Assembly (NCBI GenBank): GCA_028283655.1
Contig: JAPWKE010000003.1
Coordinates: 1,674,001 to 1,738,000, forward strand
Reading direction: 5' to 3'
DNA from: Acidobacteriaceae bacterium
GTDB lineage: Bacteria; Acidobacteriota; Terriglobia; Terriglobales; Acidobacteriaceae
Length of the DNA: 64,000 bases
Both the position numbers and the translations under genes were made by a program. Shown here piece after piece: positions 1 through 64,000 of this stretch (positions within the stretch are counted from its first letter, which is position 1; each line of letters starts with the position of its first letter). Below the pieces are notes generated by a model. The model searched no databases. It was given only the letters and a program-made list of their open reading frames with translations, and was not told the DNA's origin.

Positions 1-499
1 CCTGCGGAAACTCTGGCTTTCCAGGAAGCGCAATCGTAGCCGTAACCTGATTCGTCTCTGCATTCATGACCGTAACATTGTTGCTGTGGCCGTTAAATCC
101 CCAGACAGTTGAAGTCGCCGGTTCAAACGTAATGCCGTCGGGATTTGTTCCAGCAGGGATTGTTTGCAGAACCTTCAGGCTTACGCAATCAAAGACAACA
201 ATCGCGTTGCCAGCACCATCGCTGGCGTAAGCCGTTTTCCCATCTGGATTTAATGCGATTCCATGAGTGCTTTTCAGGCCAGTGACAGCTCCGAGATGCT
301 GACCACTGCTTGTGTCCAGAACCTCGACTCTGGAATTGTGCGTAACGTACAAGCGATGGTTTGCATCATCACTGAGGAGATAGTCCCAGCCGCCTTGACC
401 ACCTACCTTCCAGTGATCAGAGACTTTGAAAGTTTGAGCAGCTATTGGAAGAGAAAGGCTGAATACAGTAATTGCAATGCCCCATCGCAGCGATGGCAT
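1..499 (-). CDS. Secreted YVTN/YncE-type beta-propeller protein, 3' end beyond the left edge
   Basis: I translated this by hand because the frame has no stop before the window edge. It starts at ATG 499, with AGGAG about 8 nt upstream, and gives 166 residues before the edge. The first 21 residues form a signal peptide ending in AAQ. The rest shows the repeated pattern of YVTN/NHL beta-propellers: HRLYVTHNSRVEVLDTSSG, then a GIALNPDGKTAYASDG blade, then NAIVVFD, then NPDGITFEP. Such proteins are exported and their function is usually unknown. The gene begins 64 bp after the histidine kinase gene on the same strand, so it may be the last gene of that operon. The family call rests on the repeat pattern; nothing here fixes a substrate. 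Confidence 0.8.
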   Translation of the reverse strand, partial: MPSLRWGIAITVFSLSLPIAAQTFKVSDHWKVGGQGGWDYLLSDDANHRLYVTHNSRVEVLDTSSGQHLGAVTGLKSTHGIALNPDGKTAYASDGAGNAIVVFDCVSLKVLQTIPAGTNPDGITFEPATSTVWGFNGHSNNVTVMNAETNQVTATIALPGKPEFPQ

Positions 500-562
500 A
501 TTGGACACTCCTGATTGTGAGCTCGATACGATGACCGGCCCGATGAGTATTGCGGCTCTGGC

Positions 563-1975
563 TTAATCGACGCTGAATCCCGGGTCGTTTTCTGACACAA
601 GTGGTAGCTCGACTCTGACTTCGGCTCCAGCTACCGCATTGTTTGCGATCGAAATGCTGCCCCCAGCCCGGTCGCAGATCGCCTTGCAGATAGAGAGACC
701 TAACCCAGTCCCACCGCTCTTTCTGCTCCTTGAAGGGTCTCCGCGATAAAACGCCTCGAAGAGAAACGGCAGTTCCGCTTCATCAACTCCGCTACCAGAA
801 TCTCTTATCGATATCACACAGTGCGATTCTTCCACGTCACACTGGATGCTTACCGTCGAGTGCTCCTCTGTGTAATAAATCGCATTGACCAGGAGGTTGG
901 AACACAGCAGGAAAGCATCTCGAGAATCACAATGGACTTGCGCAGGTTGGATGACGGCTGCCTCAAGAGCAACACCTTTGACTTCGGCTGCTGGTTCGGC
1001 CTGCTGCATCGCCTGCATCAGGACTTCAGCAATGTTGCATGCTATGTGCTCGCCGATGATGGGCTGTTCAAGCCTCGCAAGCGTGAGCATTCGCTGGACT
1101 GTCTCTTCAAGACGTGCGAGATCTTTCAGGCCGATAGAAACGCCACTGCGATACTCCTCATTGGTCCGCGGCTTCATGGAGAGTAGTTGAAATGATGATT
1201 TGACGATCGCGAGATCGGTCTTCAATTCGTGTGCCGCATCGCTTGTGAAACGTTTTTGCTGTTTGAAAGAGCTATGCAATCGCTGCATCGCTCGCTCCAA
1301 AGCTGCAACGAGAGGTCGAAGCTCAATGACTTCACGAGCTTCCTCGGGCGGAGTAAATGTCCACTCGTAAACGCTGATTCCTTCGGCAGCCTCCGCAAGT
1401 TGGTGTATCGGATGGGTTAGTTTTCGAATCAGCGCAATCAGCAGCAATGCCGTCAGCGTGAGCAAAACAAAAGCGGCTATTGAGAAGAAACGAATCGCTT
1501 CCCATACTTCATGCCAGACATGACCATCCGGAAGCCCGAACAGGATGCTCACGCGGTGGTGGACACCGCCATTCTCCTTTGGATCAATGATCCGGTCACC
1601 TGAGAACGAATAAAAACGATAGGACCGACCGTTCAAGCTCACAGTCTCAAACTGTCCAGAGGGAACGGAAGGGATGGAGAACTCGCCAGAACGTCCAAGT
1701 ATGCGACCTCTGTCGTCTTGCACAAGGAAGACGGCGTTCTTAGGCAAGACGACGCCACGAAGATCAAGGATCACATTATCTTCGGTGTCATCCGCATCCT
1801 GGACACCACCAAACAAGGCGTTCGAAGTCCCCCGCAGTACCGTATCGAAGATTTTGTACTGCACATGCCGCTCGTTCACTGTCACCGCAGTGACCAGCAC
1901 CAATGCAGCGACACACTCGACCAGCATCACCGCAACGATCAACCGCCGCGTGATTGATCTAGACTTCGGGAGCAT
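563..1975 (-). CDS. Sensor histidine kinase of a two-component pair
   Basis: A 470-residue inner-membrane sensor kinase. TM1 lies at about residues 11-33, a periplasmic sensor region at 34-160, TM2 at about 163-184, followed by a HAMP-like linker. The phosphoacceptor is His249 in a DAAHEL H-box. The N-box (LLVNAIYY), G1 box (IRDSGSGVD) and G2 box (GGTGLGLSI) are all present. The residue after HELKT is Asp where most kinases of this class have Pro, a variant of the H-box. The ATG at 1975 has GGAGAGG just upstream. It overlaps the end of the response regulator gene by 17 bp, so the two are co-translated. The general architecture matches QseC/TctE-type kinases; the signal is unknown. Confidence 0.95.
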   Translation of the reverse strand: MLPKSRSITRRLIVAVMLVECVAALVLVTAVTVNERHVQYKIFDTVLRGTSNALFGGVQDADDTEDNVILDLRGVVLPKNAVFLVQDDRGRILGRSGEFSIPSVPSGQFETVSLNGRSYRFYSFSGDRIIDPKENGGVHHRVSILFGLPDGHVWHEVWEAIRFFSIAAFVLLTLTALLLIALIRKLTHPIHQLAEAAEGISVYEWTFTPPEEAREVIELRPLVAALERAMQRLHSSFKQQKRFTSDAAHELKTDLAIVKSSFQLLSMKPRTNEEYRSGVSIGLKDLARLEETVQRMLTLARLEQPIIGEHIACNIAEVLMQAMQQAEPAAEVKGVALEAAVIQPAQVHCDSRDAFLLCSNLLVNAIYYTEEHSTVSIQCDVEESHCVISIRDSGSGVDEAELPFLFEAFYRGDPSRSRKSGGTGLGLSICKAICDRAGGSISIANNAVAGAEVRVELPLVSENDPGFSVD

Positions 1976-2651
1976 CGTGCCTCTCCTGCGTCAGTCGGTA
2001 GCCACGATGACGAAGTGTCTCGATCAAGGGTTCGCTGCCAGCAAGTGCTAACTTCTTTCGGAGATTTGACACATGAGCCTCAATAACATTGGAGTGGTGC
2101 TCCCAATCGTAATCGTAGAGATGCTCTAGCAATTCCTGCTTGGAGACGATCGCTCGCGGTCGATGAGCAAGATATTCCAGAATTCGATACTCCGTTGGGG
2201 AAAGGTCAATGGCTCTACCGTCTCTCTTTACGCTCTGACCGATGGTATCGATCGTCACGTCTGAGATCGAGATCGCTGGAGTAGAGAATCCCTTCGAGCG
2301 ACGAATGAGCGCCTTCACGCGGGCAATTAGCTCACCAAGATCGAAAGGTTTCGCCAGGTAATCATCCGCACCCCGGTTGAGCAAGTCAACGACTGATTCC
2401 TTCCCCTCTTGTGCCGTGAGAATAAGAACCGGGGAATGCTGCCGACGGCTACGAAGTTCTCCGAGGACTGTTTGGCCACTCTTCCCTGGCAACATGAGGT
2501 CAAGGATGATGACATCGAAGAAACCCTGCTCCGCCATAAGGGAACCAAGGGCACCATCCGCAGCGTGATCGACGGCGAACCCCACCTCTCGGAGAGCAGC
2601 AGAAATATTCTCGGCCAGACGCTTTTCGTCCTCAATCAGCAATAGTCGCAT
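1959..2651 (-). CDS. OmpR/PhoB-family response regulator
   Basis: A 230-residue response regulator. The receiver domain (about 1-115) has the acidic pocket in LLIEDE, phosphoacceptor Asp51 in IILDLMLPG, Thr in LILTAQE and Lys in YLAKPF. A winged-helix DNA-binding domain follows (about 125-225), with the typical ISDVTIDT and LSPTEYRILEYLA stretches and the recognition-helix segment EAHVSNLRKKL. A TTG lies two codons upstream, but the ATG at 2651 has a GGGG purine tract at good spacing, so I use it. It is the first gene of the pair with the histidine kinase. Targets are not visible from the sequence. Confidence 0.95.
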   Translation of the reverse strand: MRLLLIEDEKRLAENISAALREVGFAVDHAADGALGSLMAEQGFFDVIILDLMLPGKSGQTVLGELRSRRQHSPVLILTAQEGKESVVDLLNRGADDYLAKPFDLGELIARVKALIRRSKGFSTPAISISDVTIDTIGQSVKRDGRAIDLSPTEYRILEYLAHRPRAIVSKQELLEHLYDYDWEHHSNVIEAHVSNLRKKLALAGSEPLIETLRHRGYRLTQERHDAPEV

Positions 2652-2858
2652 GTACAACCCCAGCTAAAGAATTGTCGCAGGAATCCATTAAGCCTAGCTG
2701 AATCAGCCTGAGCCTCCTGCCTTAAGTAAAGTTTCCCTTATGAGGGCAGAATTTTCGTAGCCTATTCGAAGAAGGTTTAGCTCAAGGAGCGAGTGATGGC
2801 TACGGCGGATGCAGGAGTCTGCCATGTCTTAGCCTGCTCGCTTATGACGTTCTCGAGC
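2652..2858. other. Upstream region of the two-component genes
   Basis: A 207-bp stretch between the end of the AraC-type gene and the start of the response regulator, both on the minus strand. It presumably carries the promoter for the two-component operon. I see an imperfect palindrome around 2718-2752 (CTGCC ... GGGCAG) but no convincing operator or RNA gene. The short ORF on the minus strand here overlaps the 3' end of the AraC gene and looks like a shadow. Confidence 0.3.
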
Positions 2859-3770
2859 TTAGACACGCGCAGCGTGTAGAGAAGAAACATCGCGCCGCGG
2901 TGATGTACCGAATGCACGTGAGTACTCACGACTGAACTGTGAGGGGCTTGCATAGCCAACGTCAAACGCCGCCGTCTCTACATTGGCATCCCCGAACATC
3001 ATCATCCTTCGCGCTTCAAGGAGCCTGAGCTGTTTCTGGTACTGCAGCGGAGCCATCGATGTCACTGCTTTGAACTGACGAAAGAACGTTGTGGGACTCA
3101 TGTGTGCAGCGCGCGCGAGGTCTTCCACTCGTAGCGACTCACGGAAGCGATCTCGCAACAAGTGAATTGTCTGCATGAGGTTGCGATCGTGGCCGTTGTT
3201 CAACAGCAGGGTCTGTGCACCGCCTGGGCTGCTAAGTAGCCAGAAGCAAATTTCTCGCATGATCGACGGATACAGAGCCTTGATGGCATGAGGGCTGTCA
3301 AGTAGACGAACTGCACGAAAGACACAATCGAGCAGCTGATCGTTCATATCCAGAACGAACGCACCGGAGGCCTTCGTTTTCGAGGTCGTCTTCGGCGTCA
3401 TCGGCATTTCGTCAGCGACCTGCTGCAGAATCTCCAGGTTGAGTTCGCAGACGACTCCAAGATAGGGCTCGCTCCTGCTCACGGCAAAGGCCGTGCCGTT
3501 CGATGGCATATCGACCGTAACAACAAGTCCCTGCCCCGTGCCGTAGTCATAACGCTTGGTGCCAAAGGTAGCGAACTTACGGCCTTGCACGGTCACACAA
3601 AGCGCTGGCTTGATCATGCATTGCATCGGCTGCTTCATCGGATCGGAGCGCAGGAAGGACAAGCCATCGATCGCAGTCATTACCGCATTGGTTCCGATGC
3701 AATCTGCAGTGCGGCGCTGGAGGTCCGCTTTCAGCTCTTCCAGTTTGGGCGAAGACGCTTGCTTCATCAT
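2859..3770 (-). CDS. AraC-family transcriptional regulator with AraC_N-type sensing domain
   Basis: A 303-residue cytoplasmic DNA-binding protein. Residues about 30-190 resemble the AraC_N cupin-like domain found in YqhC-type regulators (CVTVQGRKFATFG, then YGTGQGLVVTVDMP). Residues about 205-300 contain two helix-turn-helix motifs, the first in LARAAHMSPTTFFRQFKAVT and the second ending in VGYASPSQFSREYSRAFG. It is divergent from the DJ-1/PfpI gene with 132 bp between the two starts, an arrangement common for an AraC regulator and its target. The first of two tandem ATG codons is at 3770. That it regulates the DJ-1 gene is inference from position. Confidence 0.93.
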   Translation of the reverse strand: MMKQASSPKLEELKADLQRRTADCIGTNAVMTAIDGLSFLRSDPMKQPMQCMIKPALCVTVQGRKFATFGTKRYDYGTGQGLVVTVDMPSNGTAFAVSRSEPYLGVVCELNLEILQQVADEMPMTPKTTSKTKASGAFVLDMNDQLLDCVFRAVRLLDSPHAIKALYPSIMREICFWLLSSPGGAQTLLLNNGHDRNLMQTIHLLRDRFRESLRVEDLARAAHMSPTTFFRQFKAVTSMAPLQYQKQLRLLEARRMMMFGDANVETAAFDVGYASPSQFSREYSRAFGTSPRRDVSSLHAARV

Positions 3771-3902
3771 AGATGACGACCATAATTGACATGGAAGGAT
3801 TAGGCAAGTTTCTGGAAGTCAAAGGCATTCACTTTGCCCCCGGCGAAGACGTACCTTCATCAACAGAGAGATGAACTCTCTGGACTAGGAAAGAGGCTGA
3901 AG

Positions 3903-4595
3903 ATGAAGGTTCTGATGGTACTCACGTCGCACGATGAGCTTGGAAACACTGGGAAGAAGACAGGATTCTGGCTTGAAGAGCTTGCCGCTCCTTACTATAC
4001 CTTCAAAGACGCAGCTGTTGAGATCGTCCTCGCATCGCCCAAGGGCGGGCAGCCGCCGCTTGATCCAAAGAGCGATGAGCCGAACTTCCAGACCGAGACA
4101 ACACGCCGCTTTAAGGCAGACTCTGAGGCAGCTGCTCAGCTTGCTTCCACCGTTCGTCTCGACTCCGTACGCCAGGAAGACTTCGATACCGTCTTCTACC
4201 CGGGTGGTCACGGCCCGCTGTGGGACCTTGCTGAAGACAAGCACTCCATCGCTCTGATCGAAGCATTCATCACCGCTGGCAAACCTATCGCGCTGGTCTG
4301 CCATGCTCCGGGTGTTCTGCGTCATGTAAAGACGGCGGATGGTCGTCCGCTCGTTGAAGGCAAGAAGGTCACGGGCTTTACGAACTCCGAAGAAGAGGGT
4401 GTTGGGCTCACGAAGGTAGTTCCCTTCCTGGTCGAGGATGAGTTGAAAGCCAAGGGCGGCATTTACTCCAAGGGCGCTGACTGGGGTTCCTACGTCGTCG
4501 CGGATGGCCTGCTGCTCACCGGACAGAATCCTGCGTCCTCTGCAGCGGCTGCGGCCTTGCTCATGGAGCAGCTTGTTGAGGCCACAAAGGCATAA
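3903..4595 (+). CDS. DJ-1/PfpI (class I glutamine amidotransferase-like) protein
   Basis: A 230-residue cytoplasmic protein of the DJ-1/PfpI superfamily, closest in appearance to the Hsp31/YhbO-like chaperone, glyoxalase or protease group. The nucleophile-elbow cysteine is Cys133 in the motif LVCHAPG, with the conserved Glu in GFWLEEL near residue 25 and the YPGGHGPLWDL loop near residue 100. I chose ATG 3903, preceded by a GGAAAGAGG Shine-Dalgarno-like stretch; the frame extends upstream only to a TTG. It is divergent from an AraC regulator, which fits a response to electrophiles or carbonyl stress, but that is inference. Glyoxalase or deglycase activity cannot be told from chaperone activity by sequence alone. 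Confidence 0.92.
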   Translation: MKVLMVLTSHDELGNTGKKTGFWLEELAAPYYTFKDAAVEIVLASPKGGQPPLDPKSDEPNFQTETTRRFKADSEAAAQLASTVRLDSVRQEDFDTVFYPGGHGPLWDLAEDKHSIALIEAFITAGKPIALVCHAPGVLRHVKTADGRPLVEGKKVTGFTNSEEEGVGLTKVVPFLVEDELKAKGGIYSKGADWGSYVVADGLLLTGQNPASSAAAAALLMEQLVEATKA

Positions 4596-4655
4596 GCGAC
4601 TACGCCATTATGCTCAGGGAGTCGTTTGCGGCTCAACGCACTCCCCATTACCAGC

Positions 4656-4708
4656 ATCTCCGGCACGCAAGCCTGCCCTCTTACAGGCTAGGCTTGCGTG
4701 CCGGAGAT
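4656..4708. terminator. Long perfect hairpin between convergent genes
   Basis: Arms 4656-4674 and 4690-4708 are a perfect 19-bp inverted repeat with a 15-nt loop. A second short pairing (AGCCTG/CAGGCT) can form at its tip. It lies between the convergent DJ-1 gene and the 617-residue protein gene, so it probably ends transcription from both sides. There is no long T run on either strand, so a Rho-independent role is likely but not certain. Confidence 0.65.
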
Positions 4709-4735
4709 TGACCTTAAAGAGATCTAAGGAAGTTG

Positions 4736-6589
4736 CTACACTGCAGCTTCAATGCGCCATGCGCTCTGAGTGCGCACGAGATGGGCGCGCTTGTAGTGAA
4801 GTGATGAATCGTTGCGATAGAGAAGGAAAGACCGCGCCCGGTCAACCGGAGGAACCACTTCATCCACCTGCTCTGCAGCCATCGTTCGCTCCTGACTCCT
4901 GCGGTCATCAGAAGCAGTCCTCCTTCCCAGCAAATATACGAAGTGGAGTTCGTCCGTGCTGAAGGCTGTGAACCATGGATCAGGAAAGCTTCCCTCAGCC
5001 CATCGGAGGAATGCTGTTTCCACATCCAGTATTGCGATGCGGTGGGGGATGCCCTGACCTGCGTTGTACGCGATGAGTGCGACCTGTGCGTTGTCAGGAG
5101 AAATACGATGGTCCAACAGCCACATGCCCTCGAGCATTACGCCATCGAGAGAACAGCGGCACACGGTGCGCGCGAGATCCTCATCATTCTGGAGCCAATG
5201 AAAGACAAGTCGATGCCCCGCAACAAGAGGTGCGCATTCAAAACTCGGCGAGCCACCGTGCAACGAAATCTTTTCGTGGAAGGTTGCTGGCTTGAAGTGT
5301 TCTTCTTTCACCACATAAGCCGCGTCATATAGAAAGCGATCGATACGCCCGTGCGTTTCATCTGACAGACTTGGAAGCGCCAGCAGGCACATTTCAGTCA
5401 ACGCTTCTGCATCCATCGCTACGATGCCGTCACGCCTGACAAAGGGCTGCGCTCGGGAAAGCGGCTCTCGGTCCTCTACTTTGCTCCAGCCCTGCCCTTT
5501 CTGCCACACGAAGTAACTCCGCGTCGCGCCTTCTCTCATCGGCTTGACGCGACATGCAAAGGCCAGCCCATCCTCACGCCAGACAAATTCTGGATAGCGC
5601 CTGGAGAGCAGCAGGTCGCTCGACTCACCATCCACAATGAGTTGAAGTTCCGAATCGAATAATGTCTGGTATGGGTCGTCCAGCGCTAACAGACTAGGAG
5701 GCAGATAAGGCTTCGCAATGACCGCTGGAGCATAAGGAGGCGGTGCAGGCAGGTCAAACGGGGCGAAGTTGCCTTCAAGTAACTCCCACTGGCTCTGCGG
5801 TATTTTCAAATCGACGACGTCAACCATCGTCTCCATGTTGGAATCAGAGAGCAATTCATCGATCCGCATGGTCGTAGAACCGTTATGAACCAATGGGCTG
5901 TGCCGCCCTGTAATTGACTCGTTGTCGACGAAGTCAATCTCCCAGAACACATCCGTACCGCGTCGGTAGAGCAAATGCTCCCGGGTGTCAAAAAGAAGCA
6001 ATCCCCACTGCTGCCGTGAAGGCAGAGGAGCAATAAAGTAGCGACCGTCCGGCGTAAATACAGCGGAGGCCCCGCAACCACAAAGAAGGCTTCCATCGGG
6101 GAAAAGATAGTCGCACGTAACAGGGCCGCCCATGGCAATTTCCGACACCCCAAGCACACGCAACGTCTCGCCAGACGGCATGACAGGCGCATCGGCACCC
6201 CACGCGCTGCGATGCGGCCGAGCACCTTCCCCTTGTGATTTCACAGGTCTGGCGGCCTTACGGATGCCAAGCTTTGCACGCCACACGTTATGCAGAGAAA
6301 GCAGTGCGACAAACACAGCGGCACCCGCTATAAACGCGGGCCACTTCCCCGGAACGAGATGCACAATCATCCGCGTTGCAGCGATGTTGCCGCCCAGCAC
6401 CCATATGTCCAGAAACGTAACCTTGCGGCGGATTTCGAACTCGATCCATTCCCCGCAAAGAGCAAGCGGCCAATAGGCAAAAGCGAGCCACTGCGGCGCA
6501 AGAAACGCCAGAACAATGGGAACAGCAATCTCTGCGCAAATCCTTGCGAGCCCCAACAGAATTTGAAACAAGCTGCGTTCTTTCACCAT
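4736..6589 (-). CDS. Membrane-anchored protein of unknown function
   Basis: A 617-residue protein I do not recognise. The first ~110 residues hold about four hydrophobic segments (for example LARICAEIAVPIVLAFLA, and FIAGAAVFVALLSLHNVW), followed by a basic linker. The remaining ~500 residues are soluble and rich in short beta-like stretches containing phrases such as FTPDGRYFIAPL and ISPDNAQVALIAYN, which recall beta-propeller or WD40-like repeats. The start at ATG 6589 has GAGG about 5 nt upstream. It stands alone, convergent with the DJ-1 gene. The propeller suggestion is weak; no enzymatic motif is visible. Confidence 0.75.
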   Translation of the reverse strand: MVKERSLFQILLGLARICAEIAVPIVLAFLAPQWLAFAYWPLALCGEWIEFEIRRKVTFLDIWVLGGNIAATRMIVHLVPGKWPAFIAGAAVFVALLSLHNVWRAKLGIRKAARPVKSQGEGARPHRSAWGADAPVMPSGETLRVLGVSEIAMGGPVTCDYLFPDGSLLCGCGASAVFTPDGRYFIAPLPSRQQWGLLLFDTREHLLYRRGTDVFWEIDFVDNESITGRHSPLVHNGSTTMRIDELLSDSNMETMVDVVDLKIPQSQWELLEGNFAPFDLPAPPPYAPAVIAKPYLPPSLLALDDPYQTLFDSELQLIVDGESSDLLLSRRYPEFVWREDGLAFACRVKPMREGATRSYFVWQKGQGWSKVEDREPLSRAQPFVRRDGIVAMDAEALTEMCLLALPSLSDETHGRIDRFLYDAAYVVKEEHFKPATFHEKISLHGGSPSFECAPLVAGHRLVFHWLQNDEDLARTVCRCSLDGVMLEGMWLLDHRISPDNAQVALIAYNAGQGIPHRIAILDVETAFLRWAEGSFPDPWFTAFSTDELHFVYLLGRRTASDDRRSQERTMAAEQVDEVVPPVDRARSFLLYRNDSSLHYKRAHLVRTQSAWRIEAAV

Positions 6590-6749
6590 CGGACCTCATC
6601 GTAGAGCAGAACGTTTGAGGCCCAGAGAAAGAGCCAGTTGCTTCTTGGATGCAACAGGATTGCCTGAAGGGGCTCTCACTAGACCCCAGTCCTAATGGTG
6701 GCCGTTTAACCAAGACGATGTCCCGGAGAGAACGCCTAACGGTAGGTGC

Positions 6750-7889
6750 TTAGTGCGCCAGCGGATCTGCAGCAGGCTTGCGATATCTTCCGCTCGAAAG
6801 ATCACCTTGCGGCGTCAGGGAGCCATCGAAATTGATGACAAGGATCAGTTGCTTGAAGCCGGAAGAGATCTCCGAGCTGAAGTCTGCATCGATGTGTAGG
6901 ACAGATGGCGAGGAGAGAGAGACGGCGAAAACCGTCTCCTTGTTCTTCGCGTCATCGGGGAGGTGCAGTGAGACGGAAGTAATGCGCCGTCCTTCTGGAA
7001 GTGGAAAGAATGCGTATCCATTCACCACAACATCGCTTGCGGACAGCCCTTGATCGTAGATGGCTTTGGCCTGTATGCCTTGTGCGGTCATATCGTGCTG
7101 TCGGTCAAGGACAGTCACCGCAACGCCTCGGAATTTTGCCGCGTCTCGTTCCAGATTACCCACGCGGCACTCCTGGGGAACACTGAGGGTTACAGGATCA
7201 ATGGCTTTTGTCCTGGCGTGATAATACAAATCCAGAAGTGCTTCCCGGCTTTCCTCGTAGTCTGAGAGCGCCTTATCTGTGGCCTGAATGAGTGCTTTGT
7301 CCTTCTGCCAATCCGGGTGAGCCTTCAGGCTGTCCAGCGCTGACTGGGCAATCTGGCCTCTCTGTATGGTCAGAGAGCGCGCCTGCTCGATCTCGGCTGC
7401 GGTCGGAACTCCATCGCTCGCAGGGCCTCGCTCCCTTTGCAGAGACGTTGCGACATAATCGTTGTCTGATTTTGAGATTGAGTTGATGGGGCACCTATCC
7501 CATCGGGCGTCGAGAGCCTTTGTCTCCTGTCGCTGCTCGAACAAAGAAGAGGCGTTCGCATCCCATTCAGTCTTCTCACCCAACTGAAGCGTCACGCCAT
7601 TCTCTGATGGCCTCTTGCTGTCAAGTGTGACTGTTTTCCCATCGGTACTCCAATGGCCTTCCGCAGTCTGATCCACGGCGCCGTACGAGAGCAGCCACTG
7701 GAACTGGCCGTTTGGTTTCAGCAACAGTTCAGAGCCAACCTCTTGCACTTGCGAGAAATAATAGTGGCCAGGAAGATCGTGCGCAGAGGGGAGTGCTTGA
7801 GCTCCAGCGGAGATAGCAGACATTGCAACGATCATAGATCCCACATAGGGAGAAAGACCGTTCTTCAAACCACTACGAGAAAAACGCAA
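6750..7889 (-). CDS. Secreted protein of unknown function (TTG start)
   Basis: A 379-residue exported protein. The start is TTG 7889 with a strong AGGAG 6-7 nt upstream; it leads into a signal peptide of about 32 residues (hydrophobic core MIVAMSAISAGAQA). An N-terminal stretch (about 35-115: LPGHYYFSQ, LLLKPNGQFQWLLSYGAVDQ, GHWSTDGKTVTL) has the look of a small lipocalin-like beta domain. A helical middle region follows (about 160-230) and then a beta-rich C-terminal domain (VVNGYAFFPLPEGRRITSVSLHLPDD). It is divergent from the formylglycine-generating enzyme gene with 188 bp between. No function can be given. Confidence 0.78.
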   Translation of the reverse strand: MRFSRSGLKNGLSPYVGSMIVAMSAISAGAQALPSAHDLPGHYYFSQVQEVGSELLLKPNGQFQWLLSYGAVDQTAEGHWSTDGKTVTLDSKRPSENGVTLQLGEKTEWDANASSLFEQRQETKALDARWDRCPINSISKSDNDYVATSLQRERGPASDGVPTAAEIEQARSLTIQRGQIAQSALDSLKAHPDWQKDKALIQATDKALSDYEESREALLDLYYHARTKAIDPVTLSVPQECRVGNLERDAAKFRGVAVTVLDRQHDMTAQGIQAKAIYDQGLSASDVVVNGYAFFPLPEGRRITSVSLHLPDDAKNKETVFAVSLSSPSVLHIDADFSSEISSGFKQLILVINFDGSLTPQGDLSSGRYRKPAADPLAH

Positions 7890-8077
7890 CGCGCACTCCT
7901 AACAATCGAGAGGAAAAGAACTCGCCACCACACCACTCTTGTTGCGTTTCTAAGCAGTCGCATAGGTGTGCGAAGAGGCAGGTTCATTTTAGATCAGGGA
8001 ATTTTCGGCAGGCCGAAGACAAACAGAGGAAAGAACTGCCATGAGATTTTTTTACCCGAGGCATTTGCCACAGGCAG

Positions 8078-9076
8078 ATGGCATCGGATACTAAAGTCAT
8101 GGCGTTGAACGACCCAAGCACGAAGCCCTGCTGCACACCCCAAGCCACTCGCACAGGCGAGAGCCGTGATCGGGAGAGTTCGTCTCTGCGAGAAAACGAG
8201 ACGCAAACTCTGGCACGAATGGTTCGTCTGGATGGTGGATCGTTTCTCATGGGCACGGATCTGAAGGAAGCCTTTGCTGCAGATGGTGAAGGCCCTGTTC
8301 GTGAGATTGAGCTTTCTCCTTTCCTGCTCGACCGATTCCCTGTCACCAACGACGTCTTCGCGCACTTCGTGCAGGAGACGGGCTACAAGACCGAGGCCGA
8401 AGTCTATGGATGGAGCTTCGTCTTCTGGACGCATATTCCTCCAGAGCGCTTTGCTGAGCTCGTGGACGATACCGTGGCGCAGGCGCAGTGGTGGTGCAAG
8501 GTGAACGGTGCTGCGTGGAACACACCCGAAGGCCCGGGATCCGATGTGACGAGCCGCGGAAACTATCCAGTGGTTCACGTGAGTTGGAATGATGCTCAGG
8601 CCTTCTGTGCCTGGAGCGGAAATCGTCTGCCCACTGAAGCCGAGTGGGAGTATGCCGCTCGCGGTGGTCTGGTGCAAAAGCTTTATCCGTGGGGCGACGA
8701 GCTGTGCCCAAAGGGAGAGCATCGGTGCAACATCTGGCAGGGTATTTTCCCTACGATGGATACGGCTGAAGATGGCTACGCCGGCACATCGCCGGTAGAT
8801 GCCTATCAGCCCAACGGGTACGGACTGCATTCCATCACCGGCAATGTATGGGAGTGGTGCTCGGACTTCTGGAGCCCAGACTTCCATGTGACGGAGCGAG
8901 AAGAGACACGGCGCGATCCTCAAGGCCCTGCAGAGGGAATGGCTATGGTGACGAAGGGCGGCTCCTTCCTTTGCCATGAAAGCTACTGCAACCGCTATCG
9001 CTGTGCGGCGCGCAGCTCGAATACACCGGACAGTTCAACGGCCAACACAGGCTTCCGCACAGCTCGCTCACTCTGA
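8078..9076 (+). CDS. Formylglycine-generating enzyme (SUMF1/FGE family)
   Basis: A 332-residue protein. FGE oxidises the active-site cysteine of type I sulfatases to C-alpha-formylglycine using copper and oxygen. The C-type-lectin-like FGE-sulfatase domain begins near residue 48 (MVRLDGGSFLMGTD) and shows LPTEAEWEYAARGG and ITGNVWEWCSDFW. The C-terminal motif GGSFLCHESYCNRYRCAARS carries Cys299 and Cys304, spaced as the copper-binding redox pair of true aerobic FGEs (Cys336/Cys341 in human). Most bacterial relatives that are not FGEs lack these cysteines. The start at ATG 8078 has a weak ribosome site; ATG 8099 is an alternative. No sulfatase gene lies in the window, so its substrate must be encoded elsewhere. 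Confidence 0.93.
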   Translation: MASDTKVMALNDPSTKPCCTPQATRTGESRDRESSSLRENETQTLARMVRLDGGSFLMGTDLKEAFAADGEGPVREIELSPFLLDRFPVTNDVFAHFVQETGYKTEAEVYGWSFVFWTHIPPERFAELVDDTVAQAQWWCKVNGAAWNTPEGPGSDVTSRGNYPVVHVSWNDAQAFCAWSGNRLPTEAEWEYAARGGLVQKLYPWGDELCPKGEHRCNIWQGIFPTMDTAEDGYAGTSPVDAYQPNGYGLHSITGNVWEWCSDFWSPDFHVTEREETRRDPQGPAEGMAMVTKGGSFLCHESYCNRYRCAARSSNTPDSSTANTGFRTARSL

Positions 9077-9114
9077 GGAACAACCCACCGCAAGTGTGCG
9101 TGCGTGTAGACAAC

Positions 9115-9141
9115 AGATGCAGGAGCCATGACCCTGCATCT
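9115..9141 (+). terminator. Hairpin after the FGE gene
   Basis: Perfect 9-bp arms at 9115-9123 and 9133-9141 with a 9-nt loop, 39 bp after the FGE stop codon. There is no T run, so this is a tentative terminator. Confidence 0.35.
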
Positions 9142-9330
9142 CATCCTTCGGGAACGTGATCGGCAGTTGACCGCCGGGGTCAAAAATCACCGAACGACAG
9201 GCTGGCGGGAGCCTGCCCATCCGCATTGCCGGGCAGTCATGTTTCGAGCACCCCAGCGACATCCTTGAGCCAGGGCATCGCGACCACGCCGCCCGCATTC
9301 AATAAATACAACGATATTGTGCGGATTCAC
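9139..9330 (-). pseudogene. Degraded fragment of a GH3 beta-glucosidase
   Basis: On the minus strand, three reading frames in succession spell a familiar part of the GH3 C-terminal domain. 9330-9307 reads VNPHNIVV. From 9302 in another frame comes LNAGGVVAMPWLKDVAGVLE, a stop codon in place of the expected Trp, then LPGNADGQAPASL. After a further shift comes DPGGQLPITFPKDE. In intact GH3 enzymes this is the NP.TVVV..AGGPV.MPW ... W.PG...G.A.A..LFG...PSG.LP.TFP region. Two frameshifts and at least one stop make this a dead fragment of roughly 65 codons. I found no clear remains of the rest of the gene on either side. Confidence 0.8.
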
Positions 9331-9836
9331 TCCAGTGTGTAAGCTCTGCCAATGACAGGAAGAACTCCCCCAGAGTTGAACGCAGATGATCCTCGATTCA
9401 AGCATGGTAAGCAGTAGCGAACTCTAGCGCGACAGCCATGCAAGGCACCGAGACCGCCTGGCATCATTGATGAATCTTGCTCACAAGCGCATGCGGAGTC
9501 TGACGTACTTCGAAGTGCATGCGACTTGCATCCATTGAAGTATGGATAGCTGCAGCTTCTCCTCTAAATTCACCACACAAACCCGAGCCATCTCGATATG
9601 CGCTTTTGCGCTCACCTGCTCTGCTCAGCGCACATACATGGACACAAAGTAAGCGCGAGAGCAGGAAAGAACGCTCTCATGCCGCATACCAACGCAAGGT
9701 CTGCTCGCTCTTGCAGCTATGAATCGCAACATTGCCACTGTTGGTTGCCGTCGCCTGCTTCAGGGAGGGATGTCGATCGCGGCTTTCAGAGTTCAGAGTA
9801 TGGAGTTCTCGCGAACTCTTCGCACAGGAGATAAAG
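9331..9836. other. Gene-poor stretch upstream of the CMD gene
   Basis: About 500 bp without a convincing gene. The short ORFs here have no recognisable domain. 9500-9535 contains several short overlapping palindromes (GCATGC, ACTTCGAAGT). The promoter of the CMD-cupin operon should lie near its right end. It may be further decayed sequence linked to the GH3 fragment. Confidence 0.35.
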
Positions 9837-10559
9837 ATGACGAATGCAAAGACACTGCCAACCGGCGTCCTCAGCCTTGAAGAGGTGCGCTCCGTCTCAC
9901 CCGCACTTGCGGCATACACCGAAGGTGCCCTTCTGAACGGACTCTGGTCGCGACCGGCACTGTCCTCCCGCGACCGCAGCCTTCTCACCGTGGCTGCGCT
10001 CATTGCGCGCATTCAGACCATTGAGATGCCGTTTCACTTTGCGCTCGCGCTCGACAACGGCGTCAGGCCGTCAGAGCTATCAGAGGCGATCACGCATCTT
10101 GCGTTCTACTCCGGTTGGGCGAATGCCATGTCTGCAGTTGCTGTAGCCAAGGATATCTTTCATCAGCGTGGCATTCGGCAGGATCAACTTCCACCTGCCA
10201 AAGATAAGCCTTTGCCCGTCGATCAAGCGGCAGAGGACAAGCGGGCCACGGTAGTTGCTGGCAATTTTGCCGCGATCACTCCAGGCCTGGTGCAGAACAC
10301 CACGGACCTGCTCTTCCTCGATCTCTGGCTTCGTCCTGCACTGGCACCGCGTGACCGCAGTTTGATTACAGTGAGTGCTCTCATCGCTGCCGGGCAGGTT
10401 GCACAGATTCCCTTTCACCTTGGCCGTGCCATGGACAACGGTCTGACGGCAGAGGAAGCAGGAGAAATTGTCACGCACATCGCCTTTTACGCAGGTTGGC
10501 CGAACGCTTTCTCCGCTGCGCCCGTGGTGAAGGATGTTCTTGAGAAGAGAGCGAAGTAA
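9837..10559 (+). CDS. Carboxymuconolactone decarboxylase-like protein with two CMD domains
   Basis: A 240-residue protein made of two repeats of the CMD/AhpD fold. Repeat 1 (about 30-100) contains SRDRSLLTVAALIA and HLAFYSGWANAMSAV. Repeat 2 (about 155-235) contains PRDRSLITVSALIA and HIAFYAGWPNAFSA. Neither repeat has the CxxC redox pair of AhpD, so it resembles the PcaC-like gamma-carboxymuconolactone decarboxylase side of the family. I start at ATG 9837, preceded by ACAGGAG; the frame is open further upstream but without a good start signal. It is first in a three-gene cluster with DUF2255 and cupin genes, a combination common for small-molecule detoxification of unknown substrate. Confidence 0.93.
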   Translation: MTNAKTLPTGVLSLEEVRSVSPALAAYTEGALLNGLWSRPALSSRDRSLLTVAALIARIQTIEMPFHFALALDNGVRPSELSEAITHLAFYSGWANAMSAVAVAKDIFHQRGIRQDQLPPAKDKPLPVDQAAEDKRATVVAGNFAAITPGLVQNTTDLLFLDLWLRPALAPRDRSLITVSALIAAGQVAQIPFHLGRAMDNGLTAEEAGEIVTHIAFYAGWPNAFSAAPVVKDVLEKRAK

Positions 10560-10564
10560 GGAGA

Positions 10565-11007
10565 ATGTTAGTGAGCATGTGGCAAAAAGAAGAATTCGAC
10601 AAAACAGCAGCGACTGATGATTTGCATATCACTGCCTACCGCAAAGATGCCAGGACGTTGGGCACGCCTACCTGGATCTGGTCAGTGCGGGTGGATGACA
10701 ATCTCTACGTGCGGGCCTACAACAGCCAATCTTCGTCGTGGTATCAAGCCTGCCAACAGAAGGCTGGACAGATCAAGGCGGCAGGACTTGTCAAAGACGT
10801 TACCTTGGAGCTCGTTCCGGAGAGCACGAACAGAAAATTGATGCAGCTTATAAGGAGAAAGACAGCAGCAATGCCTATCTTGCTCCTATGATTGGCGACA
10901 GAGCGAGCTCCGCCACAGTGAAAAATCACCCCAGTCGCACTCTCCTTGTCTTCCATGAAAGGAAGAGCAACACAACCGGCCTCCTGGCTAAAGGAAATCA
11001 GGTATGA
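10565..11007 (+). pseudogene. DUF2255-family gene interrupted by a frameshift
   Basis: The frame from 10565-10571 to 10891 gives ELHITAYRKDA-like and GTPTWIWSVRVDDNLYVRAYN stretches typical of DUF2255, but then loses the family's C-terminus. The missing C-terminus is present in the next frame from about 10831: KIDAAYKEKDSSNAYLAPM followed by IGDRASSATVKNHPSRT. That frame runs to a TGA at 11005-11007 which overlaps the cupin ATG as ATGA. One missing base around 10825-10835 explains this. Of the possible starts, GTG 10571 has the best spacing from AAGGAG; ATG 10565 lies too close. The in-frame product as written would be a 108-residue truncated protein. Mutation, sequencing error and programmed frameshifting cannot be separated here. 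Confidence 0.82.
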
Positions 11008-11402
11008 AGATTCAACGAGTAGGTTCGCAGCCCTCGGCCAAAGGGCCAGAGGATTACTTCACAGGAGCGGTCCGCGTTGATGCGCTCTTCAAATCCGAAG
11101 AGCCCGGTCGCTCCTCTGCAGGGCTGGTGACCTTTGAGCCGGGGGCACGCACCGCGTGGCATACGCATCCTCTCGGTCAGGCAATTCTCATCACGGCAGG
11201 GTGCGGTTGGGTGCAGCATGAGGGTGGGCCCATCGAAGAAGTTCATCCAGGCGATTCTGTCTGGTTCCCTGCTGGGGAGAAGCACTGGCATGGAGCGACT
11301 CCAACAACCGGTATGTCGCACATCGCCGTAACGGAGTGGATGGATGGCAAAGTTGCTGAGTGGCTGGAGAAGGTATCGGACGAACAGTACCGCAAGGTCT
11401 GA
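11004..11402 (+). CDS. Single-domain cupin protein
   Basis: A 132-residue cupin-2 barrel protein. The first metal-binding cupin motif is [17 protein letters not shown] (two His, then Gln where Glu is common). The second is [19 protein letters not shown] with His residues near 93-95. Small cupins of this type, often next to CMD-family genes, bind a divalent metal and may act as dioxygenases or isomerases; the substrate is not known. Its ATG overlaps the stop codon of the restored DUF2255 frame by ATGA, which indicates that the two were translationally coupled. A strong hairpin follows. Confidence 0.92.
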
Positions 11403-11419
11403 GGCGCATCGTACAAAGG

Positions 11420-11452
11420 GCATTATGTGCGCTCCTCTGGCGCACATAATGC
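11420..11452 (+). terminator. Terminator after the cupin gene
   Basis: Perfect 13-bp arms at 11420-11432 and 11440-11452 with a 7-nt loop, 17 bp after the cupin stop codon. Only a short T-containing tail follows. It separates the CMD-cupin cluster from the aldehyde oxidoreductase operon. Confidence 0.7.
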
Positions 11453-11655
11453 TTAACTGTGCAGAGGTAGTCCGATGGGCAAGAAGAACGGAGTATCTCC
11501 TGCGGTATTTGCATCATACAAATGATGAGCAGGATGACTCTGTACTTTTACATTATGAAAACGTATTCGAGTCTTTGATCTTCACCTGCCGAAATTGGTT
11601 TCATCTGCCCCTGAATTCAATACTCTGATGCCTGCAAGCACGAGGAGGTTCCAAC

Positions 11656-12306
11656 ATGTCTGACCACGAAGATCGTCCACTGACATCGCTTGAAAAGCTA
11701 AGTCGCCGCTCGTTTCTGACGCGCGCTGGTGCTGCGGGTGTCGCTACCGCAACAGCTACCATCGCGGCTCCTCTGGCAGCCGCAGCGGTTGAAGCCAGAT
11801 CTCCCGCACAAGAGACGCTGCCTGCCGTTATCCCCGGTACGGTGCCGATTACGCTCAAGGTCAACGGCGAGGTGCATCGCATCCAGGTCGATCCGCGAGC
11901 TACCGTTCTTGACACCCTGCGCGAGACGCTACATCTGACCGGCACGAAAAAAGGCTGCGACCACGGCCAGTGTGGTGCGTGCACCGTTCATGTCGATGGC
12001 AAGCGTGCTAATAGCTGCCTGCTCTTTGCGACGATGCAGCAAGGGCATGAGATCACCACCATCGAGGGCCTTGGTACACCGGAGAAGATGCATCCCATGC
12101 AGGCTGCTTTCGTGGAACACGACGGCTACCAGTGCGGCTACTGCACCAGTGGACAGATCATGTCTGCAGTAGCCCTGTTGCACGAGCCTTGCGGTCCCAC
12201 AGATAACGACGTGAAGGAAGCACTCAGTGGCAACATCTGTCGCTGCGGCGCCTACCCCAACATCGTTACCGCCGTGCAAAGCTGCCGCACACGATCCAAC
12301 GCGTAA
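11656..12306 (+). CDS. paoA: Tat-exported 2Fe-2S subunit of a PaoABC-like aldehyde oxidoreductase
   Basis: A 216-residue iron-sulfur subunit of the xanthine oxidase family. It has a Tat signal: Arg17-Arg18 in SRRSFLTRAG, then a long hydrophobic Ala/Thr stretch. The plant-type 2Fe-2S domain has the cysteines of GCDHGQCGACTVHV and the later NSCLL. The second 2Fe-2S domain has YQCGYCTSG and NICRCGAYPNI. E. coli PaoA (YagT) likewise carries a Tat signal and exports the whole trimer to the periplasm. The ATG at 11656 has GGAGG upstream. The genes for the FAD and molybdenum subunits follow with 13- and 11-bp gaps, an operon in the same order as paoABC. Confidence 0.93.
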   Translation: MSDHEDRPLTSLEKLSRRSFLTRAGAAGVATATATIAAPLAAAAVEARSPAQETLPAVIPGTVPITLKVNGEVHRIQVDPRATVLDTLRETLHLTGTKKGCDHGQCGACTVHVDGKRANSCLLFATMQQGHEITTIEGLGTPEKMHPMQAAFVEHDGYQCGYCTSGQIMSAVALLHEPCGPTDNDVKEALSGNICRCGAYPNIVTAVQSCRTRSNA

Positions 12307-12319
12307 AGGAGTCAGACCG

Positions 12320-13327
12320 ATGCAACCCTTCGAACTCATCACCGCCGCCAGCATCCCTGACGCGATCAAAGCGCAGTCAAGCTCCCCAACGGCACAGCAA
12401 GGTGCGAAGATTCGCTTCATCGCAGGCGGGACGAACCTTGTTGACTTCATGAAGCTCAACGTTGAAACGCCAGCGAAGCTCGTAGACATCAACGGCCTGC
12501 CGCTGAATCACGTGGAGCGAAGCGAAACAGGTGGTCTGACGATCGGCGCACTCGCGCGCAATACCGACGTTGCGAACCATGCTGACGTCAAAGCGCAGTA
12601 CCCTGTGCTCTCTGAGGCCATCCTAAGTGGTGCTTCGGCGCAACTGCGCAACATGGCCTCCACCGCAGGCAACCTGCTGCAGAAAACCCGCTGTGTCTAC
12701 TACCGAGACACGGCCTACGCCTGCAACAAACGCCAACCGGGTTCCGGTTGCTCGGCCATCGGCGGACACAACCGCATGCTCGCCATCCTGGGCACCAGTG
12801 AGAAGTGCATCGCGTCCAATCCCTCGGACCAGAACGTCGCTCTCGCGGCGCTCGAGGCGACGATTCATGTGGCCGGCACAAAGGGTAATCGCGCCATCCC
12901 CATCGCGGAGTTCTACACGCTACCAGGCAACACGCCCGAGCGCGAAACGGTGCTCGAACCCGGCGATCTTGTGACGCATGTCTCCATCCCGGCATTGCCT
13001 GCGGGCGCAAAGAGTGTCTACCTCAAGCTCCGCGATCGCGCGTCGTATGAATTCGCTCTCGCTTCCGCAGCCATCGTGCTCAAGACCAACGGTGATCGTA
13101 TTGAGTTCGTCCGCGTCGCGATGGGCGGCGTTGGAGCGATCCCCTGGCGCAGCCACGAGGCAGAGAAAGCACTCCTCGGCAAGTCGGCCACGCCCTTGCA
13201 CTTCCGCGCAGCGGCAGAGGCCGCACTGCACGTAGCACGTCCACAATCGCAGAACGGCTTCAAAATAGAACTCGCGAAACGCTGCCTGACTGCAGCTCTC
13301 ACACAAGCCGCACAGCTCAAGGCATAA
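12320..13327 (+). CDS. paoB: FAD-binding subunit of a PaoABC-like aldehyde oxidoreductase
   Basis: A 335-residue FAD subunit of the xanthine oxidase family. IRFIAGGTNLVDFMK near residues 31-45 matches the FAD-binding loop. The insertion with Cys125, Cys135, Cys144 and Cys163 (KTRCVYYRD, CNKRQPGSGCSA, SEKCIAS) corresponds to the extra 4Fe-4S-binding segment that distinguishes PaoB and 4-hydroxybenzoyl-CoA reductase-like subunits from ordinary FAD subunits. The start at ATG 12320 is preceded by AAAGGAG. Electrons should pass from the molybdenum centre through the 2Fe-2S clusters to this subunit. It has no signal peptide, as expected for co-export with the Tat-bearing subunit. Confidence 0.94.
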   Translation: MQPFELITAASIPDAIKAQSSSPTAQQGAKIRFIAGGTNLVDFMKLNVETPAKLVDINGLPLNHVERSETGGLTIGALARNTDVANHADVKAQYPVLSEAILSGASAQLRNMASTAGNLLQKTRCVYYRDTAYACNKRQPGSGCSAIGGHNRMLAILGTSEKCIASNPSDQNVALAALEATIHVAGTKGNRAIPIAEFYTLPGNTPERETVLEPGDLVTHVSIPALPAGAKSVYLKLRDRASYEFALASAAIVLKTNGDRIEFVRVAMGGVGAIPWRSHEAEKALLGKSATPLHFRAAAEAALHVARPQSQNGFKIELAKRCLTAALTQAAQLKA

Positions 13328-13338
13328 CGGAGGCGACG

Positions 13339-15591
13339 ATGATTTTCGACCAGCAGCACGCACCGAAGCAGGCAGACGTCACCGAGAGCAATATCATCGG
13401 TAAGCCGCAGTCGCGCATCGATGGGCCTTTCAAAACCACTGGCGCTGCCATGTACTCGTCCGACCATCACTTTGATAGGCTGGTCTTTGCATGGCCGACC
13501 ACAGCGACCATCAGTAGTGGAACGATCCGCAGCATGGACACGTCCGTTGCGGAGAAGATGCCGGGTGTTCTAGCCATATATCACCACGGCAATATCGGCC
13601 CGCTCTATCGCACCCCACCGGCTGCGGGTATGAGCATGATCCTCGACGAGAGGCGGCCACCGCTTGAAGATACGACCGTCCGTTACTACGGTCAATACGT
13701 TGCTGTTGCCGTGGCGCAAACAGTCGAGCAGGCACGCGCCGCCGCCGAAGCGATCAAGGTGACCTATGTAAAGTCACAGCACAACACCAGCAATCATCTC
13801 CTGGGTGATGTCGAGAAAAAGGGAAAGAAGAACGTCACCAAACGTGGAGACACCTCCACAGCCATTGCTTCTGCACCGATCAAGCACGACGCCGTCTACA
13901 CCACACCTGCCGAGACGCATAACCCGATCGAGTTGCATGCCTCGGTAGCTGTATACAAAAACGGCAAATTCACTCTCTACGAGACCACGCAGGCCGTCGT
14001 GAACTCCCGCGATGTTCTGGCAGCGCAACTTGGCGTTCCTCCTGAGCACGTACAGGTCATCACACGCTTCCTGGGCTCAGGCTTCGGCGGCAAGCTCTGG
14101 CCCTGGCCTCATGCATCCCTCGCGGCCGCCTGCGCACGCAATCTCAATCGTCCAGTAAAGCTTGTCGTCTCCCGCTCCATGATGTTCCAGAGCGTGGGAC
14201 ATCGCCCGGCCATCGATCAGCGCATCCAACTTGTCGCAGACAACAGCGGTAAGCTTCTCGCCATCGAGCAGGACTATGTAAACCACACCAGCATCCTCGA
14301 TGATTACGACGAAGGTTGCGGTGAGGCAACGGGCTTTCTTTACTCTTGTCCGAACGTACTCGTCAGCGGTGGGCTCGCTCGACGGAATGTCGGAACACCG
14401 ACCTCGATGCGCGGTCCCGGTGCCGTACCCGGCCTCTACGCACTGGAGTCCGCCGTGGATGAGCTTGCCATCAAACTCAAGATGGATCCCGTGAAGCTGC
14501 GGCAGATGAATGAGCCGCAGATGGATGAGAGCACCGGGCAACAGTTCTCTTCCCGCCACTTGCAGGAGTGCATCAGTAGAGGTGCCGAGAGTTTCGGCTG
14601 GTCCAAGCGCAATGCGGCTATCGGCTCGATGAAGAATGCTGACGGCATGGTCCTCGGCTGGGGCATGGCCGCTTGTACCTGGATCGCCGTTCGTACTGAG
14701 GCTGAAGCCACCGTCGAACTCCTGGGGGATGGAAGCGCCCGCGTAACCTGCGGTACGCAGGACATCGGTACCGGCACGTACACGGTCATCGCTCAGATGG
14801 TTTCTCACGAGACCGGCGTTCCTATTAATAAGGTCGATGTTGTACTCGGTGACTCCAGTTTGCCGCCGGGCCCCATCAGCGGAGGCTCCTGGGCCACCGC
14901 ATCGGTCACGCCAGCCGTTCTCGTCGCAGCACAAAAAGCCACACAGCAACTTCTGGTAGCCGCGGCAAGTGCCACAGCATCTCCGTTCCATGGCAAAGAC
15001 GTAAAGGAACTGGAGTTCGCCAATCGCGGCGTACAACTAACTGGACAACCGGACACGCACGTCACTATTGCCGAGATCATCCGTATGGCGAACGTGAAGG
15101 CCATAGCAGGTCAGGGTAAGTCGCAGGGAACGATGGGTGATCCGAACCTAAAGCTCTCCTTCCATAGCTACGGTGCGCAGTTCGTTGAGGTCACGTGGCA
15201 GCCTGAGATTGCTCGCCTGCGCGTATCGCGTGTTGTTACAGTCATCGATGCAGGACGCATGATCAACCCGCGGGCAGCCCGCAATCAGATCGAGGGCGCC
15301 GTTGTGATGGGAGTCGGAATGGCCATGCTCGAAGCGACCGAATACGACCAGCGTAGCGGTGCACCCATAAATAGCAGCCTGGCTGATTACATCGTCGCAA
15401 CGAACGCCGATCATCCGCACATCGATGTTACGTTTCTCAACTATCCCGATTACAACCTTAACGCGATTGGCGCACGTGGAGTCGGAGAGATCGGCCTCGC
15501 GGGTATCGCAGCGGCCATTGCAAATGCAGTCCACCATGCTACAGGTACTCGTGTACGGAACTTGCCTATACGCATCGAAGATCTTCTTTAG
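13339..15591 (+). CDS. paoC: Molybdopterin-binding subunit of a PaoABC-like aldehyde oxidoreductase
   Basis: A 750-residue catalytic subunit. An Ald_Xan_dh_C-type domain covers about residues 30-140 (SRIDGPFKTTGAAMYSSDH), followed by the molybdenum-cofactor-binding halves (GSGFGGKLWPW near 245-255, TSMRGPGAVPGLYALE near 355-370, GTQDIGTGTY, and GGSWATASVTPA). The catalytic glutamate is Glu717 in GVGEIGLAG. The enzyme should oxidise aldehydes to carboxylic acids in the periplasm after Tat export with its partners. The ATG at 13339 has CGGAGG upstream. A paoD-like gene for cytosine-dinucleotide cofactor insertion is absent from the window, so maturation must rely on a gene elsewhere. Confidence 0.95.
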   Translation: MIFDQQHAPKQADVTESNIIGKPQSRIDGPFKTTGAAMYSSDHHFDRLVFAWPTTATISSGTIRSMDTSVAEKMPGVLAIYHHGNIGPLYRTPPAAGMSMILDERRPPLEDTTVRYYGQYVAVAVAQTVEQARAAAEAIKVTYVKSQHNTSNHLLGDVEKKGKKNVTKRGDTSTAIASAPIKHDAVYTTPAETHNPIELHASVAVYKNGKFTLYETTQAVVNSRDVLAAQLGVPPEHVQVITRFLGSGFGGKLWPWPHASLAAACARNLNRPVKLVVSRSMMFQSVGHRPAIDQRIQLVADNSGKLLAIEQDYVNHTSILDDYDEGCGEATGFLYSCPNVLVSGGLARRNVGTPTSMRGPGAVPGLYALESAVDELAIKLKMDPVKLRQMNEPQMDESTGQQFSSRHLQECISRGAESFGWSKRNAAIGSMKNADGMVLGWGMAACTWIAVRTEAEATVELLGDGSARVTCGTQDIGTGTYTVIAQMVSHETGVPINKVDVVLGDSSLPPGPISGGSWATASVTPAVLVAAQKATQQLLVAAASATASPFHGKDVKELEFANRGVQLTGQPDTHVTIAEIIRMANVKAIAGQGKSQGTMGDPNLKLSFHSYGAQFVEVTWQPEIARLRVSRVVTVIDAGRMINPRAARNQIEGAVVMGVGMAMLEATEYDQRSGAPINSSLADYIVATNADHPHIDVTFLNYPDYNLNAIGARGVGEIGLAGIAAAIANAVHHATGTRVRNLPIRIEDLL

Positions 15592-15652
15592 AAGAAGCAA
15601 CGATACGACCACATGCTGATGGATGCATGAAATAATCTGGTTTCACGAAGAT

Positions 15653-15706
15653 AATGAAAGCGGCTTTGGTAATTAGGATTCTCCTAACTCCAGAGCCGCT
15701 TTCATT
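15653..15706. terminator. Bidirectional hairpin between convergent genes
   Basis: Outer arms 15653-15665 and 15694-15706 pair perfectly over 13 bp, and an inner stem 15673-15678/15682-15687 closes on a 3-nt loop. It lies between the paoC-like gene and the convergent GH28 gene. Confidence 0.65.
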
Positions 15707-15832
15707 ACGCTGAGTGAAAAGACCAATGGACCGTCCGGCTTCGCGCCACCATTACAGTTCGCCCCCTTCGTCTCGCATCTCTTAGTGAAGATCAGCGAAT
15801 GCTTGCAGCACGGCATTATTCGTTAGAGTTGT

Positions 15833-17137
15833 TCAGCTTTGATTCAACAGGTTGTACGGCTTCCCGTTGACCACAACATTCTTCAGTACCACGTGCGTCT
15901 CACTCTGAATCGTAAGCTTGGGGTCTACAAGCTGCACATTGATGTTCGCAAACGTGATGTCGCTAATAGAGCTCTGTCCAGCATTGCCAACAATCTCACC
16001 GAAGGCATTGCCCTTCCCTTTGATGCTCTCCAACGTAATGTTACGAACGATTGACTTCGGAGGAGCAGCGCCTTTCAAATCGAAGTACTGCTTCCACGGG
16101 GCGCAGTAGATAATCTTGCCGCCAGTCGCTTCCAGAGTGATGTCGCTCATGTGAACGTTCTCGTAGAGTTGCGGAGTGTCAGGACGTAGCTTCAGACGCA
16201 ACACGTTGACCTTGCCCTTGATCACACAACCCGTTACGACAACATCGCGAACGACTGTTGCCTCGCTGCCCAACGTAACGATGCCACCGCCGCGATAGTA
16301 CGTGCAGTTCTCAATGCGAATATGTTCCACTGCGGGGCTATCCTTATCCTCCATCGCAGCGGGCCCTTTCGAACCCTTGAGGCAAACGCAATCATCATCG
16401 ACGCGGTAGCTGCATCCACGAATGGTGACGTGTTGGCAGCTATCGATGTCCGTACCATCCGTTGACGGGCAGCGCTGACCATCTGGAACCTCAAAGCTCA
16501 TGTTCTCCACCAGCACCTGCTGACAACGATACAGATGCAGATTCCAGAAACCAGAGTCTTTGAAGGTCAGGCCGCGAAGCTGTACATCTCTTGAATTCTC
16601 AATAAACGCAAGTCGCGGTCGAGGCACATCGAGATTCTTCGTCTTGCTGTCCTTCGCTCGAGCATCCCAGAACGCCTTCCAGAACGGCGCTCCACTACCG
16701 TCCAACGTCCCTGAGCCGGTAACACGCAAGCCATCGCATCCGTCTGCATTAAGTAGCGCGGGCAACCACTCTTCGAAGTGCCCCTCTACTCGCGTCATGC
16801 GCTTCGGATAGTCGCTCGTATTCGTTGATCCCTTGAGAACAGCACCCGGCTCAAGATAAAGATGAACCTTTGGCTTCAAGAAAATCGCACCGCTTAGGAA
16901 CACACCTTGCGGAATGACAAGAGTGCCACCACCAGAATGTGCAAGCTCATCAATCGCAGCTTGAATCTTCGCAGTGTTCAGCGTTGAACCATCACCAACC
17001 GCTCCCTTCGCCGCAATAGAAACACGCCGGTACTGCTCGGCAAGCAGCGAATGCACGGGTGCCAACATCGCTCCGGCAGCACCTACGCCTGCAAGCTTTA
17101 GAAACTTTCTACGATTGCTGCGCTGCGCCTGAATCAT
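15833..17137 (-). CDS. Tat-exported glycoside hydrolase family 28 protein
   Basis: A 434-residue right-handed parallel beta-helix enzyme. It has a Tat signal, with Arg9-Arg10 in NRRKFLKLAG followed by a hydrophobic stretch. GH28 polygalacturonases and rhamnogalacturonases hydrolyse pectin backbones. The catalytic region shows the STDGTDIDSC Asp motif near 235-245, VDDDCVCLKG near 260, GGGIVTLGSE near 292, and LRLKLRPDT where polygalacturonases have RIK. The histidine of the usual GHG motif is absent (GGG), as in rhamnogalacturonan-directed members. A hairpin separates it from the upstream TonB receptor gene on the same strand. Its position fits a pectin-degrading locus; its exact substrate is open. 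Confidence 0.92.
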   Translation of the reverse strand: MIQAQRSNRRKFLKLAGVGAAGAMLAPVHSLLAEQYRRVSIAAKGAVGDGSTLNTAKIQAAIDELAHSGGGTLVIPQGVFLSGAIFLKPKVHLYLEPGAVLKGSTNTSDYPKRMTRVEGHFEEWLPALLNADGCDGLRVTGSGTLDGSGAPFWKAFWDARAKDSKTKNLDVPRPRLAFIENSRDVQLRGLTFKDSGFWNLHLYRCQQVLVENMSFEVPDGQRCPSTDGTDIDSCQHVTIRGCSYRVDDDCVCLKGSKGPAAMEDKDSPAVEHIRIENCTYYRGGGIVTLGSEATVVRDVVVTGCVIKGKVNVLRLKLRPDTPQLYENVHMSDITLEATGGKIIYCAPWKQYFDLKGAAPPKSIVRNITLESIKGKGNAFGEIVGNAGQSSISDITFANINVQLVDPKLTIQSETHVVLKNVVVNGKPYNLLNQS

Positions 17138-17219
17138 TGGGTCCGAACCTCAGAGTCTTTCTTGATGCGATCTTTAACAAGATTGCGCCATACCAATGTG
17201 GCAAGGCGCAAACATTTTT

Positions 17220-17252
17220 GACGCAGCACCCTCGGAAAGAGAGTGCTGCGTC
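17220..17252 (-). terminator. Intercistronic hairpin between TonB receptor and GH28 genes
   Basis: Perfect 10-bp arms at 17220-17229 and 17243-17252 with a 13-nt loop, 11 bp past the receptor stop codon. On the minus strand it is followed by an A run, not a T run, so it may stabilise the upstream mRNA end or act as a weak terminator. Confidence 0.4.
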
Positions 17253-17262
17253 GAACTGCTGG

Positions 17263-20200
17263 TTAGAAACGAATATGCGCCGAGACTTGCAAGGTTCTCG
17301 GGTTATTCGCCTGTGTCGAGATTTGGCCGAAAGCTGTGGCCGTTGCGCTCAGATTCGGTGCACCAAACTGCGCACGGTTGAGAGTGTTGAAAGCTTCACC
17401 ACGAAGCTCCCCTGTTAGACGATTGCGGAACTTGAACTGCCGCGCAATCGAAGTATCGAGATTGTTCGTGCGATCCGCTCTGTACGCCGAGAACGTTGAG
17501 TGGAAGGTGCGTATGTTCGTCTGCACAGTGATCCCGTTGACCGAGGCGGAAGGCTGGTCAGCGGTGGTTGTATCAAATCGCGTCGTATCAAACGCTGCCT
17601 TGTTGGTCTCCCGTGGATCCAGTTGAAGGTTGCCACCTTTATAAATCAGGTTGCCAAAAGCCAGCGGAGCACCTGTCTGGTTCGTGTAGATACCGCTGAC
17701 CGCCCACCCGCCAAGGATGGCATGAGTGAGGTGTCCAGAGAAACCTTCTCCGCCAATTGCAGAAAACGGTAGCGTATAAACCGCAGCCAGAGAGACCTTC
17801 TGAGGATAATCGAAGCTCGCAACACGCTTCTCATACTTCACGTCCGAGTCGTTCAAGCGCGTGTCCTGTTCGATTGTCTTCGACCAGGTGTAGTTCGCAA
17901 TAAGCGTAAAGCCATGCGATAAGCGATGCTGGATCCGAGCATTGAGGCTGTTATAGCTGAGCGATCCATTCTGGATATTTTGCAGTACCAGACCACTAAT
18001 CGGGTACTGAGGATAGGCGGTCAGCAATTGCCCGCGCATCACCGTGGCGCTGTTGAGCGTCGTGCCAGGGAGAAGGTTGCGGAATGGGTTGGTCACAGTT
18101 CCCGTCAGCAACGAGACAACGCTCGCATCTCTCACAGCGCTCTTGCTCAGGTACTGTGCGGGGATGGGATTCATGGGCTGGCTGCTCACCTGCAACTTCG
18201 CATACTGAGCTCCGATGTAAGCAAGCTGGAAGACTGTGTCATTGTCGATCTGCTGCTGCACAGAAAGAGCCCACCGTTCGGAGTAGCCGTTCCTCTGGTG
18301 CTGATTGATGGTCGAGGTAGCGAGGCCCTGGTTTGTTGAGGCTCCTCCTGCCGAACCGACAGGCTGAAGAAGCCCGTTCGGGAACGGATTAGAGATAGTA
18401 GCCGAAGCTGTCACATAGTTGTCGTTCGTGGCAACCAGCGGTGTCGCTTGACTAAAGCCTGTGCTGTTGATCGTCGCAATGTTCTGCACGGGGAAGACGA
18501 AGATGCCGAAGCCGCCGGTGATTGTCGTCTTGCCGTTATACATATCCGGAGTCCACGCAAAACCAATGCGTGGACTGAAGGTATACGAGTCCGTGTGATA
18601 GAGCGCACGGTTCGAGTTCGACGCATAGACCACGCCACCCGGTACGGCAAACTGGCCGGCTGGAATCTGCGCAATCGGAGCCGCGTTGTAGTTTGCAACT
18701 GCAGTCGTAGTGAGGGGCGTTGTGAGCGTTGGGTCGAAGCTCTGAATTGCACGATTGTGGCGCTCATACATCGGGAAATCGTGATCAAAGCGAAGACCGG
18801 CATTGATCGTTAAGGTCTTGCTTACACGCCAATCGTCCTGAGCAAAGACACCGAGGTAACGGTTCCATGTAGCAGTAAAAACGCTGCGATTGATAGTTCC
18901 AGAGGTCGGAAGCCCAAGCTCAAGCGCCGCAAGATCTTGACCAAAAGGAGCAGCGGTACCGTTGCTAGCAGATTGCGTAAAGTTTGTACCGTAAACGTAC
19001 TGCCCCGTTGGATATCCGTAAGAAATGTTCTCGATGCGGTACTCACGTGCGTCAACACCAAACTTCAGTGCGTGGCTTCGCAAGATTTTGTTCACGCTTC
19101 CATAAATATGGAAGCTGTCATTCCAATTTGCGTTGGGAGTATTGTTCGGCGTAAAGAGGCAGGCATAGGTTGTCTCTTTGCCCGGAGAATTGCACGTAGA
19201 AGTGCTGCTCATCACCACACTAGGCATCTGAACGATGTTAGCGCCCGTACTCAAAACTCCGGGGTAGCCTACCGTTGCAGGGTCAACACCCTGTGACGGG
19301 CCACCGGTCAGCGATGCGTAGCGCGTCCAGTTGAAGCGAACGTTTGCAACAGTGGTTGCGTTGAAGCTGTGAACGTCATCCACCACCGCGCCCCAGTTCG
19401 TGCGTCCAAGCAGTGCTCCGGTCCCGAGATTGTGGAAGTAGTCCGAGGTGCTCTGCACACGGTGATTATGACGGATGTCGAAGAAGAGTTTGTTGCGCGA
19501 CGTAATGTTGAAGTCCATGCGGCCAAACTGATTGTCGTAGGTGTCTGTACTGTTGAAGTTGCTGAAGTAATTATTGAGCGTAAGCGGCGTAGCTCCGACC
19601 ACGTTAGGAAGCGGATAATAGCCCAGCAGCTTAGCGGCAATGGGGTTCACTGTCGGCAGCTTGTTGCCTGCAAATGCCGTACGCTGCACAACACCAGCCA
19701 CGTTCACGGCCGTGGAAGGATCATAGATTGTGTATCCAGTTCCGCCTGCAGCGACCAGATCTGAGAAATCACCAGTGCGCTCTGCTGCGGTTGGAACATG
19801 CAAATATCCACCCGCTGGCTGCGAGTCGCGGATGCCTTCATAACCAAACTCAAAGAACACCTTATCGCGTCCATCAAAGAGCTTGGGGATCCAGACCGGA
19901 CCACCGATCGAAAGACCGTATTGGTTATAGTGATTGTTCGGGCGCGCCGTGTTCGTACGCTTGCTGAAGTAGTTGTTAGCGGTATAAGCCGCGGTCTGGT
20001 TGTATTCGTAGACCGAACCGTGGAGCTTATTCGTTCCACCTTTGGTGATCTGATTCACCACGCCGCCACCAGAGTGGCCGTAGGCTGCATCCGCTTGGAA
20101 CGCGTAGACCTTCACCTCTTGCACCACATCCTGCGGAGGACTGTATGCCACCTTCAACTGACTATCCGTATCGGGCGAACCGTCAAGCAGCGTCTCAGTC

Positions 20201-20817
20201 GTCTGGTTCTTCGCACCTGCAATTGTGATCGAAGCCGCGCCGCCGTTATCAAACGGGCGCACCTGACCTGGAGGCGCAGTGTTCGATACACCCAGCGCCA
20301 ACGTAGCGAGCACGACCGGCGTACGCCCGTTTTGCGGAAGATCTTCCACTTCCTTTGTGCCAATGCTCTGTCCGATCGCTGCGTTCGTCACATCGATCAT
20401 CGACGCATCCGAGTTAACGGTCACAGTGTCCGTCACTGCGCCGAGATCGAGCTTGACATCGATCTGTGGATGATCGCCCGCCTGAATCGTGATGCCGCTG
20501 CGCGTATACGCGCGGAAGGAAGGTGCCTCCACATGCACTTGATACTTGCCCGGCGCCAACGACGTCGCATCATAAATGCCGCTGGCGTTGCTCTGGGTCT
20601 TGTATTTCGCGCCAGTCCCCATGTCGATGACCGTGACGGAAGCCCCGGGCACAATAGCACCGCTGCTATCCTCCACCGTGCCACTAATAACGCCACGAAA
20701 CTCCTGCGCAGACAGAACGCTGGGCAGAACCAGCGCAAAAACAGCAACAGATTTCAGAATTCGCTGCGAGGACACGCCGCGCTTCTTTTTCATCTGTAAA
20801 TATCCGTTCGCTTCCAT
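17263..20817 (-). CDS. Oar-like TonB-dependent outer-membrane receptor
   Basis: A 1184-residue outer-membrane transporter. After a signal peptide (ending LPSVLSAQE) comes a carboxypeptidase-regulatory-like beta-sandwich (about 40-135: GVISGTVEDSSGAIVPGASV, GIYDATSLAPGKYQVHVEAPSF), then a plug domain and a large barrel ending in the terminal Phe typical of outer-membrane barrels. Receptors of this Oar/SusC-like type in acidobacteria take up oligosaccharides, peptides or other large ligands with energy from TonB. The longest frame starts at ATG 20817; ATG 20793, directly before MKKKRGVSS, is equally possible and gives a tighter signal peptide. It follows a second receptor gene with a 260-bp gap that includes a terminator. 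Confidence 0.93.
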   Translation of the reverse strand: MEANGYLQMKKKRGVSSQRILKSVAVFALVLPSVLSAQEFRGVISGTVEDSSGAIVPGASVTVIDMGTGAKYKTQSNASGIYDATSLAPGKYQVHVEAPSFRAYTRSGITIQAGDHPQIDVKLDLGAVTDTVTVNSDASMIDVTNAAIGQSIGTKEVEDLPQNGRTPVVLATLALGVSNTAPPGQVRPFDNGGAASITIAGAKNQTTETLLDGSPDTDSQLKVAYSPPQDVVQEVKVYAFQADAAYGHSGGGVVNQITKGGTNKLHGSVYEYNQTAAYTANNYFSKRTNTARPNNHYNQYGLSIGGPVWIPKLFDGRDKVFFEFGYEGIRDSQPAGGYLHVPTAAERTGDFSDLVAAGGTGYTIYDPSTAVNVAGVVQRTAFAGNKLPTVNPIAAKLLGYYPLPNVVGATPLTLNNYFSNFNSTDTYDNQFGRMDFNITSRNKLFFDIRHNHRVQSTSDYFHNLGTGALLGRTNWGAVVDDVHSFNATTVANVRFNWTRYASLTGGPSQGVDPATVGYPGVLSTGANIVQMPSVVMSSTSTCNSPGKETTYACLFTPNNTPNANWNDSFHIYGSVNKILRSHALKFGVDAREYRIENISYGYPTGQYVYGTNFTQSASNGTAAPFGQDLAALELGLPTSGTINRSVFTATWNRYLGVFAQDDWRVSKTLTINAGLRFDHDFPMYERHNRAIQSFDPTLTTPLTTTAVANYNAAPIAQIPAGQFAVPGGVVYASNSNRALYHTDSYTFSPRIGFAWTPDMYNGKTTITGGFGIFVFPVQNIATINSTGFSQATPLVATNDNYVTASATISNPFPNGLLQPVGSAGGASTNQGLATSTINQHQRNGYSERWALSVQQQIDNDTVFQLAYIGAQYAKLQVSSQPMNPIPAQYLSKSAVRDASVVSLLTGTVTNPFRNLLPGTTLNSATVMRGQLLTAYPQYPISGLVLQNIQNGSLSYNSLNARIQHRLSHGFTLIANYTWSKTIEQDTRLNDSDVKYEKRVASFDYPQKVSLAAVYTLPFSAIGGEGFSGHLTHAILGGWAVSGIYTNQTGAPLAFGNLIYKGGNLQLDPRETNKAAFDTTRFDTTTADQPSASVNGITVQTNIRTFHSTFSAYRADRTNNLDTSIARQFKFRNRLTGELRGEAFNTLNRAQFGAPNLSATATAFGQISTQANNPRTLQVSAHIRF

Positions 20818-21010
20818 AATAATTTGGATCTCCAGAAAAGGGCCTATTTAATTGCCCATCGAAATTAATCTCCCATTGAAACATGTGTCAACTCCACGAG
20901 GCCCTCTCCAGGTCGATTTCCGGGCCGCTCAAGGCAATCTGCACGAAACACGGGGCTTGAGTTCTGGACCGAACGCTCATCACGGCATCAGAATGCGGCT
21001 ACCAGCAGGC

Positions 21011-21046
21011 AAAACAGTGCGGCCACCCGTTTTACCAGGTGGCCGC
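21011..21046 (-). terminator. Rho-independent terminator after the second TonB receptor gene
   Basis: Arms 21019-21027 and 21038-21046 (9 bp, GC-rich) with a 10-nt loop. On the minus strand they are followed after four bases by TTTT (21014-21011), 31 bp past the stop codon of the 1240-residue receptor. Confidence 0.6.
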
Positions 21047-21076
21047 GTACCAGCAGTGAATGTGAGGCAGGAATGG

Positions 21077-24000
21077 TTAGAAGTTGAACTTCGCAGCAAG
21101 CTGCCAATCACGAGCACTGTTGCTTTGCTTGGAAAAGAGACCGAAGGCGGTTGGTGACGCTAAAGACGTACCGAGGCCCCCAAACTGCACATGGTTGGTC
21201 ACGTTGAAGCAATCTCCTTGGATGCTGAATTTCAGCTCTCGATAGATCGGAAACGTTCGCTTGATTCCTGCATCCAGATTGTACGTACCGATGTTGTAAA
21301 GTCCATACGGTGCCGTGCGAGGAGCATTGCCAAAGTTATAACCGTAGTTTCCCGGAGTTCCTATCTGAGGTTTTCCGCCCTGAGTGGTGGGATTTCCGGC
21401 AAAGGCGTTCTTATCAAGGAATACGGTCGACTTTACTTGGCTAACTGTATGAACAGAGCTAAAGCCACCATTGATGCGCACATTTCCGGTGTAACCGGGC
21501 TGATAGCTCGGGTAGCAGCTTCCCGGAGTGAGGCAACCAACGCCTGCGATCGAAAGCGGCGCACCCGATGTCTTCGAGAAGATATACGAGAGATTCCAAC
21601 CGCCGAAGAGTGCGCGTGTCAGATGATTCTGATATCCAGCATGCCCCATCGTTCCGTAAGGAATCGTGTACGTGCCAAAGATGTGCAGAAGATTGGGGAT
21701 GTTGCCCGCACTCACGGACCGATCGATGCGATTCGCTTGCGTCGTTCCTCCGCCTCCATCGATCACATTGTTCGGAATCGCATAGCCACTGCGAACGCCA
21801 GCGATATCATCGATTGTCTTTGAAAAGGTGTAGTTTAGCGTGTAGTTGAGACCATGCCAATTCTTATTCTTGAGCGTGATTTGCAGTGCGTTATAGTTTG
21901 CGTTGCCGATGTCTCCCCAGGTGTCGGTCAGCGCGGAGTACTGCGGGAACGGCTTCAGCATCTGACCGATTGTTCCCTGGGCTCCGCCAAAATTTCCGTA
22001 AGGCAAGCCAATACCAGGGAGCTTGGCTTGTGCCTCAGCAAGATACGTTTGGCCTGTTTTTGTATCTACGCCCGAGGGAAGCTGCTTCAGCAACGAGCCC
22101 AGCACCTGATACTGCGGAGCCAGCTGATTCTCCCAAACACCCCGGCTCTGCGCGTAAAGGAAGTGCGACTGGTTAGCCACCCAATCCAGGCTGATCGTCG
22201 TATCCTTAGCCAACAGATGCTGTATACCGAAGTTATAGCTTTCGGTATACGGTGCGCGGCCGGAGAGATACGGATCAGCATAGGCCAGACTCGAAGCCGT
22301 GGGCCCACCTACATAGTTGCCGGTGTTCGCGGTCGAAGTCCGATTGATGACAGAATTGTATGCAGGCAGACCGCTATTGGCATAAGGAGCGGCAAGGCTG
22401 GGGTTCAGGTAGAAGGCAGGCTGCTCGCCTTGCGTGCTGGATGCGAATGCCGTGCTTACAGTGAGGCCGACCTGGCCCGTGCCGTTGTAATTGCCACCGT
22501 TTGATCCACCGACACCACCGTTATGCGAGTACATGATCGAGAACGAACCACGCACCACATCGCGACTAGTCACCTGCCACGCAAAGCCGACACGAGGCCC
22601 AAAGTTCTTATACCAGGTATTCACTGGCGAAGTGCAGTTGCACGTCCCGGCGCCGTTGCCAATATAAGAAAGAGCACCCATATTGCCCGTTGCAGGGTTA
22701 CGAACATTGGGGTTGAAGAACGACCAACGATTGTTCACTTCGCGGAACGGTGTATAGAGGTCCCAACGAAGGCCCAGGTTCAACGTCAGGTTCTGGGTCA
22801 CCTTCCAGTCATCCTGGACATACGGCGAGAACGCCTTGTATCGTGCACCCAAAGTGGAGAAGTCCTGAATGTATACCGACGTTGAGCCTACAGCGCCCAG
22901 CAGGAAGCTGGCGTACGACGCCCCCGAAGCAGTGTCGATATTGCCATCCGTGTCAAAGCCTCCCGTCGATGTATTCGTGAATGCGAAGTTCATCGGCTTC
23001 GAGGGGCTGTCGGCTGCAGACTGGTTGAACTGAAGGAACTGAAAATTTCCACCAAAGGTAAAGTTGTGATGTCCCTTTGACCATGTCAGATCATCGGCAA
23101 GGGTATAGGTGTTTACCGCTTCGTGATACTGCGTTGGAGCCGCAAAGGCCTCCGGCGTGTTGATACCACCGGAAAATGACGCTGCCGGCGTCGTATTGCC
23201 GGCTAGTCCCTGAGGGAGATTGCCTATGCCTAACGCGGTCGCCGTAAATGTCGGATCACCAAGTGTCTTATTCCCCACTGTTGTCCAGAAGCGCGCGTAG
23301 CCCATACGTGCCTGGTTCACAACATGCGGCGTGAACGTGTAGGTATGCTTCACGATGTCATTCGAGGTCTTCTCATTGACATCGGTGCCATTCGTATAGG
23401 GATACGGAAGGACCGAAGTCGCACCGTAGTCATAAGGGGAGAAGAGATGCGTACCACCATTTGAAATGAAGGCGAGCTGCTGTCTATCGCTGATCGTGTA
23501 ATCCACACGTCCCGTATAGGCCCAGTTGTCATTTCCCACCTTACGACCGGACAGATAGTTATTTGTAATCCCCGATGAAGTCACTGCAGGAAGATTTGCC
23601 GCCCAAGCCTTGGCAATCGGTGAGATCTTTGACGGGTCAATCACATCGGCGACACCGTTATAAGAAAACGGTGTCGCGCAAGCTACGCCATTGTTCGCGG
23701 CAGTGCAGGCCGTCTGCGTCGTTGGATCATAGATGTGATAGCCCGCAGCTCCCATTTCTGAGAAGTCCCCCTGGCGCATGCGCATCGTAGGGATGGTTTG
23801 CAGAGTAGGATTCGTCACCGAGCGGTAGTGATAGCGGTCGTAATTACCAAAAAAGAAAAGCTTGTTCTTGAGGACGGGGCCACCGAGTGATACAGATATT
23901 TCATTCTGGTTCTCTGGCGTCTTCGGACTGGGTACCATTTGGCCTTGAGCATTCGGCTGTAGGGCAGACTTCTGAAAGAAGCCCCACGAATCCAAAATCG

Positions 24001-24799
24001 TGTTTTTAAAGAAAATATAGGCATTACCGTGGAATTGGTTCGTGCCCTGCTTGATGGAGAAATTCTCAACACCCATGCCCTGGAACTGAGCCGAGCTTCC
24101 GCTTGTTTGAATCTGCGTTTGATCCACCGATTCAATCGATAGGTTCTCAAGCTTGCGGCTATCGCCCTGTGAATCCACTGTCGTGAGCGGCACACCTTCC
24201 ATGTAAAGCTCATTCGTATTACCTGCGCCCGTTCCGTCAAACGTGCCGGAGCGACCGCCTGGCGTTGTGCCTGGAAGCAAGGAAGCAAACGCAGTCGGAT
24301 CACGCGGATTGGAGCTTGTCATCGTTACAGGAAGCTCAGAATAAACATCATTTTCAATTGTTCCGCCAAGCACGGCATTTGCCGTCTGCAAAGCCGGCGG
24401 AGCCGTCGTGACAGTCACCGTATCGCTGACCTTACCCAAAGCCAGTTTCGGATTGAACGTCGTCGTCTGCAGCGCGTCGACGCTGACATTCTCCTGCACC
24501 AGCTGCGAGAAGCCCTCTACCGTCACCGTCACCGTGTACTTCCCTGGTGGCAACGGAGACACAACGTAGTATCCCGAGCTGGTCGAGTTGCGCGATATCA
24601 CGACGTTGGTAGACGTGTTCGTCACGTCCACCTTAGCTCGCGGAACGCTTGCTCCATCGGGGTCCAAAACGGTGCCAGAGATGGCACCTTGTCCGGTGAT
24701 CTGCGCGTCCATCGAGCGGACCGCAAAGATCATCCACGCCACTGAAAAAGCAAAGGAAATGCAAAAAAGTGCTCTGAGGTGCTTCTGCAACGTCTTCAT
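21077..24799 (-). CDS. Oar-like TonB-dependent outer-membrane receptor
   Basis: A 1240-residue receptor, the longest of the four in the window. A signal peptide (FCISFAFSVAWMIFAVRSMDA) is followed by a carboxypeptidase-regulatory-like domain (about 37-130: GAISGTVLDPDGASVPRAKV, GYYVVSPLPPGKYTVTVTVEGF). A plug with NAVLGGTIENDVYSELPV and a barrel follow, ending in KFNF. ATG 24799 has only a weak purine tract upstream. It sits directly downstream of the DUF4450-like gene on the same strand, after that gene's terminator. Co-occurrence with a GH28 and other exported carbohydrate-active proteins suggests an oligosaccharide ligand, which is inference from neighbours. Confidence 0.93.
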   Translation of the reverse strand: MKTLQKHLRALFCISFAFSVAWMIFAVRSMDAQITGQGAISGTVLDPDGASVPRAKVDVTNTSTNVVISRNSTSSGYYVVSPLPPGKYTVTVTVEGFSQLVQENVSVDALQTTTFNPKLALGKVSDTVTVTTAPPALQTANAVLGGTIENDVYSELPVTMTSSNPRDPTAFASLLPGTTPGGRSGTFDGTGAGNTNELYMEGVPLTTVDSQGDSRKLENLSIESVDQTQIQTSGSSAQFQGMGVENFSIKQGTNQFHGNAYIFFKNTILDSWGFFQKSALQPNAQGQMVPSPKTPENQNEISVSLGGPVLKNKLFFFGNYDRYHYRSVTNPTLQTIPTMRMRQGDFSEMGAAGYHIYDPTTQTACTAANNGVACATPFSYNGVADVIDPSKISPIAKAWAANLPAVTSSGITNNYLSGRKVGNDNWAYTGRVDYTISDRQQLAFISNGGTHLFSPYDYGATSVLPYPYTNGTDVNEKTSNDIVKHTYTFTPHVVNQARMGYARFWTTVGNKTLGDPTFTATALGIGNLPQGLAGNTTPAASFSGGINTPEAFAAPTQYHEAVNTYTLADDLTWSKGHHNFTFGGNFQFLQFNQSAADSPSKPMNFAFTNTSTGGFDTDGNIDTASGASYASFLLGAVGSTSVYIQDFSTLGARYKAFSPYVQDDWKVTQNLTLNLGLRWDLYTPFREVNNRWSFFNPNVRNPATGNMGALSYIGNGAGTCNCTSPVNTWYKNFGPRVGFAWQVTSRDVVRGSFSIMYSHNGGVGGSNGGNYNGTGQVGLTVSTAFASSTQGEQPAFYLNPSLAAPYANSGLPAYNSVINRTSTANTGNYVGGPTASSLAYADPYLSGRAPYTESYNFGIQHLLAKDTTISLDWVANQSHFLYAQSRGVWENQLAPQYQVLGSLLKQLPSGVDTKTGQTYLAEAQAKLPGIGLPYGNFGGAQGTIGQMLKPFPQYSALTDTWGDIGNANYNALQITLKNKNWHGLNYTLNYTFSKTIDDIAGVRSGYAIPNNVIDGGGGTTQANRIDRSVSAGNIPNLLHIFGTYTIPYGTMGHAGYQNHLTRALFGGWNLSYIFSKTSGAPLSIAGVGCLTPGSCYPSYQPGYTGNVRINGGFSSVHTVSQVKSTVFLDKNAFAGNPTTQGGKPQIGTPGNYGYNFGNAPRTAPYGLYNIGTYNLDAGIKRTFPIYRELKFSIQGDCFNVTNHVQFGGLGTSLASPTAFGLFSKQSNSARDWQLAAKFNF

Positions 24800-24900
24800 G
24801 CGTTCGGCTATTCCTATAGAGGATTTATTTCAACGCCGGACACTCTATTTCGCCAGATATGCAAAAGTCAATTTATTTATAAAACTCTTTCTTCAGACGT

Positions 24901-24936
24901 AAAACAGCCAGAGAGCAGTACGCAACTGCCTCTGGC
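24901..24936 (-). terminator. Rho-independent terminator after the DUF4450-like gene
   Basis: Arms 24907-24919 and 24925-24936 pair over 12 bp with a single bulged base and a 5-nt loop. On the minus strand they are followed by TG and TTTT (24904-24901). It lies 15 bp past the stop codon of the large Tat-exported protein. Confidence 0.65.
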
Positions 24937-24950
24937 GCCGAAACATACAG

Positions 24951-27900
24951 CTATCCTCGTTCCAGTGTGACGGCTAGCAAACCAAGCACCACACCGTACA
25001 ACTCGCAGGAAATCTCACATTTCTCAAGCTCTCGGTGAGGATCTAGATCGACCTCTACGGTGAAGGCCGCCCCACCGCGAATCTGGCCACCACGCCCCCG
25101 CAGTGTGTCTCGTGCGAGCTTTCGTACCTGCCCGGTATAGAGATCAACTCGCCACGGCAGTTCTCCCTTACCGATTCGGAAAACATAATCATCCAGCTCG
25201 TAGTCCTGCTCAACGGGCCACCACGACTCTGGGCTTCGCAAGCTCTTCGAGATAGGTTCACCCACGCGGTAAGACACACCGATCCGTGCATGGCTTGCCC
25301 CTGTCGCCTGAGGAAATGTCGTCCCCATCAGCAAAAGATGCAGCTTCGAGGCTCGCCCTCGAAGAGAGAACTGCACGCTCTTGCGATCCATCGACCACTG
25401 GGACACAAAACAACAGTTCTTCGCCATCCGATCCCCGGGTGTCGAGAAGAACACACCGTTCGGTATCGCGACATGGCCACCAGAGTTCCTCAAACCGCTG
25501 TCATCAACCCATGCTTTCGCGTCGAAGTTCGCCCACCCACCAAGCAGCGTGTCTGGCAGGCTTAAGGAGCAAAACTTCGAGCGTGGTTGCTGATAATTTC
25601 GGGTGAAGATCTCCCGCGCTGATCCAGAGAAGAGGTCTCCTATATCAACAGACTCAAAGCGTGTTCCTTGAATTTTTCTTTCAGAACCACCGGCAATTGG
25701 AGCCTCTTCCTCGATCTGAAGCTCAATGGGCAACCAATAGCGAGCAGCACCTCGCGCCTGCAAAGCAAAGACACAGAATTCCCCAGGCGTTGAGCCGCGA
25801 CCATCGCTCAAGCAATGTTGCGGGTCATCAATATGATCATGCTGAATGCCCTCAGGCCATTGAATAGCTTGTCCCTTGACGCAGTGCAAGACCTCCGACG
25901 CACGAACGATCTGCTTCCCGTGCCACTGCAACTCAATCGCCCATGGCCCAGCAGCTTCCACCTCTACTTGCAATCGGGGAGTCCCTACAGCATCGGGCAC
26001 AAAATGAGCGTCATGCTTCTGACCATTGATCGTCAAAGAGGGTAGATCCACGGTGCGAGCAGGCAGCTCTAGTGAGAGGTTCAATGACTTCGCAAACCGC
26101 GGTTCGACATACCAGCTCTCTGCACCACCACGGCGCTTGTATGTAACAAGAAACTCCGGATGCTGAAGCGCAGCTTCTTCCCAATCCGGCGGCAACTGCG
26201 GAACAAGTCTCAACCGTCCACCCAGCAGATCAGGTCGCACTCCCCATAGACCTTCTACGATGGCTCGTGCGGCACACCCAATAGGGTCACCGAAGTCCCG
26301 CTGAGACTCCTGCCGGTGAGGATCGAGCTGCAGTGACATCGGGAAGTTTCCAGGACATAGCCCGCGGTATCCCGCATCGATCAAGCTTCCGCGAAGCAAC
26401 TCATACCCCATTTGCCCCAGCCCTGCCTGAAACAGTGCTAAGGCCGTCGCAAGGTTTTCTGCCAGCACCAACAAGGTGAGCGACCAAACATAGGGTTGCC
26501 AGTCAGAGCATGCAATCTGCCAGCCTGCGTCCTTTGGAACCCCTTCCCCAACGATCGGAATTTTGCGCAGAGCACGAAGCCGCTCCGCAGCCATTTGCCA
26601 CTGCTGCTTGCGATTGCCCACTTCACTATCAATCGCTTGATACATAGTCCAGACAGCAGGATTGACCGCCAGTTTCCGCTCGCCGAACCATTCAATGCTC
26701 TCCGCGAAAGCTCCGCGATCTTCCATCCAAAGAAGCTTCTGCATTGCATGCTCAATCGCATCGGCCTCGGCTTCATAGGCTGCGATCACTTCAGGAGCAA
26801 CTTGCAACAGACGTCCTAACTCAGCCATGCGGCGATTCAAATACACGCTGTAGGCGGAACTATGCGTTGCCCCGCCGCCGTTGTACTGAAGATTGTCGCT
26901 GGCCCAAATCGCCGCGTACGCCTCATAGAGCGGAAGCGTCGCACCCTCGGCTCCATACTCACGACGAAACAAGCGGCGCTCCCAGGCAGCATGTCGTTCC
27001 AGCGCAGGCCATGCTTCGCGTGCAAACTCCATATCTCCGGTCCAGCAAAGATGCCGCAGCAACGCATCGAAGAACACAAGGTTCATGTCGTAGTGGTTGT
27101 GGCTCAAGTCACCATTGGAATGCAACAGATCTTCCGAGCGTGTATGTCCTGAGCGAGAGTCCGGGGTTCCTTCAGCCTCACGGATCGCCGTAAAACCATG
27201 TAGCGAGGTCACGCCACCGCTACCATTGTCAACCGACGAAATATTCTGCTTCGCGATCCAGTGCCGCAGATGCTGTCGCATTCGATCATGATGTCCCATG
27301 ACATCCAGCGCATACGGCCCACGCCAACCAGCCAGAGCTTGCCGCCACGCAACCGCACCGTGCATCACGCAGCCCTGGTGCTCATCCCATAGAGCATCCG
27401 CAGCAATACCTAGCGCCCCTGATACTCCATCGAGAAACGAATCAGGTGTTGACCATGACACGCGCTCAGCAATCCCCTTCAGCTCATCTCGGCGCGCCCT
27501 GAAGATTTCGTCAAGCCGATCATCCATCATGGGATCAGAAGAGGGCTTCAAAAGAGGCTGCACCGCCCCATTTAGCACCGTGATACGGAAGACCTTGTTC
27601 GCCTCGAAGAGAGGACACCGGCCCAACAACACGGGAAGCCGACCATCGCCGTTGCCCTTCGCCCACAGTGTGTCCCACCCTTGATTCCAGAACTCCGCCG
27701 CTCCGAGTTGCAGCACACTCGCCCCCGGAGCATCGAAAGCTAGTGCAATCTTTGCGGTATCGACGTGCGCGATTACTCGGCCGTTTACAGTCTCGCTCGG
27801 AAGTGTCCAAACGTTGCCGCGGCATTCTTCAGAGCGAAGCTGAAAGAACTCGTTCACAGGCTCCACTTCGCAGCCGATATCGCCGCTACGCTTCCCCTTA

Positions 27901-28475
27901 CGCCCACTTACGCCACCAAACGCCCACACTAAATCCAAATTGTGGCGTGGGCGCTGCGTCTCGATCCTCAGCCACACAGCCGCTCCAACGGTCAGCACCT
28001 CGAGTAGAAGCTCTGCATCGGAACCCAACAACGGATCGCTTAGCCGATACACGAGACGCCCAGCTTCGTAAGTACAGACAACAGACTCGAACTCGTGCAG
28101 CCATTTATGGCCAGCACCAACAGACTCCGCGAAGCCTAGCCGAAGGTTGCCTCCATGCCCTGGCAGGTAGAGCGAGAACTCTGGCAGATCACCACCATCA
28201 CAACGAAATGGAATGTTCGGCCCATAAAGAGGCCGATTAAAAAACTGTTTTCCGTTGCGAATAAGAACAGCAGTTCCATGCGGTGTATAGCGCAGCGGCC
28301 TTGCGAGATTCTCTTCGATCAGAGGAACATAGTGCCCTGCCGTAATCTCAGGCGAACTGCTCTGCGATCGCACAGGGATTTGCTGCGCCATCGCTTTTAT
28401 CCGCGATGAAGTTGAGAGGGTGGCCGCAGATACGGTTGCGGCTTCTAGAAATCGTCGTCTGGTCCAGACGCTCAT
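24951..28475 (-). CDS. Large Tat-exported DUF4450-like protein with a six-hairpin glycosidase-type core
   Basis: A 1174-residue exported protein. It has a Tat signal: Arg6-Arg7-Arg8 in TRRRFLEAATVSAATL. The N-terminal part (about 45-300: RYTPHGTAVLIRNGKQFFNRPLYG, LPEFSLYLPGHGGNLRLGF) matches my memory of DUF4450-type proteins. The central part (about 350-780) is rich in helices with phrases typical of (alpha/alpha)6 glycosidases (WRGPYALDVMGHHDRMR, SHNHYDMNLVFFDALLRHLCW, GDMEFAREAWPALERHAAWE, ASDNLQYNGGGATHSSAY). The C-terminal ~300 residues are beta-rich. Such proteins occur in polysaccharide-utilisation loci, but no activity is known to me. The ATG at 28475 has a GAAG purine tract. The domain name is recalled, not searched. 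Confidence 0.72.
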   Translation of the reverse strand: MSVWTRRRFLEAATVSAATLSTSSRIKAMAQQIPVRSQSSSPEITAGHYVPLIEENLARPLRYTPHGTAVLIRNGKQFFNRPLYGPNIPFRCDGGDLPEFSLYLPGHGGNLRLGFAESVGAGHKWLHEFESVVCTYEAGRLVYRLSDPLLGSDAELLLEVLTVGAAVWLRIETQRPRHNLDLVWAFGGVSGRKGKRSGDIGCEVEPVNEFFQLRSEECRGNVWTLPSETVNGRVIAHVDTAKIALAFDAPGASVLQLGAAEFWNQGWDTLWAKGNGDGRLPVLLGRCPLFEANKVFRITVLNGAVQPLLKPSSDPMMDDRLDEIFRARRDELKGIAERVSWSTPDSFLDGVSGALGIAADALWDEHQGCVMHGAVAWRQALAGWRGPYALDVMGHHDRMRQHLRHWIAKQNISSVDNGSGGVTSLHGFTAIREAEGTPDSRSGHTRSEDLLHSNGDLSHNHYDMNLVFFDALLRHLCWTGDMEFAREAWPALERHAAWERRLFRREYGAEGATLPLYEAYAAIWASDNLQYNGGGATHSSAYSVYLNRRMAELGRLLQVAPEVIAAYEAEADAIEHAMQKLLWMEDRGAFAESIEWFGERKLAVNPAVWTMYQAIDSEVGNRKQQWQMAAERLRALRKIPIVGEGVPKDAGWQIACSDWQPYVWSLTLLVLAENLATALALFQAGLGQMGYELLRGSLIDAGYRGLCPGNFPMSLQLDPHRQESQRDFGDPIGCAARAIVEGLWGVRPDLLGGRLRLVPQLPPDWEEAALQHPEFLVTYKRRGGAESWYVEPRFAKSLNLSLELPARTVDLPSLTINGQKHDAHFVPDAVGTPRLQVEVEAAGPWAIELQWHGKQIVRASEVLHCVKGQAIQWPEGIQHDHIDDPQHCLSDGRGSTPGEFCVFALQARGAARYWLPIELQIEEEAPIAGGSERKIQGTRFESVDIGDLFSGSAREIFTRNYQQPRSKFCSLSLPDTLLGGWANFDAKAWVDDSGLRNSGGHVAIPNGVFFSTPGDRMAKNCCFVSQWSMDRKSVQFSLRGRASKLHLLLMGTTFPQATGASHARIGVSYRVGEPISKSLRSPESWWPVEQDYELDDYVFRIGKGELPWRVDLYTGQVRKLARDTLRGRGGQIRGGAAFTVEVDLDPHRELEKCEISCELYGVVLGLLAVTLERG

Positions 28476-28674
28476 TGCTCAACTTCTTTCATAAAGAACC
28501 CTCAGGATAATGCGTTTATATTCCACCTTGCATCATTATTTCAATAGAAAATTCATTTCACCTATCAAACTTCAATCGTTCATCCTGACAGACGTTGAGG
28601 CTCACGCATCTTTACGCTCAAACACTTCAAGCCGACGCGTACGCAGTGTAAGGGCTTTCATATAGCCATTGGAG

Positions 28675-30726
28675 CTAAGGATGCGTGTAAGCCAAGTTGT
28701 CGAAACGGATATCCGTCCCGCCTTCCAACTCTACCGATACCTTCGAGCTTGCATCGCGCCATCCAGTTCGCAATCGGCGTAGCTCATGGGCATGTACAAC
28801 GAAGTGGATCTCACGTATCTCCGGCGAGCGAAAAGTTATAGTGACGTCTTTTTCGCCACCGTTATAGACGTCCACACCCTGGAAGATCCGAGGAGCATAG
28901 AAGCTAAACTCAGCATGGATTCGCGCTGGATCGGCCAAGGATAAATTGAACGTGCCAAACTTCCCATACGGCACATCCATTTTCCATTCGCCGGCACCCC
29001 AATCGATTACACCCGAAGGATACTGCCCCACCAGCGGAGTTCCCGCAGCGAGATGAGGATCATCAAAGGTGATCAGTATGGGGGGCACCTGGTCGCTCTT
29101 GCCCTCGATATCGATGTCTCTTGAATGTATGTGGCGAATCCGTAGAGTCAGGTTCGTCTTATCGAACACGTACCCTTCCTCCGCAGTGTCCTTGCGCGCA
29201 GCAATCGGCTTGCCGCCAACCGTGATGGAGTCAGGTGTGAAGTTCAATCGCAAAACATCAGTCGAGTCCTCATCGAAGGTCGAGTAGGTAACCGCACCCG
29301 CACGGTAAGCGATCTTCGTTACGGGTGAAAGCGAGCCGAGAAGATGAGACTCATCTGCCGGAGCCCATTCAGGAATCGCCCAGAAGGCATCCATTATGCG
29401 ACGCGGACCATCGGCAAATTCGTCTGTAAACCACCATTGATCGGCAAAGGGGGCGTGAGCGTTCTTCGACAGTCCCTGAAAATACGTCACAAAGTTGTAG
29501 GTGCGATAGGCAGCCTCTTTATAGGCCATATCCCCTGTCTTCGCGTAGTACATCGCTTCACTGGCAGCCAGTCGAGAACTGTGGCTGTCACAGCATTGTG
29601 GCGGAGGATTGCAGCAATACTCTTTCCCGTTTCCCTGTTCTGTTGTCACCATAGCACCGTGCACAATGTACTTTGGCCACATTGGCGTGGTCTTAACCCA
29701 CTCAATCAATTTCCGCGAATGCTCTCGCCACTCTGGGTCTTTCTCAGGATGCAGAAGAAGATACCTCGCAAGCTCCAGCGGGATCACCTGATTCATATTT
29801 CCCGAGCTAGCCTGAACATCTTCAAAGTAGCCGAGCCATACATTGTTCTGCATCGGATATTTCATCAACCAGGACCACGCACCTTCACGCACGCGTGCGA
29901 ATGAGGATACGTTTCCCTGATGAATGCGGATGAGCTCATCGAAAAGCATGATCGGCTCGACAACATTCGCGGAGTATCCAGAGAGCCCTTTTCCGCCTTG
30001 GACGCTGTTGTCTCGCGCAGAGCTCCGATACGGCCACGGCGAGTTCTTCTCATCGCCTGGCTTGAAGTTTTTGACCAGCGCATCGGCACAACGGATCGCA
30101 GCCTGTAGATACTTCGTATTGCCTGTCATTTCGTACAAACGCAGGTATCCGTACCCGTCCTCACCGACTACATGTGGCTCTACGAAGTCTTCTCCGTGCT
30201 CGCTCCATCCGCTATACCGACTCGCGCCGGGGTTTGCCGACGCATAAGGAACACGAGACCATGCATACCCCTCCGGGGTCAGGCCATTTTCGAGTTCATA
30301 ATCGACGAAGTTCTGCAAAAACTCTAAGTTTTTTGAATCGCCTGTATACGGGTAGAGACGTTCGACAAAGCCCTGCATCATTGCGCGCAGATAGCCGGTC
30401 GAGTTTGCCCAATGATGATCAGGCATCATCTCAAACGTCGTGCGATCGAAGTCGAAACAACAGTAGTAATACGGTAGACGCTGACGGTTGTACTGATCCC
30501 ATACGACCGTCCACTGCGATAAGAAATGCGAGGAGTACGAGTACCCGATATTGTCAGGCATCGGCCAAGGCAACAGCTTTCCCTGCGCATCCAATCGCAC
30601 CGGCCGCCCCGCGATCGCATGCGCGTTCACAACAGTAGTCGTTGCAGAAAATTGCTGCGCCACTAAAACACATGTGCCGAAGACGCATGCAATCCAAACA
30701 GCAAAGAACTTAATAGCTCGTGTCAT
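28675..30726 (-). CDS. Secreted protein with (alpha/alpha)6-barrel-like features, function unknown
   Basis: 683 residues from ATG 30726, which begins a clean signal peptide (TRAIKFFAVWIACVFGTCVLVAQQ); an upstream in-frame start would add nine residues but lies deeper inside the transporter gene. The central region (about 90-430) shows repeated helical-hairpin phrases: YLRAMMQGFVERLYPYTGD, YGYLRLYEMTGNTKYLQAAI and MYYAKTGDMAYKEAAYRTYN, the pattern of (alpha/alpha)6 glycosidases, lyases and epimerases. The last ~200 residues are beta-rich. I do not recognise the family. The start codon overlaps the EamA transporter gene end by 17 bp, so it is the last gene of the DeoR-led operon and probably acts on the imported or exported sugar. 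Confidence 0.75.
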   Translation of the reverse strand: MTRAIKFFAVWIACVFGTCVLVAQQFSATTTVVNAHAIAGRPVRLDAQGKLLPWPMPDNIGYSYSSHFLSQWTVVWDQYNRQRLPYYYCCFDFDRTTFEMMPDHHWANSTGYLRAMMQGFVERLYPYTGDSKNLEFLQNFVDYELENGLTPEGYAWSRVPYASANPGASRYSGWSEHGEDFVEPHVVGEDGYGYLRLYEMTGNTKYLQAAIRCADALVKNFKPGDEKNSPWPYRSSARDNSVQGGKGLSGYSANVVEPIMLFDELIRIHQGNVSSFARVREGAWSWLMKYPMQNNVWLGYFEDVQASSGNMNQVIPLELARYLLLHPEKDPEWREHSRKLIEWVKTTPMWPKYIVHGAMVTTEQGNGKEYCCNPPPQCCDSHSSRLAASEAMYYAKTGDMAYKEAAYRTYNFVTYFQGLSKNAHAPFADQWWFTDEFADGPRRIMDAFWAIPEWAPADESHLLGSLSPVTKIAYRAGAVTYSTFDEDSTDVLRLNFTPDSITVGGKPIAARKDTAEEGYVFDKTNLTLRIRHIHSRDIDIEGKSDQVPPILITFDDPHLAAGTPLVGQYPSGVIDWGAGEWKMDVPYGKFGTFNLSLADPARIHAEFSFYAPRIFQGVDVYNGGEKDVTITFRSPEIREIHFVVHAHELRRLRTGWRDASSKVSVELEGGTDIRFDNLAYTHP

Positions 30727-31651
30727 AACGCACCACCAAAAGTGTCGAAGCAAGTACGATTGCGGCTCCCGCCAGAGTAATGAGATTCACTCTCTCTCCG
30801 AGTAATGTTGCAGCCAGCACAACTCCAAAGACCGGAACCAGGTAGAGAGACGTCGAAGCGGTTGTCACATCAAGATGCTGCAGAGCCTTGAAGAAAAGTA
30901 GCATCGAGGCACCGTACATCAGCAACGCTAGAAAGAGGAATGCAGCAATAGCTTTCGCATCCAGTTGGCGAAGCATCGCGAAGTGAAATGGCTCTGCCCA
31001 AATCAACAGTGGGACACTCGCTAGCGATGCCGTGATGTAGCTGAAGATCAGAATTTCGATCTCCTGAAAGCGCTGCATCAACCCTTTGCAATACACGTTA
31101 TAGAACGATGACCCGAGGCATCCTCCAAAGATCAGCAGGTTCCCGGTCAAAAATCGCATAGACCCGAATGACGCTTGGCGGAGGTCTCCGACAGACAGGA
31201 ATGCGACGCCAACCAGACCAATCCCTAGTGAAGCTGTCCGCAGCAACGTCAACTTCTCGCGCAACATCACAGAGGCCAACACAGCGCTGATGACTGGAAT
31301 CAGCAGGTTGAGGATTGCACCATTCGAAGCGAGCGATCGACTGATTCCCCACGTCATACCAAGCTGAGCGAGCATCTGCCCGCAGATGCCGGCGATGGCA
31401 AACTGCCCCCAGTCTTTGAGGGTCGGAGCGGACGAACCGGAGTTCTTGCGCCGCAGCATCACCAGCAACGGAAGAAGCAAGATCGTCGTGACGTAAAACG
31501 GAAGAAACGTGATCGCAATCGGTCCAAGATGCGGGTCAAGAAATTTCACCGCGATGCCTTGCCCCGACCAAATAAGAGAAGCCAGTGCGAGCAGAAAGAA
31601 ATACCCTATCGTCTTCTGCCTCTCGGGTGCTGCCACTGCGGCCATCGTCAT
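30710..31651 (-). CDS. EamA/DMT-superfamily inner-membrane transporter
   Basis: A 313-residue permease with about ten transmembrane helices arranged as two EamA repeats (about 15-150 and 165-310). Typical signs are the first helix SLIWSGQGIAVKFL, GISRSLASNGAILNLLIPVISAVLA at the end of repeat 1 and LVPVFGVVLAATLLGERV in repeat 2. Family members move sugars, nucleotide sugars, amino acids or small metabolites. Its ATG overlaps the kinase stop codon as ATGA and AGGAG sits 5 nt upstream, so it is co-translated with the sugar-modifying genes. A role in moving the pathway's sugar across the inner membrane is inference. Confidence 0.92.
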   Translation of the reverse strand: MTMAAVAAPERQKTIGYFFLLALASLIWSGQGIAVKFLDPHLGPIAITFLPFYVTTILLLPLLVMLRRKNSGSSAPTLKDWGQFAIAGICGQMLAQLGMTWGISRSLASNGAILNLLIPVISAVLASVMLREKLTLLRTASLGIGLVGVAFLSVGDLRQASFGSMRFLTGNLLIFGGCLGSSFYNVYCKGLMQRFQEIEILIFSYITASLASVPLLIWAEPFHFAMLRQLDAKAIAAFLFLALLMYGASMLLFFKALQHLDVTTASTSLYLVPVFGVVLAATLLGERVNLITLAGAAIVLASTLLVVRYDTSY

Positions 31652-33054
31652 AGGGTCTCCTCGAAGAGCTTCGTCCCAAAGCGATCGGCACCCATGCTGC
31701 TTCCTTCAAAAACATATGGCTCGAAGGAGCGCAGCTTGCCATACTCTGCAACTACTTTGCGAAAAGCACTCTCTCCTTTGGAGGAGCCTAAGATCGCGAC
31801 GGTGCCTCCAGCTCCACCGCCAGTTATCTTGGCGCCGTAGAGTTCACCATCGCCCGCGTATTCGCGTACGAGCTGAATGATTTGGTCGGTCGCCTCGCAT
31901 CCCAGACCGCACTCCGTATACGACCAGTGCGATTGGAACATCAACTCGCCCATCTGACGAAAGGCCTTATCTCCAGACTCATCCGTAGATGCCCGCGCTA
32001 GCTCCACGAAGAGCTTGATGCGTTCATTTTCTTCGATGGCGTAGCGTGTGCAAGAACGTACCCTATACTTCACTCCCGGGCGGATCGTAGTGAATGGATC
32101 AGGATGTACCTTGTCCATCGCGAGAATTTCTTCACCAGAAAGATACTCCGGAAGGCATTGCTCATATTTCGAGCGAAAAACGGACGGGGCAATGTTCGAG
32201 AGATAGCCCTGCCATCGTGAATCCATGTATCTAGGAACCCGACCGCTATCGTCCAACACGATGGAAAGGCCTTCCCATTCGCAGATCATGCGATACCCGA
32301 CGAATGCTGCCGCACGCGCGGCTTCATATTCAATGCCCGTTACAGCATGCCGTACGCCTGAATCGATTGCCCAACACTTCAGAGAATCGGACAACTTTAC
32401 CAAAGGCATCGGCAGGCAGGGCTGACAAAGAAGCGGGAGAACATAGCCTTCATCTCCCAAAACAGATGCAGCCTGGTCCATGATGCCGCAGGCAGAGTCT
32501 GCGATAACGTTCTCAACCCACTGACAGGCTTCTGCAAGATCGATCCCATCAAGGACGATGCCATAGCACGCAGCAGCCGCCTTCATCGTTGCCACCTCTA
32601 CAGCAGCCGACGAGCTTACACCTTTATTCAGAGGAACCTCGGAAGCAAGATAAACAGAGATACCCGTATTTGCCTGCGCGGCATATCGACTGCACAAGAA
32701 ATAGATGACGCCGAGGACATACGATGTCCAACGTAGCGCCTCGCTTGACCCAACGAGACGCTTGACGGCCTCTGCATTCGCGATTTCATCCACCTCAAAC
32801 GCAACCTGATCTATCCAACCTTCTGCTTTCACCTGCGGATTCCACAACACGATCCTGCGGTCATCGCGCTTCTGAGCTGCAGCCCATGTTGCTTCGCGAA
32901 TCGTACTTTGGAAAACAACGCCGCCGGTGTAGTCAACGTTTCCTCCCATCAGGTCGAGTCGCCCCGGAGCGCGGCTCATGTGAATCGGAGAAGCGGCGGA
33001 GAAGTACTTCCCCTCCCCTCGCTGCTCAGAGATGGCAACGCTGAATTTCTTCAT
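31648..33054 (-). CDS. GHMP sugar kinase resembling the kinase part of plant L-arabinokinase
   Basis: A 468-residue cytoplasmic kinase. The three GHMP motifs are present: APGRLDLMGGNVDYTGG (29-45), VPLNKGVSSSAAVEVA (140-155) and KITGGGAGGTVAIL (409-422). Asp193 in CGIMDQ is the likely catalytic base. From memory, the stretches WTSYVLGVI, QWVENVIADSACGIMDQ and WAIDSGVRHAV read much closer to the C-terminal kinase of plant arabinokinase ARA1 than to E. coli GalK. It should phosphorylate the anomeric carbon of a free sugar such as L-arabinose, galactose or a related sugar. It is coupled by ATGA overlaps to the aminotransferase gene before it and the transporter gene after it. Substrate assignment is inference. 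Confidence 0.9.
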   Translation of the reverse strand: MKKFSVAISEQRGEGKYFSAASPIHMSRAPGRLDLMGGNVDYTGGVVFQSTIREATWAAAQKRDDRRIVLWNPQVKAEGWIDQVAFEVDEIANAEAVKRLVGSSEALRWTSYVLGVIYFLCSRYAAQANTGISVYLASEVPLNKGVSSSAAVEVATMKAAAACYGIVLDGIDLAEACQWVENVIADSACGIMDQAASVLGDEGYVLPLLCQPCLPMPLVKLSDSLKCWAIDSGVRHAVTGIEYEAARAAAFVGYRMICEWEGLSIVLDDSGRVPRYMDSRWQGYLSNIAPSVFRSKYEQCLPEYLSGEEILAMDKVHPDPFTTIRPGVKYRVRSCTRYAIEENERIKLFVELARASTDESGDKAFRQMGELMFQSHWSYTECGLGCEATDQIIQLVREYAGDGELYGAKITGGGAGGTVAILGSSKGESAFRKVVAEYGKLRSFEPYVFEGSSMGADRFGTKLFEETL

Positions 33055-34241
33055 GCCAACTCCTTCACGCTGTCGACGACGTACTGCACAGCTTCATCCG
33101 ACATTCGGGGATGAATTGGTAGACTCACATACTTCTCAAATAGCTTCTCCGCCACAGGGCACTCTCCCGGCGCATGGCCAAGGTTGCGATACGCCGTCGT
33201 GAGATGGATGGGCATGTAATGTGACCATGCTTTGATCCGCTTGTTCGTGTAGAGATTCCACATAAAGTCTTCCTTGGAGAGCGCAAACTCCGGCTCAACC
33301 AGTACGGCATACACATGGAAGACATGCTTGTCTTCAGGCGAAGAGATAGGCAGCGTCAGCCCCTTGATGCCGCGAAGACCTTCGGTATACATCGCCGCAA
33401 TCTCAATCCTCCGCGCATTAAAGCTATCCAGTTTGCCAAGCTGCACCACACCCACCGCCGCTTGAGCATCCGTCATTCGATAGTTGAATCCAATTTCGTC
33501 GAAGTCGAGATACCAATACCTCTTGCCCATCGGAAGTACGGATTCATCCAGCGGCAAGTACTTGCCCTTAGGGTCATAGGTACGGCAGCACAACGAACGA
33601 TGCGAGAGCATATTTTCATAGAGGCTCTTGTCGCTCGTGGTGAGCAACCCGCCTTCGCCCAGCGTCACCATGTTCTTCTGCTGATGAAAGCTGAAGACTG
33701 CGATGTCACCGAGCGATCCCGCTCGGCGTCCCTTGTAGTCCGCGCCTGCAGCGTGTGCAGCATCCTCAACGACGTAAATGCCACGAGGCTTTGCAAGCGC
33801 ATTGAGGGCGTCCATATCCGCACATTGACCGTACAAATGCACGGGAACGATCGCCTTCGTGCGCGACGTAATCTTCTGCTCCACCGATGCCGGGTTAAGA
33901 TTGAGCGTCACCGGGTCAACGTCCGCGAACACAACCTTCGCGCCGAGAACTGCCGCTGCGTTTGCAGTCGCAATCCAGCTAATCGGTGTCGTGATAACCT
34001 CGTCACCCGGCCCCACGCCTGCGGCAATCATCGATAGCTGCAAGGCTGTAGTGCCTGAGGTTACAGCCAGACCATAGACGGCGCCACTATATTTCGCGAA
34101 CTCTTCTTCGAAGCGCTTCACCCATGGGCCACAAGAAGGAGCACCGGCCTGAAGTACTTCCAGCAGTACGTCACGCTCTTCTTGTCCATACAAAGAGCCA
34201 TGTCCAAACTCGAGTTCATTAATTGCCTGAGGCAGCTTCAT
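33051..34241 (-). CDS. DegT/DnrJ/EryC1/StrS-family PLP-dependent sugar aminotransferase
   Basis: A 396-residue fold-type I PLP enzyme. Asp160 (VVEDAAHAAGA) should bind the pyridine nitrogen and Lys189 (FSFHQQKNMVTLGEGG) should form the internal aldimine. The N-terminal CGPWVKRFEEEFAKYSG and TSGTTALQLS phosphate-binding loop are typical of enzymes that convert keto-sugars (usually nucleotide-linked) to amino-sugars, with glutamate as donor. I use ATG 34241 and not the TTG one codon upstream; AAGGTG lies at good spacing. It overlaps the reductase gene by 23 bp and the kinase gene by 4 bp. No sugar nucleotidyltransferase is seen nearby, so the acceptor is uncertain. Confidence 0.94.
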   Translation of the reverse strand: MKLPQAINELEFGHGSLYGQEERDVLLEVLQAGAPSCGPWVKRFEEEFAKYSGAVYGLAVTSGTTALQLSMIAAGVGPGDEVITTPISWIATANAAAVLGAKVVFADVDPVTLNLNPASVEQKITSRTKAIVPVHLYGQCADMDALNALAKPRGIYVVEDAAHAAGADYKGRRAGSLGDIAVFSFHQQKNMVTLGEGGLLTTSDKSLYENMLSHRSLCCRTYDPKGKYLPLDESVLPMGKRYWYLDFDEIGFNYRMTDAQAAVGVVQLGKLDSFNARRIEIAAMYTEGLRGIKGLTLPISSPEDKHVFHVYAVLVEPEFALSKEDFMWNLYTNKRIKAWSHYMPIHLTTAYRNLGHAPGECPVAEKLFEKYVSLPIHPRMSDEAVQYVVDSVKELA

Positions 34242-35112
34242 CAAAACACCTTTCGATTACCTGATTGCTAGGTTGAGCTTCAACTTTGAGAAGTTTGCGA
34301 AGCTTGTCGGTGAGTAGAAAGTGGTCTTCGCCACGTAGAGCGCGTCCGGGGATAGGCTCGTCCTGCGAGAGCGCAAGATCGGTGGAGAAACCTGCACGTG
34401 CCGCTAGACGTTTCCCTAGCTCATAGCGGGATATGCTGTCCGCCGCACCGACGTGATAGAGGCCGCTGACCGCCTCCCTCGCGAGCAGATCCACCATAAG
34501 CCTTGAAAGCGAGACAGCATCGATAGGGTTGCGCTCTTCACGACGTGGAAAGGCAATAGCCTCTCCCACGCTCCATTTCGCTACGAGCCGATCCAACATC
34601 GCATTCGTTCCGCTTCGGCCCGCGAATCCAAGTACCAGTGCAAAACGGATAATGATCGCCGATGGCACTAACAAAGTAACCGCATTCTCGGCCCAAGCCT
34701 TCGTCTCTCCGTATACGCTCAATGGGCTTACAGCATCTTCTTCCACATAGCCATGCTTCTTTCCATCGAACACAGCCGCTGTCGAGGTAAACAAGAGCTT
34801 TGCGTTTGAGCGCGCACAGGCGTTTGCAACATGCTCAACGCCATACGCGTTCGTAGCGAAGGCCTGTTCTGCATTGGACTCACAGCGATCAATGTCGGAC
34901 ATCGCAGCAAGCAATAGCACCGCATCAGGGCGCGCCCGCTCAAAGGCATGGCGCACACTGGCAGCATCTGCAATATCCACCGCGACACTTGCTTCTTGTG
35001 TCAGAGGGATACGGTCTCCTCGGATAGTCTCGAAAGTTTCTTCAGCCGCATGCACCGCATGCATCCCTAAGAATCCTCTCGATCCGACAATCAATAGTCT
35101 TTGCTTCTCCAT
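34219..35112 (-). CDS. RmlD-like extended SDR reductase/epimerase
   Basis: A 297-residue NAD(P)-dependent protein from ATG 35112, which has AGAGGA 5 nt upstream; the frame is open 54 bp further. The Rossmann motif GSRGFLG occupies residues 10-16, and the catalytic pair is Tyr134/Lys138 (SVYGETK), with the preceding Ser/Thr in LFTSTAAVFDG. The layout resembles dTDP-4-dehydrorhamnose reductase (RmlD), which reduces a 4-keto group, but no RmlA, B or C genes are near, so a different keto-sugar is likely. It is the first gene after an internal terminator and overlaps the start of the aminotransferase gene. Confidence 0.9.
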   Translation of the reverse strand: MEKQRLLIVGSRGFLGMHAVHAAEETFETIRGDRIPLTQEASVAVDIADAASVRHAFERARPDAVLLLAAMSDIDRCESNAEQAFATNAYGVEHVANACARSNAKLLFTSTAAVFDGKKHGYVEEDAVSPLSVYGETKAWAENAVTLLVPSAIIIRFALVLGFAGRSGTNAMLDRLVAKWSVGEAIAFPRREERNPIDAVSLSRLMVDLLAREAVSGLYHVGAADSISRYELGKRLAARAGFSTDLALSQDEPIPGRALRGEDHFLLTDKLRKLLKVEAQPSNQVIERCFDEAASGN

Positions 35113-35183
35113 CCCAATCCTCTTGCACCGACAATTACGTCGGCCACTCTCATCCCCTGTCTTCATCCGAAGGCAGGTGTTCT

Positions 35184-35226
35184 AAAAAACAGGGGCGGAT
35201 AGAGCCCGAGCGGCCATCCGCCCCTG
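35184..35226 (-). terminator. Rho-independent terminator inside the DeoR-TonB-sugar operon
   Basis: Arms 35190-35200 and 35216-35226 form a perfect 11-bp GC-rich stem with a 15-nt loop, followed on the minus strand by six T residues (35189-35184). It lies 8 bp past the stop codon of the TonB receptor and 72 bp before the start of the reductase gene. It should reduce or stop readthrough into the enzyme genes, or mark the end of a separate transcript. Confidence 0.85.
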
Positions 35227-35233
35227 CCGCCGC

Positions 35234-38200
35234 TTAGAAAGACAACCTAAGTGCGAGTTGTAGCCTCCGATTGTCCGTAGAGGTTGACGTCACTTGACCT
35301 ACAGCGGAGTCGCCAATGACGGAATCGGGAGCAGCAAAGTTGGGATGGTTGAAAGTATTGAAGGCATCCACACGGAACTCCAGGTGATAGCCATTCACAA
35401 GTTCAAAGAGCTTGGACAGAGAGGAATCGAGCTGCTGCTGCCCATCTGCATGGAGAGGATTCACTCCGGCCGTGCCATACGTCATGGAGTCGGTATGAAC
35501 ACTGAACGCGCTCGCATCGAACCACTTCGCCACCGTCGGATGACTTAGCGTCCCGTTGCCATTACGGTCTGGACGGTTTGTTTGACCATTGTTCAGCGAG
35601 GTCGTGTCATTCGTCGTCACATCAAAACGCGTACCGCTGCGAATATGTAGCAGCGCGGAGTACTCCCATCCGCCAATCACCGCATCCACAAAACGATTCA
35701 CGTGTCCGAGGTACGCCTTGCCGCGGCCCACGGGCAGCGCTGTACGAAGCTGCGCATTGAAGATGTGCGCAATGTCCTGCTGCGTTGGACCGTAGTACTG
35801 GTTGATGTTGCCCTGATCCAAGTTGTTGCCATTCGCAAAGTTGCGACCATGCGCGTAGCTGGCATTGATGTAGGTCGAAGAACCAATGTTGGCAGCGAAA
35901 CGCGCAGTGATTGCGTCATACCAGCTCCCGGCAACGGACTGCGAGATCGGTAGATCACCCAACTGCGGATACTTGGAATACAGCGGCCGCTTCGTGCTGT
36001 AGTCGACACCCTGCGCTACAGGGGGTGCCTGGTTGATATTCGTAGAGTGATTATTGTGCGAGCCGCGCACATTGAGATATCCAATATCCACGATCATGCC
36101 GGGACGAATCTCACGCTCTACGTTCAGCGTGCTCTGATCCACACGTTGGTTTTTCCAGTCAGGCGAGACACCGCGAATCAATGCATTATCTGGTAGTACT
36201 AGATTGCCCGATGTATCGTACTGTGCGTTTGCAATCGGCAAGCCGTCCGTCGAAAGCGTCAATGTTGGTGAAAGGTTATTCGGCGTCAGATAAACCGCCT
36301 TGGCATAGTTTGGATACGTGAGTCCTAAGATTGTCAGAGGGCCTGACCAATAGGCCATCCAGTAGGAAGTACCATACCCTGCGCGCACGCTGGTCTTCCC
36401 ATGATCCGGGCTCCACACTGCGCCAACACGCGGACCCCAATTCTTCACATCGAGGTTCATTGACGGGCTGCGATTGTTCGCTGTTGCAACCACCAACTCA
36501 TTCGTCCGCGTGTCCCAGTTCGACTCACGGTTATGACGCTCCACAGGGCGTGTGATCAGTTCATAGCGAAGCCCAACGTTGAACGTAAGCGATGAGGATA
36601 CTTTGTAGTCGTCCTGTACATACCAGGCGTTTTGCCAAAATGTTTGATAAGGCGCACCGTTTACAAATCGAGCGCGTGCGCTGGCCGTCATGTTACCGAG
36701 AAGAAAGCTCGGATAGCCGATCGGTTGTACCGCAAGAGCATTATCTGAGTTGCCGCCACCGTCATAGCCCAGGCCATCATAAGAAGTCATGGCTTCGCTG
36801 AAGGTGAACGCTCCGCGAGGATTATCGCCACCGATCGTATCGGCAGATACAGACACCACGTGGTTAAGGTTCGTACCAAGCTTGATCGTGTGCTTACCTT
36901 TAACCCACGTAAAGTTGTCTGTGACCGCAATCGTGTTACTCACGATATAGCCCACCCAATCCGGCTGCGAAATGCCCGGTACGCCTTGCATGTTGAACTC
37001 CGCCAACCCTTGCGTACCGGAATCGCCAAGATTGCCGTTCGGAATACCGAAGCTGTTATTCCAGCTCTGAGAATTCCCCTTGGTACTTGTGCGCACATTT
37101 GAGCGGTTAAAAGCGAGACGGAGCTCATTCAGTTTCGTCGCACTAAAGCTAAATAAGTCAGACAACTGCATATTTTGATTGAATGTCTTTGAGTCAGCGC
37201 TGCCGTTCTGAAAGAACTGATTAACGTCGGTAGAGTTGTCCGCAACTGCGTCCAGCACCGAATAGCGAAAGAAGATGCGGTCACGGCTTGAGCGGTTGAA
37301 ATCAATACGCCCATCAGCCTGGTGCACAGTCCCCTTCGACGTGGCAATGTACTTCAGGTTCTCGCTGATTCCCGGAAGGTTCGCCACTCCGAAGATCTTC
37401 GCCGCATTCATTGCGGCGGCAGCCGAATCCCAACGAGTTGCAGGGATGACATTGTTCGCAAACGGCGTTGCGCTTATTACATTGCCGTTCACATCAAATT
37501 GCCGCGTAGCCGGATCATAAATCTGACCATAGACATTTCCGGCGTCATCATGGCTACCCTGGATATAGAGTTCGGAAAAATCACCGGCTAGCATCTTCGC
37601 CGTGGGAGCGCTAGTGTAGCCGGGCGAACTTGTCTTCGCAATGGTGCCTTGATAATCGACGAAGAAGAAGAGCTTGTCCTTCAGAATCGGACCACCGAGT
37701 GCGCCACCAAATTGATTGCGACGAAACGGAGTCTTTGCCGAATCCCCTGCGAAGTAGTTGAGCGCATCCGTAGCCTCATTACGCAGAAACTCAAACGCTG
37801 CACCATGGAAGTCATTACTTCCAGACTTCGTAATGATGTTCACTACAGCACTGCCAGAGAAGCCAAATTCTGCGTTGTACTTTCCGGTGTAGACCTGCAC
37901 CTCCTGCACGCCTTCAATCGGTGGAGTCACGCTGATATACGCGTTCTGCGGCTCGCGGTTTGGAACGCCCTCAATGTAGATCGTGTTCGCGTTCGCATCC
38001 ACACCACCAATTGACGCAAGCTGCGGCCGCGACTGACCAATCGCAGAGCCACTTTCATCACCATTGGATCCGTAGTTGCCGCTGCCTACATCATTGTTCG
38101 CGCCCGGGATCAAATTCATCTGGTACAGCGGATTGCGATCCAAGTTTGGCAATGTATCGAGGTCTTTATGCGAGAAGGTCTGCGACAACTCGGAGGTCTC

Positions 38201-38581
38201 CGTCGCGACATTGACCTCGTTGGCACGCACACTCACAACCTGGCTCACATCGCCAACCTGTAGCGTAAAATTCACGCTGTGCGGAGCTCCTGCATTCACC
38301 ACAACCTGCAGTTCTACTGCCTTGCGGAAGCCGTCTTGCTGTGCCTCAACATGGTATGTACCTGGCACCAGAAAGTTCAGCAGGAAGTTGCCCCCTGCAG
38401 AGGTCACGCCTTTGGTAATAACGCTCGTCGCATCGTTTGTCGCAGTGACATGGACACCGCTCACTACAGCGCCGCTTGCGTCTGTAACGGTACCCGTAAT
38501 TTTTCCGGTATTCATCTGAGCGAAGAGATTTCGCGAACACCCGAGAAGGAAAATCGCGCACAGTAAAGCCTTGCGTCGCAT
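35234..38581 (-). CDS. Oar-like TonB-dependent outer-membrane receptor
   Basis: A 1115-residue receptor from ATG 38581 (a GTG two codons upstream is also possible; AGGAG fits either). After the signal peptide (ALLCAIFLLGCSRNLFAQ) come a carboxypeptidase-regulatory-like domain (GKITGTVTDASGAVVSGVHV, LLNFLVPGTYHVEAQQDGF), a plug (SQTFSHKDLDTLPNLDRNP) and a barrel ending in the terminal aromatic LRLSF. It lies 48 bp after the DeoR regulator gene on the same strand and is followed by a strong terminator. The arrangement suggests that the regulator controls uptake of its own sugar ligand. Confidence 0.94.
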   Translation of the reverse strand: MRRKALLCAIFLLGCSRNLFAQMNTGKITGTVTDASGAVVSGVHVTATNDATSVITKGVTSAGGNFLLNFLVPGTYHVEAQQDGFRKAVELQVVVNAGAPHSVNFTLQVGDVSQVVSVRANEVNVATETSELSQTFSHKDLDTLPNLDRNPLYQMNLIPGANNDVGSGNYGSNGDESGSAIGQSRPQLASIGGVDANANTIYIEGVPNREPQNAYISVTPPIEGVQEVQVYTGKYNAEFGFSGSAVVNIITKSGSNDFHGAAFEFLRNEATDALNYFAGDSAKTPFRRNQFGGALGGPILKDKLFFFVDYQGTIAKTSSPGYTSAPTAKMLAGDFSELYIQGSHDDAGNVYGQIYDPATRQFDVNGNVISATPFANNVIPATRWDSAAAAMNAAKIFGVANLPGISENLKYIATSKGTVHQADGRIDFNRSSRDRIFFRYSVLDAVADNSTDVNQFFQNGSADSKTFNQNMQLSDLFSFSATKLNELRLAFNRSNVRTSTKGNSQSWNNSFGIPNGNLGDSGTQGLAEFNMQGVPGISQPDWVGYIVSNTIAVTDNFTWVKGKHTIKLGTNLNHVVSVSADTIGGDNPRGAFTFSEAMTSYDGLGYDGGGNSDNALAVQPIGYPSFLLGNMTASARARFVNGAPYQTFWQNAWYVQDDYKVSSSLTFNVGLRYELITRPVERHNRESNWDTRTNELVVATANNRSPSMNLDVKNWGPRVGAVWSPDHGKTSVRAGYGTSYWMAYWSGPLTILGLTYPNYAKAVYLTPNNLSPTLTLSTDGLPIANAQYDTSGNLVLPDNALIRGVSPDWKNQRVDQSTLNVEREIRPGMIVDIGYLNVRGSHNNHSTNINQAPPVAQGVDYSTKRPLYSKYPQLGDLPISQSVAGSWYDAITARFAANIGSSTYINASYAHGRNFANGNNLDQGNINQYYGPTQQDIAHIFNAQLRTALPVGRGKAYLGHVNRFVDAVIGGWEYSALLHIRSGTRFDVTTNDTTSLNNGQTNRPDRNGNGTLSHPTVAKWFDASAFSVHTDSMTYGTAGVNPLHADGQQQLDSSLSKLFELVNGYHLEFRVDAFNTFNHPNFAAPDSVIGDSAVGQVTSTSTDNRRLQLALRLSF

Positions 38582-38629
38582 AAACACAGTTCTCCTAAAT
38601 TGGATCTGTACGGATAACCTTCTCGGGTG

Positions 38630-39412
38630 TTATTCCGCGATAATGACGTGGTTCGTGCTTCGCAGCTTTTTCAGATCAGCTGTCTTAATTCCGTGGTCCG
38701 TGATAACCAAATCGCATTGCTCTACCGAACAAAAGCGATACACCGCTTCGACTCCGACCTTGCTACTGTCGATGACCAAAACTCGCTGCTTGCCCGCTTG
38801 CAGAATCGCCTTGGACATTTCAGGGTCGTAGTTCATCACCCCTTTACGCAGAGATAACGCTGCAGCACCGAAGAATGCTCGATCCGCATAGATGTTCCCT
38901 AAGGCCTCTTCGGTCACATTGCCGCACACGTCATGGCTGACGCGGCGATAGACGCCGCCAGTCAGGCGCACCTGGATACCAGGGCTGCCCGCGAGTTCTT
39001 CCAGAATCGCCAGAGAAGTCGTAATGACGACGAGATTCTTCTTCGATACAAGGTGCCTTGCAATGTAACGAGTCGTTGTACCGGAGTCCAGCACAATCGT
39101 CTCGCCTTCCTGCACAAGCGCTGCTGCTGCACGCCCTAGCGCGTCCTTCTCTTGGGACATCTCTCCAGAGCGTTCGAGGAATGTCCGCTCCATGGATCCG
39201 GAAGGAGCCACCATCGCTCCGCCGGGCGTACGGATGACGAGACTTGCGTCGCTCAACTTATGCAACACACGACGCACCGTCATCTCAGAAACAGCGAACT
39301 CCTCCGCAATCGCGCTGATCCCTGCCGTCCCCTTCTCTTTGAGGTAAAGCAGAATCTCGTTTTGCCGTTCCTCTGGGTTCAGAGCATTCGCGTTTTTGTT
39401 ATTTTTTTTCAT
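38630..39412 (-). CDS. DeoR-family transcriptional regulator
   Basis: A 260-residue sugar-responsive regulator. The N-terminal winged helix-turn-helix is at about residues 13-70 (RQNEILLYLKEKGTAGISAI, FAVSEMTVRRVLHKL). The C-terminal DeoR sensor domain, an ISOCOT-type fold that binds phosphorylated sugars, shows IVLDSGTTTRYIARHL, LTGGVYRRVSHDVCG and VLVIDSSKVG. DeoR regulators usually repress sugar catabolism genes and are released by a sugar phosphate, which fits the kinase in the same operon. ATG 39412 is close to a GGAAG purine tract. It diverges from the phosphatase-like gene across a 199-bp intergenic region. Confidence 0.94.
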   Translation of the reverse strand: MKKNNKNANALNPEERQNEILLYLKEKGTAGISAIAEEFAVSEMTVRRVLHKLSDASLVIRTPGGAMVAPSGSMERTFLERSGEMSQEKDALGRAAAALVQEGETIVLDSGTTTRYIARHLVSKKNLVVITTSLAILEELAGSPGIQVRLTGGVYRRVSHDVCGNVTEEALGNIYADRAFFGAAALSLRKGVMNYDPEMSKAILQAGKQRVLVIDSSKVGVEAVYRFCSVEQCDLVITDHGIKTADLKKLRSTNHVIIAE

Positions 39413-39611
39413 ATCTTCCGTTGAAAAGAAACACTACACAACGAACAATAACGCGTCAACACTTATTTAACATCTCCCCATAAAACCTCACCTATTAAGC
39501 GTTTACAGGAATAATGCCATCGCTCAGCACACCCAGCGACCGCGCGCACACATGCTCAGAAGGCACGGCCGATGTGTTAGAAAATAACAACCGTGCGGAA
39601 CACTGAAAAGC
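39413..39611. promoter_or_regulatory. Divergent promoter region between the DeoR-type and phosphatase-like genes
   Basis: 199 bp of AT-richer DNA between divergent starts. Around 39423-39455 there is an A-rich stretch (GAAAAGAAACAC, ACAACGAACAATAACG) of the kind bound by DeoR-family repressors. No perfect repeat was found, so operator position is only suggested. Confidence 0.4.
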
Positions 39612-40679
39612 ATGACGCAACGGACCGATCTGATAACCGAGAACGTTGGAGACTTTATGCAAGATACCGATTGGCTGCTGAACTCTATCCGTTCCATTCA
39701 TGCAGCCGTGCGCAAGAGCGTTGTTGAAGCCTGCGAAAACTCCCTGCTGACGAGCCTGTCCGAGGTAGCCGACGATAGTGACGGTGACACGATTTACGCG
39801 GTCGACAGGATTAGCGAAGAGATGCTCGTTGAGCTCTTTGAGCGTGAGGTCGCTTCACGCGTTCCGATCGTACTCATCGCGGAAGGACTTTCTGAAGGCA
39901 AGATCGTACTGCCACGAGGCAGTAATGAGGCTGATGCCGTTTGGCGCATCATCGCCGACCCCATTGATGGCACTAGATTGCTGATGTACCAGAAACGCAG
40001 CGCCTGGATTCTCACAGGTGTGGCACCCAATCGCGGAGAAGAGACTAACCTGTCAGAGATCGTGCTTGCCGTGCAAACGGAGATTCCGCTCATCAAGCAA
40101 CACCTCAGCGATGTACTTTGGGCCAGACGAGGAGAAGGTGCTCAGGCCGAGCGCTTCAACCGCCTCACGCAGCAGAGCACTCCCCTCCACCTGCAGCCGT
40201 CCAAGTCGCCTGACCTCGCACATGGATTTGCCTCTGTGACGCGTTTCTTCGCCGGCGGACGCGATATTCTTGCAGCGGTTGACGATCAGATATGCTTCTC
40301 CACGCTTGGTCCCGGCCGCGAAGGAAAAGCGCAATCTTTTGAAGACCAATACCTCTCAACGGGCGGCCAGCTCTACGAGTTGATGGTGGGCCACGACCGC
40401 TTTCAAGCAGATTTGCGCCCTCTACTCACGAACATACTGCGTGAGCGTGGGTTGCCGCCAGCACTATGCTGTCATCCGTACGACCTCTGCACTGAGATGA
40501 TTGCCCGTGAAGCAGGAGTACTAGTGCTAGATGACGCTGGCCACCCAATGTCTGCACCGATGAACTTAACGGCCGATATCAGCTGGGTTGGATACGCCAA
40601 CAGCACGTTGCGTAAGAACATCGAACCGCTATTGCTGCATGCGCTCGAGGAGTATGGCTTAGAACGGACTAAAACTTAG
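39612..40679 (+). CDS. Inositol-monophosphatase-like sugar phosphatase
   Basis: A 355-residue protein of the inositol monophosphatase/FBPase superfamily of metal-dependent phosphatases. The metal-binding set is visible: Glu91 in LIAEG, the DPIDGT motif at 116-121, and a downstream [21 protein letters not shown] stretch matching the usual WD.aa....aGg region. It is longer than typical monophosphatases (~260) because of an inserted segment around 140-260. ATG 39657, with GGAG 5 nt upstream, is a strong alternative start and would remove 15 residues. It diverges from the DeoR gene and may be controlled by it. A role opposing or following the sugar kinase is inference. Confidence 0.85.
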
Positions 40680-41256
40680 AGCCCTAGCTCGACTGATGAA
40701 GGCGCACTTCTACAGACTCAGGTCAGGAGGAACTGTTGACGACGAACAGCGCTAGACCGTTAGCAGATCACCAAGCAGCAGCCTTACCTCAAAGTTGCGA
40801 AACTGCCGTATTCAAGAGGACGCCGCCAAACCCCCACTCCATCACCTGGCAAGCTCGGCGAGCAGACAGAGACTGCCCCCGGCCGGGGCGTGGATGGTCA
40901 CTGTCACCGTCTGCGAACCGCTGTTGGCAACGAGCGTTGCTAGAGAGAACGCTGCCGTGGCTCCTGCAGACTCGTTGCGGTAAAGATCACCGCATCCGGA
41001 AAGCTGCCGCACGACGGGCTCACGCACATGACCGTTCGCGCCTTCGCGCACCAAGCAGTCTGTTTTAGTCGTTCAGTATTTGTGCGGACCATAGCAGCTA
41101 TTCGGGCTAAGTCTCAAGCTACAGAGCTGATACGGCTTCGCCGCGCAAAAAGCCGCGCAACCACTGACAGCACGAAACGATAGCGCTAGAAGCCTTCTGA
41201 ACGCAGATGGCACACATTGAGTAAGATATTGATTCTCAATCGTGCACGGTTCCCGA
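40680..41256. other. Non-coding or decayed stretch before the RND genes
   Basis: 577 bp between the phosphatase gene and the end of the RND pump gene, which runs the other way. On the minus strand, 41054-40842 encodes 70 residues (ending TVTVTIHAPAGGSLCLLAEL) that read like the edge of a beta-sandwich domain, but it starts at TTG without a ribosome site and has no partner sequence. I see no hairpin with a T run and no RNA gene. Confidence 0.35.
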
Positions 41257-44200
41257 TTATGCGTGATGCGCTTCCACCTCAGTCTTATTCCGGTAGACGA
41301 GAAAGAATCCCGCAGGCACCAGAAATACCGTCAAGATTACTGAAACCGTTAGACCACCGATAAGAGCCTGAGCGAGGGGGGCGTAAGCTTCACTGCCTGC
41401 TCCCAGCTTGAGCGCCATAGGCAACAAACCAATGAGAGTTGCAAGAGATGTCATCAGGATTGGACGTAGACGAACCCGGCACGAAGTGGAGATGGCTTCT
41501 CGAACAGCCATTCCTTCCTTCATGAGGTGGTGCGCAAACTCTACGATAAGGATGCTGTTTGACAACGCAATACCCGCCAGCATAACCACGCCCATGAGCG
41601 ACATGACGTTCAGCGTCGTACCCCAGAGAAGCAAAGCTACGATGACACCCGTAATACCCGGCGGCAATGCAAGCAGGATGATGAAGGGATCGATGAACGA
41701 GCGGAACTGCGCCACAAGGATGAGAAAGAGCAGCAGAACGGAAAGCGTGAGGCCGATGGCAAAACTCTTGAACGAAGCGTTCATCGAGTTCACGCTACCC
41801 GTCAGCATTACGTCGACACCATGCGGAGGATGGGCCGAAGCGACGATCTTATTGATCTCGTCGGTAATCTTATTCAGGCTTTCCTTCTGCGGTCTTACAT
41901 AAATATCCACGAAACGACGAATCTGCGTGTGGTCCATCTCTGTAGGAGCCTTGAACTGCTGGATACTAGCAACCATATCCAGGCGCGTTGGTGAAGTGAT
42001 GTTCTTACCATGCAGCGGAATGGCCTTTAGATCTTCGAGTGACTTCACCTGTCCTTCCTTGTACTGAACCGTCAGGAAGTAGTTGTTGCCACTCTTCGGA
42101 TCGATCCAAACGCTCGGCGCAATCATCTGGTTGGATGTGAGAGCGGTGATGACGTTCGAGACAATCTCCTTCTCGGTTAACCCCAACTCGTCCGCACGCG
42201 TACGGTCGATCGCAATTCGCAGTGATGGATAATCAATGTCCTGTGGAATATAGACGTCCGCCACGCCATTGACTTGGCGCACCTTCTCAGCAATCGCTTG
42301 CGCTGTCTTGTAATCGCCTGTCATGTCATTACCGGCAACACGGATATCGATCGGTGCCGGTGCCCCCATATTCAGCACGCCATCAACCAGGCTGCCACTT
42401 GAGAAGAATGTCTGCAACTCTGGCATTTGCTTCGCGAGCGCAGCCTTCACTTTATCGATATAAACATAACTGCTAACCGTGTGGTCTTCGGCAAGCGCTA
42501 CCTGCGTGAAACCAGTGTGCATAGCCGAGTTCGGTGTGAAGAGCGCAGAGAAGCCAGGATCCACGCCGATGTTCGTCAGCGTTAAAGCCATGTCATGCTT
42601 CGAGACGATGCTGCGAACGATGCTCTCCACCTTCGCCGCTTCCGCTTCGGTGTCGGTCAGCTTCGTTCCAGAAGGAGCCTTGAAGTTGATCACAAACTGT
42701 CCCGCATCTGTACGAGGAAAAAAAGAAAGACCGAGCAACGGGAACAACAGTAAGCTGAGTAGAAAGACAACACCCGTTCCTGCAAGTACAGTCTTCGGCG
42801 CTTCCAAGACTTTCTGTACAAGCGCATCATAACGTCGCAGCATTGCGTCGAAGCCATTTGTAAATTTCGCATTAAAGCGAGCGCCGAAGTTAGGCTTCTT
42901 CGTCGACTCCGCGGCAACAGCATACTTGCCCTCTGCGGATTCGTGAACTGTATCTCCATGCGGACTCTTGATGAAGCGTGCGCAGAAGAGTGGTACAACC
43001 GTAAGCGCCACGAAATACGAAGCAAACAAAGAGATGACAACGGCAAGCGCAAGCGCTGAGAAGAGGAACTTGCTGACGCCGTACAGCATCGTAACCGGGA
43101 AGAACACAACTACAGTAGTCAGAGTTCCAGCGAGCACGGGAAGAGCTACTTCCTGCCCCCCCTTCTCTGCGGCCACCTCCGGCGCTTCCCCGCCCTCAAG
43201 GTGTCTGAAGATATTTTCCAGCACAACGACAGAGTTATCGATAAGTCGTGAAAGCGCCAGTGCGAGACCACCTAGCACCATGCTGTTAATGGAGCTTCCC
43301 GTCAGCTTCAGGATGAAGAAGGTCGTCAGCAGCGACAGCGGAATCGAGAAGAAGACCGCAAGCGTAGCTCGCATACTACCGAGGAAGATCAAGATCATGA
43401 GGCAGGTCAGGAACAGCCCAACGCCACCTTCATGCAGCAAGGTCTCAATTGCCGTTTTGACGAAGCGCGACTGATCAAACACAACACTCGTCTTCAGCGA
43501 GGATGGAACGTCATATAGTTTCTTCAGCGTAGAGCGCACACCCTCCACAATCTTGATGGTGTTCGAGTCAGCGCCTGCCTTGAAAATAGGGAGATAGACT
43601 GCCCGCTGCCCATTCACGCGCACCACGTTAAACTGACGGCTGAACGAGTCTTGCGGTGTGGCAACATCTCCCACACGAACGGGAGACTGGCCCACCATTT
43701 TCAACGGAACAGTAGCAATATCCGCAGCCCCACCGAGCATCGAGTTCGTGTAGAGATCGTAGTCATTACGGCCAATCTCCACATCACCAGCCGGAAGAAT
43801 CACGTTTGCCTCGTTCACCGCGCGAACTACATCCATAGGGCTGAGCTGATTCGCTTCCAGTTTGTATGGGTCGGCGTACAGCATGATCTGACGCCAGCGC
43901 CCACCGAACGGCTGCGGTACAGACGCGCCGTCGACACTAGCAAGCTGATTACGAACAACGTTCTGTGCGAGATCCTTTAGCTTACTTTCATCCAGGCCTG
44001 CTCCAGAAAGAGTGATGAGCGATACAGGGATACTCGCAGCATCCTGCTTCAGAATTACAGGAGGGTAGGTTCCTGGCGGCATATCGCGAAGATCGCTCAT
44101 CGCGAGAGATGAAATCGTCGCCGCATCTGCATCAGGGTCGCTTCCGGCGCGGAAGTAAACCTTAATGAGGCTGACACCTGGCAACGAGCGCGACTCCATA

Positions 44201-44430
44201 TGATCAATACCACTGGCAAGCGTAAACTGCCGCTCAAGGTGATACGTAATATTGGTTTCGATCTGAGCAGGTGGCATACCCGAGTAGAACGTTGCCACTG
44301 CGACCACCGGCAGATTGACCGCTGGAAACATATCGACAGGCATGTCTGAGGCACTGACCGTGCCCAGGATCATCATGACCAGACAAAGAACCACAATCAA
44401 ATAGGGGTTTCGAATGGAAAATCCCGGCAT
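41257..44430 (-). CDS. RND-superfamily efflux pump, inner-membrane subunit
   Basis: A 1057-residue proton-driven transporter with the twelve-helix AcrB-like layout: TM1 at the start (NPYLIVVLCLVMMILGTVSA), two large periplasmic loops (about 35-330 and 560-860) and TM clusters. TM4 carries LIDNSVVVLEN in place of the AcrB pattern VDDAIVVVEN, so only one of the two Asp residues is kept. An extra ~60-residue cytoplasmic insert (HESAEGKYAVAAESTKKPN) lies between TM6 and TM7. The ATG at 44430 follows AGGAAAC. It is the last gene of the efflux operon, after the adaptor. Drug and metal substrates cannot be told apart from sequence. Confidence 0.95.
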   Translation of the reverse strand: MPGFSIRNPYLIVVLCLVMMILGTVSASDMPVDMFPAVNLPVVAVATFYSGMPPAQIETNITYHLERQFTLASGIDHMESRSLPGVSLIKVYFRAGSDPDADAATISSLAMSDLRDMPPGTYPPVILKQDAASIPVSLITLSGAGLDESKLKDLAQNVVRNQLASVDGASVPQPFGGRWRQIMLYADPYKLEANQLSPMDVVRAVNEANVILPAGDVEIGRNDYDLYTNSMLGGAADIATVPLKMVGQSPVRVGDVATPQDSFSRQFNVVRVNGQRAVYLPIFKAGADSNTIKIVEGVRSTLKKLYDVPSSLKTSVVFDQSRFVKTAIETLLHEGGVGLFLTCLMILIFLGSMRATLAVFFSIPLSLLTTFFILKLTGSSINSMVLGGLALALSRLIDNSVVVLENIFRHLEGGEAPEVAAEKGGQEVALPVLAGTLTTVVVFFPVTMLYGVSKFLFSALALAVVISLFASYFVALTVVPLFCARFIKSPHGDTVHESAEGKYAVAAESTKKPNFGARFNAKFTNGFDAMLRRYDALVQKVLEAPKTVLAGTGVVFLLSLLLFPLLGLSFFPRTDAGQFVINFKAPSGTKLTDTEAEAAKVESIVRSIVSKHDMALTLTNIGVDPGFSALFTPNSAMHTGFTQVALAEDHTVSSYVYIDKVKAALAKQMPELQTFFSSGSLVDGVLNMGAPAPIDIRVAGNDMTGDYKTAQAIAEKVRQVNGVADVYIPQDIDYPSLRIAIDRTRADELGLTEKEIVSNVITALTSNQMIAPSVWIDPKSGNNYFLTVQYKEGQVKSLEDLKAIPLHGKNITSPTRLDMVASIQQFKAPTEMDHTQIRRFVDIYVRPQKESLNKITDEINKIVASAHPPHGVDVMLTGSVNSMNASFKSFAIGLTLSVLLLFLILVAQFRSFIDPFIILLALPPGITGVIVALLLWGTTLNVMSLMGVVMLAGIALSNSILIVEFAHHLMKEGMAVREAISTSCRVRLRPILMTSLATLIGLLPMALKLGAGSEAYAPLAQALIGGLTVSVILTVFLVPAGFFLVYRNKTEVEAHHA

Positions 44431-44463
44431 GTTTCCTCGCTCTTTCTGCTAACCGAACTGTTG

Positions 44464-45681
44464 CTAGTTGCTTGCCGCGCTGGTTTCATAGGTAGCAACT
44501 TGTGCCTGCACCTTCTCGCCATCAGAGAGACCGGTGTGCCGACCCACCACCACCTGATCGCCCGACTTCAGGCCAGACAGTACTTCCAGTCGTGTCGCGG
44601 TCTGTAGTCCCGTAGTCACCTGCACAACGTGGATGATGCCATCACGAACAACATAAGCTTGCTCGACACTTGAGCCCAATCCGTCAACACCATCAATAGG
44701 AAGGCTTATAACGCCGGGCCGATCTGCGAGGTGGAGATGAACTTCGGCGTACATTCCCGGCAGCAGGCTCCCGTCTGCATTGGGCACATCCACCTGCGTA
44801 TCCATCGTGCGCGTGGCCATTTGCACGGAGCCAGCAAATCGCGCAATTTTCCCCTTTATAACCCTCGGAGGATTCGACACATTTACATCTACGGCCTGCC
44901 CGTTCTTAACCTCAGCCGCATCCGTCACCGGTACCGGTAGCGTGAGCCGAAGAACGTTGTACTGTGCGAGTCTCACTACAGGCATCGCCTGCGACTGCGA
45001 AGAGATACCTGCTTGGATCATCGATCCCGTATTCGCATAACGCTTTGTTACTATGCCATCGAATGGAGCACGAATCGTGGTGTACTGCATCATTGCGCTG
45101 GCACGAGCATATTCTGAATCCGCTGCGGACTTCGACTCCTGTGCTGCCTGTAACTCAGACTTTGCACTCGCAACTTGCGCCACGGCCTCAGCATCGCGAG
45201 ACTCCGCTACATCCACTTCCTGCCGGGGAACCAGCCCCTTGTTTTTCGTGGCAACATTATTGATGCGTTGATACGAGAGATGAGCGATCTTTGCCTGTGC
45301 TTCGGCACGCTGAATACCCGCCTGCGCGGTCACGACATTGGCCTGTGCTGCAGCCACGCCGGCTTTCGCCTTTTGCACCTCATCCTGAATTTCAGGGGCT
45401 TCCAATACCGCGAGCACTTCGCCAGCTCGTACATGCGAACCAATATCTACACGAATGCTGCGGACATATCCAGCAACTTTCGCCATCACGTCTACATCCT
45501 GAAAAGGCTGAAACTCCGCGGAGAGCACGACATTATTTTGCAACGTAGCAGGAGCAACTATCGCCACCGGGACCGTCGGAGTTTCGGCCACCGGCGGAGG
45601 AGCCGATTTGCAGGCCGTAAGAAAACTGGCACAAGAAGCGGTCACAAGACCGATTGCAAGAGCGCACCCTTTGTTTGCCAT
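44464..45681 (-). CDS. RND periplasmic adaptor (membrane fusion) lipoprotein
   Basis: A 405-residue adaptor from ATG 45681; the longer frame begins at TTG inside the TolC-like gene. A lipoprotein signal with lipobox LTAC (Cys near 24) anchors it to the membrane. The barrel-sandwich hybrid halves (VDVMAKVAGYVRSIRVDIGSHV near 65-85 and MMQYTTIRAPFDGIVTKRYAN near 195-215) flank a coiled-coil hairpin rich in Ala, Gln and Lys. A beta-barrel and membrane-proximal domain follow. It links the RND pump to the TolC-like channel. The three genes run in the order channel, adaptor, pump. Confidence 0.95.
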   Translation of the reverse strand: MANKGCALAIGLVTASCASFLTACKSAPPPVAETPTVPVAIVAPATLQNNVVLSAEFQPFQDVDVMAKVAGYVRSIRVDIGSHVRAGEVLAVLEAPEIQDEVQKAKAGVAAAQANVVTAQAGIQRAEAQAKIAHLSYQRINNVATKNKGLVPRQEVDVAESRDAEAVAQVASAKSELQAAQESKSAADSEYARASAMMQYTTIRAPFDGIVTKRYANTGSMIQAGISSQSQAMPVVRLAQYNVLRLTLPVPVTDAAEVKNGQAVDVNVSNPPRVIKGKIARFAGSVQMATRTMDTQVDVPNADGSLLPGMYAEVHLHLADRPGVISLPIDGVDGLGSSVEQAYVVRDGIIHVVQVTTGLQTATRLEVLSGLKSGDQVVVGRHTGLSDGEKVQAQVATYETSAASN

Positions 45682-45695
45682 ACCGTGTGGTCCTT

Positions 45696-47006
45696 TCAAT
45701 TCAAAAGCCCTGCTGCGAAATCGAGTTCTGCACGACGTGTGAGATAGGTGTAGTTCGCATCGGCAAAGCTGATCTCCGCAGAAGTCTCATTCACCTGCGC
45801 TTCGTTCAACTCAACGATGCTGCCAAGACCAGAGTCATAGCGAGCCTGTGCCAGACGTAACGCTTCTTTGCTTTGCGTCACGAGACGCGCCGTCACATCA
45901 AGGCTTTGGAATGCTTCATTAGCGCGCTGCCAGCAATTACGAACCTGCTCGGTGACTTCAAGATGAAGCTCTTTTACATCATTCGCACGTGCCATCGCCT
46001 CGGACTCGGCTTCAGCGCGACGAGCAGCGAACAGACCACCATTGAAGATGGGAATGTTGAGGTTGAATCCGACTGCGGCATAGTTATCGTGCAATGTGTG
46101 GTCGTGATAGGGGATTTGCCCAGCAGTGCCGCCCAGGCCAAGCGTGGGGTAGGCGAGGCGCTTGTCTGCCGAAGCAAGCTGCTGCGCTGCATGCTGTTCA
46201 GATTCAGCCGCGTGAAGGTCTGCACGCTGGCCTTGCGCAGTGGATTGAAGATCGTCTGGGCTTGGCGGAAGAGCCGCGGGCGCATCAGGATTAATCAGCG
46301 GAATTTTAATTATTTGCGCGGCACCCATTGCCGTTGCAAGATGAGCGCGCTGCTGTGCCACGTCGCTCTTGGCCCGTACGACAGCGAGGTCCGCTTCGCT
46401 TGCCAGAACTTCTGCAAAGTTCACATCAACCGTGGAACGAAGTTCGTTCTGAGCGAGAGCATTCAATTGGCGAGCAACGAGATGCCGATTTGATTGTGCT
46501 GCTTCTGCGGCACGCAAAACCGCCTCTGCTCCGAGTACTTGATAGTAGGTAGTACGAACGTTGAGACGAACCCGCGCTTTCGTCAGCGTGGCAAGGTCAT
46601 CCTGCGCCTGTGCGTTTGCACGGGAACTGCCAACCAATGCGCTTGTGCGACCAAAGTCGGTGACGAGTTGCGTAAGCTGTCCCCCGTAGGCGAATCGATC
46701 AGATATGGCTGAGGTGGTGAGTGCACCCGCCGCCGTAGAGCTACCTGTGTCAGCAACCTCAACACCAGTAGCGTTGAAGCTCGCCGTTGGAAAATACGCC
46801 GATCGCGTCTCGCGAACTCTCGCCTTAGCCGCCCGCGCGCGTAATTGCGCTGCCATCATCCGAGGTTGATTTGCGACCGCGATAGACTCTGCCTGAGAGA
46901 GCGACAATGGCACTGAAGCCGTCTGCACTTGCGGCTCTTGTGCATACAAATTTGAAGAAGTAATAGCAAAGGCAAAGGCAAGAACGAGCGTTCTGGTCCA
47001 GAACAT
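45696..47006 (-). CDS. TolC-family outer-membrane efflux channel
   Basis: A 436-residue outer-membrane protein with a signal peptide (LVLAFAFAITSSNLYAQ) and the long Ala/Gln-rich helices of the two TolC repeats (about 35-215 and 250-430). Typical phrases are LSLSQAESIAVANQPRM, GGLFAARRAEAESEAMA and LVTQSKEALRLAQARYDSGL. Its start codon overlaps the DUF190 gene stop as TAATG, so the two are coupled. It should be the exit duct for the adjacent RND pump. Confidence 0.95.
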   Translation of the reverse strand: MFWTRTLVLAFAFAITSSNLYAQEPQVQTASVPLSLSQAESIAVANQPRMMAAQLRARAAKARVRETRSAYFPTASFNATGVEVADTGSSTAAGALTTSAISDRFAYGGQLTQLVTDFGRTSALVGSSRANAQAQDDLATLTKARVRLNVRTTYYQVLGAEAVLRAAEAAQSNRHLVARQLNALAQNELRSTVDVNFAEVLASEADLAVVRAKSDVAQQRAHLATAMGAAQIIKIPLINPDAPAALPPSPDDLQSTAQGQRADLHAAESEQHAAQQLASADKRLAYPTLGLGGTAGQIPYHDHTLHDNYAAVGFNLNIPIFNGGLFAARRAEAESEAMARANDVKELHLEVTEQVRNCWQRANEAFQSLDVTARLVTQSKEALRLAQARYDSGLGSIVELNEAQVNETSAEISFADANYTYLTRRAELDFAAGLLN

Positions 47007-47365
47007 TAAGCGATCACCTTTTCCGATCCAGCGATGCTCTTCAATATCTCAGTGGGATGAGCCTCGACCAGGCCGTCAGTGACAAGATCCAGCAACGCGG
47101 GCATGATCGCCTCAACCTTTTCTGGTACCTCGATAAAGATGATAATGACGGGGAGATGCAATCCTGAGACATCTCCCTCGTCGCTCTTATGCAGACGTCC
47201 ATGCGAGCCGAAGCCCGCATACGGATGAATCACGGTCGCACCACCAACCCCAATGCCCTTTTCCTGAAGGAATAGCAGTATCTCATCGCGCAGGAAGCCA
47301 TGCTTGGCACCTGTATCTTTATTGAGATAGATCGTTACTTTGATAGCTGGTCCAAGTGGCAGCAT
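47006..47365 (-). CDS. DUF190 (PII-like) protein
   Basis: A 119-residue cytoplasmic protein of the DUF190 family, small ferredoxin-like proteins that form PII-like trimers. Typical features are KVTIYLNKDTGAKHGFLRDEI at the N-terminus, GATVIHPYAGFGSHGRLHKSD in the middle and LPVIIIFIEVPEKVEAIMPAL. Such proteins are often found beside transporters and may bind a nucleotide to control them. A strong GGAGG precedes ATG 47365. It is embedded in the RND operon and coupled to the TolC-like gene by TAATG, so control of the efflux system is a reasonable but untested idea. Confidence 0.9.
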   Translation of the reverse strand: MLPLGPAIKVTIYLNKDTGAKHGFLRDEILLFLQEKGIGVGGATVIHPYAGFGSHGRLHKSDEGDVSGLHLPVIIIFIEVPEKVEAIMPALLDLVTDGLVEAHPTEILKSIAGSEKVIA

Positions 47366-47410
47366 GAAACGCCTCCGTGATCGTGAAATGGACTATTGGT
47401 GGAAAGTTCT

Positions 47411-48169
47411 CTACAGCTTCGACTCGAGCAGAGCCGTCGTATGCTTCCAGATCTTAGGTGTTCCATGCGTCGACACCAGAACGATGCGAGATGCATCAAA
47501 GCGTGTCAACGAGGTCTGCGAGAAGCCGTAGAGTCCGCAAGCGGAAGCCGAGAAGACAGATACTGGCTGCTCTGTACCCCCTGCATCGCAGCGCACAGCG
47601 TCCCTTGCATTCGCCAGCAAATGTGCGAAGGTACCGCTTTTCTTGTTGTAACCAACGACATCGCCGTTTGCGTCGCGGATCTCATTCTGAGAGGGCGTCA
47701 ATAGATCGCCACCAACCTGTGTCGTCGTGGCGAGAGAGTCAAGGTCACTAGCCCTTGGCTCTTCTGCGCTCTCAGTAGCCAGAGGACTCGCCATCGCGCG
47801 CAAAGAAACATGCAGAGGAATGCTCTGTCCCTGCACCTCAAGTGAGTCGATCTGAATCTCGAGCGCTCCGGGTTTCTGCTTTGCGTACGGAGTGCTGTCG
47901 TAAGCGAAAGCCGTGGATGCGACAACGTGCCCCTTGACGACTGCTCCGGACGCAACCTTCCGCCCATCAGCTAGGTGAATATCTTGTATCGTCTTTGCCA
48001 AGACCACGTCGCCGGGCTTTACATGCACGGCACTGATCGTCTTGGTGAACGTGATCGGCAGCGTTGCCTGATCCGGCAGATGGGCAGGGCTAGCGGTAGC
48101 GGCATGGCTCTGAGCAGTCAAATCACTGGCCAGAACCAGCAAAAGCGGGGCAAATTTGAGAAACACCAT
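47411..48169 (-). CDS. Secreted protein of unknown function at the head of the RND operon
   Basis: 252 residues from ATG 48169, which has AGGAG 5 nt upstream; the frame is open 39 bp further. A signal peptide (FLKFAPLLLVLASDLTAQSHA) precedes a beta-rich domain with ISAVHVKPGDVVLAKTIQDI, LADGRKVASGAVVKGHVVAS and GALEIQIDSLEVQGQSIPLHV. The pattern recalls SAF/TrbI-like beta-barrel folds, but I do not recognise a named family. As first gene of the operon divergent from the two-component system, it may be an envelope sensor or accessory to efflux. Confidence 0.75.
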   Translation of the reverse strand: MVFLKFAPLLLVLASDLTAQSHAATASPAHLPDQATLPITFTKTISAVHVKPGDVVLAKTIQDIHLADGRKVASGAVVKGHVVASTAFAYDSTPYAKQKPGALEIQIDSLEVQGQSIPLHVSLRAMASPLATESAEEPRASDLDSLATTTQVGGDLLTPSQNEIRDANGDVVGYNKKSGTFAHLLANARDAVRCDAGGTEQPVSVFSASACGLYGFSQTSLTRFDASRIVLVSTHGTPKIWKHTTALLESKL

Positions 48170-48215
48170 GTCGACTCCTCTTGCTTGGTACAAGACGAAG
48201 TGGAACATCTTCTTT

Positions 48216-48244
48216 CCTTACAGAATTCTGACATTTCCCTTACA
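48216..48244. promoter_or_regulatory. 22-bp-spaced direct repeat in the divergent efflux/regulator promoter region
   Basis: CCTTACA occurs at 48216-48222 and again at 48238-48244, exactly two helical turns apart. Both lie in the 136-bp region between the efflux operon and the response regulator gene. Direct repeats with this period are typical of OmpR/PhoB-family binding sites, so this is a candidate site for the adjacent regulator. Confidence 0.5.
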
Positions 48245-48305
48245 AATAGGAAGGAGCAAGCTCTTTTCGTCTCAGTGTTGCCTATCATTGAGAGAGGAGA
48301 CACGC

Positions 48306-49013
48306 GTGTCCAACGCATTGCAGCAGTCACACATCCTCGTCATAGAGGACGACAACAAACTGGCAACCGCGCTGGTCTCCGGCATTGAGGCGGAGGGTTA
48401 CCGCGTCTCTCGTGCGTCCTCAGCAGAGGAAGGCTTCTTCCTGCTTCACAGCAATCTCCCGGACCTGCTCCTGCTAGACGTCACGCTGCCCCAGAGGAAT
48501 GGTCTCGACTTACTACGGCAGATCCGCCGAGATCACATCGACGTCCGCATTCTCATGCTCACCTCGCATAACACCGTCGAGGATCGCGTGGAAGGACTGA
48601 ACCTCGGAGCAGATGATTACCTCGGTAAACCGTTCTCGTTTCCAGAACTACTCGCCCGCATCGGTGCTCTACTGCGTCGCATTCTTCCGGAAAAAGTATC
48701 TGATGAACTTTCCATCGCAGACCTTCGGCTAAATACGCGCACGCGTGCCGCTGTGCGAGCAGGCAAGTCCTTGGAACTCTCACAACGAGAGTTCGATCTC
48801 TTGCTTTATCTAGCTGAGAATGGCGGCCGTACAGTGTCGCGCGAGATGCTCGCACGACATGTCTGGAAGGAAAGTTCTCGCTTCACCCCTCTGGATAATG
48901 TGATCGACGTCCAGATGGCTCGCCTCCGCAAGAAGGTCGACGACGATCATTCCGTTAGGCTTCTTCACACAGTCCGCGGCCTTGGCTTCAGCCTTCGGGA
49001 GCCAGAGGCATGA
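48306..49013 (+). CDS. OmpR/PhoB-family response regulator, GTG start
   Basis: A 235-residue regulator. I start at GTG 48306, which has GAGAGGAG about 6 nt upstream; the open frame reaches further but into the divergent promoter region. The receiver shows the acidic pair in LVIEDDNKLA, phosphoacceptor Asp58 (LLLLDVTLPQ), Thr in LMLTSHN and Lys in YLGKPFSF. The winged-helix output domain (about 135-232) has LELSQREFDLLLYLAENGG and VIDVQMARLRKKVD. It overlaps the kinase gene by ATGA and diverges from the RND operon, as in CusR/CzcR-type systems. Control of the pump is inference from this layout. Confidence 0.95.
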   Translation: MSNALQQSHILVIEDDNKLATALVSGIEAEGYRVSRASSAEEGFFLLHSNLPDLLLLDVTLPQRNGLDLLRQIRRDHIDVRILMLTSHNTVEDRVEGLNLGADDYLGKPFSFPELLARIGALLRRILPEKVSDELSIADLRLNTRTRAAVRAGKSLELSQREFDLLLYLAENGGRTVSREMLARHVWKESSRFTPLDNVIDVQMARLRKKVDDDHSVRLLHTVRGLGFSLREPEA

Positions 49014-50449
49014 ACTGGCGTTTTGCAAAGCAGATTCGTAGTCGCCTGACCATCTGGTACATCACAGTTCTTGCCATTGTGCTTGTAGTGTACGTCGTAC
49101 TGGTCTTCTCTTTTCAATACGGCTTCGTACACAACCAAATCTTCCACGACGAAGTACAGGATGTGGTCACAGTCGAAGGCCTACTGTACTTTGATAAGAG
49201 CGGGCACCTTGAGCTTGAACAAAGCTACTTCAGCCATCCGCAATCGCACCTGCTGATTGATCGCTTGATGGAGGTGCGTGATCCATCAGGAGTGATCCTC
49301 TACAAGACACCTAACCTCAACGGCGCGTCACTGGGCGGCCCTGTAGTACCAAACGAAGGTTCGAAGAGCTTCAATCCTCGCATCGTGAGAATGTCAGATG
49401 GCACTCACATTTCGGTAATAAGCCACGTTCACACCCTCAAGGGGAAAAAACTCCTCATACGTCTGGGATACAGCCTTGCTCCTTTTCGAGAGCGAATGGC
49501 ACAGTTCCTCGGGCTGTTACTGATCGCTTTGCCCATTGCTCTCGTCATCGCAGGTTTGGCAGGCTACCAGATTGCCAAAAGAGCCTTCAAGCCTCTCGAA
49601 GAAATGGCTCAAAGAGCAAAACTCATTACAGCCCGTAACCTTCACGACCGTCTCCATATCGAGAATCCCGATGATGAACTCGGACATATGGCAGCAGTTC
49701 TTAACGAACTTTTGAATCGTCTGGATGAAGCGTTTTCACAACTCCACAACTTCACCGGGGACGCCGCCCATGAATTGCGCGCTCCCATGGCCGCAATCCG
49801 TACCATCGGTGAGGTTGCGTTGCGCCGAGAAGAGATAGGTATCAACGATAAAGAGTCAATTGCCAGCATCCTTGAGGAGACCGCGCGGCTCGATGAAACC
49901 ATCGGAGGACTTCTACTACTAGCCAAAGCAGAGTCAGCACAATCCGCCGGGCCAAATACATTCTCGCTCGTGGGAGTTGTCAACGAAGTCACAGAGATAC
50001 TCGATGTGCTCGCCGACGAACGAGAGATTCGGCTCGTCACGCAAATCAACGACACGGCCAGCCTTGCTTTGACCGGTGATCGCAGCCTTATTCGCAGCGC
50101 GGTGATGAACGTTATTCATAATGCGATAAAGTTCGCGCCAGACGGCTCGGTTGTCACAGTTGTATACCGCATCGCGCACGATCAAGGCGAGCAAATCGAG
50201 CTAGTGGTTCAAGATGAGGGCCCCGGTGTGGATCATTCGGAACTAGATGCGATCTTCGGTCGTTTTTACACGAGCCCGCGAAAGCAGACGGCAGCTAACA
50301 GCGGTACCGGTCTAGGACTATCAATCGTGCAGTTGGTTGTGCAGAGGTCAGGCGGCCAGGTCTTCTTCGACCCGAACGCTCTTGTGGGAGCGCGCTGCGT
50401 CATTCGTTTCCCCGCCCATACTAGACAAGAAAACAATATCCCCGTGTAG
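49010..50449 (+). CDS. Sensor histidine kinase, partner of the divergent efflux regulator
   Basis: A 479-residue inner-membrane kinase. TM1 lies at about 15-35, a periplasmic sensor at 36-165, TM2 at about 166-186, and a HAMP domain at about 187-245. His254 lies in the H-box DAAHELRAPM. The N-box (NVIHNAIKFAP), G1 (VQDEGPGVD), F-box (FGRFY) and G2 (GTGLGLSIVQL) are intact. The overall form resembles heavy-metal sensor kinases of the CusS/CzcS group. ATG 49010 overlaps the regulator stop codon by 4 bp. Confidence 0.95.
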   Translation: MNWRFAKQIRSRLTIWYITVLAIVLVVYVVLVFSFQYGFVHNQIFHDEVQDVVTVEGLLYFDKSGHLELEQSYFSHPQSHLLIDRLMEVRDPSGVILYKTPNLNGASLGGPVVPNEGSKSFNPRIVRMSDGTHISVISHVHTLKGKKLLIRLGYSLAPFRERMAQFLGLLLIALPIALVIAGLAGYQIAKRAFKPLEEMAQRAKLITARNLHDRLHIENPDDELGHMAAVLNELLNRLDEAFSQLHNFTGDAAHELRAPMAAIRTIGEVALRREEIGINDKESIASILEETARLDETIGGLLLLAKAESAQSAGPNTFSLVGVVNEVTEILDVLADEREIRLVTQINDTASLALTGDRSLIRSAVMNVIHNAIKFAPDGSVVTVVYRIAHDQGEQIELVVQDEGPGVDHSELDAIFGRFYTSPRKQTAANSGTGLGLSIVQLVVQRSGGQVFFDPNALVGARCVIRFPAHTRQENNIPV

Positions 50450-50488
50450 ACTTGGCCTGATCGATCTGACAATCTAGAACCGACCAAC

Positions 50489-52828
50489 TCACCTGACGGA
50501 AGATGTCTCGCGGTTCTGCATCTCCTTCAACTGCTCCCAACGCTCATATTGATCCTTCTTTTCGGTATCAAGATCCTTATATCCCTGCAGCCAAAACCGG
50601 AACCAGTCAACATCCCCTTGCTGCGACGCAAACACATCCGCAGGCATAGAGACAACATGAGTTGCGTAAGGCAAAGCTATTAAGTCTACAGGCTTATGTA
50701 GAGCCCTTAGACCGGCGTAGGTTTCCCAATCAGTCAGCATCCACTCAGGGCTTCGCGTTTCGACACGTACCGGGGTTCTCACACGATAGAGGTTGAAGAG
50801 TTCGCTTTCTTGTTTGAACGCCTCGAGAGCCTTACCAAGTGGATTCCCGCCATAGTGTAATGCCCATTGATTCAGAACTGCATTGTTGGGCGAGGCATCG
50901 ACACTCTCCAGGTATCCCATGACTCCATAGGTGAAACCATTTGCAATTGTGGCCGCCGCAAAGAGATCTGGCTTCCGCGTTACTGCGTACATGACGTTGT
51001 CACACGTTCTGCTAAATCCAATGATACCGACACGGCGAGGATCGATAAGCCCCTCACCTGTAAGCTTTTCAATGGCTGCTTCATACCCTTCGAGCGCTGC
51101 AGCAGTCCCCTTCTTCAACGCATCGTTCTTGGGCACTGCCGGCTCTCCAGCCTGCAGCACCATGAGCCCATCATTGGCCATTGCCTGAGCAGCAACCGCC
51201 GTCGCATATGTGCCATCCACGATGAAGAGATCATGACGGTAAGAACGAGCTTCAATCACCAGCGGATATCGAAGATTCGCCTGAAAGTTGGTCGGCTTGA
51301 TCAAAATGCCATGAACCTCTCGCCCTTCCGCGTCCCTCCACAAGAACACTTCGGCATGGCCAAAGTCGATGCTCTTGAAGTTTGGGTTTGGATCCCAGAT
51401 CTGCTTGTAATCAGTGGATGCATCCAGCCTCACGAAAAGCGCGGGGGGCGTATTCAAGTCCTGACGAACAACAACTTCGATAGGGTTCGTAGGAGTCTCA
51501 CTAGAATGCGCTTCAGAGGAGGCAATAAACATCGGATGATCCCGATCCAATGGGTAGGTCTCAGGCCCCGGCCCTTGCGCGGTGTACCGAACGTTCAGCA
51601 CGCGATGAGTCCAGTCCGTTTGTATAGTCTCCGGAAACCAAGAGTGCAGCTCATTGAGATGATTGCGTTTTAGCGCCGTAATCACAGTCCACGAGCGAGT
51701 CTGTGGGTTGCACAGCACAGCATACGCAGTGCTCAAGCGTTCCTTCTGTTTAGATTCGGCCACACCATCTAATGGCAACATCAGTCCCGTAAGTACTACC
51801 GATTCTCCCTCAGGAGACCACGATACTTCTGTTGGTCCTAGGAACTGCAGTCCCCTCCCCAGGGGAGCATCGATAAGAGGTACCACCGCCCCGGTCTCAA
51901 GGTTCACTAAGACCATCTCTTCGGGTACGTCTGTATCAAGCGCCTGCTGAAGCAGCTTAGGGGAGGACGCGACAATCTTTCTGGTAGCTGAAGCTGGCTC
52001 GTATCTCTCCCATCCCTTTGGAACATCCGTAACAGCTCGCGCCACTACAACATATCGGCCATTTGGAGAGGTCACAAGCAGCGTCTTTCCATAGTAGCTA
52101 TTGATGCGTTCTGGTTTTCTTGTTGAAGCATCGAGGATCTGATGAACTTGGCCTCGCTCGGATACCCATAACTCCTGCCCATTGGGGCAGGATATGCGAC
52201 CCGTCTCGTCTAGGAGTGTATGCATCGCCATGCCAGTCCCCACGATCACCCGCGAACGAGGATAGGTGGGACATGGAAGCGCAACGGAGTAAGGTATCCG
52301 ACCTCCGCCAAGCTCGAAGCTGGCGATGTTCTGCCCCGGCGGAGTGACTCGGAAGCTCTTTTTCGTAGAGATGCTGGCTCGGTACAGATGCCAATAGGCA
52401 GTGCTATCTCTTCCGAGGAAGTAGAGATCACGACTATCTTGCGACCATCTCAAAGAACGCACCATGGCTGCACCATCCCCAGGCTCAGTCTGGTTTACGC
52501 CTTTGAATCGTGCGAGTATCCGTGGCAGTGCTAGTCTCCCGATATTAGGATGGACAGCAAATTTCTTCACCGCCTGACTATCGAAAAGCCAGAGCGTCGA
52601 TTCAATCAAGTTCTCTTTGAGAAGACCGCGAGTCGTAACGACAACAAAGAACTTTTCATCCGGAGAGAAACTAGTAACGCGTCCCGAAGCTTCAGGATCG
52701 GGCTCCGTAAAGCGTTGCATAGCGATGGAGTCTTTTACAGTAAAGTGCTGCTGTTGAGCTTGGGCGGAGACGTGAAGAACTGCCACCGCCACGAAGATGG
52801 CTGGTGCCCAGAATTTGTAGCGGTGCAT
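50489..52828 (-). CDS. Secreted S9-family hydrolase resembling lasso-peptide isopeptidases
   Basis: A 779-residue exported serine hydrolase. A signal peptide (FVAVAVLHVSAQAQQ) is followed by a beta-propeller-like N-terminal half (about 40-520) and an alpha/beta-hydrolase C-terminal half. The nucleophile is Ser606 in GIIGFSRTC and His724 (PYATHVV) is the likely catalytic His. The acid is uncertain: Glu690, Glu695 and Asp700 are candidates. From memory, the GFSRTC elbow and the C-terminal ASQQGDVDWFRFWLQG and EQYxRW-like tail read like the Atxe2-type S9 isopeptidases that cleave imported lasso peptides. It lies 53 bp after the TonB receptor gene on the same strand, so uptake and cleavage of a peptide ligand is plausible. 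Ordinary dipeptidyl-peptidase activity is the alternative. Confidence 0.82.
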   Translation of the reverse strand: MHRYKFWAPAIFVAVAVLHVSAQAQQQHFTVKDSIAMQRFTEPDPEASGRVTSFSPDEKFFVVVTTRGLLKENLIESTLWLFDSQAVKKFAVHPNIGRLALPRILARFKGVNQTEPGDGAAMVRSLRWSQDSRDLYFLGRDSTAYWHLYRASISTKKSFRVTPPGQNIASFELGGGRIPYSVALPCPTYPRSRVIVGTGMAMHTLLDETGRISCPNGQELWVSERGQVHQILDASTRKPERINSYYGKTLLVTSPNGRYVVVARAVTDVPKGWERYEPASATRKIVASSPKLLQQALDTDVPEEMVLVNLETGAVVPLIDAPLGRGLQFLGPTEVSWSPEGESVVLTGLMLPLDGVAESKQKERLSTAYAVLCNPQTRSWTVITALKRNHLNELHSWFPETIQTDWTHRVLNVRYTAQGPGPETYPLDRDHPMFIASSEAHSSETPTNPIEVVVRQDLNTPPALFVRLDASTDYKQIWDPNPNFKSIDFGHAEVFLWRDAEGREVHGILIKPTNFQANLRYPLVIEARSYRHDLFIVDGTYATAVAAQAMANDGLMVLQAGEPAVPKNDALKKGTAAALEGYEAAIEKLTGEGLIDPRRVGIIGFSRTCDNVMYAVTRKPDLFAAATIANGFTYGVMGYLESVDASPNNAVLNQWALHYGGNPLGKALEAFKQESELFNLYRVRTPVRVETRSPEWMLTDWETYAGLRALHKPVDLIALPYATHVVSMPADVFASQQGDVDWFRFWLQGYKDLDTEKKDQYERWEQLKEMQNRETSSVR

Positions 52829-52881
52829 GAAGGACCTCCCGATCCGAGGAAGAACGGAGTATGAATGACCAGGACAGATCG

Positions 52882-55800
52882 CTAGAAATTTAGCTTGAGC
52901 GCGAACTGCATGGATCGCGCCCCACCTTGCTGATATTGCGAGGCGACAGTGCCTAAGCTCGCATTGAGCATCTTCGTTGTTTGCCCGAAGGTTGCATCCG
53001 AGTACGTTGGATCGATATAGCCAAAGTTCGGATGATTGAGAATGTTGAAAGCCTCAGCCCGAAACTGGAGAGCGAACGCATCATGGAGACGAAACTCTCG
53101 ACGAATGGCCATGTTCACCTGGTTCTCCCCAAAGCCTCGGACGAAGTTTCGCGGAGCCGCTTCCCCACTACAGACCGAGGGCAGGCAGAAGGCAGCGTGA
53201 TTGATGATCCGTCCGCCGGGATATTGTGATCCGTAGAGATAGGTCGGTTGATTAGCAACCAGATTCAGAGTGCCGTTGTACTCGCTACCGGTCGCCGGAT
53301 CGATCGCAAGACTCCCATTCGGCATCACGGGATAGCCTGTGCGGACGATCAAACGCAGGTCACTGCCCCAGCCATTGACAAGTTGCCCCACAAGAGAATG
53401 GCCTTGAAGGCCAGGAAGGTCCCAGCTCACGCCAGCCTGCAGGTTATGCCGGATATCGAAATCAGCGTTCCCCCGCTGCAAAGGCAAATTGTAGGACTGC
53501 GATCCGAAGTCCAGTGCGTGCGACCAGCTATACGAGGCCAGAGCTTGAAAGCCTCGTGCAACTGAACGCTGAAACTGAAGCTGCAACGCCTGATAGTTCG
53601 AGGTGATTCCACTCGCGGGATACTCGACAAGATTGAAGTTTGGGTTCAGTTTCGACAACGAAAACTCTTGCAGATTCAAGAGACGGCGTCCGTTACTGCC
53701 GACGTATGAAGCCGTAAAAGACTGCCTAGAGCCAAACGCCTGCTGAAGGCTAACATTCCATTCGAGCGTGTACGGCAGTTGCAGGTGTGTCGGGAAGGCA
53801 ATGATGGCCGCAGAGTTGTAAGGCGCCTTGACCGTCAGCGGAACGTTCAGCTCGCTCTGGTTATAGGGGATGGTAACTCCGTACCCGTAGGTATCAGCAA
53901 AGAATCCTAGACTGCTGTAGCCAAGCGCGGCAATATCATTCGCTGTGTCGTAGAAGACCCCACCACCCGCTCGTAGAACGGTCTCGCTTCCAGGACTTTG
54001 GCGCACAGTCCAAGCAGCTCCCAGCCGTGGCGCAAAGTTGAACCAGCCCGTCTTCCACAAGGGAGTTCCCTGAGGCGCCAGTTGAAGAGAGCTCGGATTC
54101 GTAACACTCCCGAGCACAGTATAGGCATCGTCACCATGCTGTTCGGTAGGTGCCGGGTCGTCATCCCATCGCATCCCGAACGACAGACTCAACTTCGGGT
54201 GAGGCCGCCATTCATCCTGAATGAAGAGCGCAGTCTCCACGAAGATCGGAGTAGCTGCTTTGCGAGCGACAAAGATAGTGACCTCCGGCGCACCGGCCAG
54301 CATGGACGTCGTACTCTCAAACCCCGCATACGGCTCGGAGGTAGGAGGCATGAGCTTCGTCTTAATGCGCCGATAGTCGACTCCCATCTTAAGGTGGTGA
54401 TGTCCCACAGTCAGGCTAAGCGTATCGACCAGGTTCCACTGCCGACCGGCCGATCCGCCATAAGGCTGTCCAAAAAGCGTATTGCCAAGACCCGATATGT
54501 CGAGGAGGATAAACGGCTCAGTAGCAGCAGCGGAACCCCCAACCGCTGCGACAAGATCGATTGGCGTCGCCCCACCAAAGTTATCGATCTTACTGAGCAT
54601 CGTTTCGTCAGCACGAGAGTAGCCGAGTCGGAACTCATCAGTAAGATTCGGCGATATCTGATCCGTCGCTCCGACGGTGTAGGTGGACGCATCGCTGCTC
54701 GTTGTTGTTCGCGCAAGATTCGGCCGCGCGACAGCAGAACTCGGGGTCTCACTGAAACGGAAGAAAAGAGCAAGCTTCGGACTGACCGTATGATCCAGTC
54801 GAACGCTCGTGGAATCGATCGAGCTCGGCAGCGAGAATGGGGCGATGAATTGAGCAAGGCTGGGGCTTGCGGCTGTTCCATAGTCAATTCCCGTAGGGAG
54901 TGGAAACGCATTAAAGATCGGACGAACGGCGGCAATCGCCTGCTGTCGCATAAAAAGGTCGGGAACGTATTGGATCGTCGAAGCAGTTGGCTGCGTCAGA
55001 CGGAGCCCTTCATAAGAGACGAAAAAGAAGCTCCGGCTCTCACCGTTATAGAGATGCGGAATCCTGATTGGACCGCCAACCGTTCCTCCAAAGTCGTTCT
55101 GCCGCAGGGCTGGGATGGCCGTGCCATAGTGATCGTTGAACCAATCGTTTGCATCGAAGTAGTTATTCCGCAGGTAGTCAAAAATGCCGCCGTGAAGCGC
55201 ATTAGTTCCAGACCTTGTCCCGAGGGAAAATTGTCCACCGGGCGACCGCCCATATTCTGACGAATAGGTTGAACTCTGCACGCGAAACTCCTGCAGAGCA
55301 TCAACGGAGACAAGCGTCTGAGTCGTACCTAGTGCCGTACCTCCGCTAACCGTACCTCCGGTTGCTGACTGACCGATGCCGCTTGCATATCCCGCTCCAA
55401 TATTGGCTGAGACACCGTCGACGATGTAGTTATTCGATTGGGTTCTCTGGCCGTTTACGCTAAAGTCTCCGCTCGCTCCAAGGAGCTGTGTTCCGGTTGC
55501 CTGCGGGCTTTGGTTAACGATTCCAGGCGTCATTGAAATCAGATCCTGAAAGCTTCTGCCATTGAGTGGCATATTCTCGACGAACTTCCTGTCGACAACC
55601 GTGCCTACGGCAGCATCTGTCGTGTTCATCTGCATCCCACCAGCATCCACATCCACATGCTGAGATGCCTCACCAACCTGCATTCTGAAGTCCAACCGAA
55701 CCTGATCGGCAACGTGAAAAACGACGTTCTCTTTCGTCAGGGTCTTGAAGCCCGGAGACTGAACCGTCGCGTCATACTTACCCGGATCGAGAGCATCGAT

Positions 55801-55986
55801 TCGATAGATCCCATCGCCGTTCGAAACACTCTGCCGGCGAACCCCAGTATCCTGGTTACGAAACTCTATATGAGCCTTCGGAATAACAGCTCCGCTCGGG
55901 TCTTGCACCGCGCCTCCGACTGAAGCGGTCTGGGCGTAGGCGGCGAAAGGACACAGTAAGAGAAGAGCAAAGAAGAAGTGTTTCAT
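52882..55986 (-). CDS. Oar-like TonB-dependent outer-membrane receptor under candidate ECF control
   Basis: A 1034-residue receptor. A signal peptide (FALLLLCPFAAYAQ) precedes a carboxypeptidase-regulatory-like domain (ASVGGAVQDPSGAVIPKAHI, GIYRIDALDPGKYDATVQSPGF), a plug (AAVGTVVDRKFVENMPLNGR, VNGQRTQSNNYIVDGV) and a barrel ending in KLNF. ATG 55986 has AAGGAAAC upstream. 43 bp before the start lies a candidate promoter that matches one in front of the ECF sigma gene. It sits between the sigma/anti-sigma genes and the S9 hydrolase gene. I infer a peptide ligand from the hydrolase. Confidence 0.94.
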   Translation of the reverse strand: MKHFFFALLLLCPFAAYAQTASVGGAVQDPSGAVIPKAHIEFRNQDTGVRRQSVSNGDGIYRIDALDPGKYDATVQSPGFKTLTKENVVFHVADQVRLDFRMQVGEASQHVDVDAGGMQMNTTDAAVGTVVDRKFVENMPLNGRSFQDLISMTPGIVNQSPQATGTQLLGASGDFSVNGQRTQSNNYIVDGVSANIGAGYASGIGQSATGGTVSGGTALGTTQTLVSVDALQEFRVQSSTYSSEYGRSPGGQFSLGTRSGTNALHGGIFDYLRNNYFDANDWFNDHYGTAIPALRQNDFGGTVGGPIRIPHLYNGESRSFFFVSYEGLRLTQPTASTIQYVPDLFMRQQAIAAVRPIFNAFPLPTGIDYGTAASPSLAQFIAPFSLPSSIDSTSVRLDHTVSPKLALFFRFSETPSSAVARPNLARTTTSSDASTYTVGATDQISPNLTDEFRLGYSRADETMLSKIDNFGGATPIDLVAAVGGSAAATEPFILLDISGLGNTLFGQPYGGSAGRQWNLVDTLSLTVGHHHLKMGVDYRRIKTKLMPPTSEPYAGFESTTSMLAGAPEVTIFVARKAATPIFVETALFIQDEWRPHPKLSLSFGMRWDDDPAPTEQHGDDAYTVLGSVTNPSSLQLAPQGTPLWKTGWFNFAPRLGAAWTVRQSPGSETVLRAGGGVFYDTANDIAALGYSSLGFFADTYGYGVTIPYNQSELNVPLTVKAPYNSAAIIAFPTHLQLPYTLEWNVSLQQAFGSRQSFTASYVGSNGRRLLNLQEFSLSKLNPNFNLVEYPASGITSNYQALQLQFQRSVARGFQALASYSWSHALDFGSQSYNLPLQRGNADFDIRHNLQAGVSWDLPGLQGHSLVGQLVNGWGSDLRLIVRTGYPVMPNGSLAIDPATGSEYNGTLNLVANQPTYLYGSQYPGGRIINHAAFCLPSVCSGEAAPRNFVRGFGENQVNMAIRREFRLHDAFALQFRAEAFNILNHPNFGYIDPTYSDATFGQTTKMLNASLGTVASQYQQGGARSMQFALKLNF

Positions 55987-56028
55987 AGTTTCCTTCGAAC
56001 GACTGGATTGGATTGAATGTGCTCATCC

Positions 56029-56056
56029 ATAAGTCGCTCAGACATCCAGCTTTTCC
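56029..56056 (-). promoter_or_regulatory. Candidate ECF-sigma promoter of the TonB receptor gene
   Basis: On the minus strand, GGAAAA (56056-56051), a 15-nt spacer and GACTTAT (56035-56029) match the element in front of the ECF sigma gene in sequence and spacing. ATAAATTTC precedes both. The receptor start is 42 bp downstream of the last base. Confidence 0.6.
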
Positions 56057-56075
56057 GGAAGAAATTTATAAAACG

Positions 56076-57824
56076 TCACATTTTCCGAAGGCCGTGCACC
56101 TCCACGACTAGATGCGATAGCAACTGTTGAATCTGTGGGAGTGCATCCCTCGGAGATACGGGAATTTCACTCGTCGTAAAGACGCTGCGGAACAAGCGAT
56201 CAGTACTCCTAGCTGTACTCAAAGCATCTACAGATTCATCCTGCCAGCTTGTGGCTGAGTCATCCGATTCAGGCCGCGTCGCTGCCACATGAAACAACGT
56301 GTTCAACGGAGATATCTGATCCTGCAGCGCACGCAAAGCGGATGCCGCCGCGGCCCCGTGATCCGCTACGATGGAAGCGAGTTGCGCTCGATCCGCAGAA
56401 GAAAGCGCGCGCTCTCGCTCAGGAGGAAACTGCGCCTGAAGATTCCGCAAAGCATAAAGATGGGCTAATACCATCGAGCTTTGATCGAGCAGCTTATTTG
56501 TGAATGCTTGTTCTTTCTCCGCACTTCCAAAAAACTTAGCAAGCGTTTCATCTTCGACATCTGGGGCGACCATGATCTTTGCAGAAGCTTCCGACAATGG
56601 CCTGCTGATCGCAGGCGTCATCTCTCCCTTACGACGAACAGGGGCGGTAGTTTGAACAGTCACTCCCGGTTCGTTCTGCAAAGCCATTCGAATCTCATTC
56701 TGTCGCTCAGGCGGAAGCTGCCACACACTTACGTCAACTCGTTGGCTCGTGTGCGTGACCGTGACGGGTTCTCCGAGATCCGCATGCAATTGATGGAGAG
56801 TCATCAGAACGTTCAACTGCACTGCATCGAGATTAATCTCTGGTGAAAGCACAGTCTCAGCAACGGACCTCCCAACAGAGGGCTGTGCACGGCCATTTAC
56901 AGACCCAGAGCCCGGTTCAAGCTCAGCCAAAAGGGAATATGGAAGAGCACTCACCGCAACGAGCGATAAATTATCTTCCGTAATTTCGAAGGTTGCATCC
57001 TGAAATTGAAGAGTCATCTTTGCAATGCGCCAGGTCTCAGGTTGAATGCGTAAGCTCACCGAGGATAGTCCATCTGCAGAAAGCTCTGACGTCTTAGTGA
57101 AGCTAAGATCCAACTCCTTCCCTTCCGACTTGATAGCTGGCTCTCCGCCTGCAAGTTTTCTCCATGCATCTACGGTTGATGAAGACAACGGAAGATCGAT
57201 CGCAACACCATTCGCCGCATACTCCTCTCGAAGTGCGATCACTGCAGATTCCTCACCTTCAGCCTCTGAGCTTTTCCATACTGTGGCTCTCCGCGACTTC
57301 CACACATCCATTGCTTCAGACTGGCTTTGGTTCTGCCCCTTGAGCAACCTCCGGATGTGCACATGCTGCTTAATGACCTGAGCCGTAGGGATTTCATTGT
57401 GCTTGTCGTTCGCAACACAGACCTGACGCAAAACTTCTTTCGCGGACACCGTATGCGTATCGAGCTTGAAGACAACGAGCACCGCTATCACCGCGATCAA
57501 TGCAGCAAAAGCAATCCCTCTCGCAGGCATAAAGAATGACTGTAGAGCTTCGCGGAATCGCACCCATGACTTCTTCGGCTGTGGCTCAGTCTTTGCCATA
57601 AGCGCGTCGAATGACGGCCATGCAGAAGGCGGTTGAGGCATCGATGGAGCAAAGCTCTCATGGTGAGCGTCCAAAATCACGGCAATGTCACGCTCAAGCC
57701 GTTCTATCTCGGTTCGGCAAGTCCAGCATGAGTGCAGATGCTGCGCTGTGTTGGCGATCTCGGCCTTTGGCAGTTCCCCATCGAGATACGAAAGCAATTG
57801 TTGCGGTGTGAGATGGCTATTCAT
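56076..57824 (-). CDS. Large zinc-finger anti-sigma factor
   Basis: 582 residues from ATG 57824, which has AGAGG at good spacing; the GTG three codons upstream does not. The N-terminal zinc-finger anti-sigma domain (about 5-50) carries His29/His31, Cys33 and Cys36 in AQHLHSCWTCRTE. A single transmembrane helix lies at about 102-119 (RGIAFAALIAVIAVLVVFK). The remaining ~460 residues are periplasmic and unrecognised, far larger than the usual 100-200, and may sense an envelope signal or contact the receptor. The gene overlaps the sigma gene end by 8 bp. Pairing with the ECF sigma factor is clear from position and domain. Confidence 0.9.
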   Translation of the reverse strand: MNSHLTPQQLLSYLDGELPKAEIANTAQHLHSCWTCRTEIERLERDIAVILDAHHESFAPSMPQPPSAWPSFDALMAKTEPQPKKSWVRFREALQSFFMPARGIAFAALIAVIAVLVVFKLDTHTVSAKEVLRQVCVANDKHNEIPTAQVIKQHVHIRRLLKGQNQSQSEAMDVWKSRRATVWKSSEAEGEESAVIALREEYAANGVAIDLPLSSSTVDAWRKLAGGEPAIKSEGKELDLSFTKTSELSADGLSSVSLRIQPETWRIAKMTLQFQDATFEITEDNLSLVAVSALPYSLLAELEPGSGSVNGRAQPSVGRSVAETVLSPEINLDAVQLNVLMTLHQLHADLGEPVTVTHTSQRVDVSVWQLPPERQNEIRMALQNEPGVTVQTTAPVRRKGEMTPAISRPLSEASAKIMVAPDVEDETLAKFFGSAEKEQAFTNKLLDQSSMVLAHLYALRNLQAQFPPERERALSSADRAQLASIVADHGAAAASALRALQDQISPLNTLFHVAATRPESDDSATSWQDESVDALSTARSTDRLFRSVFTTSEIPVSPRDALPQIQQLLSHLVVEVHGLRKM

Positions 57825-58335
57825 TGGCGACACCTCTCAGGCGTTCCACTGCAATGGATAACCACTCCGCCGTTGTCGATATACTCACGCCAAGTATCTC
57901 TGCGATAGCGCGATAACGCATTCCCTGCATCCTCAAATGAATTCCTAATCTCTGTTCCTTGGGAAGACTCGCCATAGCCTTTGCGACTCGCCGCAATCGC
58001 TCACTGCGGGCCGCATTTGCTTCCGGCGTCAATTCTGGAGACCGCAGGCTTTCTAAGATGGCCGGCGCTGCATCGAGTTCGACCCACATAGATCGCCCCT
58101 CTCTGCGCCAGTAATCGACGGCTGACTTGGATGCCACGCTATATAGCCAGGCCTGCTCGGACTGGATCATCATTCCCCGATCCACAGCAGTGAAGAGCTT
58201 GACAAAGACATCCTGAGTGACGTCTTGCGCGGTCCTGGGATCAAGTCCCTGGCCAACCAGAAAACGGTAAATTGCAAGCCGATGAGCCTCATAGAGAACA
58301 GAAACCCGCTCCGATGTAGTCGGAGTTGTGCTCAT
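57817..58335 (-). CDS. ECF-type RNA polymerase sigma factor
   Basis: 172 residues from ATG 58335, which has AGGA 7 nt upstream; ATG 58359 and a TTG at 58371 are in frame but poorly placed. Region 2 (about 10-75) shows VLYEAHRLAIYRFLVG, AQDVTQDVFVKLF and LYSVASKSAVDYWRR. Region 4 (about 110-165) shows LPKEQRLGIHLRMQGMRYRAI and ILGVSISTTAEWLSIAVERLR. It is co-translated with the zinc-finger anti-sigma factor. The matching promoter elements before its own gene and the TonB receptor gene suggest it controls both. Confidence 0.93.
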   Translation of the reverse strand: MSTTPTTSERVSVLYEAHRLAIYRFLVGQGLDPRTAQDVTQDVFVKLFTAVDRGMMIQSEQAWLYSVASKSAVDYWRREGRSMWVELDAAPAILESLRSPELTPEANAARSERLRRVAKAMASLPKEQRLGIHLRMQGMRYRAIAEILGVSISTTAEWLSIAVERLRGVANE

Positions 58336-58398
58336 CGCGGCATCCTGGTTTCTCGGCATTGCTCGATACAAATTGGCCCCGCCTATTGGTCGTTACGT

Positions 58399-58426
58399 AT
58401 TAGTCGGTTGGGATACACCATTTTCC
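58399..58426 (-). promoter_or_regulatory. Candidate autoregulated ECF-sigma promoter
   Basis: On the minus strand, GGAAAA (58426-58421), a 15-nt spacer and GACTAAT (58405-58399), directly preceded by ATAAATTTC, match the element upstream of the TonB receptor. The sigma start codon is about 63 bp downstream. Confidence 0.6.
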
Positions 58427-58504
58427 GAAATTTATTTTTCCCGTTCTCCCTTGATTCTGCGCTCCATTCGGTTTCACCTCTGCAGAACTTTCGTCAGATC
58501 GATC

Positions 58505-58681
58505 ACAACCAAGGGAGCGGTGGTGCTTTACGGCATACCACCACGTAGCCCTGGGCACCTTCGATCACACTCACAGCTCTGTGGTTGGCATCAGCGCTTT
58601 AACCATCATGTCGTTATCGCTGCGAACACTGAGGCCAAACGCGTTAAACTGTTGCACTCGTCCCATTTTCCCGAGGATCAT
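58505..58681 (-). pseudogene. Degraded unidentified coding fragment
   Basis: On the minus strand, 58681-58574 reads MGRVQQFNAFGLSVRSDND and MVKALMPTTEL before a stop, and the next frame continues VIEGAQGYVVVCRKAPP. The two pieces read like one protein broken by a shift and stop codons. I do not recognise the family and the fragment may be coincidental. Confidence 0.3.
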
Positions 58682-58889
58682 AAAGCTAACTGCGCAAGTT
58701 GGTCCGTCAGATTTGCCTGATGCACCGACTCCAAACCTTAGGCGAAGCGCCCTTTGTAATTCACAGGTTTTATTACTGAACCCTTCGCTGCAGGAAATGT
58801 AAATGCACGCCTCAATGAGATCCGCGTGCTGTTGAACCGCGAAGGCTGAGATGTGGGTAGTATCAGGTGTATAGGTTATGCAAAGAAGA

Positions 58890-59212
58890 GGGCTTAATGC
58901 TGAAGCGGATGAAGCCCGCCAGCAGGCGCAAGGCTGTTCGTCTACGCGAAGAGAAGCTCAAGCCGACAGCGCCGAGTCAGGCATAGAGACACCTATCCCA
59001 AAGATCTTCTGCTACGTCCTATGAACAACACTGGGACTGTAGACATCAGTTGGCACAGGAACAGTATCTTCATCAGCGAGGTTTTTCGTTTCGAGGAACT
59101 CGGAGTTGGACTGATCGCAGCAAGATTCTATAGAGCGTATTTCCGAGACACGGAGATCGGAGAACTCAATGCGGAGGAACTACGTCTTAGATCTGCACGG
59201 CGACTAGGTTAA
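58890..59212 (+). pseudogene. Remnant of an IS481-like (DDE integrase-type) transposase, C-terminal end
   Basis: The frame ending at 59212 reads YPKDLLLRPMNNTGTVDISW, then HRNSIFISEVFRFEELGVGL, then RFYRAYFRDTEIGELNAEEL. This matches the pattern of the extreme C-terminus of IS481-family transposases (YP..... R.V...G.I.W....I.VSE.L.GE.VGL......WRVYF....LG..D). Upstream, around 58900, another frame gives MKPASRR, which fits the family's A.GM.TPA.RY stretch just before. The catalytic DDE region is missing and the pieces are out of frame, so this is a dead tail of about 100 codons. ATG 59021 could open a 63-residue ORF but has no proper ribosome site. Confidence 0.65.
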
Positions 59213-59353
59213 AGTGTTCTTTCTCATGATGCCGAGCCAGAAGCCATCAGTGTGCATAGAGAGAATTGCTGCTCCTGCCCCTAAGAGATTGTGCGTAGGG
59301 AGCATAGCAGCAGACCTCACCTGCGCCAACCTCTGGGGTGACCTTCCAATGCC

Positions 59354-60913
59354 CTATGGAAGCTTTAGAAGCAGCGTCAGTCGCGTTTCGGTATTGCCCA
59401 TGGCACGCGCGAGATTGAGCTTCGCGATGTTGTTTGCAAAGACACTGTCGATGCGGTCCAGTTCCGCGTTCGCGACAGCTTCCTGGGCTTGAACAACTTC
59501 TACATTGTCCGTGACGCCAGCTTCATATCTCTGCCTGGTTAGCTCTAGAGTTTGCTGATTGACTTTCAGGTTCTCTTCCGCCACGGCCACTTGCTTCATG
59601 GTCGTTTGGAGATCGAGAAACGCGCTACGGATATCGCTCTCGATTTTGTCATGCAGGTTATCCAGTTCCGAGCGTCGTTGAACGAAGGTTGCGTCAGCCT
59701 GCTGTATGTCGCCTTCTGTGCGGCCGCCTCGCCAGACTGGAATACTCAACGTCGCTGTTCCCGAGAACGTTCGGTGGGATTGGTCCGGGTTGATCCCGTT
59801 GACTCCGTAATCTCCGCTCACGGCCAAAGATGGAAGGCGCTCCGCGCGCGCGGCAGACTTCGCCAGTTCTGATGCACGTAGTTGCGATGCCGAGACCTTC
59901 AGGTCCTGACGGCTGAGGTATGCCTGGGCAAGCGCGTCCTGCAGGTTGATATCTGGCCCAGCAGCGAACGGAATGTCGTCCGAGATTTCAAATTCGTCAT
60001 TGGGCGGCAGCCCTGTCATGCGCGCCAGATTGATCTTTTGTTTTGCCAGATCGTTCCGCAGGGATTCAAGGCGCTGCTGATCAGTGAGCACTTCGATGTG
60101 GCTCTTGTTCAGGTCTGTGAGTGACAGGACCCCTGCTGTACGTTGATCGGTCGCCTGTCTGTAAAGAGCAGTCGCGGTGGTCAACTGAGCCTGAGCAGAC
60201 GTGAGGCGCGCTTTTGCCGCGACGACCTGCAAATACGATCCCCCGACAGCAAGCACCACCATATCGCGCGCATCCTTGAGAGCGTACTGCTGGGAGCGGG
60301 CGAGTTCCTGTGCAGAGCGATAGTTTTTCCATGCAGTCATGTCGCCGATGGTCTGAGTCAAGTGAGCACGCAGATCGAAGTAGTTGTAAGGGCCCACGAT
60401 GCTTGGTATCGACAATCCTGCGATGTTGGTGTTCAGCCGGATTCCTGCAACCTTGAGGTTGGTTTGTTGGATTGTCTCGCTGGCGTCCGCGGTGATATTG
60501 GGCAGCAGCGCGCTTCGAGCGACTTTCGCTTGCCCCTGCGCCTGACGCATAGCCTGCGCCATGCCCTCCGCTCCAAGGTTAAAGTCCAATCCGCGCTGAA
60601 CTGCGTCGAGAAAGGAAAGCGTTCCGGTGAAGGGTGTCTTCGCCGTGCTTCGGATACTTCCAGCATAGGGTCCAGAAGCCTGAACAGATGTGTTCAAAGT
60701 ATTTACGCTTGTGGTTGTTCCAGCAATGGGAGCCTGGGTCGCAGTCACCGAACCACCCTGCGCATCTGTTCCACGCAACGGCAGTTGATTCGCGAGGCTG
60801 CCCTGTGTGGCAGAGCCTGACGAGCTGAGTTGTGCCAAGGCGGCCGGAGCTGTAAGCGCCAGTGACATGACTAGACCGAAGGCCGAGGTTGAGCGCTTGG
60901 TGAGTGGATTCAT
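59354..60913 (-). CDS. TolC-family outer-membrane protein of an ABC exporter operon
   Basis: 519 residues from ATG 60913; the frame extends 24 bp upstream to a TTG that overlaps the permease gene. A signal peptide (AFGLVMSLALTAPAALAQ) is followed by a Ser/Thr/Ala-rich extension of ~70 residues and then the two TolC repeats (GTLSFLDAVQRGLDFNLGAEG, INLQDALAQAYLSRQDLKVS, LTRQRYEAGVTDNVEVVQAQE). AAGGAG lies 12 nt before the ATG, a long spacing. It is the last gene of an operon with two ABC-2 permeases and an ATPase, and should form the outer-membrane exit of a tripartite exporter. Confidence 0.93.
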   Translation of the reverse strand: MNPLTKRSTSAFGLVMSLALTAPAALAQLSSSGSATQGSLANQLPLRGTDAQGGSVTATQAPIAGTTTSVNTLNTSVQASGPYAGSIRSTAKTPFTGTLSFLDAVQRGLDFNLGAEGMAQAMRQAQGQAKVARSALLPNITADASETIQQTNLKVAGIRLNTNIAGLSIPSIVGPYNYFDLRAHLTQTIGDMTAWKNYRSAQELARSQQYALKDARDMVVLAVGGSYLQVVAAKARLTSAQAQLTTATALYRQATDQRTAGVLSLTDLNKSHIEVLTDQQRLESLRNDLAKQKINLARMTGLPPNDEFEISDDIPFAAGPDINLQDALAQAYLSRQDLKVSASQLRASELAKSAARAERLPSLAVSGDYGVNGINPDQSHRTFSGTATLSIPVWRGGRTEGDIQQADATFVQRRSELDNLHDKIESDIRSAFLDLQTTMKQVAVAEENLKVNQQTLELTRQRYEAGVTDNVEVVQAQEAVANAELDRIDSVFANNIAKLNLARAMGNTETRLTLLLKLP

Positions 60914-60929
60914 GAGGGTCGTTTTCTCC

Positions 60930-62093
60930 TTAGCCAAGTTGTTTCCGGAAGCGCCAGATGCTCAGGGAAACCAGCACAACGGTGAATGCGAGTAATGCCA
61001 GAAAGTGAGGCCACAGCGTGCCGATTCCGCTGCCTTTGAGCATGCTGGCCCTCGCGATGACGCCAAAGTGATAGATCGGATTGAACTGTGTCAGCGGCTG
61101 CATCCAGTGCGGCATGGCTTCCATTGGAGTCAGGGCACCGGAGAGGCTTGAAAGTGGCGGGTTCACAAAGAAGCTGGTGAGCTGTGCCTGTTCTGCGGAT
61201 TTCGTGAACGTCGCAATAAAGGTGCCGATGCCTATCCCCGAAAGGAGACACAGAGCCGCCCCGCTGAAGACCAGTGCAAAGCTGCCGTGGAATGGCACAT
61301 GGAACACGGCGCGCATGATGCCGACAGCACCCAGCGCCATGAGGCATAACAGAAGGAAGATGGGAGTGATCTTCGCGATGATGATCTCAGAGGTGGATGC
61401 GGGTGACATCAGAAGTTGCTCGATAGTCCCGGCCTCTCGCTCCTTCACCATCGTTGCGGAGGAAACCAACGATCCGTTCAGGATGCAAAGGAGGCCGAAG
61501 ACGCCCGTGACGGTGAACCAGGACGACACCATTCCCGGGTTGTAAAGAAACGAGGGCTGTAGGCTGACGCGTCCCTTGCTTGCCACAACTGGAACAGCTA
61601 TCTGAGCGAACTTCGCCTGCAGCCCAGATGATGGCAAAGTGGCCGTGTAGCTGGCGATCACGCCCTGAGCGTATGTTCTAGCAATCGTTGCGGTGTTGGC
61701 ATCCATTGCGTTGAGTAGGAACTGCACGGTGGCCGGCCTACCCCGTTGTAAATTGCGCGCATAGTCATACGGCACAACAAGACCTGCCTGAACCTTGCCC
61801 TGCGTGATCGCATCGGTTAGTTGGACCGGTGAAAAGTACGTGCCCGTCAGCCTAAAGCTTTCGCTCTCGCTCAGGGCGGCGATCAGTTCGCGACTTTCCG
61901 GAGTATGGCTTTCGTCGATGACTCCAAGGCGAAGATTCTGCACCTTCGAGTTCAGCACGAAGCCAAAGAGCAAAAGCTGCAGGACCGGTGGCACGATGAG
62001 GGACATGGCAACACGGCGGTCTCTTCGAATTTGTTCGAACTCCTTCCGGATGAGAGCAAGGAGACGCGGGCTGAAGAATCTCTTGAAATTCAT
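60930..62093 (-). CDS. ABC-2 type exporter permease (YbhR/YhhJ-like)
   Basis: A 387-residue inner-membrane protein: TM1 near 28-50 (AMSLIVPPVLQLLLFGFVL), a periplasmic loop of ~140 residues and five more helices from about 185 to 380. EREAGTIEQLLMSPAST is the usual cytoplasmic coupling stretch, followed by SFFVNPPLSSLSGALTPMEAMP. ATG 62093 has AAGGAG 5 nt upstream and follows the other permease gene after 8 bp. With the ATPase and TolC-like protein it resembles the YbhGFSR exporter for drugs or cations. Confidence 0.93.
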   Translation of the reverse strand: MNFKRFFSPRLLALIRKEFEQIRRDRRVAMSLIVPPVLQLLLFGFVLNSKVQNLRLGVIDESHTPESRELIAALSESESFRLTGTYFSPVQLTDAITQGKVQAGLVVPYDYARNLQRGRPATVQFLLNAMDANTATIARTYAQGVIASYTATLPSSGLQAKFAQIAVPVVASKGRVSLQPSFLYNPGMVSSWFTVTGVFGLLCILNGSLVSSATMVKEREAGTIEQLLMSPASTSEIIIAKITPIFLLLCLMALGAVGIMRAVFHVPFHGSFALVFSGAALCLLSGIGIGTFIATFTKSAEQAQLTSFFVNPPLSSLSGALTPMEAMPHWMQPLTQFNPIYHFGVIARASMLKGSGIGTLWPHFLALLAFTVVLVSLSIWRFRKQLG

Positions 62094-62101
62094 AACGCTC
62101 C

Positions 62102-63208
62102 TTATGCCTGAACCTGCATGCGCCGCATGGTTCTCCAGGCGAGCACGTAGAACACCAGTCCCGTGAAAGCAATGATCAGAATCTCAAACCAAGTCGAAGG
62201 CCACCCCCCGCCTTGCAGGAACGCATCACGGACCACATAGATGTAGTGCTTGCCCCATACAAAGTCTGATATCCATCGAATTTGCGGCGGGATGTTATCA
62301 ATCGGAAAGATCAGGCCGGAGAGAAGAAACACAATCAAAAAGCCGCCCAGCGCAACGGCCTGCATCGCAGCGACTCGGCTGGGAATGGCAGCTCCGACCA
62401 TCGTCCCAAAGGAAGCGACACAGAACGCGTAGAGAACGGTTGCAACGAGGAACGAACTGGGGTCTCCAACAAAGCTCAAACCGAAATAGAAGTGCAGGAG
62501 GAAGAGAAGAGGGATGCCTTCCGCGATTCCGACTAGGGTGAACGCGAGGATCTTACCGAGCAGAAATTCATGGGCGGAGATGCTTGATACATATACCTGG
62601 AGGATGGTCTTGTTCTCTCCTTCTTTAGCCATAGCCAGTGATGCCAGTAGCGGCGCGAACATGGACATTGCCAGCACAAAGACGCCGGGGCCGGAATACT
62701 TCTTGCTGTCGAGACCTGGGTTGTACCAAAGTCTTATCTCGGCCTGCACCGGCTGCGGACTCGCTGCTCCACTATGCGAAGCGTTGTACGCATTCACAAT
62801 GGCAGTGGCATACCCTGCAACCAGGCTCGCTGTGTTCGAGTCGGAGCCGTCGACCAGGAACTGTACCGGGGTGCTCTGCCCGCGCACCATATCGCGGCCA
62901 AAATGCTCAGGGATAATCAACACCGCTCTTGCCTTGTTGCTGACAAAGGCGTCCTGCGGCTGTCGATCACTGGGCCACGAGACCACATATAGCGAGGTAG
63001 AGGCACGGAAGGAATCGACAAGCTCACGTGAGTTGGTGGAGCCGTCGAAGTCCTGCACGATGATGGGCAGGTGGCTCACCGTGAGCGCAATCGAGGACCC
63101 CATAAGCAGTAGGATGAAGACGGGCAACACCAGCACAAGCGCCAGGGCGAGCCGATCACGGACGATCTGAATCAGTTCTTTACGAATTTGTGCAAGGATT
63201 CGCTTCAT
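62102..63208 (-). CDS. ABC-2 type exporter permease (YbhS-like)
   Basis: A 368-residue inner-membrane permease with the same plan as its neighbour: TM1 (LALALVLVLPVFILLLMGSSIAL split across 22-42), a large periplasmic loop to about 170, then five helices. KEGENKTILQVYVSSISAHEF is the coupling stretch and GLIFPIDNIPPQIRWIS precedes the last helices. ATG 63208 has only a weak ribosome site, but it lies 12 bp after the ATPase gene, so translational coupling is likely. The two permeases probably form a heterodimer. Confidence 0.93.
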   Translation of the reverse strand: MKRILAQIRKELIQIVRDRLALALVLVLPVFILLLMGSSIALTVSHLPIIVQDFDGSTNSRELVDSFRASTSLYVVSWPSDRQPQDAFVSNKARAVLIIPEHFGRDMVRGQSTPVQFLVDGSDSNTASLVAGYATAIVNAYNASHSGAASPQPVQAEIRLWYNPGLDSKKYSGPGVFVLAMSMFAPLLASLAMAKEGENKTILQVYVSSISAHEFLLGKILAFTLVGIAEGIPLLFLLHFYFGLSFVGDPSSFLVATVLYAFCVASFGTMVGAAIPSRVAAMQAVALGGFLIVFLLSGLIFPIDNIPPQIRWISDFVWGKHYIYVVRDAFLQGGGWPSTWFEILIIAFTGLVFYVLAWRTMRRMQVQA

Positions 63209-63220
63209 AGGGTTATCTGC

Positions 63221-64000
63221 CTAGTCTTCTGAGGCGACTTTTCCTTCCTGACGCGCTTTCTCAACAGTTCCGATAAACACGTCTTCCAACGAGAAGCGAT
63301 CTTCGCGAGCGTTCAACACATGAACGCCGTGCTTGAGCAGTTCGTCGGTGGTGTGTCGAATGCCGATTTCGGGCGACTCGTTCGTGATGACATGCAGCCG
63401 GTCGCCAAACAACGAAACCTTCCAGCGATCCATGGTTTGCTTGAGTACATCGGCGGCCTTCTGTGGCTGATCGGTGATGAATTCGAGCAGATGGCCTTCC
63501 TGTCGGCTCTTGATCTCGGAAGGTGTTCCTTCAGCTACGAGTTCTCCGGCCACCATGAAGCCGAGGCGATTGCATTGCTCTGCTTCTTCCAGGTAATGCG
63601 TGGTCACGAGGATGGCTGCACCGAGATCAGCAAGCCGATTGATGATCGTCCAGAAAGCTCTTCGCGCAAGCGGATCAACGCCGGATGTGGGCTCATCCAG
63701 GAAAAGAACGCTTGGCTCGTGCATGATTGCGGCACCTAACGCAACGCGTTGCTTCCAACCTCCGGGTAAGCTTCCAGTGAGCAGTTTCTCTTTACCTTCG
63801 AGCCCTGAAAACGAAAGCGCCCAGCGTCGCTTCTCCACTCGCTCCGATTCTGGAACGCCGTACACGCCAGCAAAAAACTCCAGGTTTTGCTCTATGGTCA
63901 GGTCGTCATAAAGCGAGAACTTCTGCGACATATAGCCAATGCGTTCGCGCACTGCCTGCGAGCGCAGACTTCCGGTCTCGCCTGCCAACTGCATTTTGCC
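63221..64000 (-). CDS. ABC transporter ATP-binding protein, 5' end beyond the right edge
   Basis: The frame is open through the right edge, so the start and Walker A motif lie outside; 259 codons are visible. The Q-loop (IGYMSQKFSLYDDLT), ABC signature (SLPGGWKQRVALG, with Pro-Gly-Gly-Trp in place of SGGQ), Walker B (VLFLDEPTSGVDP) and switch His (VTTHYLEEAE) are present. A C-terminal regulatory extension of about 90 residues follows (SLEDVFIGTVEKARQEG). An internal ATG at 63994 is not the true start. It powers the two downstream ABC-2 permeases; an adaptor gene (YbhG-like) is expected just outside the window. Confidence 0.93.
   Translation of the reverse strand, partial: GKMQLAGETGSLRSQAVRERIGYMSQKFSLYDDLTIEQNLEFFAGVYGVPESERVEKRRWALSFSGLEGKEKLLTGSLPGGWKQRVALGAAIMHEPSVLFLDEPTSGVDPLARRAFWTIINRLADLGAAILVTTHYLEEAEQCNRLGFMVAGELVAEGTPSEIKSRQEGHLLEFITDQPQKAADVLKQTMDRWKVSLFGDRLHVITNESPEIGIRHTTDELLKHGVHVLNAREDRFSLEDVFIGTVEKARQEGKVASED

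Follow-up and report, generated by a model that had tools for sequence, protein, structure and literature searches.

A candidate orphan receptor-isopeptidase module, unlinked to lasso peptide synthesis genes, in an Acidobacteriaceae genome

Genes for lasso peptide isopeptidases have been described as co-located with lasso clusters (PMC9266682; PMC13352647). The characterised enzymes cleave only their cognate lasso peptide, and the role of isopeptidase-containing clusters has been called "enigmatic", with siderophore-like cargo and concentration-control models on offer (PMC9266682). The locus described here lies in an Acidobacteriaceae genome (G000), in a 64-kb stretch of DNA (C3:1674-1738 kb) referred to hereafter as the window. 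It resembles the AtxE2 (astexin) clusters of Asticcacaulis excentricus (PMC9266682) in the predicted fold of its hydrolase, the catalytic Ser and His and a C-terminal DWFRFWL motif, as well as in the adjacent receptor gene and sigma/anti-sigma pair. Unlike the astexin clusters, the window locus has no lasso genes, its anti-sigma factor is not FecR, its receptor has a CarboxypepD_reg domain and no STN domain, and it belongs to an acidobacterial branch. Orthologous or paralogous receptor and hydrolase genes, in the order sigma, anti-sigma, receptor, hydrolase, are also present in acidobacterial lasso clusters (L034, L037, L052 and others), but those modules face a lasso operon and have another type of sigma/anti-sigma pair. 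A literature search, with subscription papers mostly outside its range, returned no report of orphan, unlinked, regulator-swapped isopeptidase modules.

As shown in Table 1, the module consists of four tightly packed open reading frames, in agreement with the initial annotation, which had read four consecutive minus-strand genes for a sigma factor, an anti-sigma factor, a receptor and a hydrolase. That annotation carried the module to 58435, and 64 bp of this extent lie upstream of the first possible sigma start; its "giant" anti-sigma factor is giant in a relative sense, the open frames of the protein's kin being about 600-690 aa. Downstream, only 40 bp separate the hydrolase stop from the end of a plus-strand two-component gene pair, so that a convergent lasso operon would not fit. 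The adjoining DNA (44464-50449) holds HlyD-type and OEP-type efflux genes and this convergent pair, which is of heavy-metal type. A consensus scan for internal promoters, uninformative for those of the ECF type, gave no sigma-70-like hit within the module on the minus strand, and total sites were fewer than expected by chance.

Table 1. Genes of the module, with positions in the window
Feature	Length (aa)	Position	Strand	Remarks
ECF sigma factor gene	184	57817-58371	minus	Pfam Sigma70_r2 4.4e-10, Sigma70_r4_2 5e-07
Anti-sigma factor gene	585	56076-57833	minus	17-bp overlap with sigma gene
Outer-membrane TonB-dependent-type receptor gene	1034	52882-55986	minus	89 bp downstream of anti-sigma gene
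Secreted S9-type hydrolase gene	779	50489-52828	minus	53 bp downstream of receptor gene

Profile searches detected no lasso A, B1, B2 or C gene in the 64 kb of the window. A hidden precursor at the locus was considered and rejected, as the window contained neither a profile match nor a match to the precursor tail pattern described below. The absence of precursor, B and C genes recorded in the initial annotation is thus correct for the window and incorrect for the genome: the genome-wide search for lasso B and C genes that it had proposed found B1, B2 and C at C3:408-427 kb, about 1.3 Mb away. There the genome has one complete lasso cluster (L034), in which B1, B2 and C genes and a putative precursor are accompanied by a separate set of sigma, anti-sigma, receptor and isopeptidase-like genes. 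The proposal of a stand-alone system likewise holds for the locus, which is unlinked to lasso synthesis, and not for the organism, which has a lasso cluster and a paralogous module. The precursor of this home cluster was the only one found in a whole-genome search. Identity between window and home copies is 29% for the hydrolase, 55% for the receptor and only 27% for the sigma factor, so the window module is not a recent copy. The biosynthetic part of the home cluster (L034:10749-18576; G000:C3 ~418.7-426.6 kb) comprises the putative precursor, C, B2, a prolyl oligopeptidase, an APH-like kinase, B1 and a 517-aa protein that has no Pfam match and recurs in many related clusters. A third Atxe2-like match in the genome, at C3:1580109-1582089, is split over two frames (323 + 415 aa) and is possibly a broken S9 gene.

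The window hydrolase matched Pfam Peptidase_S9 weakly. Its best NCBIfam match was NF033523, the Atxe2 family lasso peptide isopeptidase equivalog (5e-50), with a score of 170.9 bits where the curated cut-off is 400; the home paralogue, which is lasso-linked, also scored below it (164.5 bits). Because the cut-off was missed, we place the hydrolase, on its sequence, in a sister acidobacterial branch and not within the NF033523 equivalog. Among PDB sequences, a single-sequence search ranked AtxE2 first (2.7e-20) and SpI-IsoP, the sphingopyxin I isopeptidase, next (1.6e-13). With a profile of the hydrolase family the values were 4e-70 for AtxE2 and 1e-42 for SpI-IsoP, compared to 1e-23 or weaker for ordinary S9 enzymes.

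Structure prediction gave a consistent picture. An AlphaFold2 model of the hydrolase (pLDDT 86.6, pTM 0.88) combines a beta-propeller with an alpha/beta-hydrolase domain and is nearest AtxE2 and SpI-IsoP; in a Foldseek search of 350,542 PDB chains, the top eight hits were the eight lasso isopeptidase chains. VIA Z was 31-33 for lasso isopeptidases, no ordinary S9 enzyme scored above 26, and the best VIA-align match was SpI-IsoP (PDB 5jrk, 5jrl; Z 32.9 over 584 residues, 19% identity). Identity to the solved lasso isopeptidase structures is only 17-21%. SpI-IsoP is cluster-linked and alphaproteobacterial, unlike the window hydrolase. In a quick tree, in which Asticcacaulis, Sphingopyxis and Xanthomonas rows stood in for the characterised isopeptidases, the hydrolases and the Pseudomonadota isopeptidase clade formed one side of a branch marked 100* (71 rows), and the ordinary S9 peptidases of related genomes fell outside it. 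The search against Atxe2-type and S9 enzymes and the tree that the initial annotation had called for therefore put the hydrolase on the isopeptidase side and not with the dipeptidyl peptidases, as that annotation had supposed, and its isopeptidase-like identity is well supported by tree, sequence profile and predicted fold.

The module might instead pair an ordinary periplasmic S9 peptidase, dipeptidyl or acylaminoacyl, with a generic Oar-like receptor. The S9 fold is common to both kinds of enzyme, and acidobacteria have many such receptors, three more of them in the window. Tree, profile and predicted fold nevertheless all put the hydrolase with the lasso isopeptidases and lead us to reject an ordinary S9 peptidase as its identity, and the receptor belongs to a lasso-linked clade, apart from the other receptors of the window. 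We consider this alternative highly improbable.

The GFSRTC elbow and the ASQQGDVDWFRFWLQG tail on which the resemblance to isopeptidases was originally based are both present as written. Ser606 and His724 were invariant in 52 homologues and align with AtxE2 Ser527 (the residue mutated in 5txe) and His638, respectively. AtxE2 Glu610 aligns with Glu695 of the hydrolase, a residue that is not conserved in relatives; Glu702 is Glu in 44 and Asp in 4 of the 52 homologues. From the alignment, Glu702 is more likely than Glu695 to be the catalytic acid. The C-terminal W/F motif is kept.

The regulatory genes are of a different kind from those expected. The anti-sigma factor gave an NCBIfam anti-sigma match (5.8e-07) and a weak zf-HC2 match. 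Read from the sequence, it has an N-terminal zinc-finger segment (HxxxCxxC, here HLHSCWTC), one putative transmembrane segment formed by a hydrophobic stretch near residue 110, and a long C-terminal part that is predicted to be periplasmic and has no family match. Domain scans of the window proteins found neither a FecR domain in the anti-sigma factor nor an STN domain in the receptor; both domains are present in the Sphingorhabdus and Nevskia modules. The FecI/FecR-type regulation suggested in the initial annotation was accordingly not confirmed, and the two missing domains rule out cell-surface signalling of the FecI/FecR/FecA type.

Kin of the anti-sigma factor were found in G048 (36%) and in four other receptor-hydrolase modules. 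In all, five hydrolase modules have the window-type anti-sigma factor (window, L038, L101, L168 and L191) and none of the five faces a lasso operon. The usual type, in contrast, occurred in 37 linked and 4 unlinked modules (p 5e-4 for the contrast with the window type, L168 left out). The five modules occupy five separate positions in the hydrolase tree, requiring five changes, and the association of the window-type anti-sigma factor with unlinked modules is therefore not one inherited event.

The receptor has Pfam CarboxypepD_reg and OMP_b-brl_4 barrel domains and a plug match (E 0.00032) just below its cut-off. It shares 65% identity with the lasso-linked Edaphobacter aggregans receptor (L052) and 63% with the G255 receptor, and in a quick receptor tree it falls within the lasso-linked clade, beside receptors of other Granulicella and Edaphobacter. 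Three more large receptors with the same general barrel are encoded in the window (17263-20817, 21077-24799 and 35234-38587) and lie far from the lasso-linked clade. The place of the hydrolase in its own tree differs from that of the receptor: its partner is L181 of G255, an orthologue with 48% identity whose module is likewise unlinked, the sole B2 of that genome being about 0.95 Mb away. Constraining both hydrolases to the clade of the receptor cost 86 log units (AU p 8e-7), which rules out, for the hydrolase, joint descent with the receptor from the receptor's nearest clade. By these sequence comparisons the module is a mosaic that appears to have been rewired, with its regulator exchanged.

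A mosaic of this kind might also be a lasso-module receptor and hydrolase repurposed to take up and cut a different peptide or depsipeptide. The long separate hydrolase lineage, common only to the window and G255, the disagreement between hydrolase and receptor histories and the replaced regulator are all in keeping with such a change of substrate. We think it quite unlikely, however, as the receptor is still close to a lasso-linked receptor and the hydrolase retains the catalytic Ser and His and the C-terminal motif.

The majority of related loci have sigma, anti-sigma, receptor and hydrolase, in that order, facing a lasso operon with B1 (PqqD), B2 (Transglut_core3) and C (Asn synthase-like), to which genes for a prolyl oligopeptidase and an APH-like kinase and the 517-aa gene are often added. 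Small putative precursor ORFs lie between C and the hydrolase, and their leaders, with the leader/core boundary read by eye from the sequence, fit the Ile/Val(-2) type described for Acidobacteriaceae lasso precursors (PMC10368454). The putative acidobacterial precursors share a C-terminal tail, Y-x-(A/S)-D-E, despite divergent cores (L034:10749-10883, L037:9780-9920, L041:12100-12234, L039, L040 and L043); the tail perhaps has a role in recognition by the receptor or the isopeptidase. One lone precursor-like remnant, ending ...NGAAYQADE (L168:15698-15916; G267:C3:979.7 kb), faces a window-type receptor-hydrolase module, and no B or C gene was found before the next module. This locus is possibly a lasso cluster whose biosynthetic operon was lost, leaving a fossil remnant.

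Linkage to lasso genes was common. Among 86 non-redundant hydrolases, 54 had a lasso C or B2 gene no more than about 10 kb away, all 54 with a receptor, and 14 were undecided at contig ends. The other 18 were unlinked despite at least 8 kb available downstream, a count that includes two betaproteobacterial loci with weak, divergent C or B2 matches that are probably linked (L099 and L104) and one with a B2 about 30 kb off in its genome (L171). Across 300 genomes of the family, 88 had B2 and 41 of these carried the hydrolase, compared to 9 of the other 212 (odds ratio 20); equivalently, B2 was found in 41/50 hydrolase carriers compared to 47/250 non-carriers (p 1e-17).

Some modules occur where no B2 gene was found at all. 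Open hydrolase and receptor genes are carried by G132 (99% complete), G102 (Paracidobacterium acidisoli, 97%) and G121 (98%), in none of which B2 was detected, and B2 was likewise not detected in Sphingorhabdus contaminans (G349), where the unit is sigma-FecR-receptor-hydrolase; to read this as a lack of lasso synthesis relies on one Pfam model and draft genomes. In three further genomes with no B2 the hydrolase is broken (G027, G299 and G312), and for this reason the orphan modules may be decaying leftovers. Units in Nevskia (L080) and Woeseiaceae (L070) are unlinked, but the genomes do have B2 genes at other places. The hydrolases of Pseudomonadota (Woeseiaceae, Sphingorhabdus, Nevskia and Novosphingobium) are near or nested in the acidobacterial branch, a placement that suggests horizontal transfer. 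Each has its own receptor gene beside it (L070, L078 and L080, ~4.8-12.4 kb; L088, 7.3-12.3 kb), with sigma and FecR-like genes also present in all but L088, and no lasso gene was matched within about 10 kb of these hydrolases.

The window module could serve as a second route, under its own sigma/anti-sigma pair and different conditions, for uptake or recycling of the home lasso peptide. Such use is conceivable because most genomes with orphan modules also make a predicted lasso peptide; several have a lasso cluster, and the present genome makes one predicted product. On the other side, the receptor is closer to those of other species (65%) than to the home receptor (55%), the hydrolase is only distantly related to the home copy, and modules exist where B2 was not found. 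The distance between the two hydrolases, taken with the cognate specificity of characterised isopeptidases (PMC9266682), makes it probable that the window enzyme has another substrate. We regard a home route as unlikely.

We lean instead to the reading that this is an orphan receptor-isopeptidase module for a threaded lasso peptide, most likely one other than the home product. Given that the receptor is more like those of other species than the home one and that there are modules in genomes without a detected B2, uptake of lasso peptides made by others is the most economical reading, and the modules in genomes where B2 was not found make consumption of foreign peptides more plausible. The receptor would bind a threaded lasso peptide and import it across the outer membrane. 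A signal passing through the zinc-finger anti-sigma factor would free the ECF sigma factor to transcribe the module, and the periplasmic hydrolase would open the isopeptide bond of the ring; the unknotted peptide might then be degraded or release a bound cargo. The substrate would probably be a lasso peptide of relatives such as Edaphobacter or other Granulicella. The module may have originated as the receptor-isopeptidase half of an acidobacterial lasso cluster that was split from synthesis and given a different regulator. In this scheme we infer import, signalling and its direction, isopeptide cleavage, the foreign substrate and any nutritional use or benefit.

Xenosiderophore receptors take up siderophores made by others. 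The logic proposed to be shared is that a receptor and a processing enzyme are kept without the biosynthetic genes, the difference being that the ligand here would be a lasso peptide. By this analogy, the best reading of the module is a "xeno-lasso" uptake and ring-opening system. More tentatively, and with slightly more doubt than belief, we suggest a class of stand-alone xeno-lasso modules, each with a regulator, a receptor and an isopeptidase and no adjacent synthesis genes, which would have arisen repeatedly in Acidobacteriota and be present in some Pseudomonadota to detect and import the lasso peptides of other bacteria and disarm or eat them.

A receptor and a ring-opening enzyme without adjacent synthesis genes, in some cases in genomes where B2 was not found, are natural "receiver only" tests of both the cargo and the concentration-control models. 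Such modules predict a lasso peptide worth capturing by non-producers, and they supply testable receptor-producer pairs, for example the window receptor against the lasso peptides of Edaphobacter aggregans and other Granulicella. If the reading is true, isopeptidase-type lasso peptides would be shared or pirated extracellular goods.
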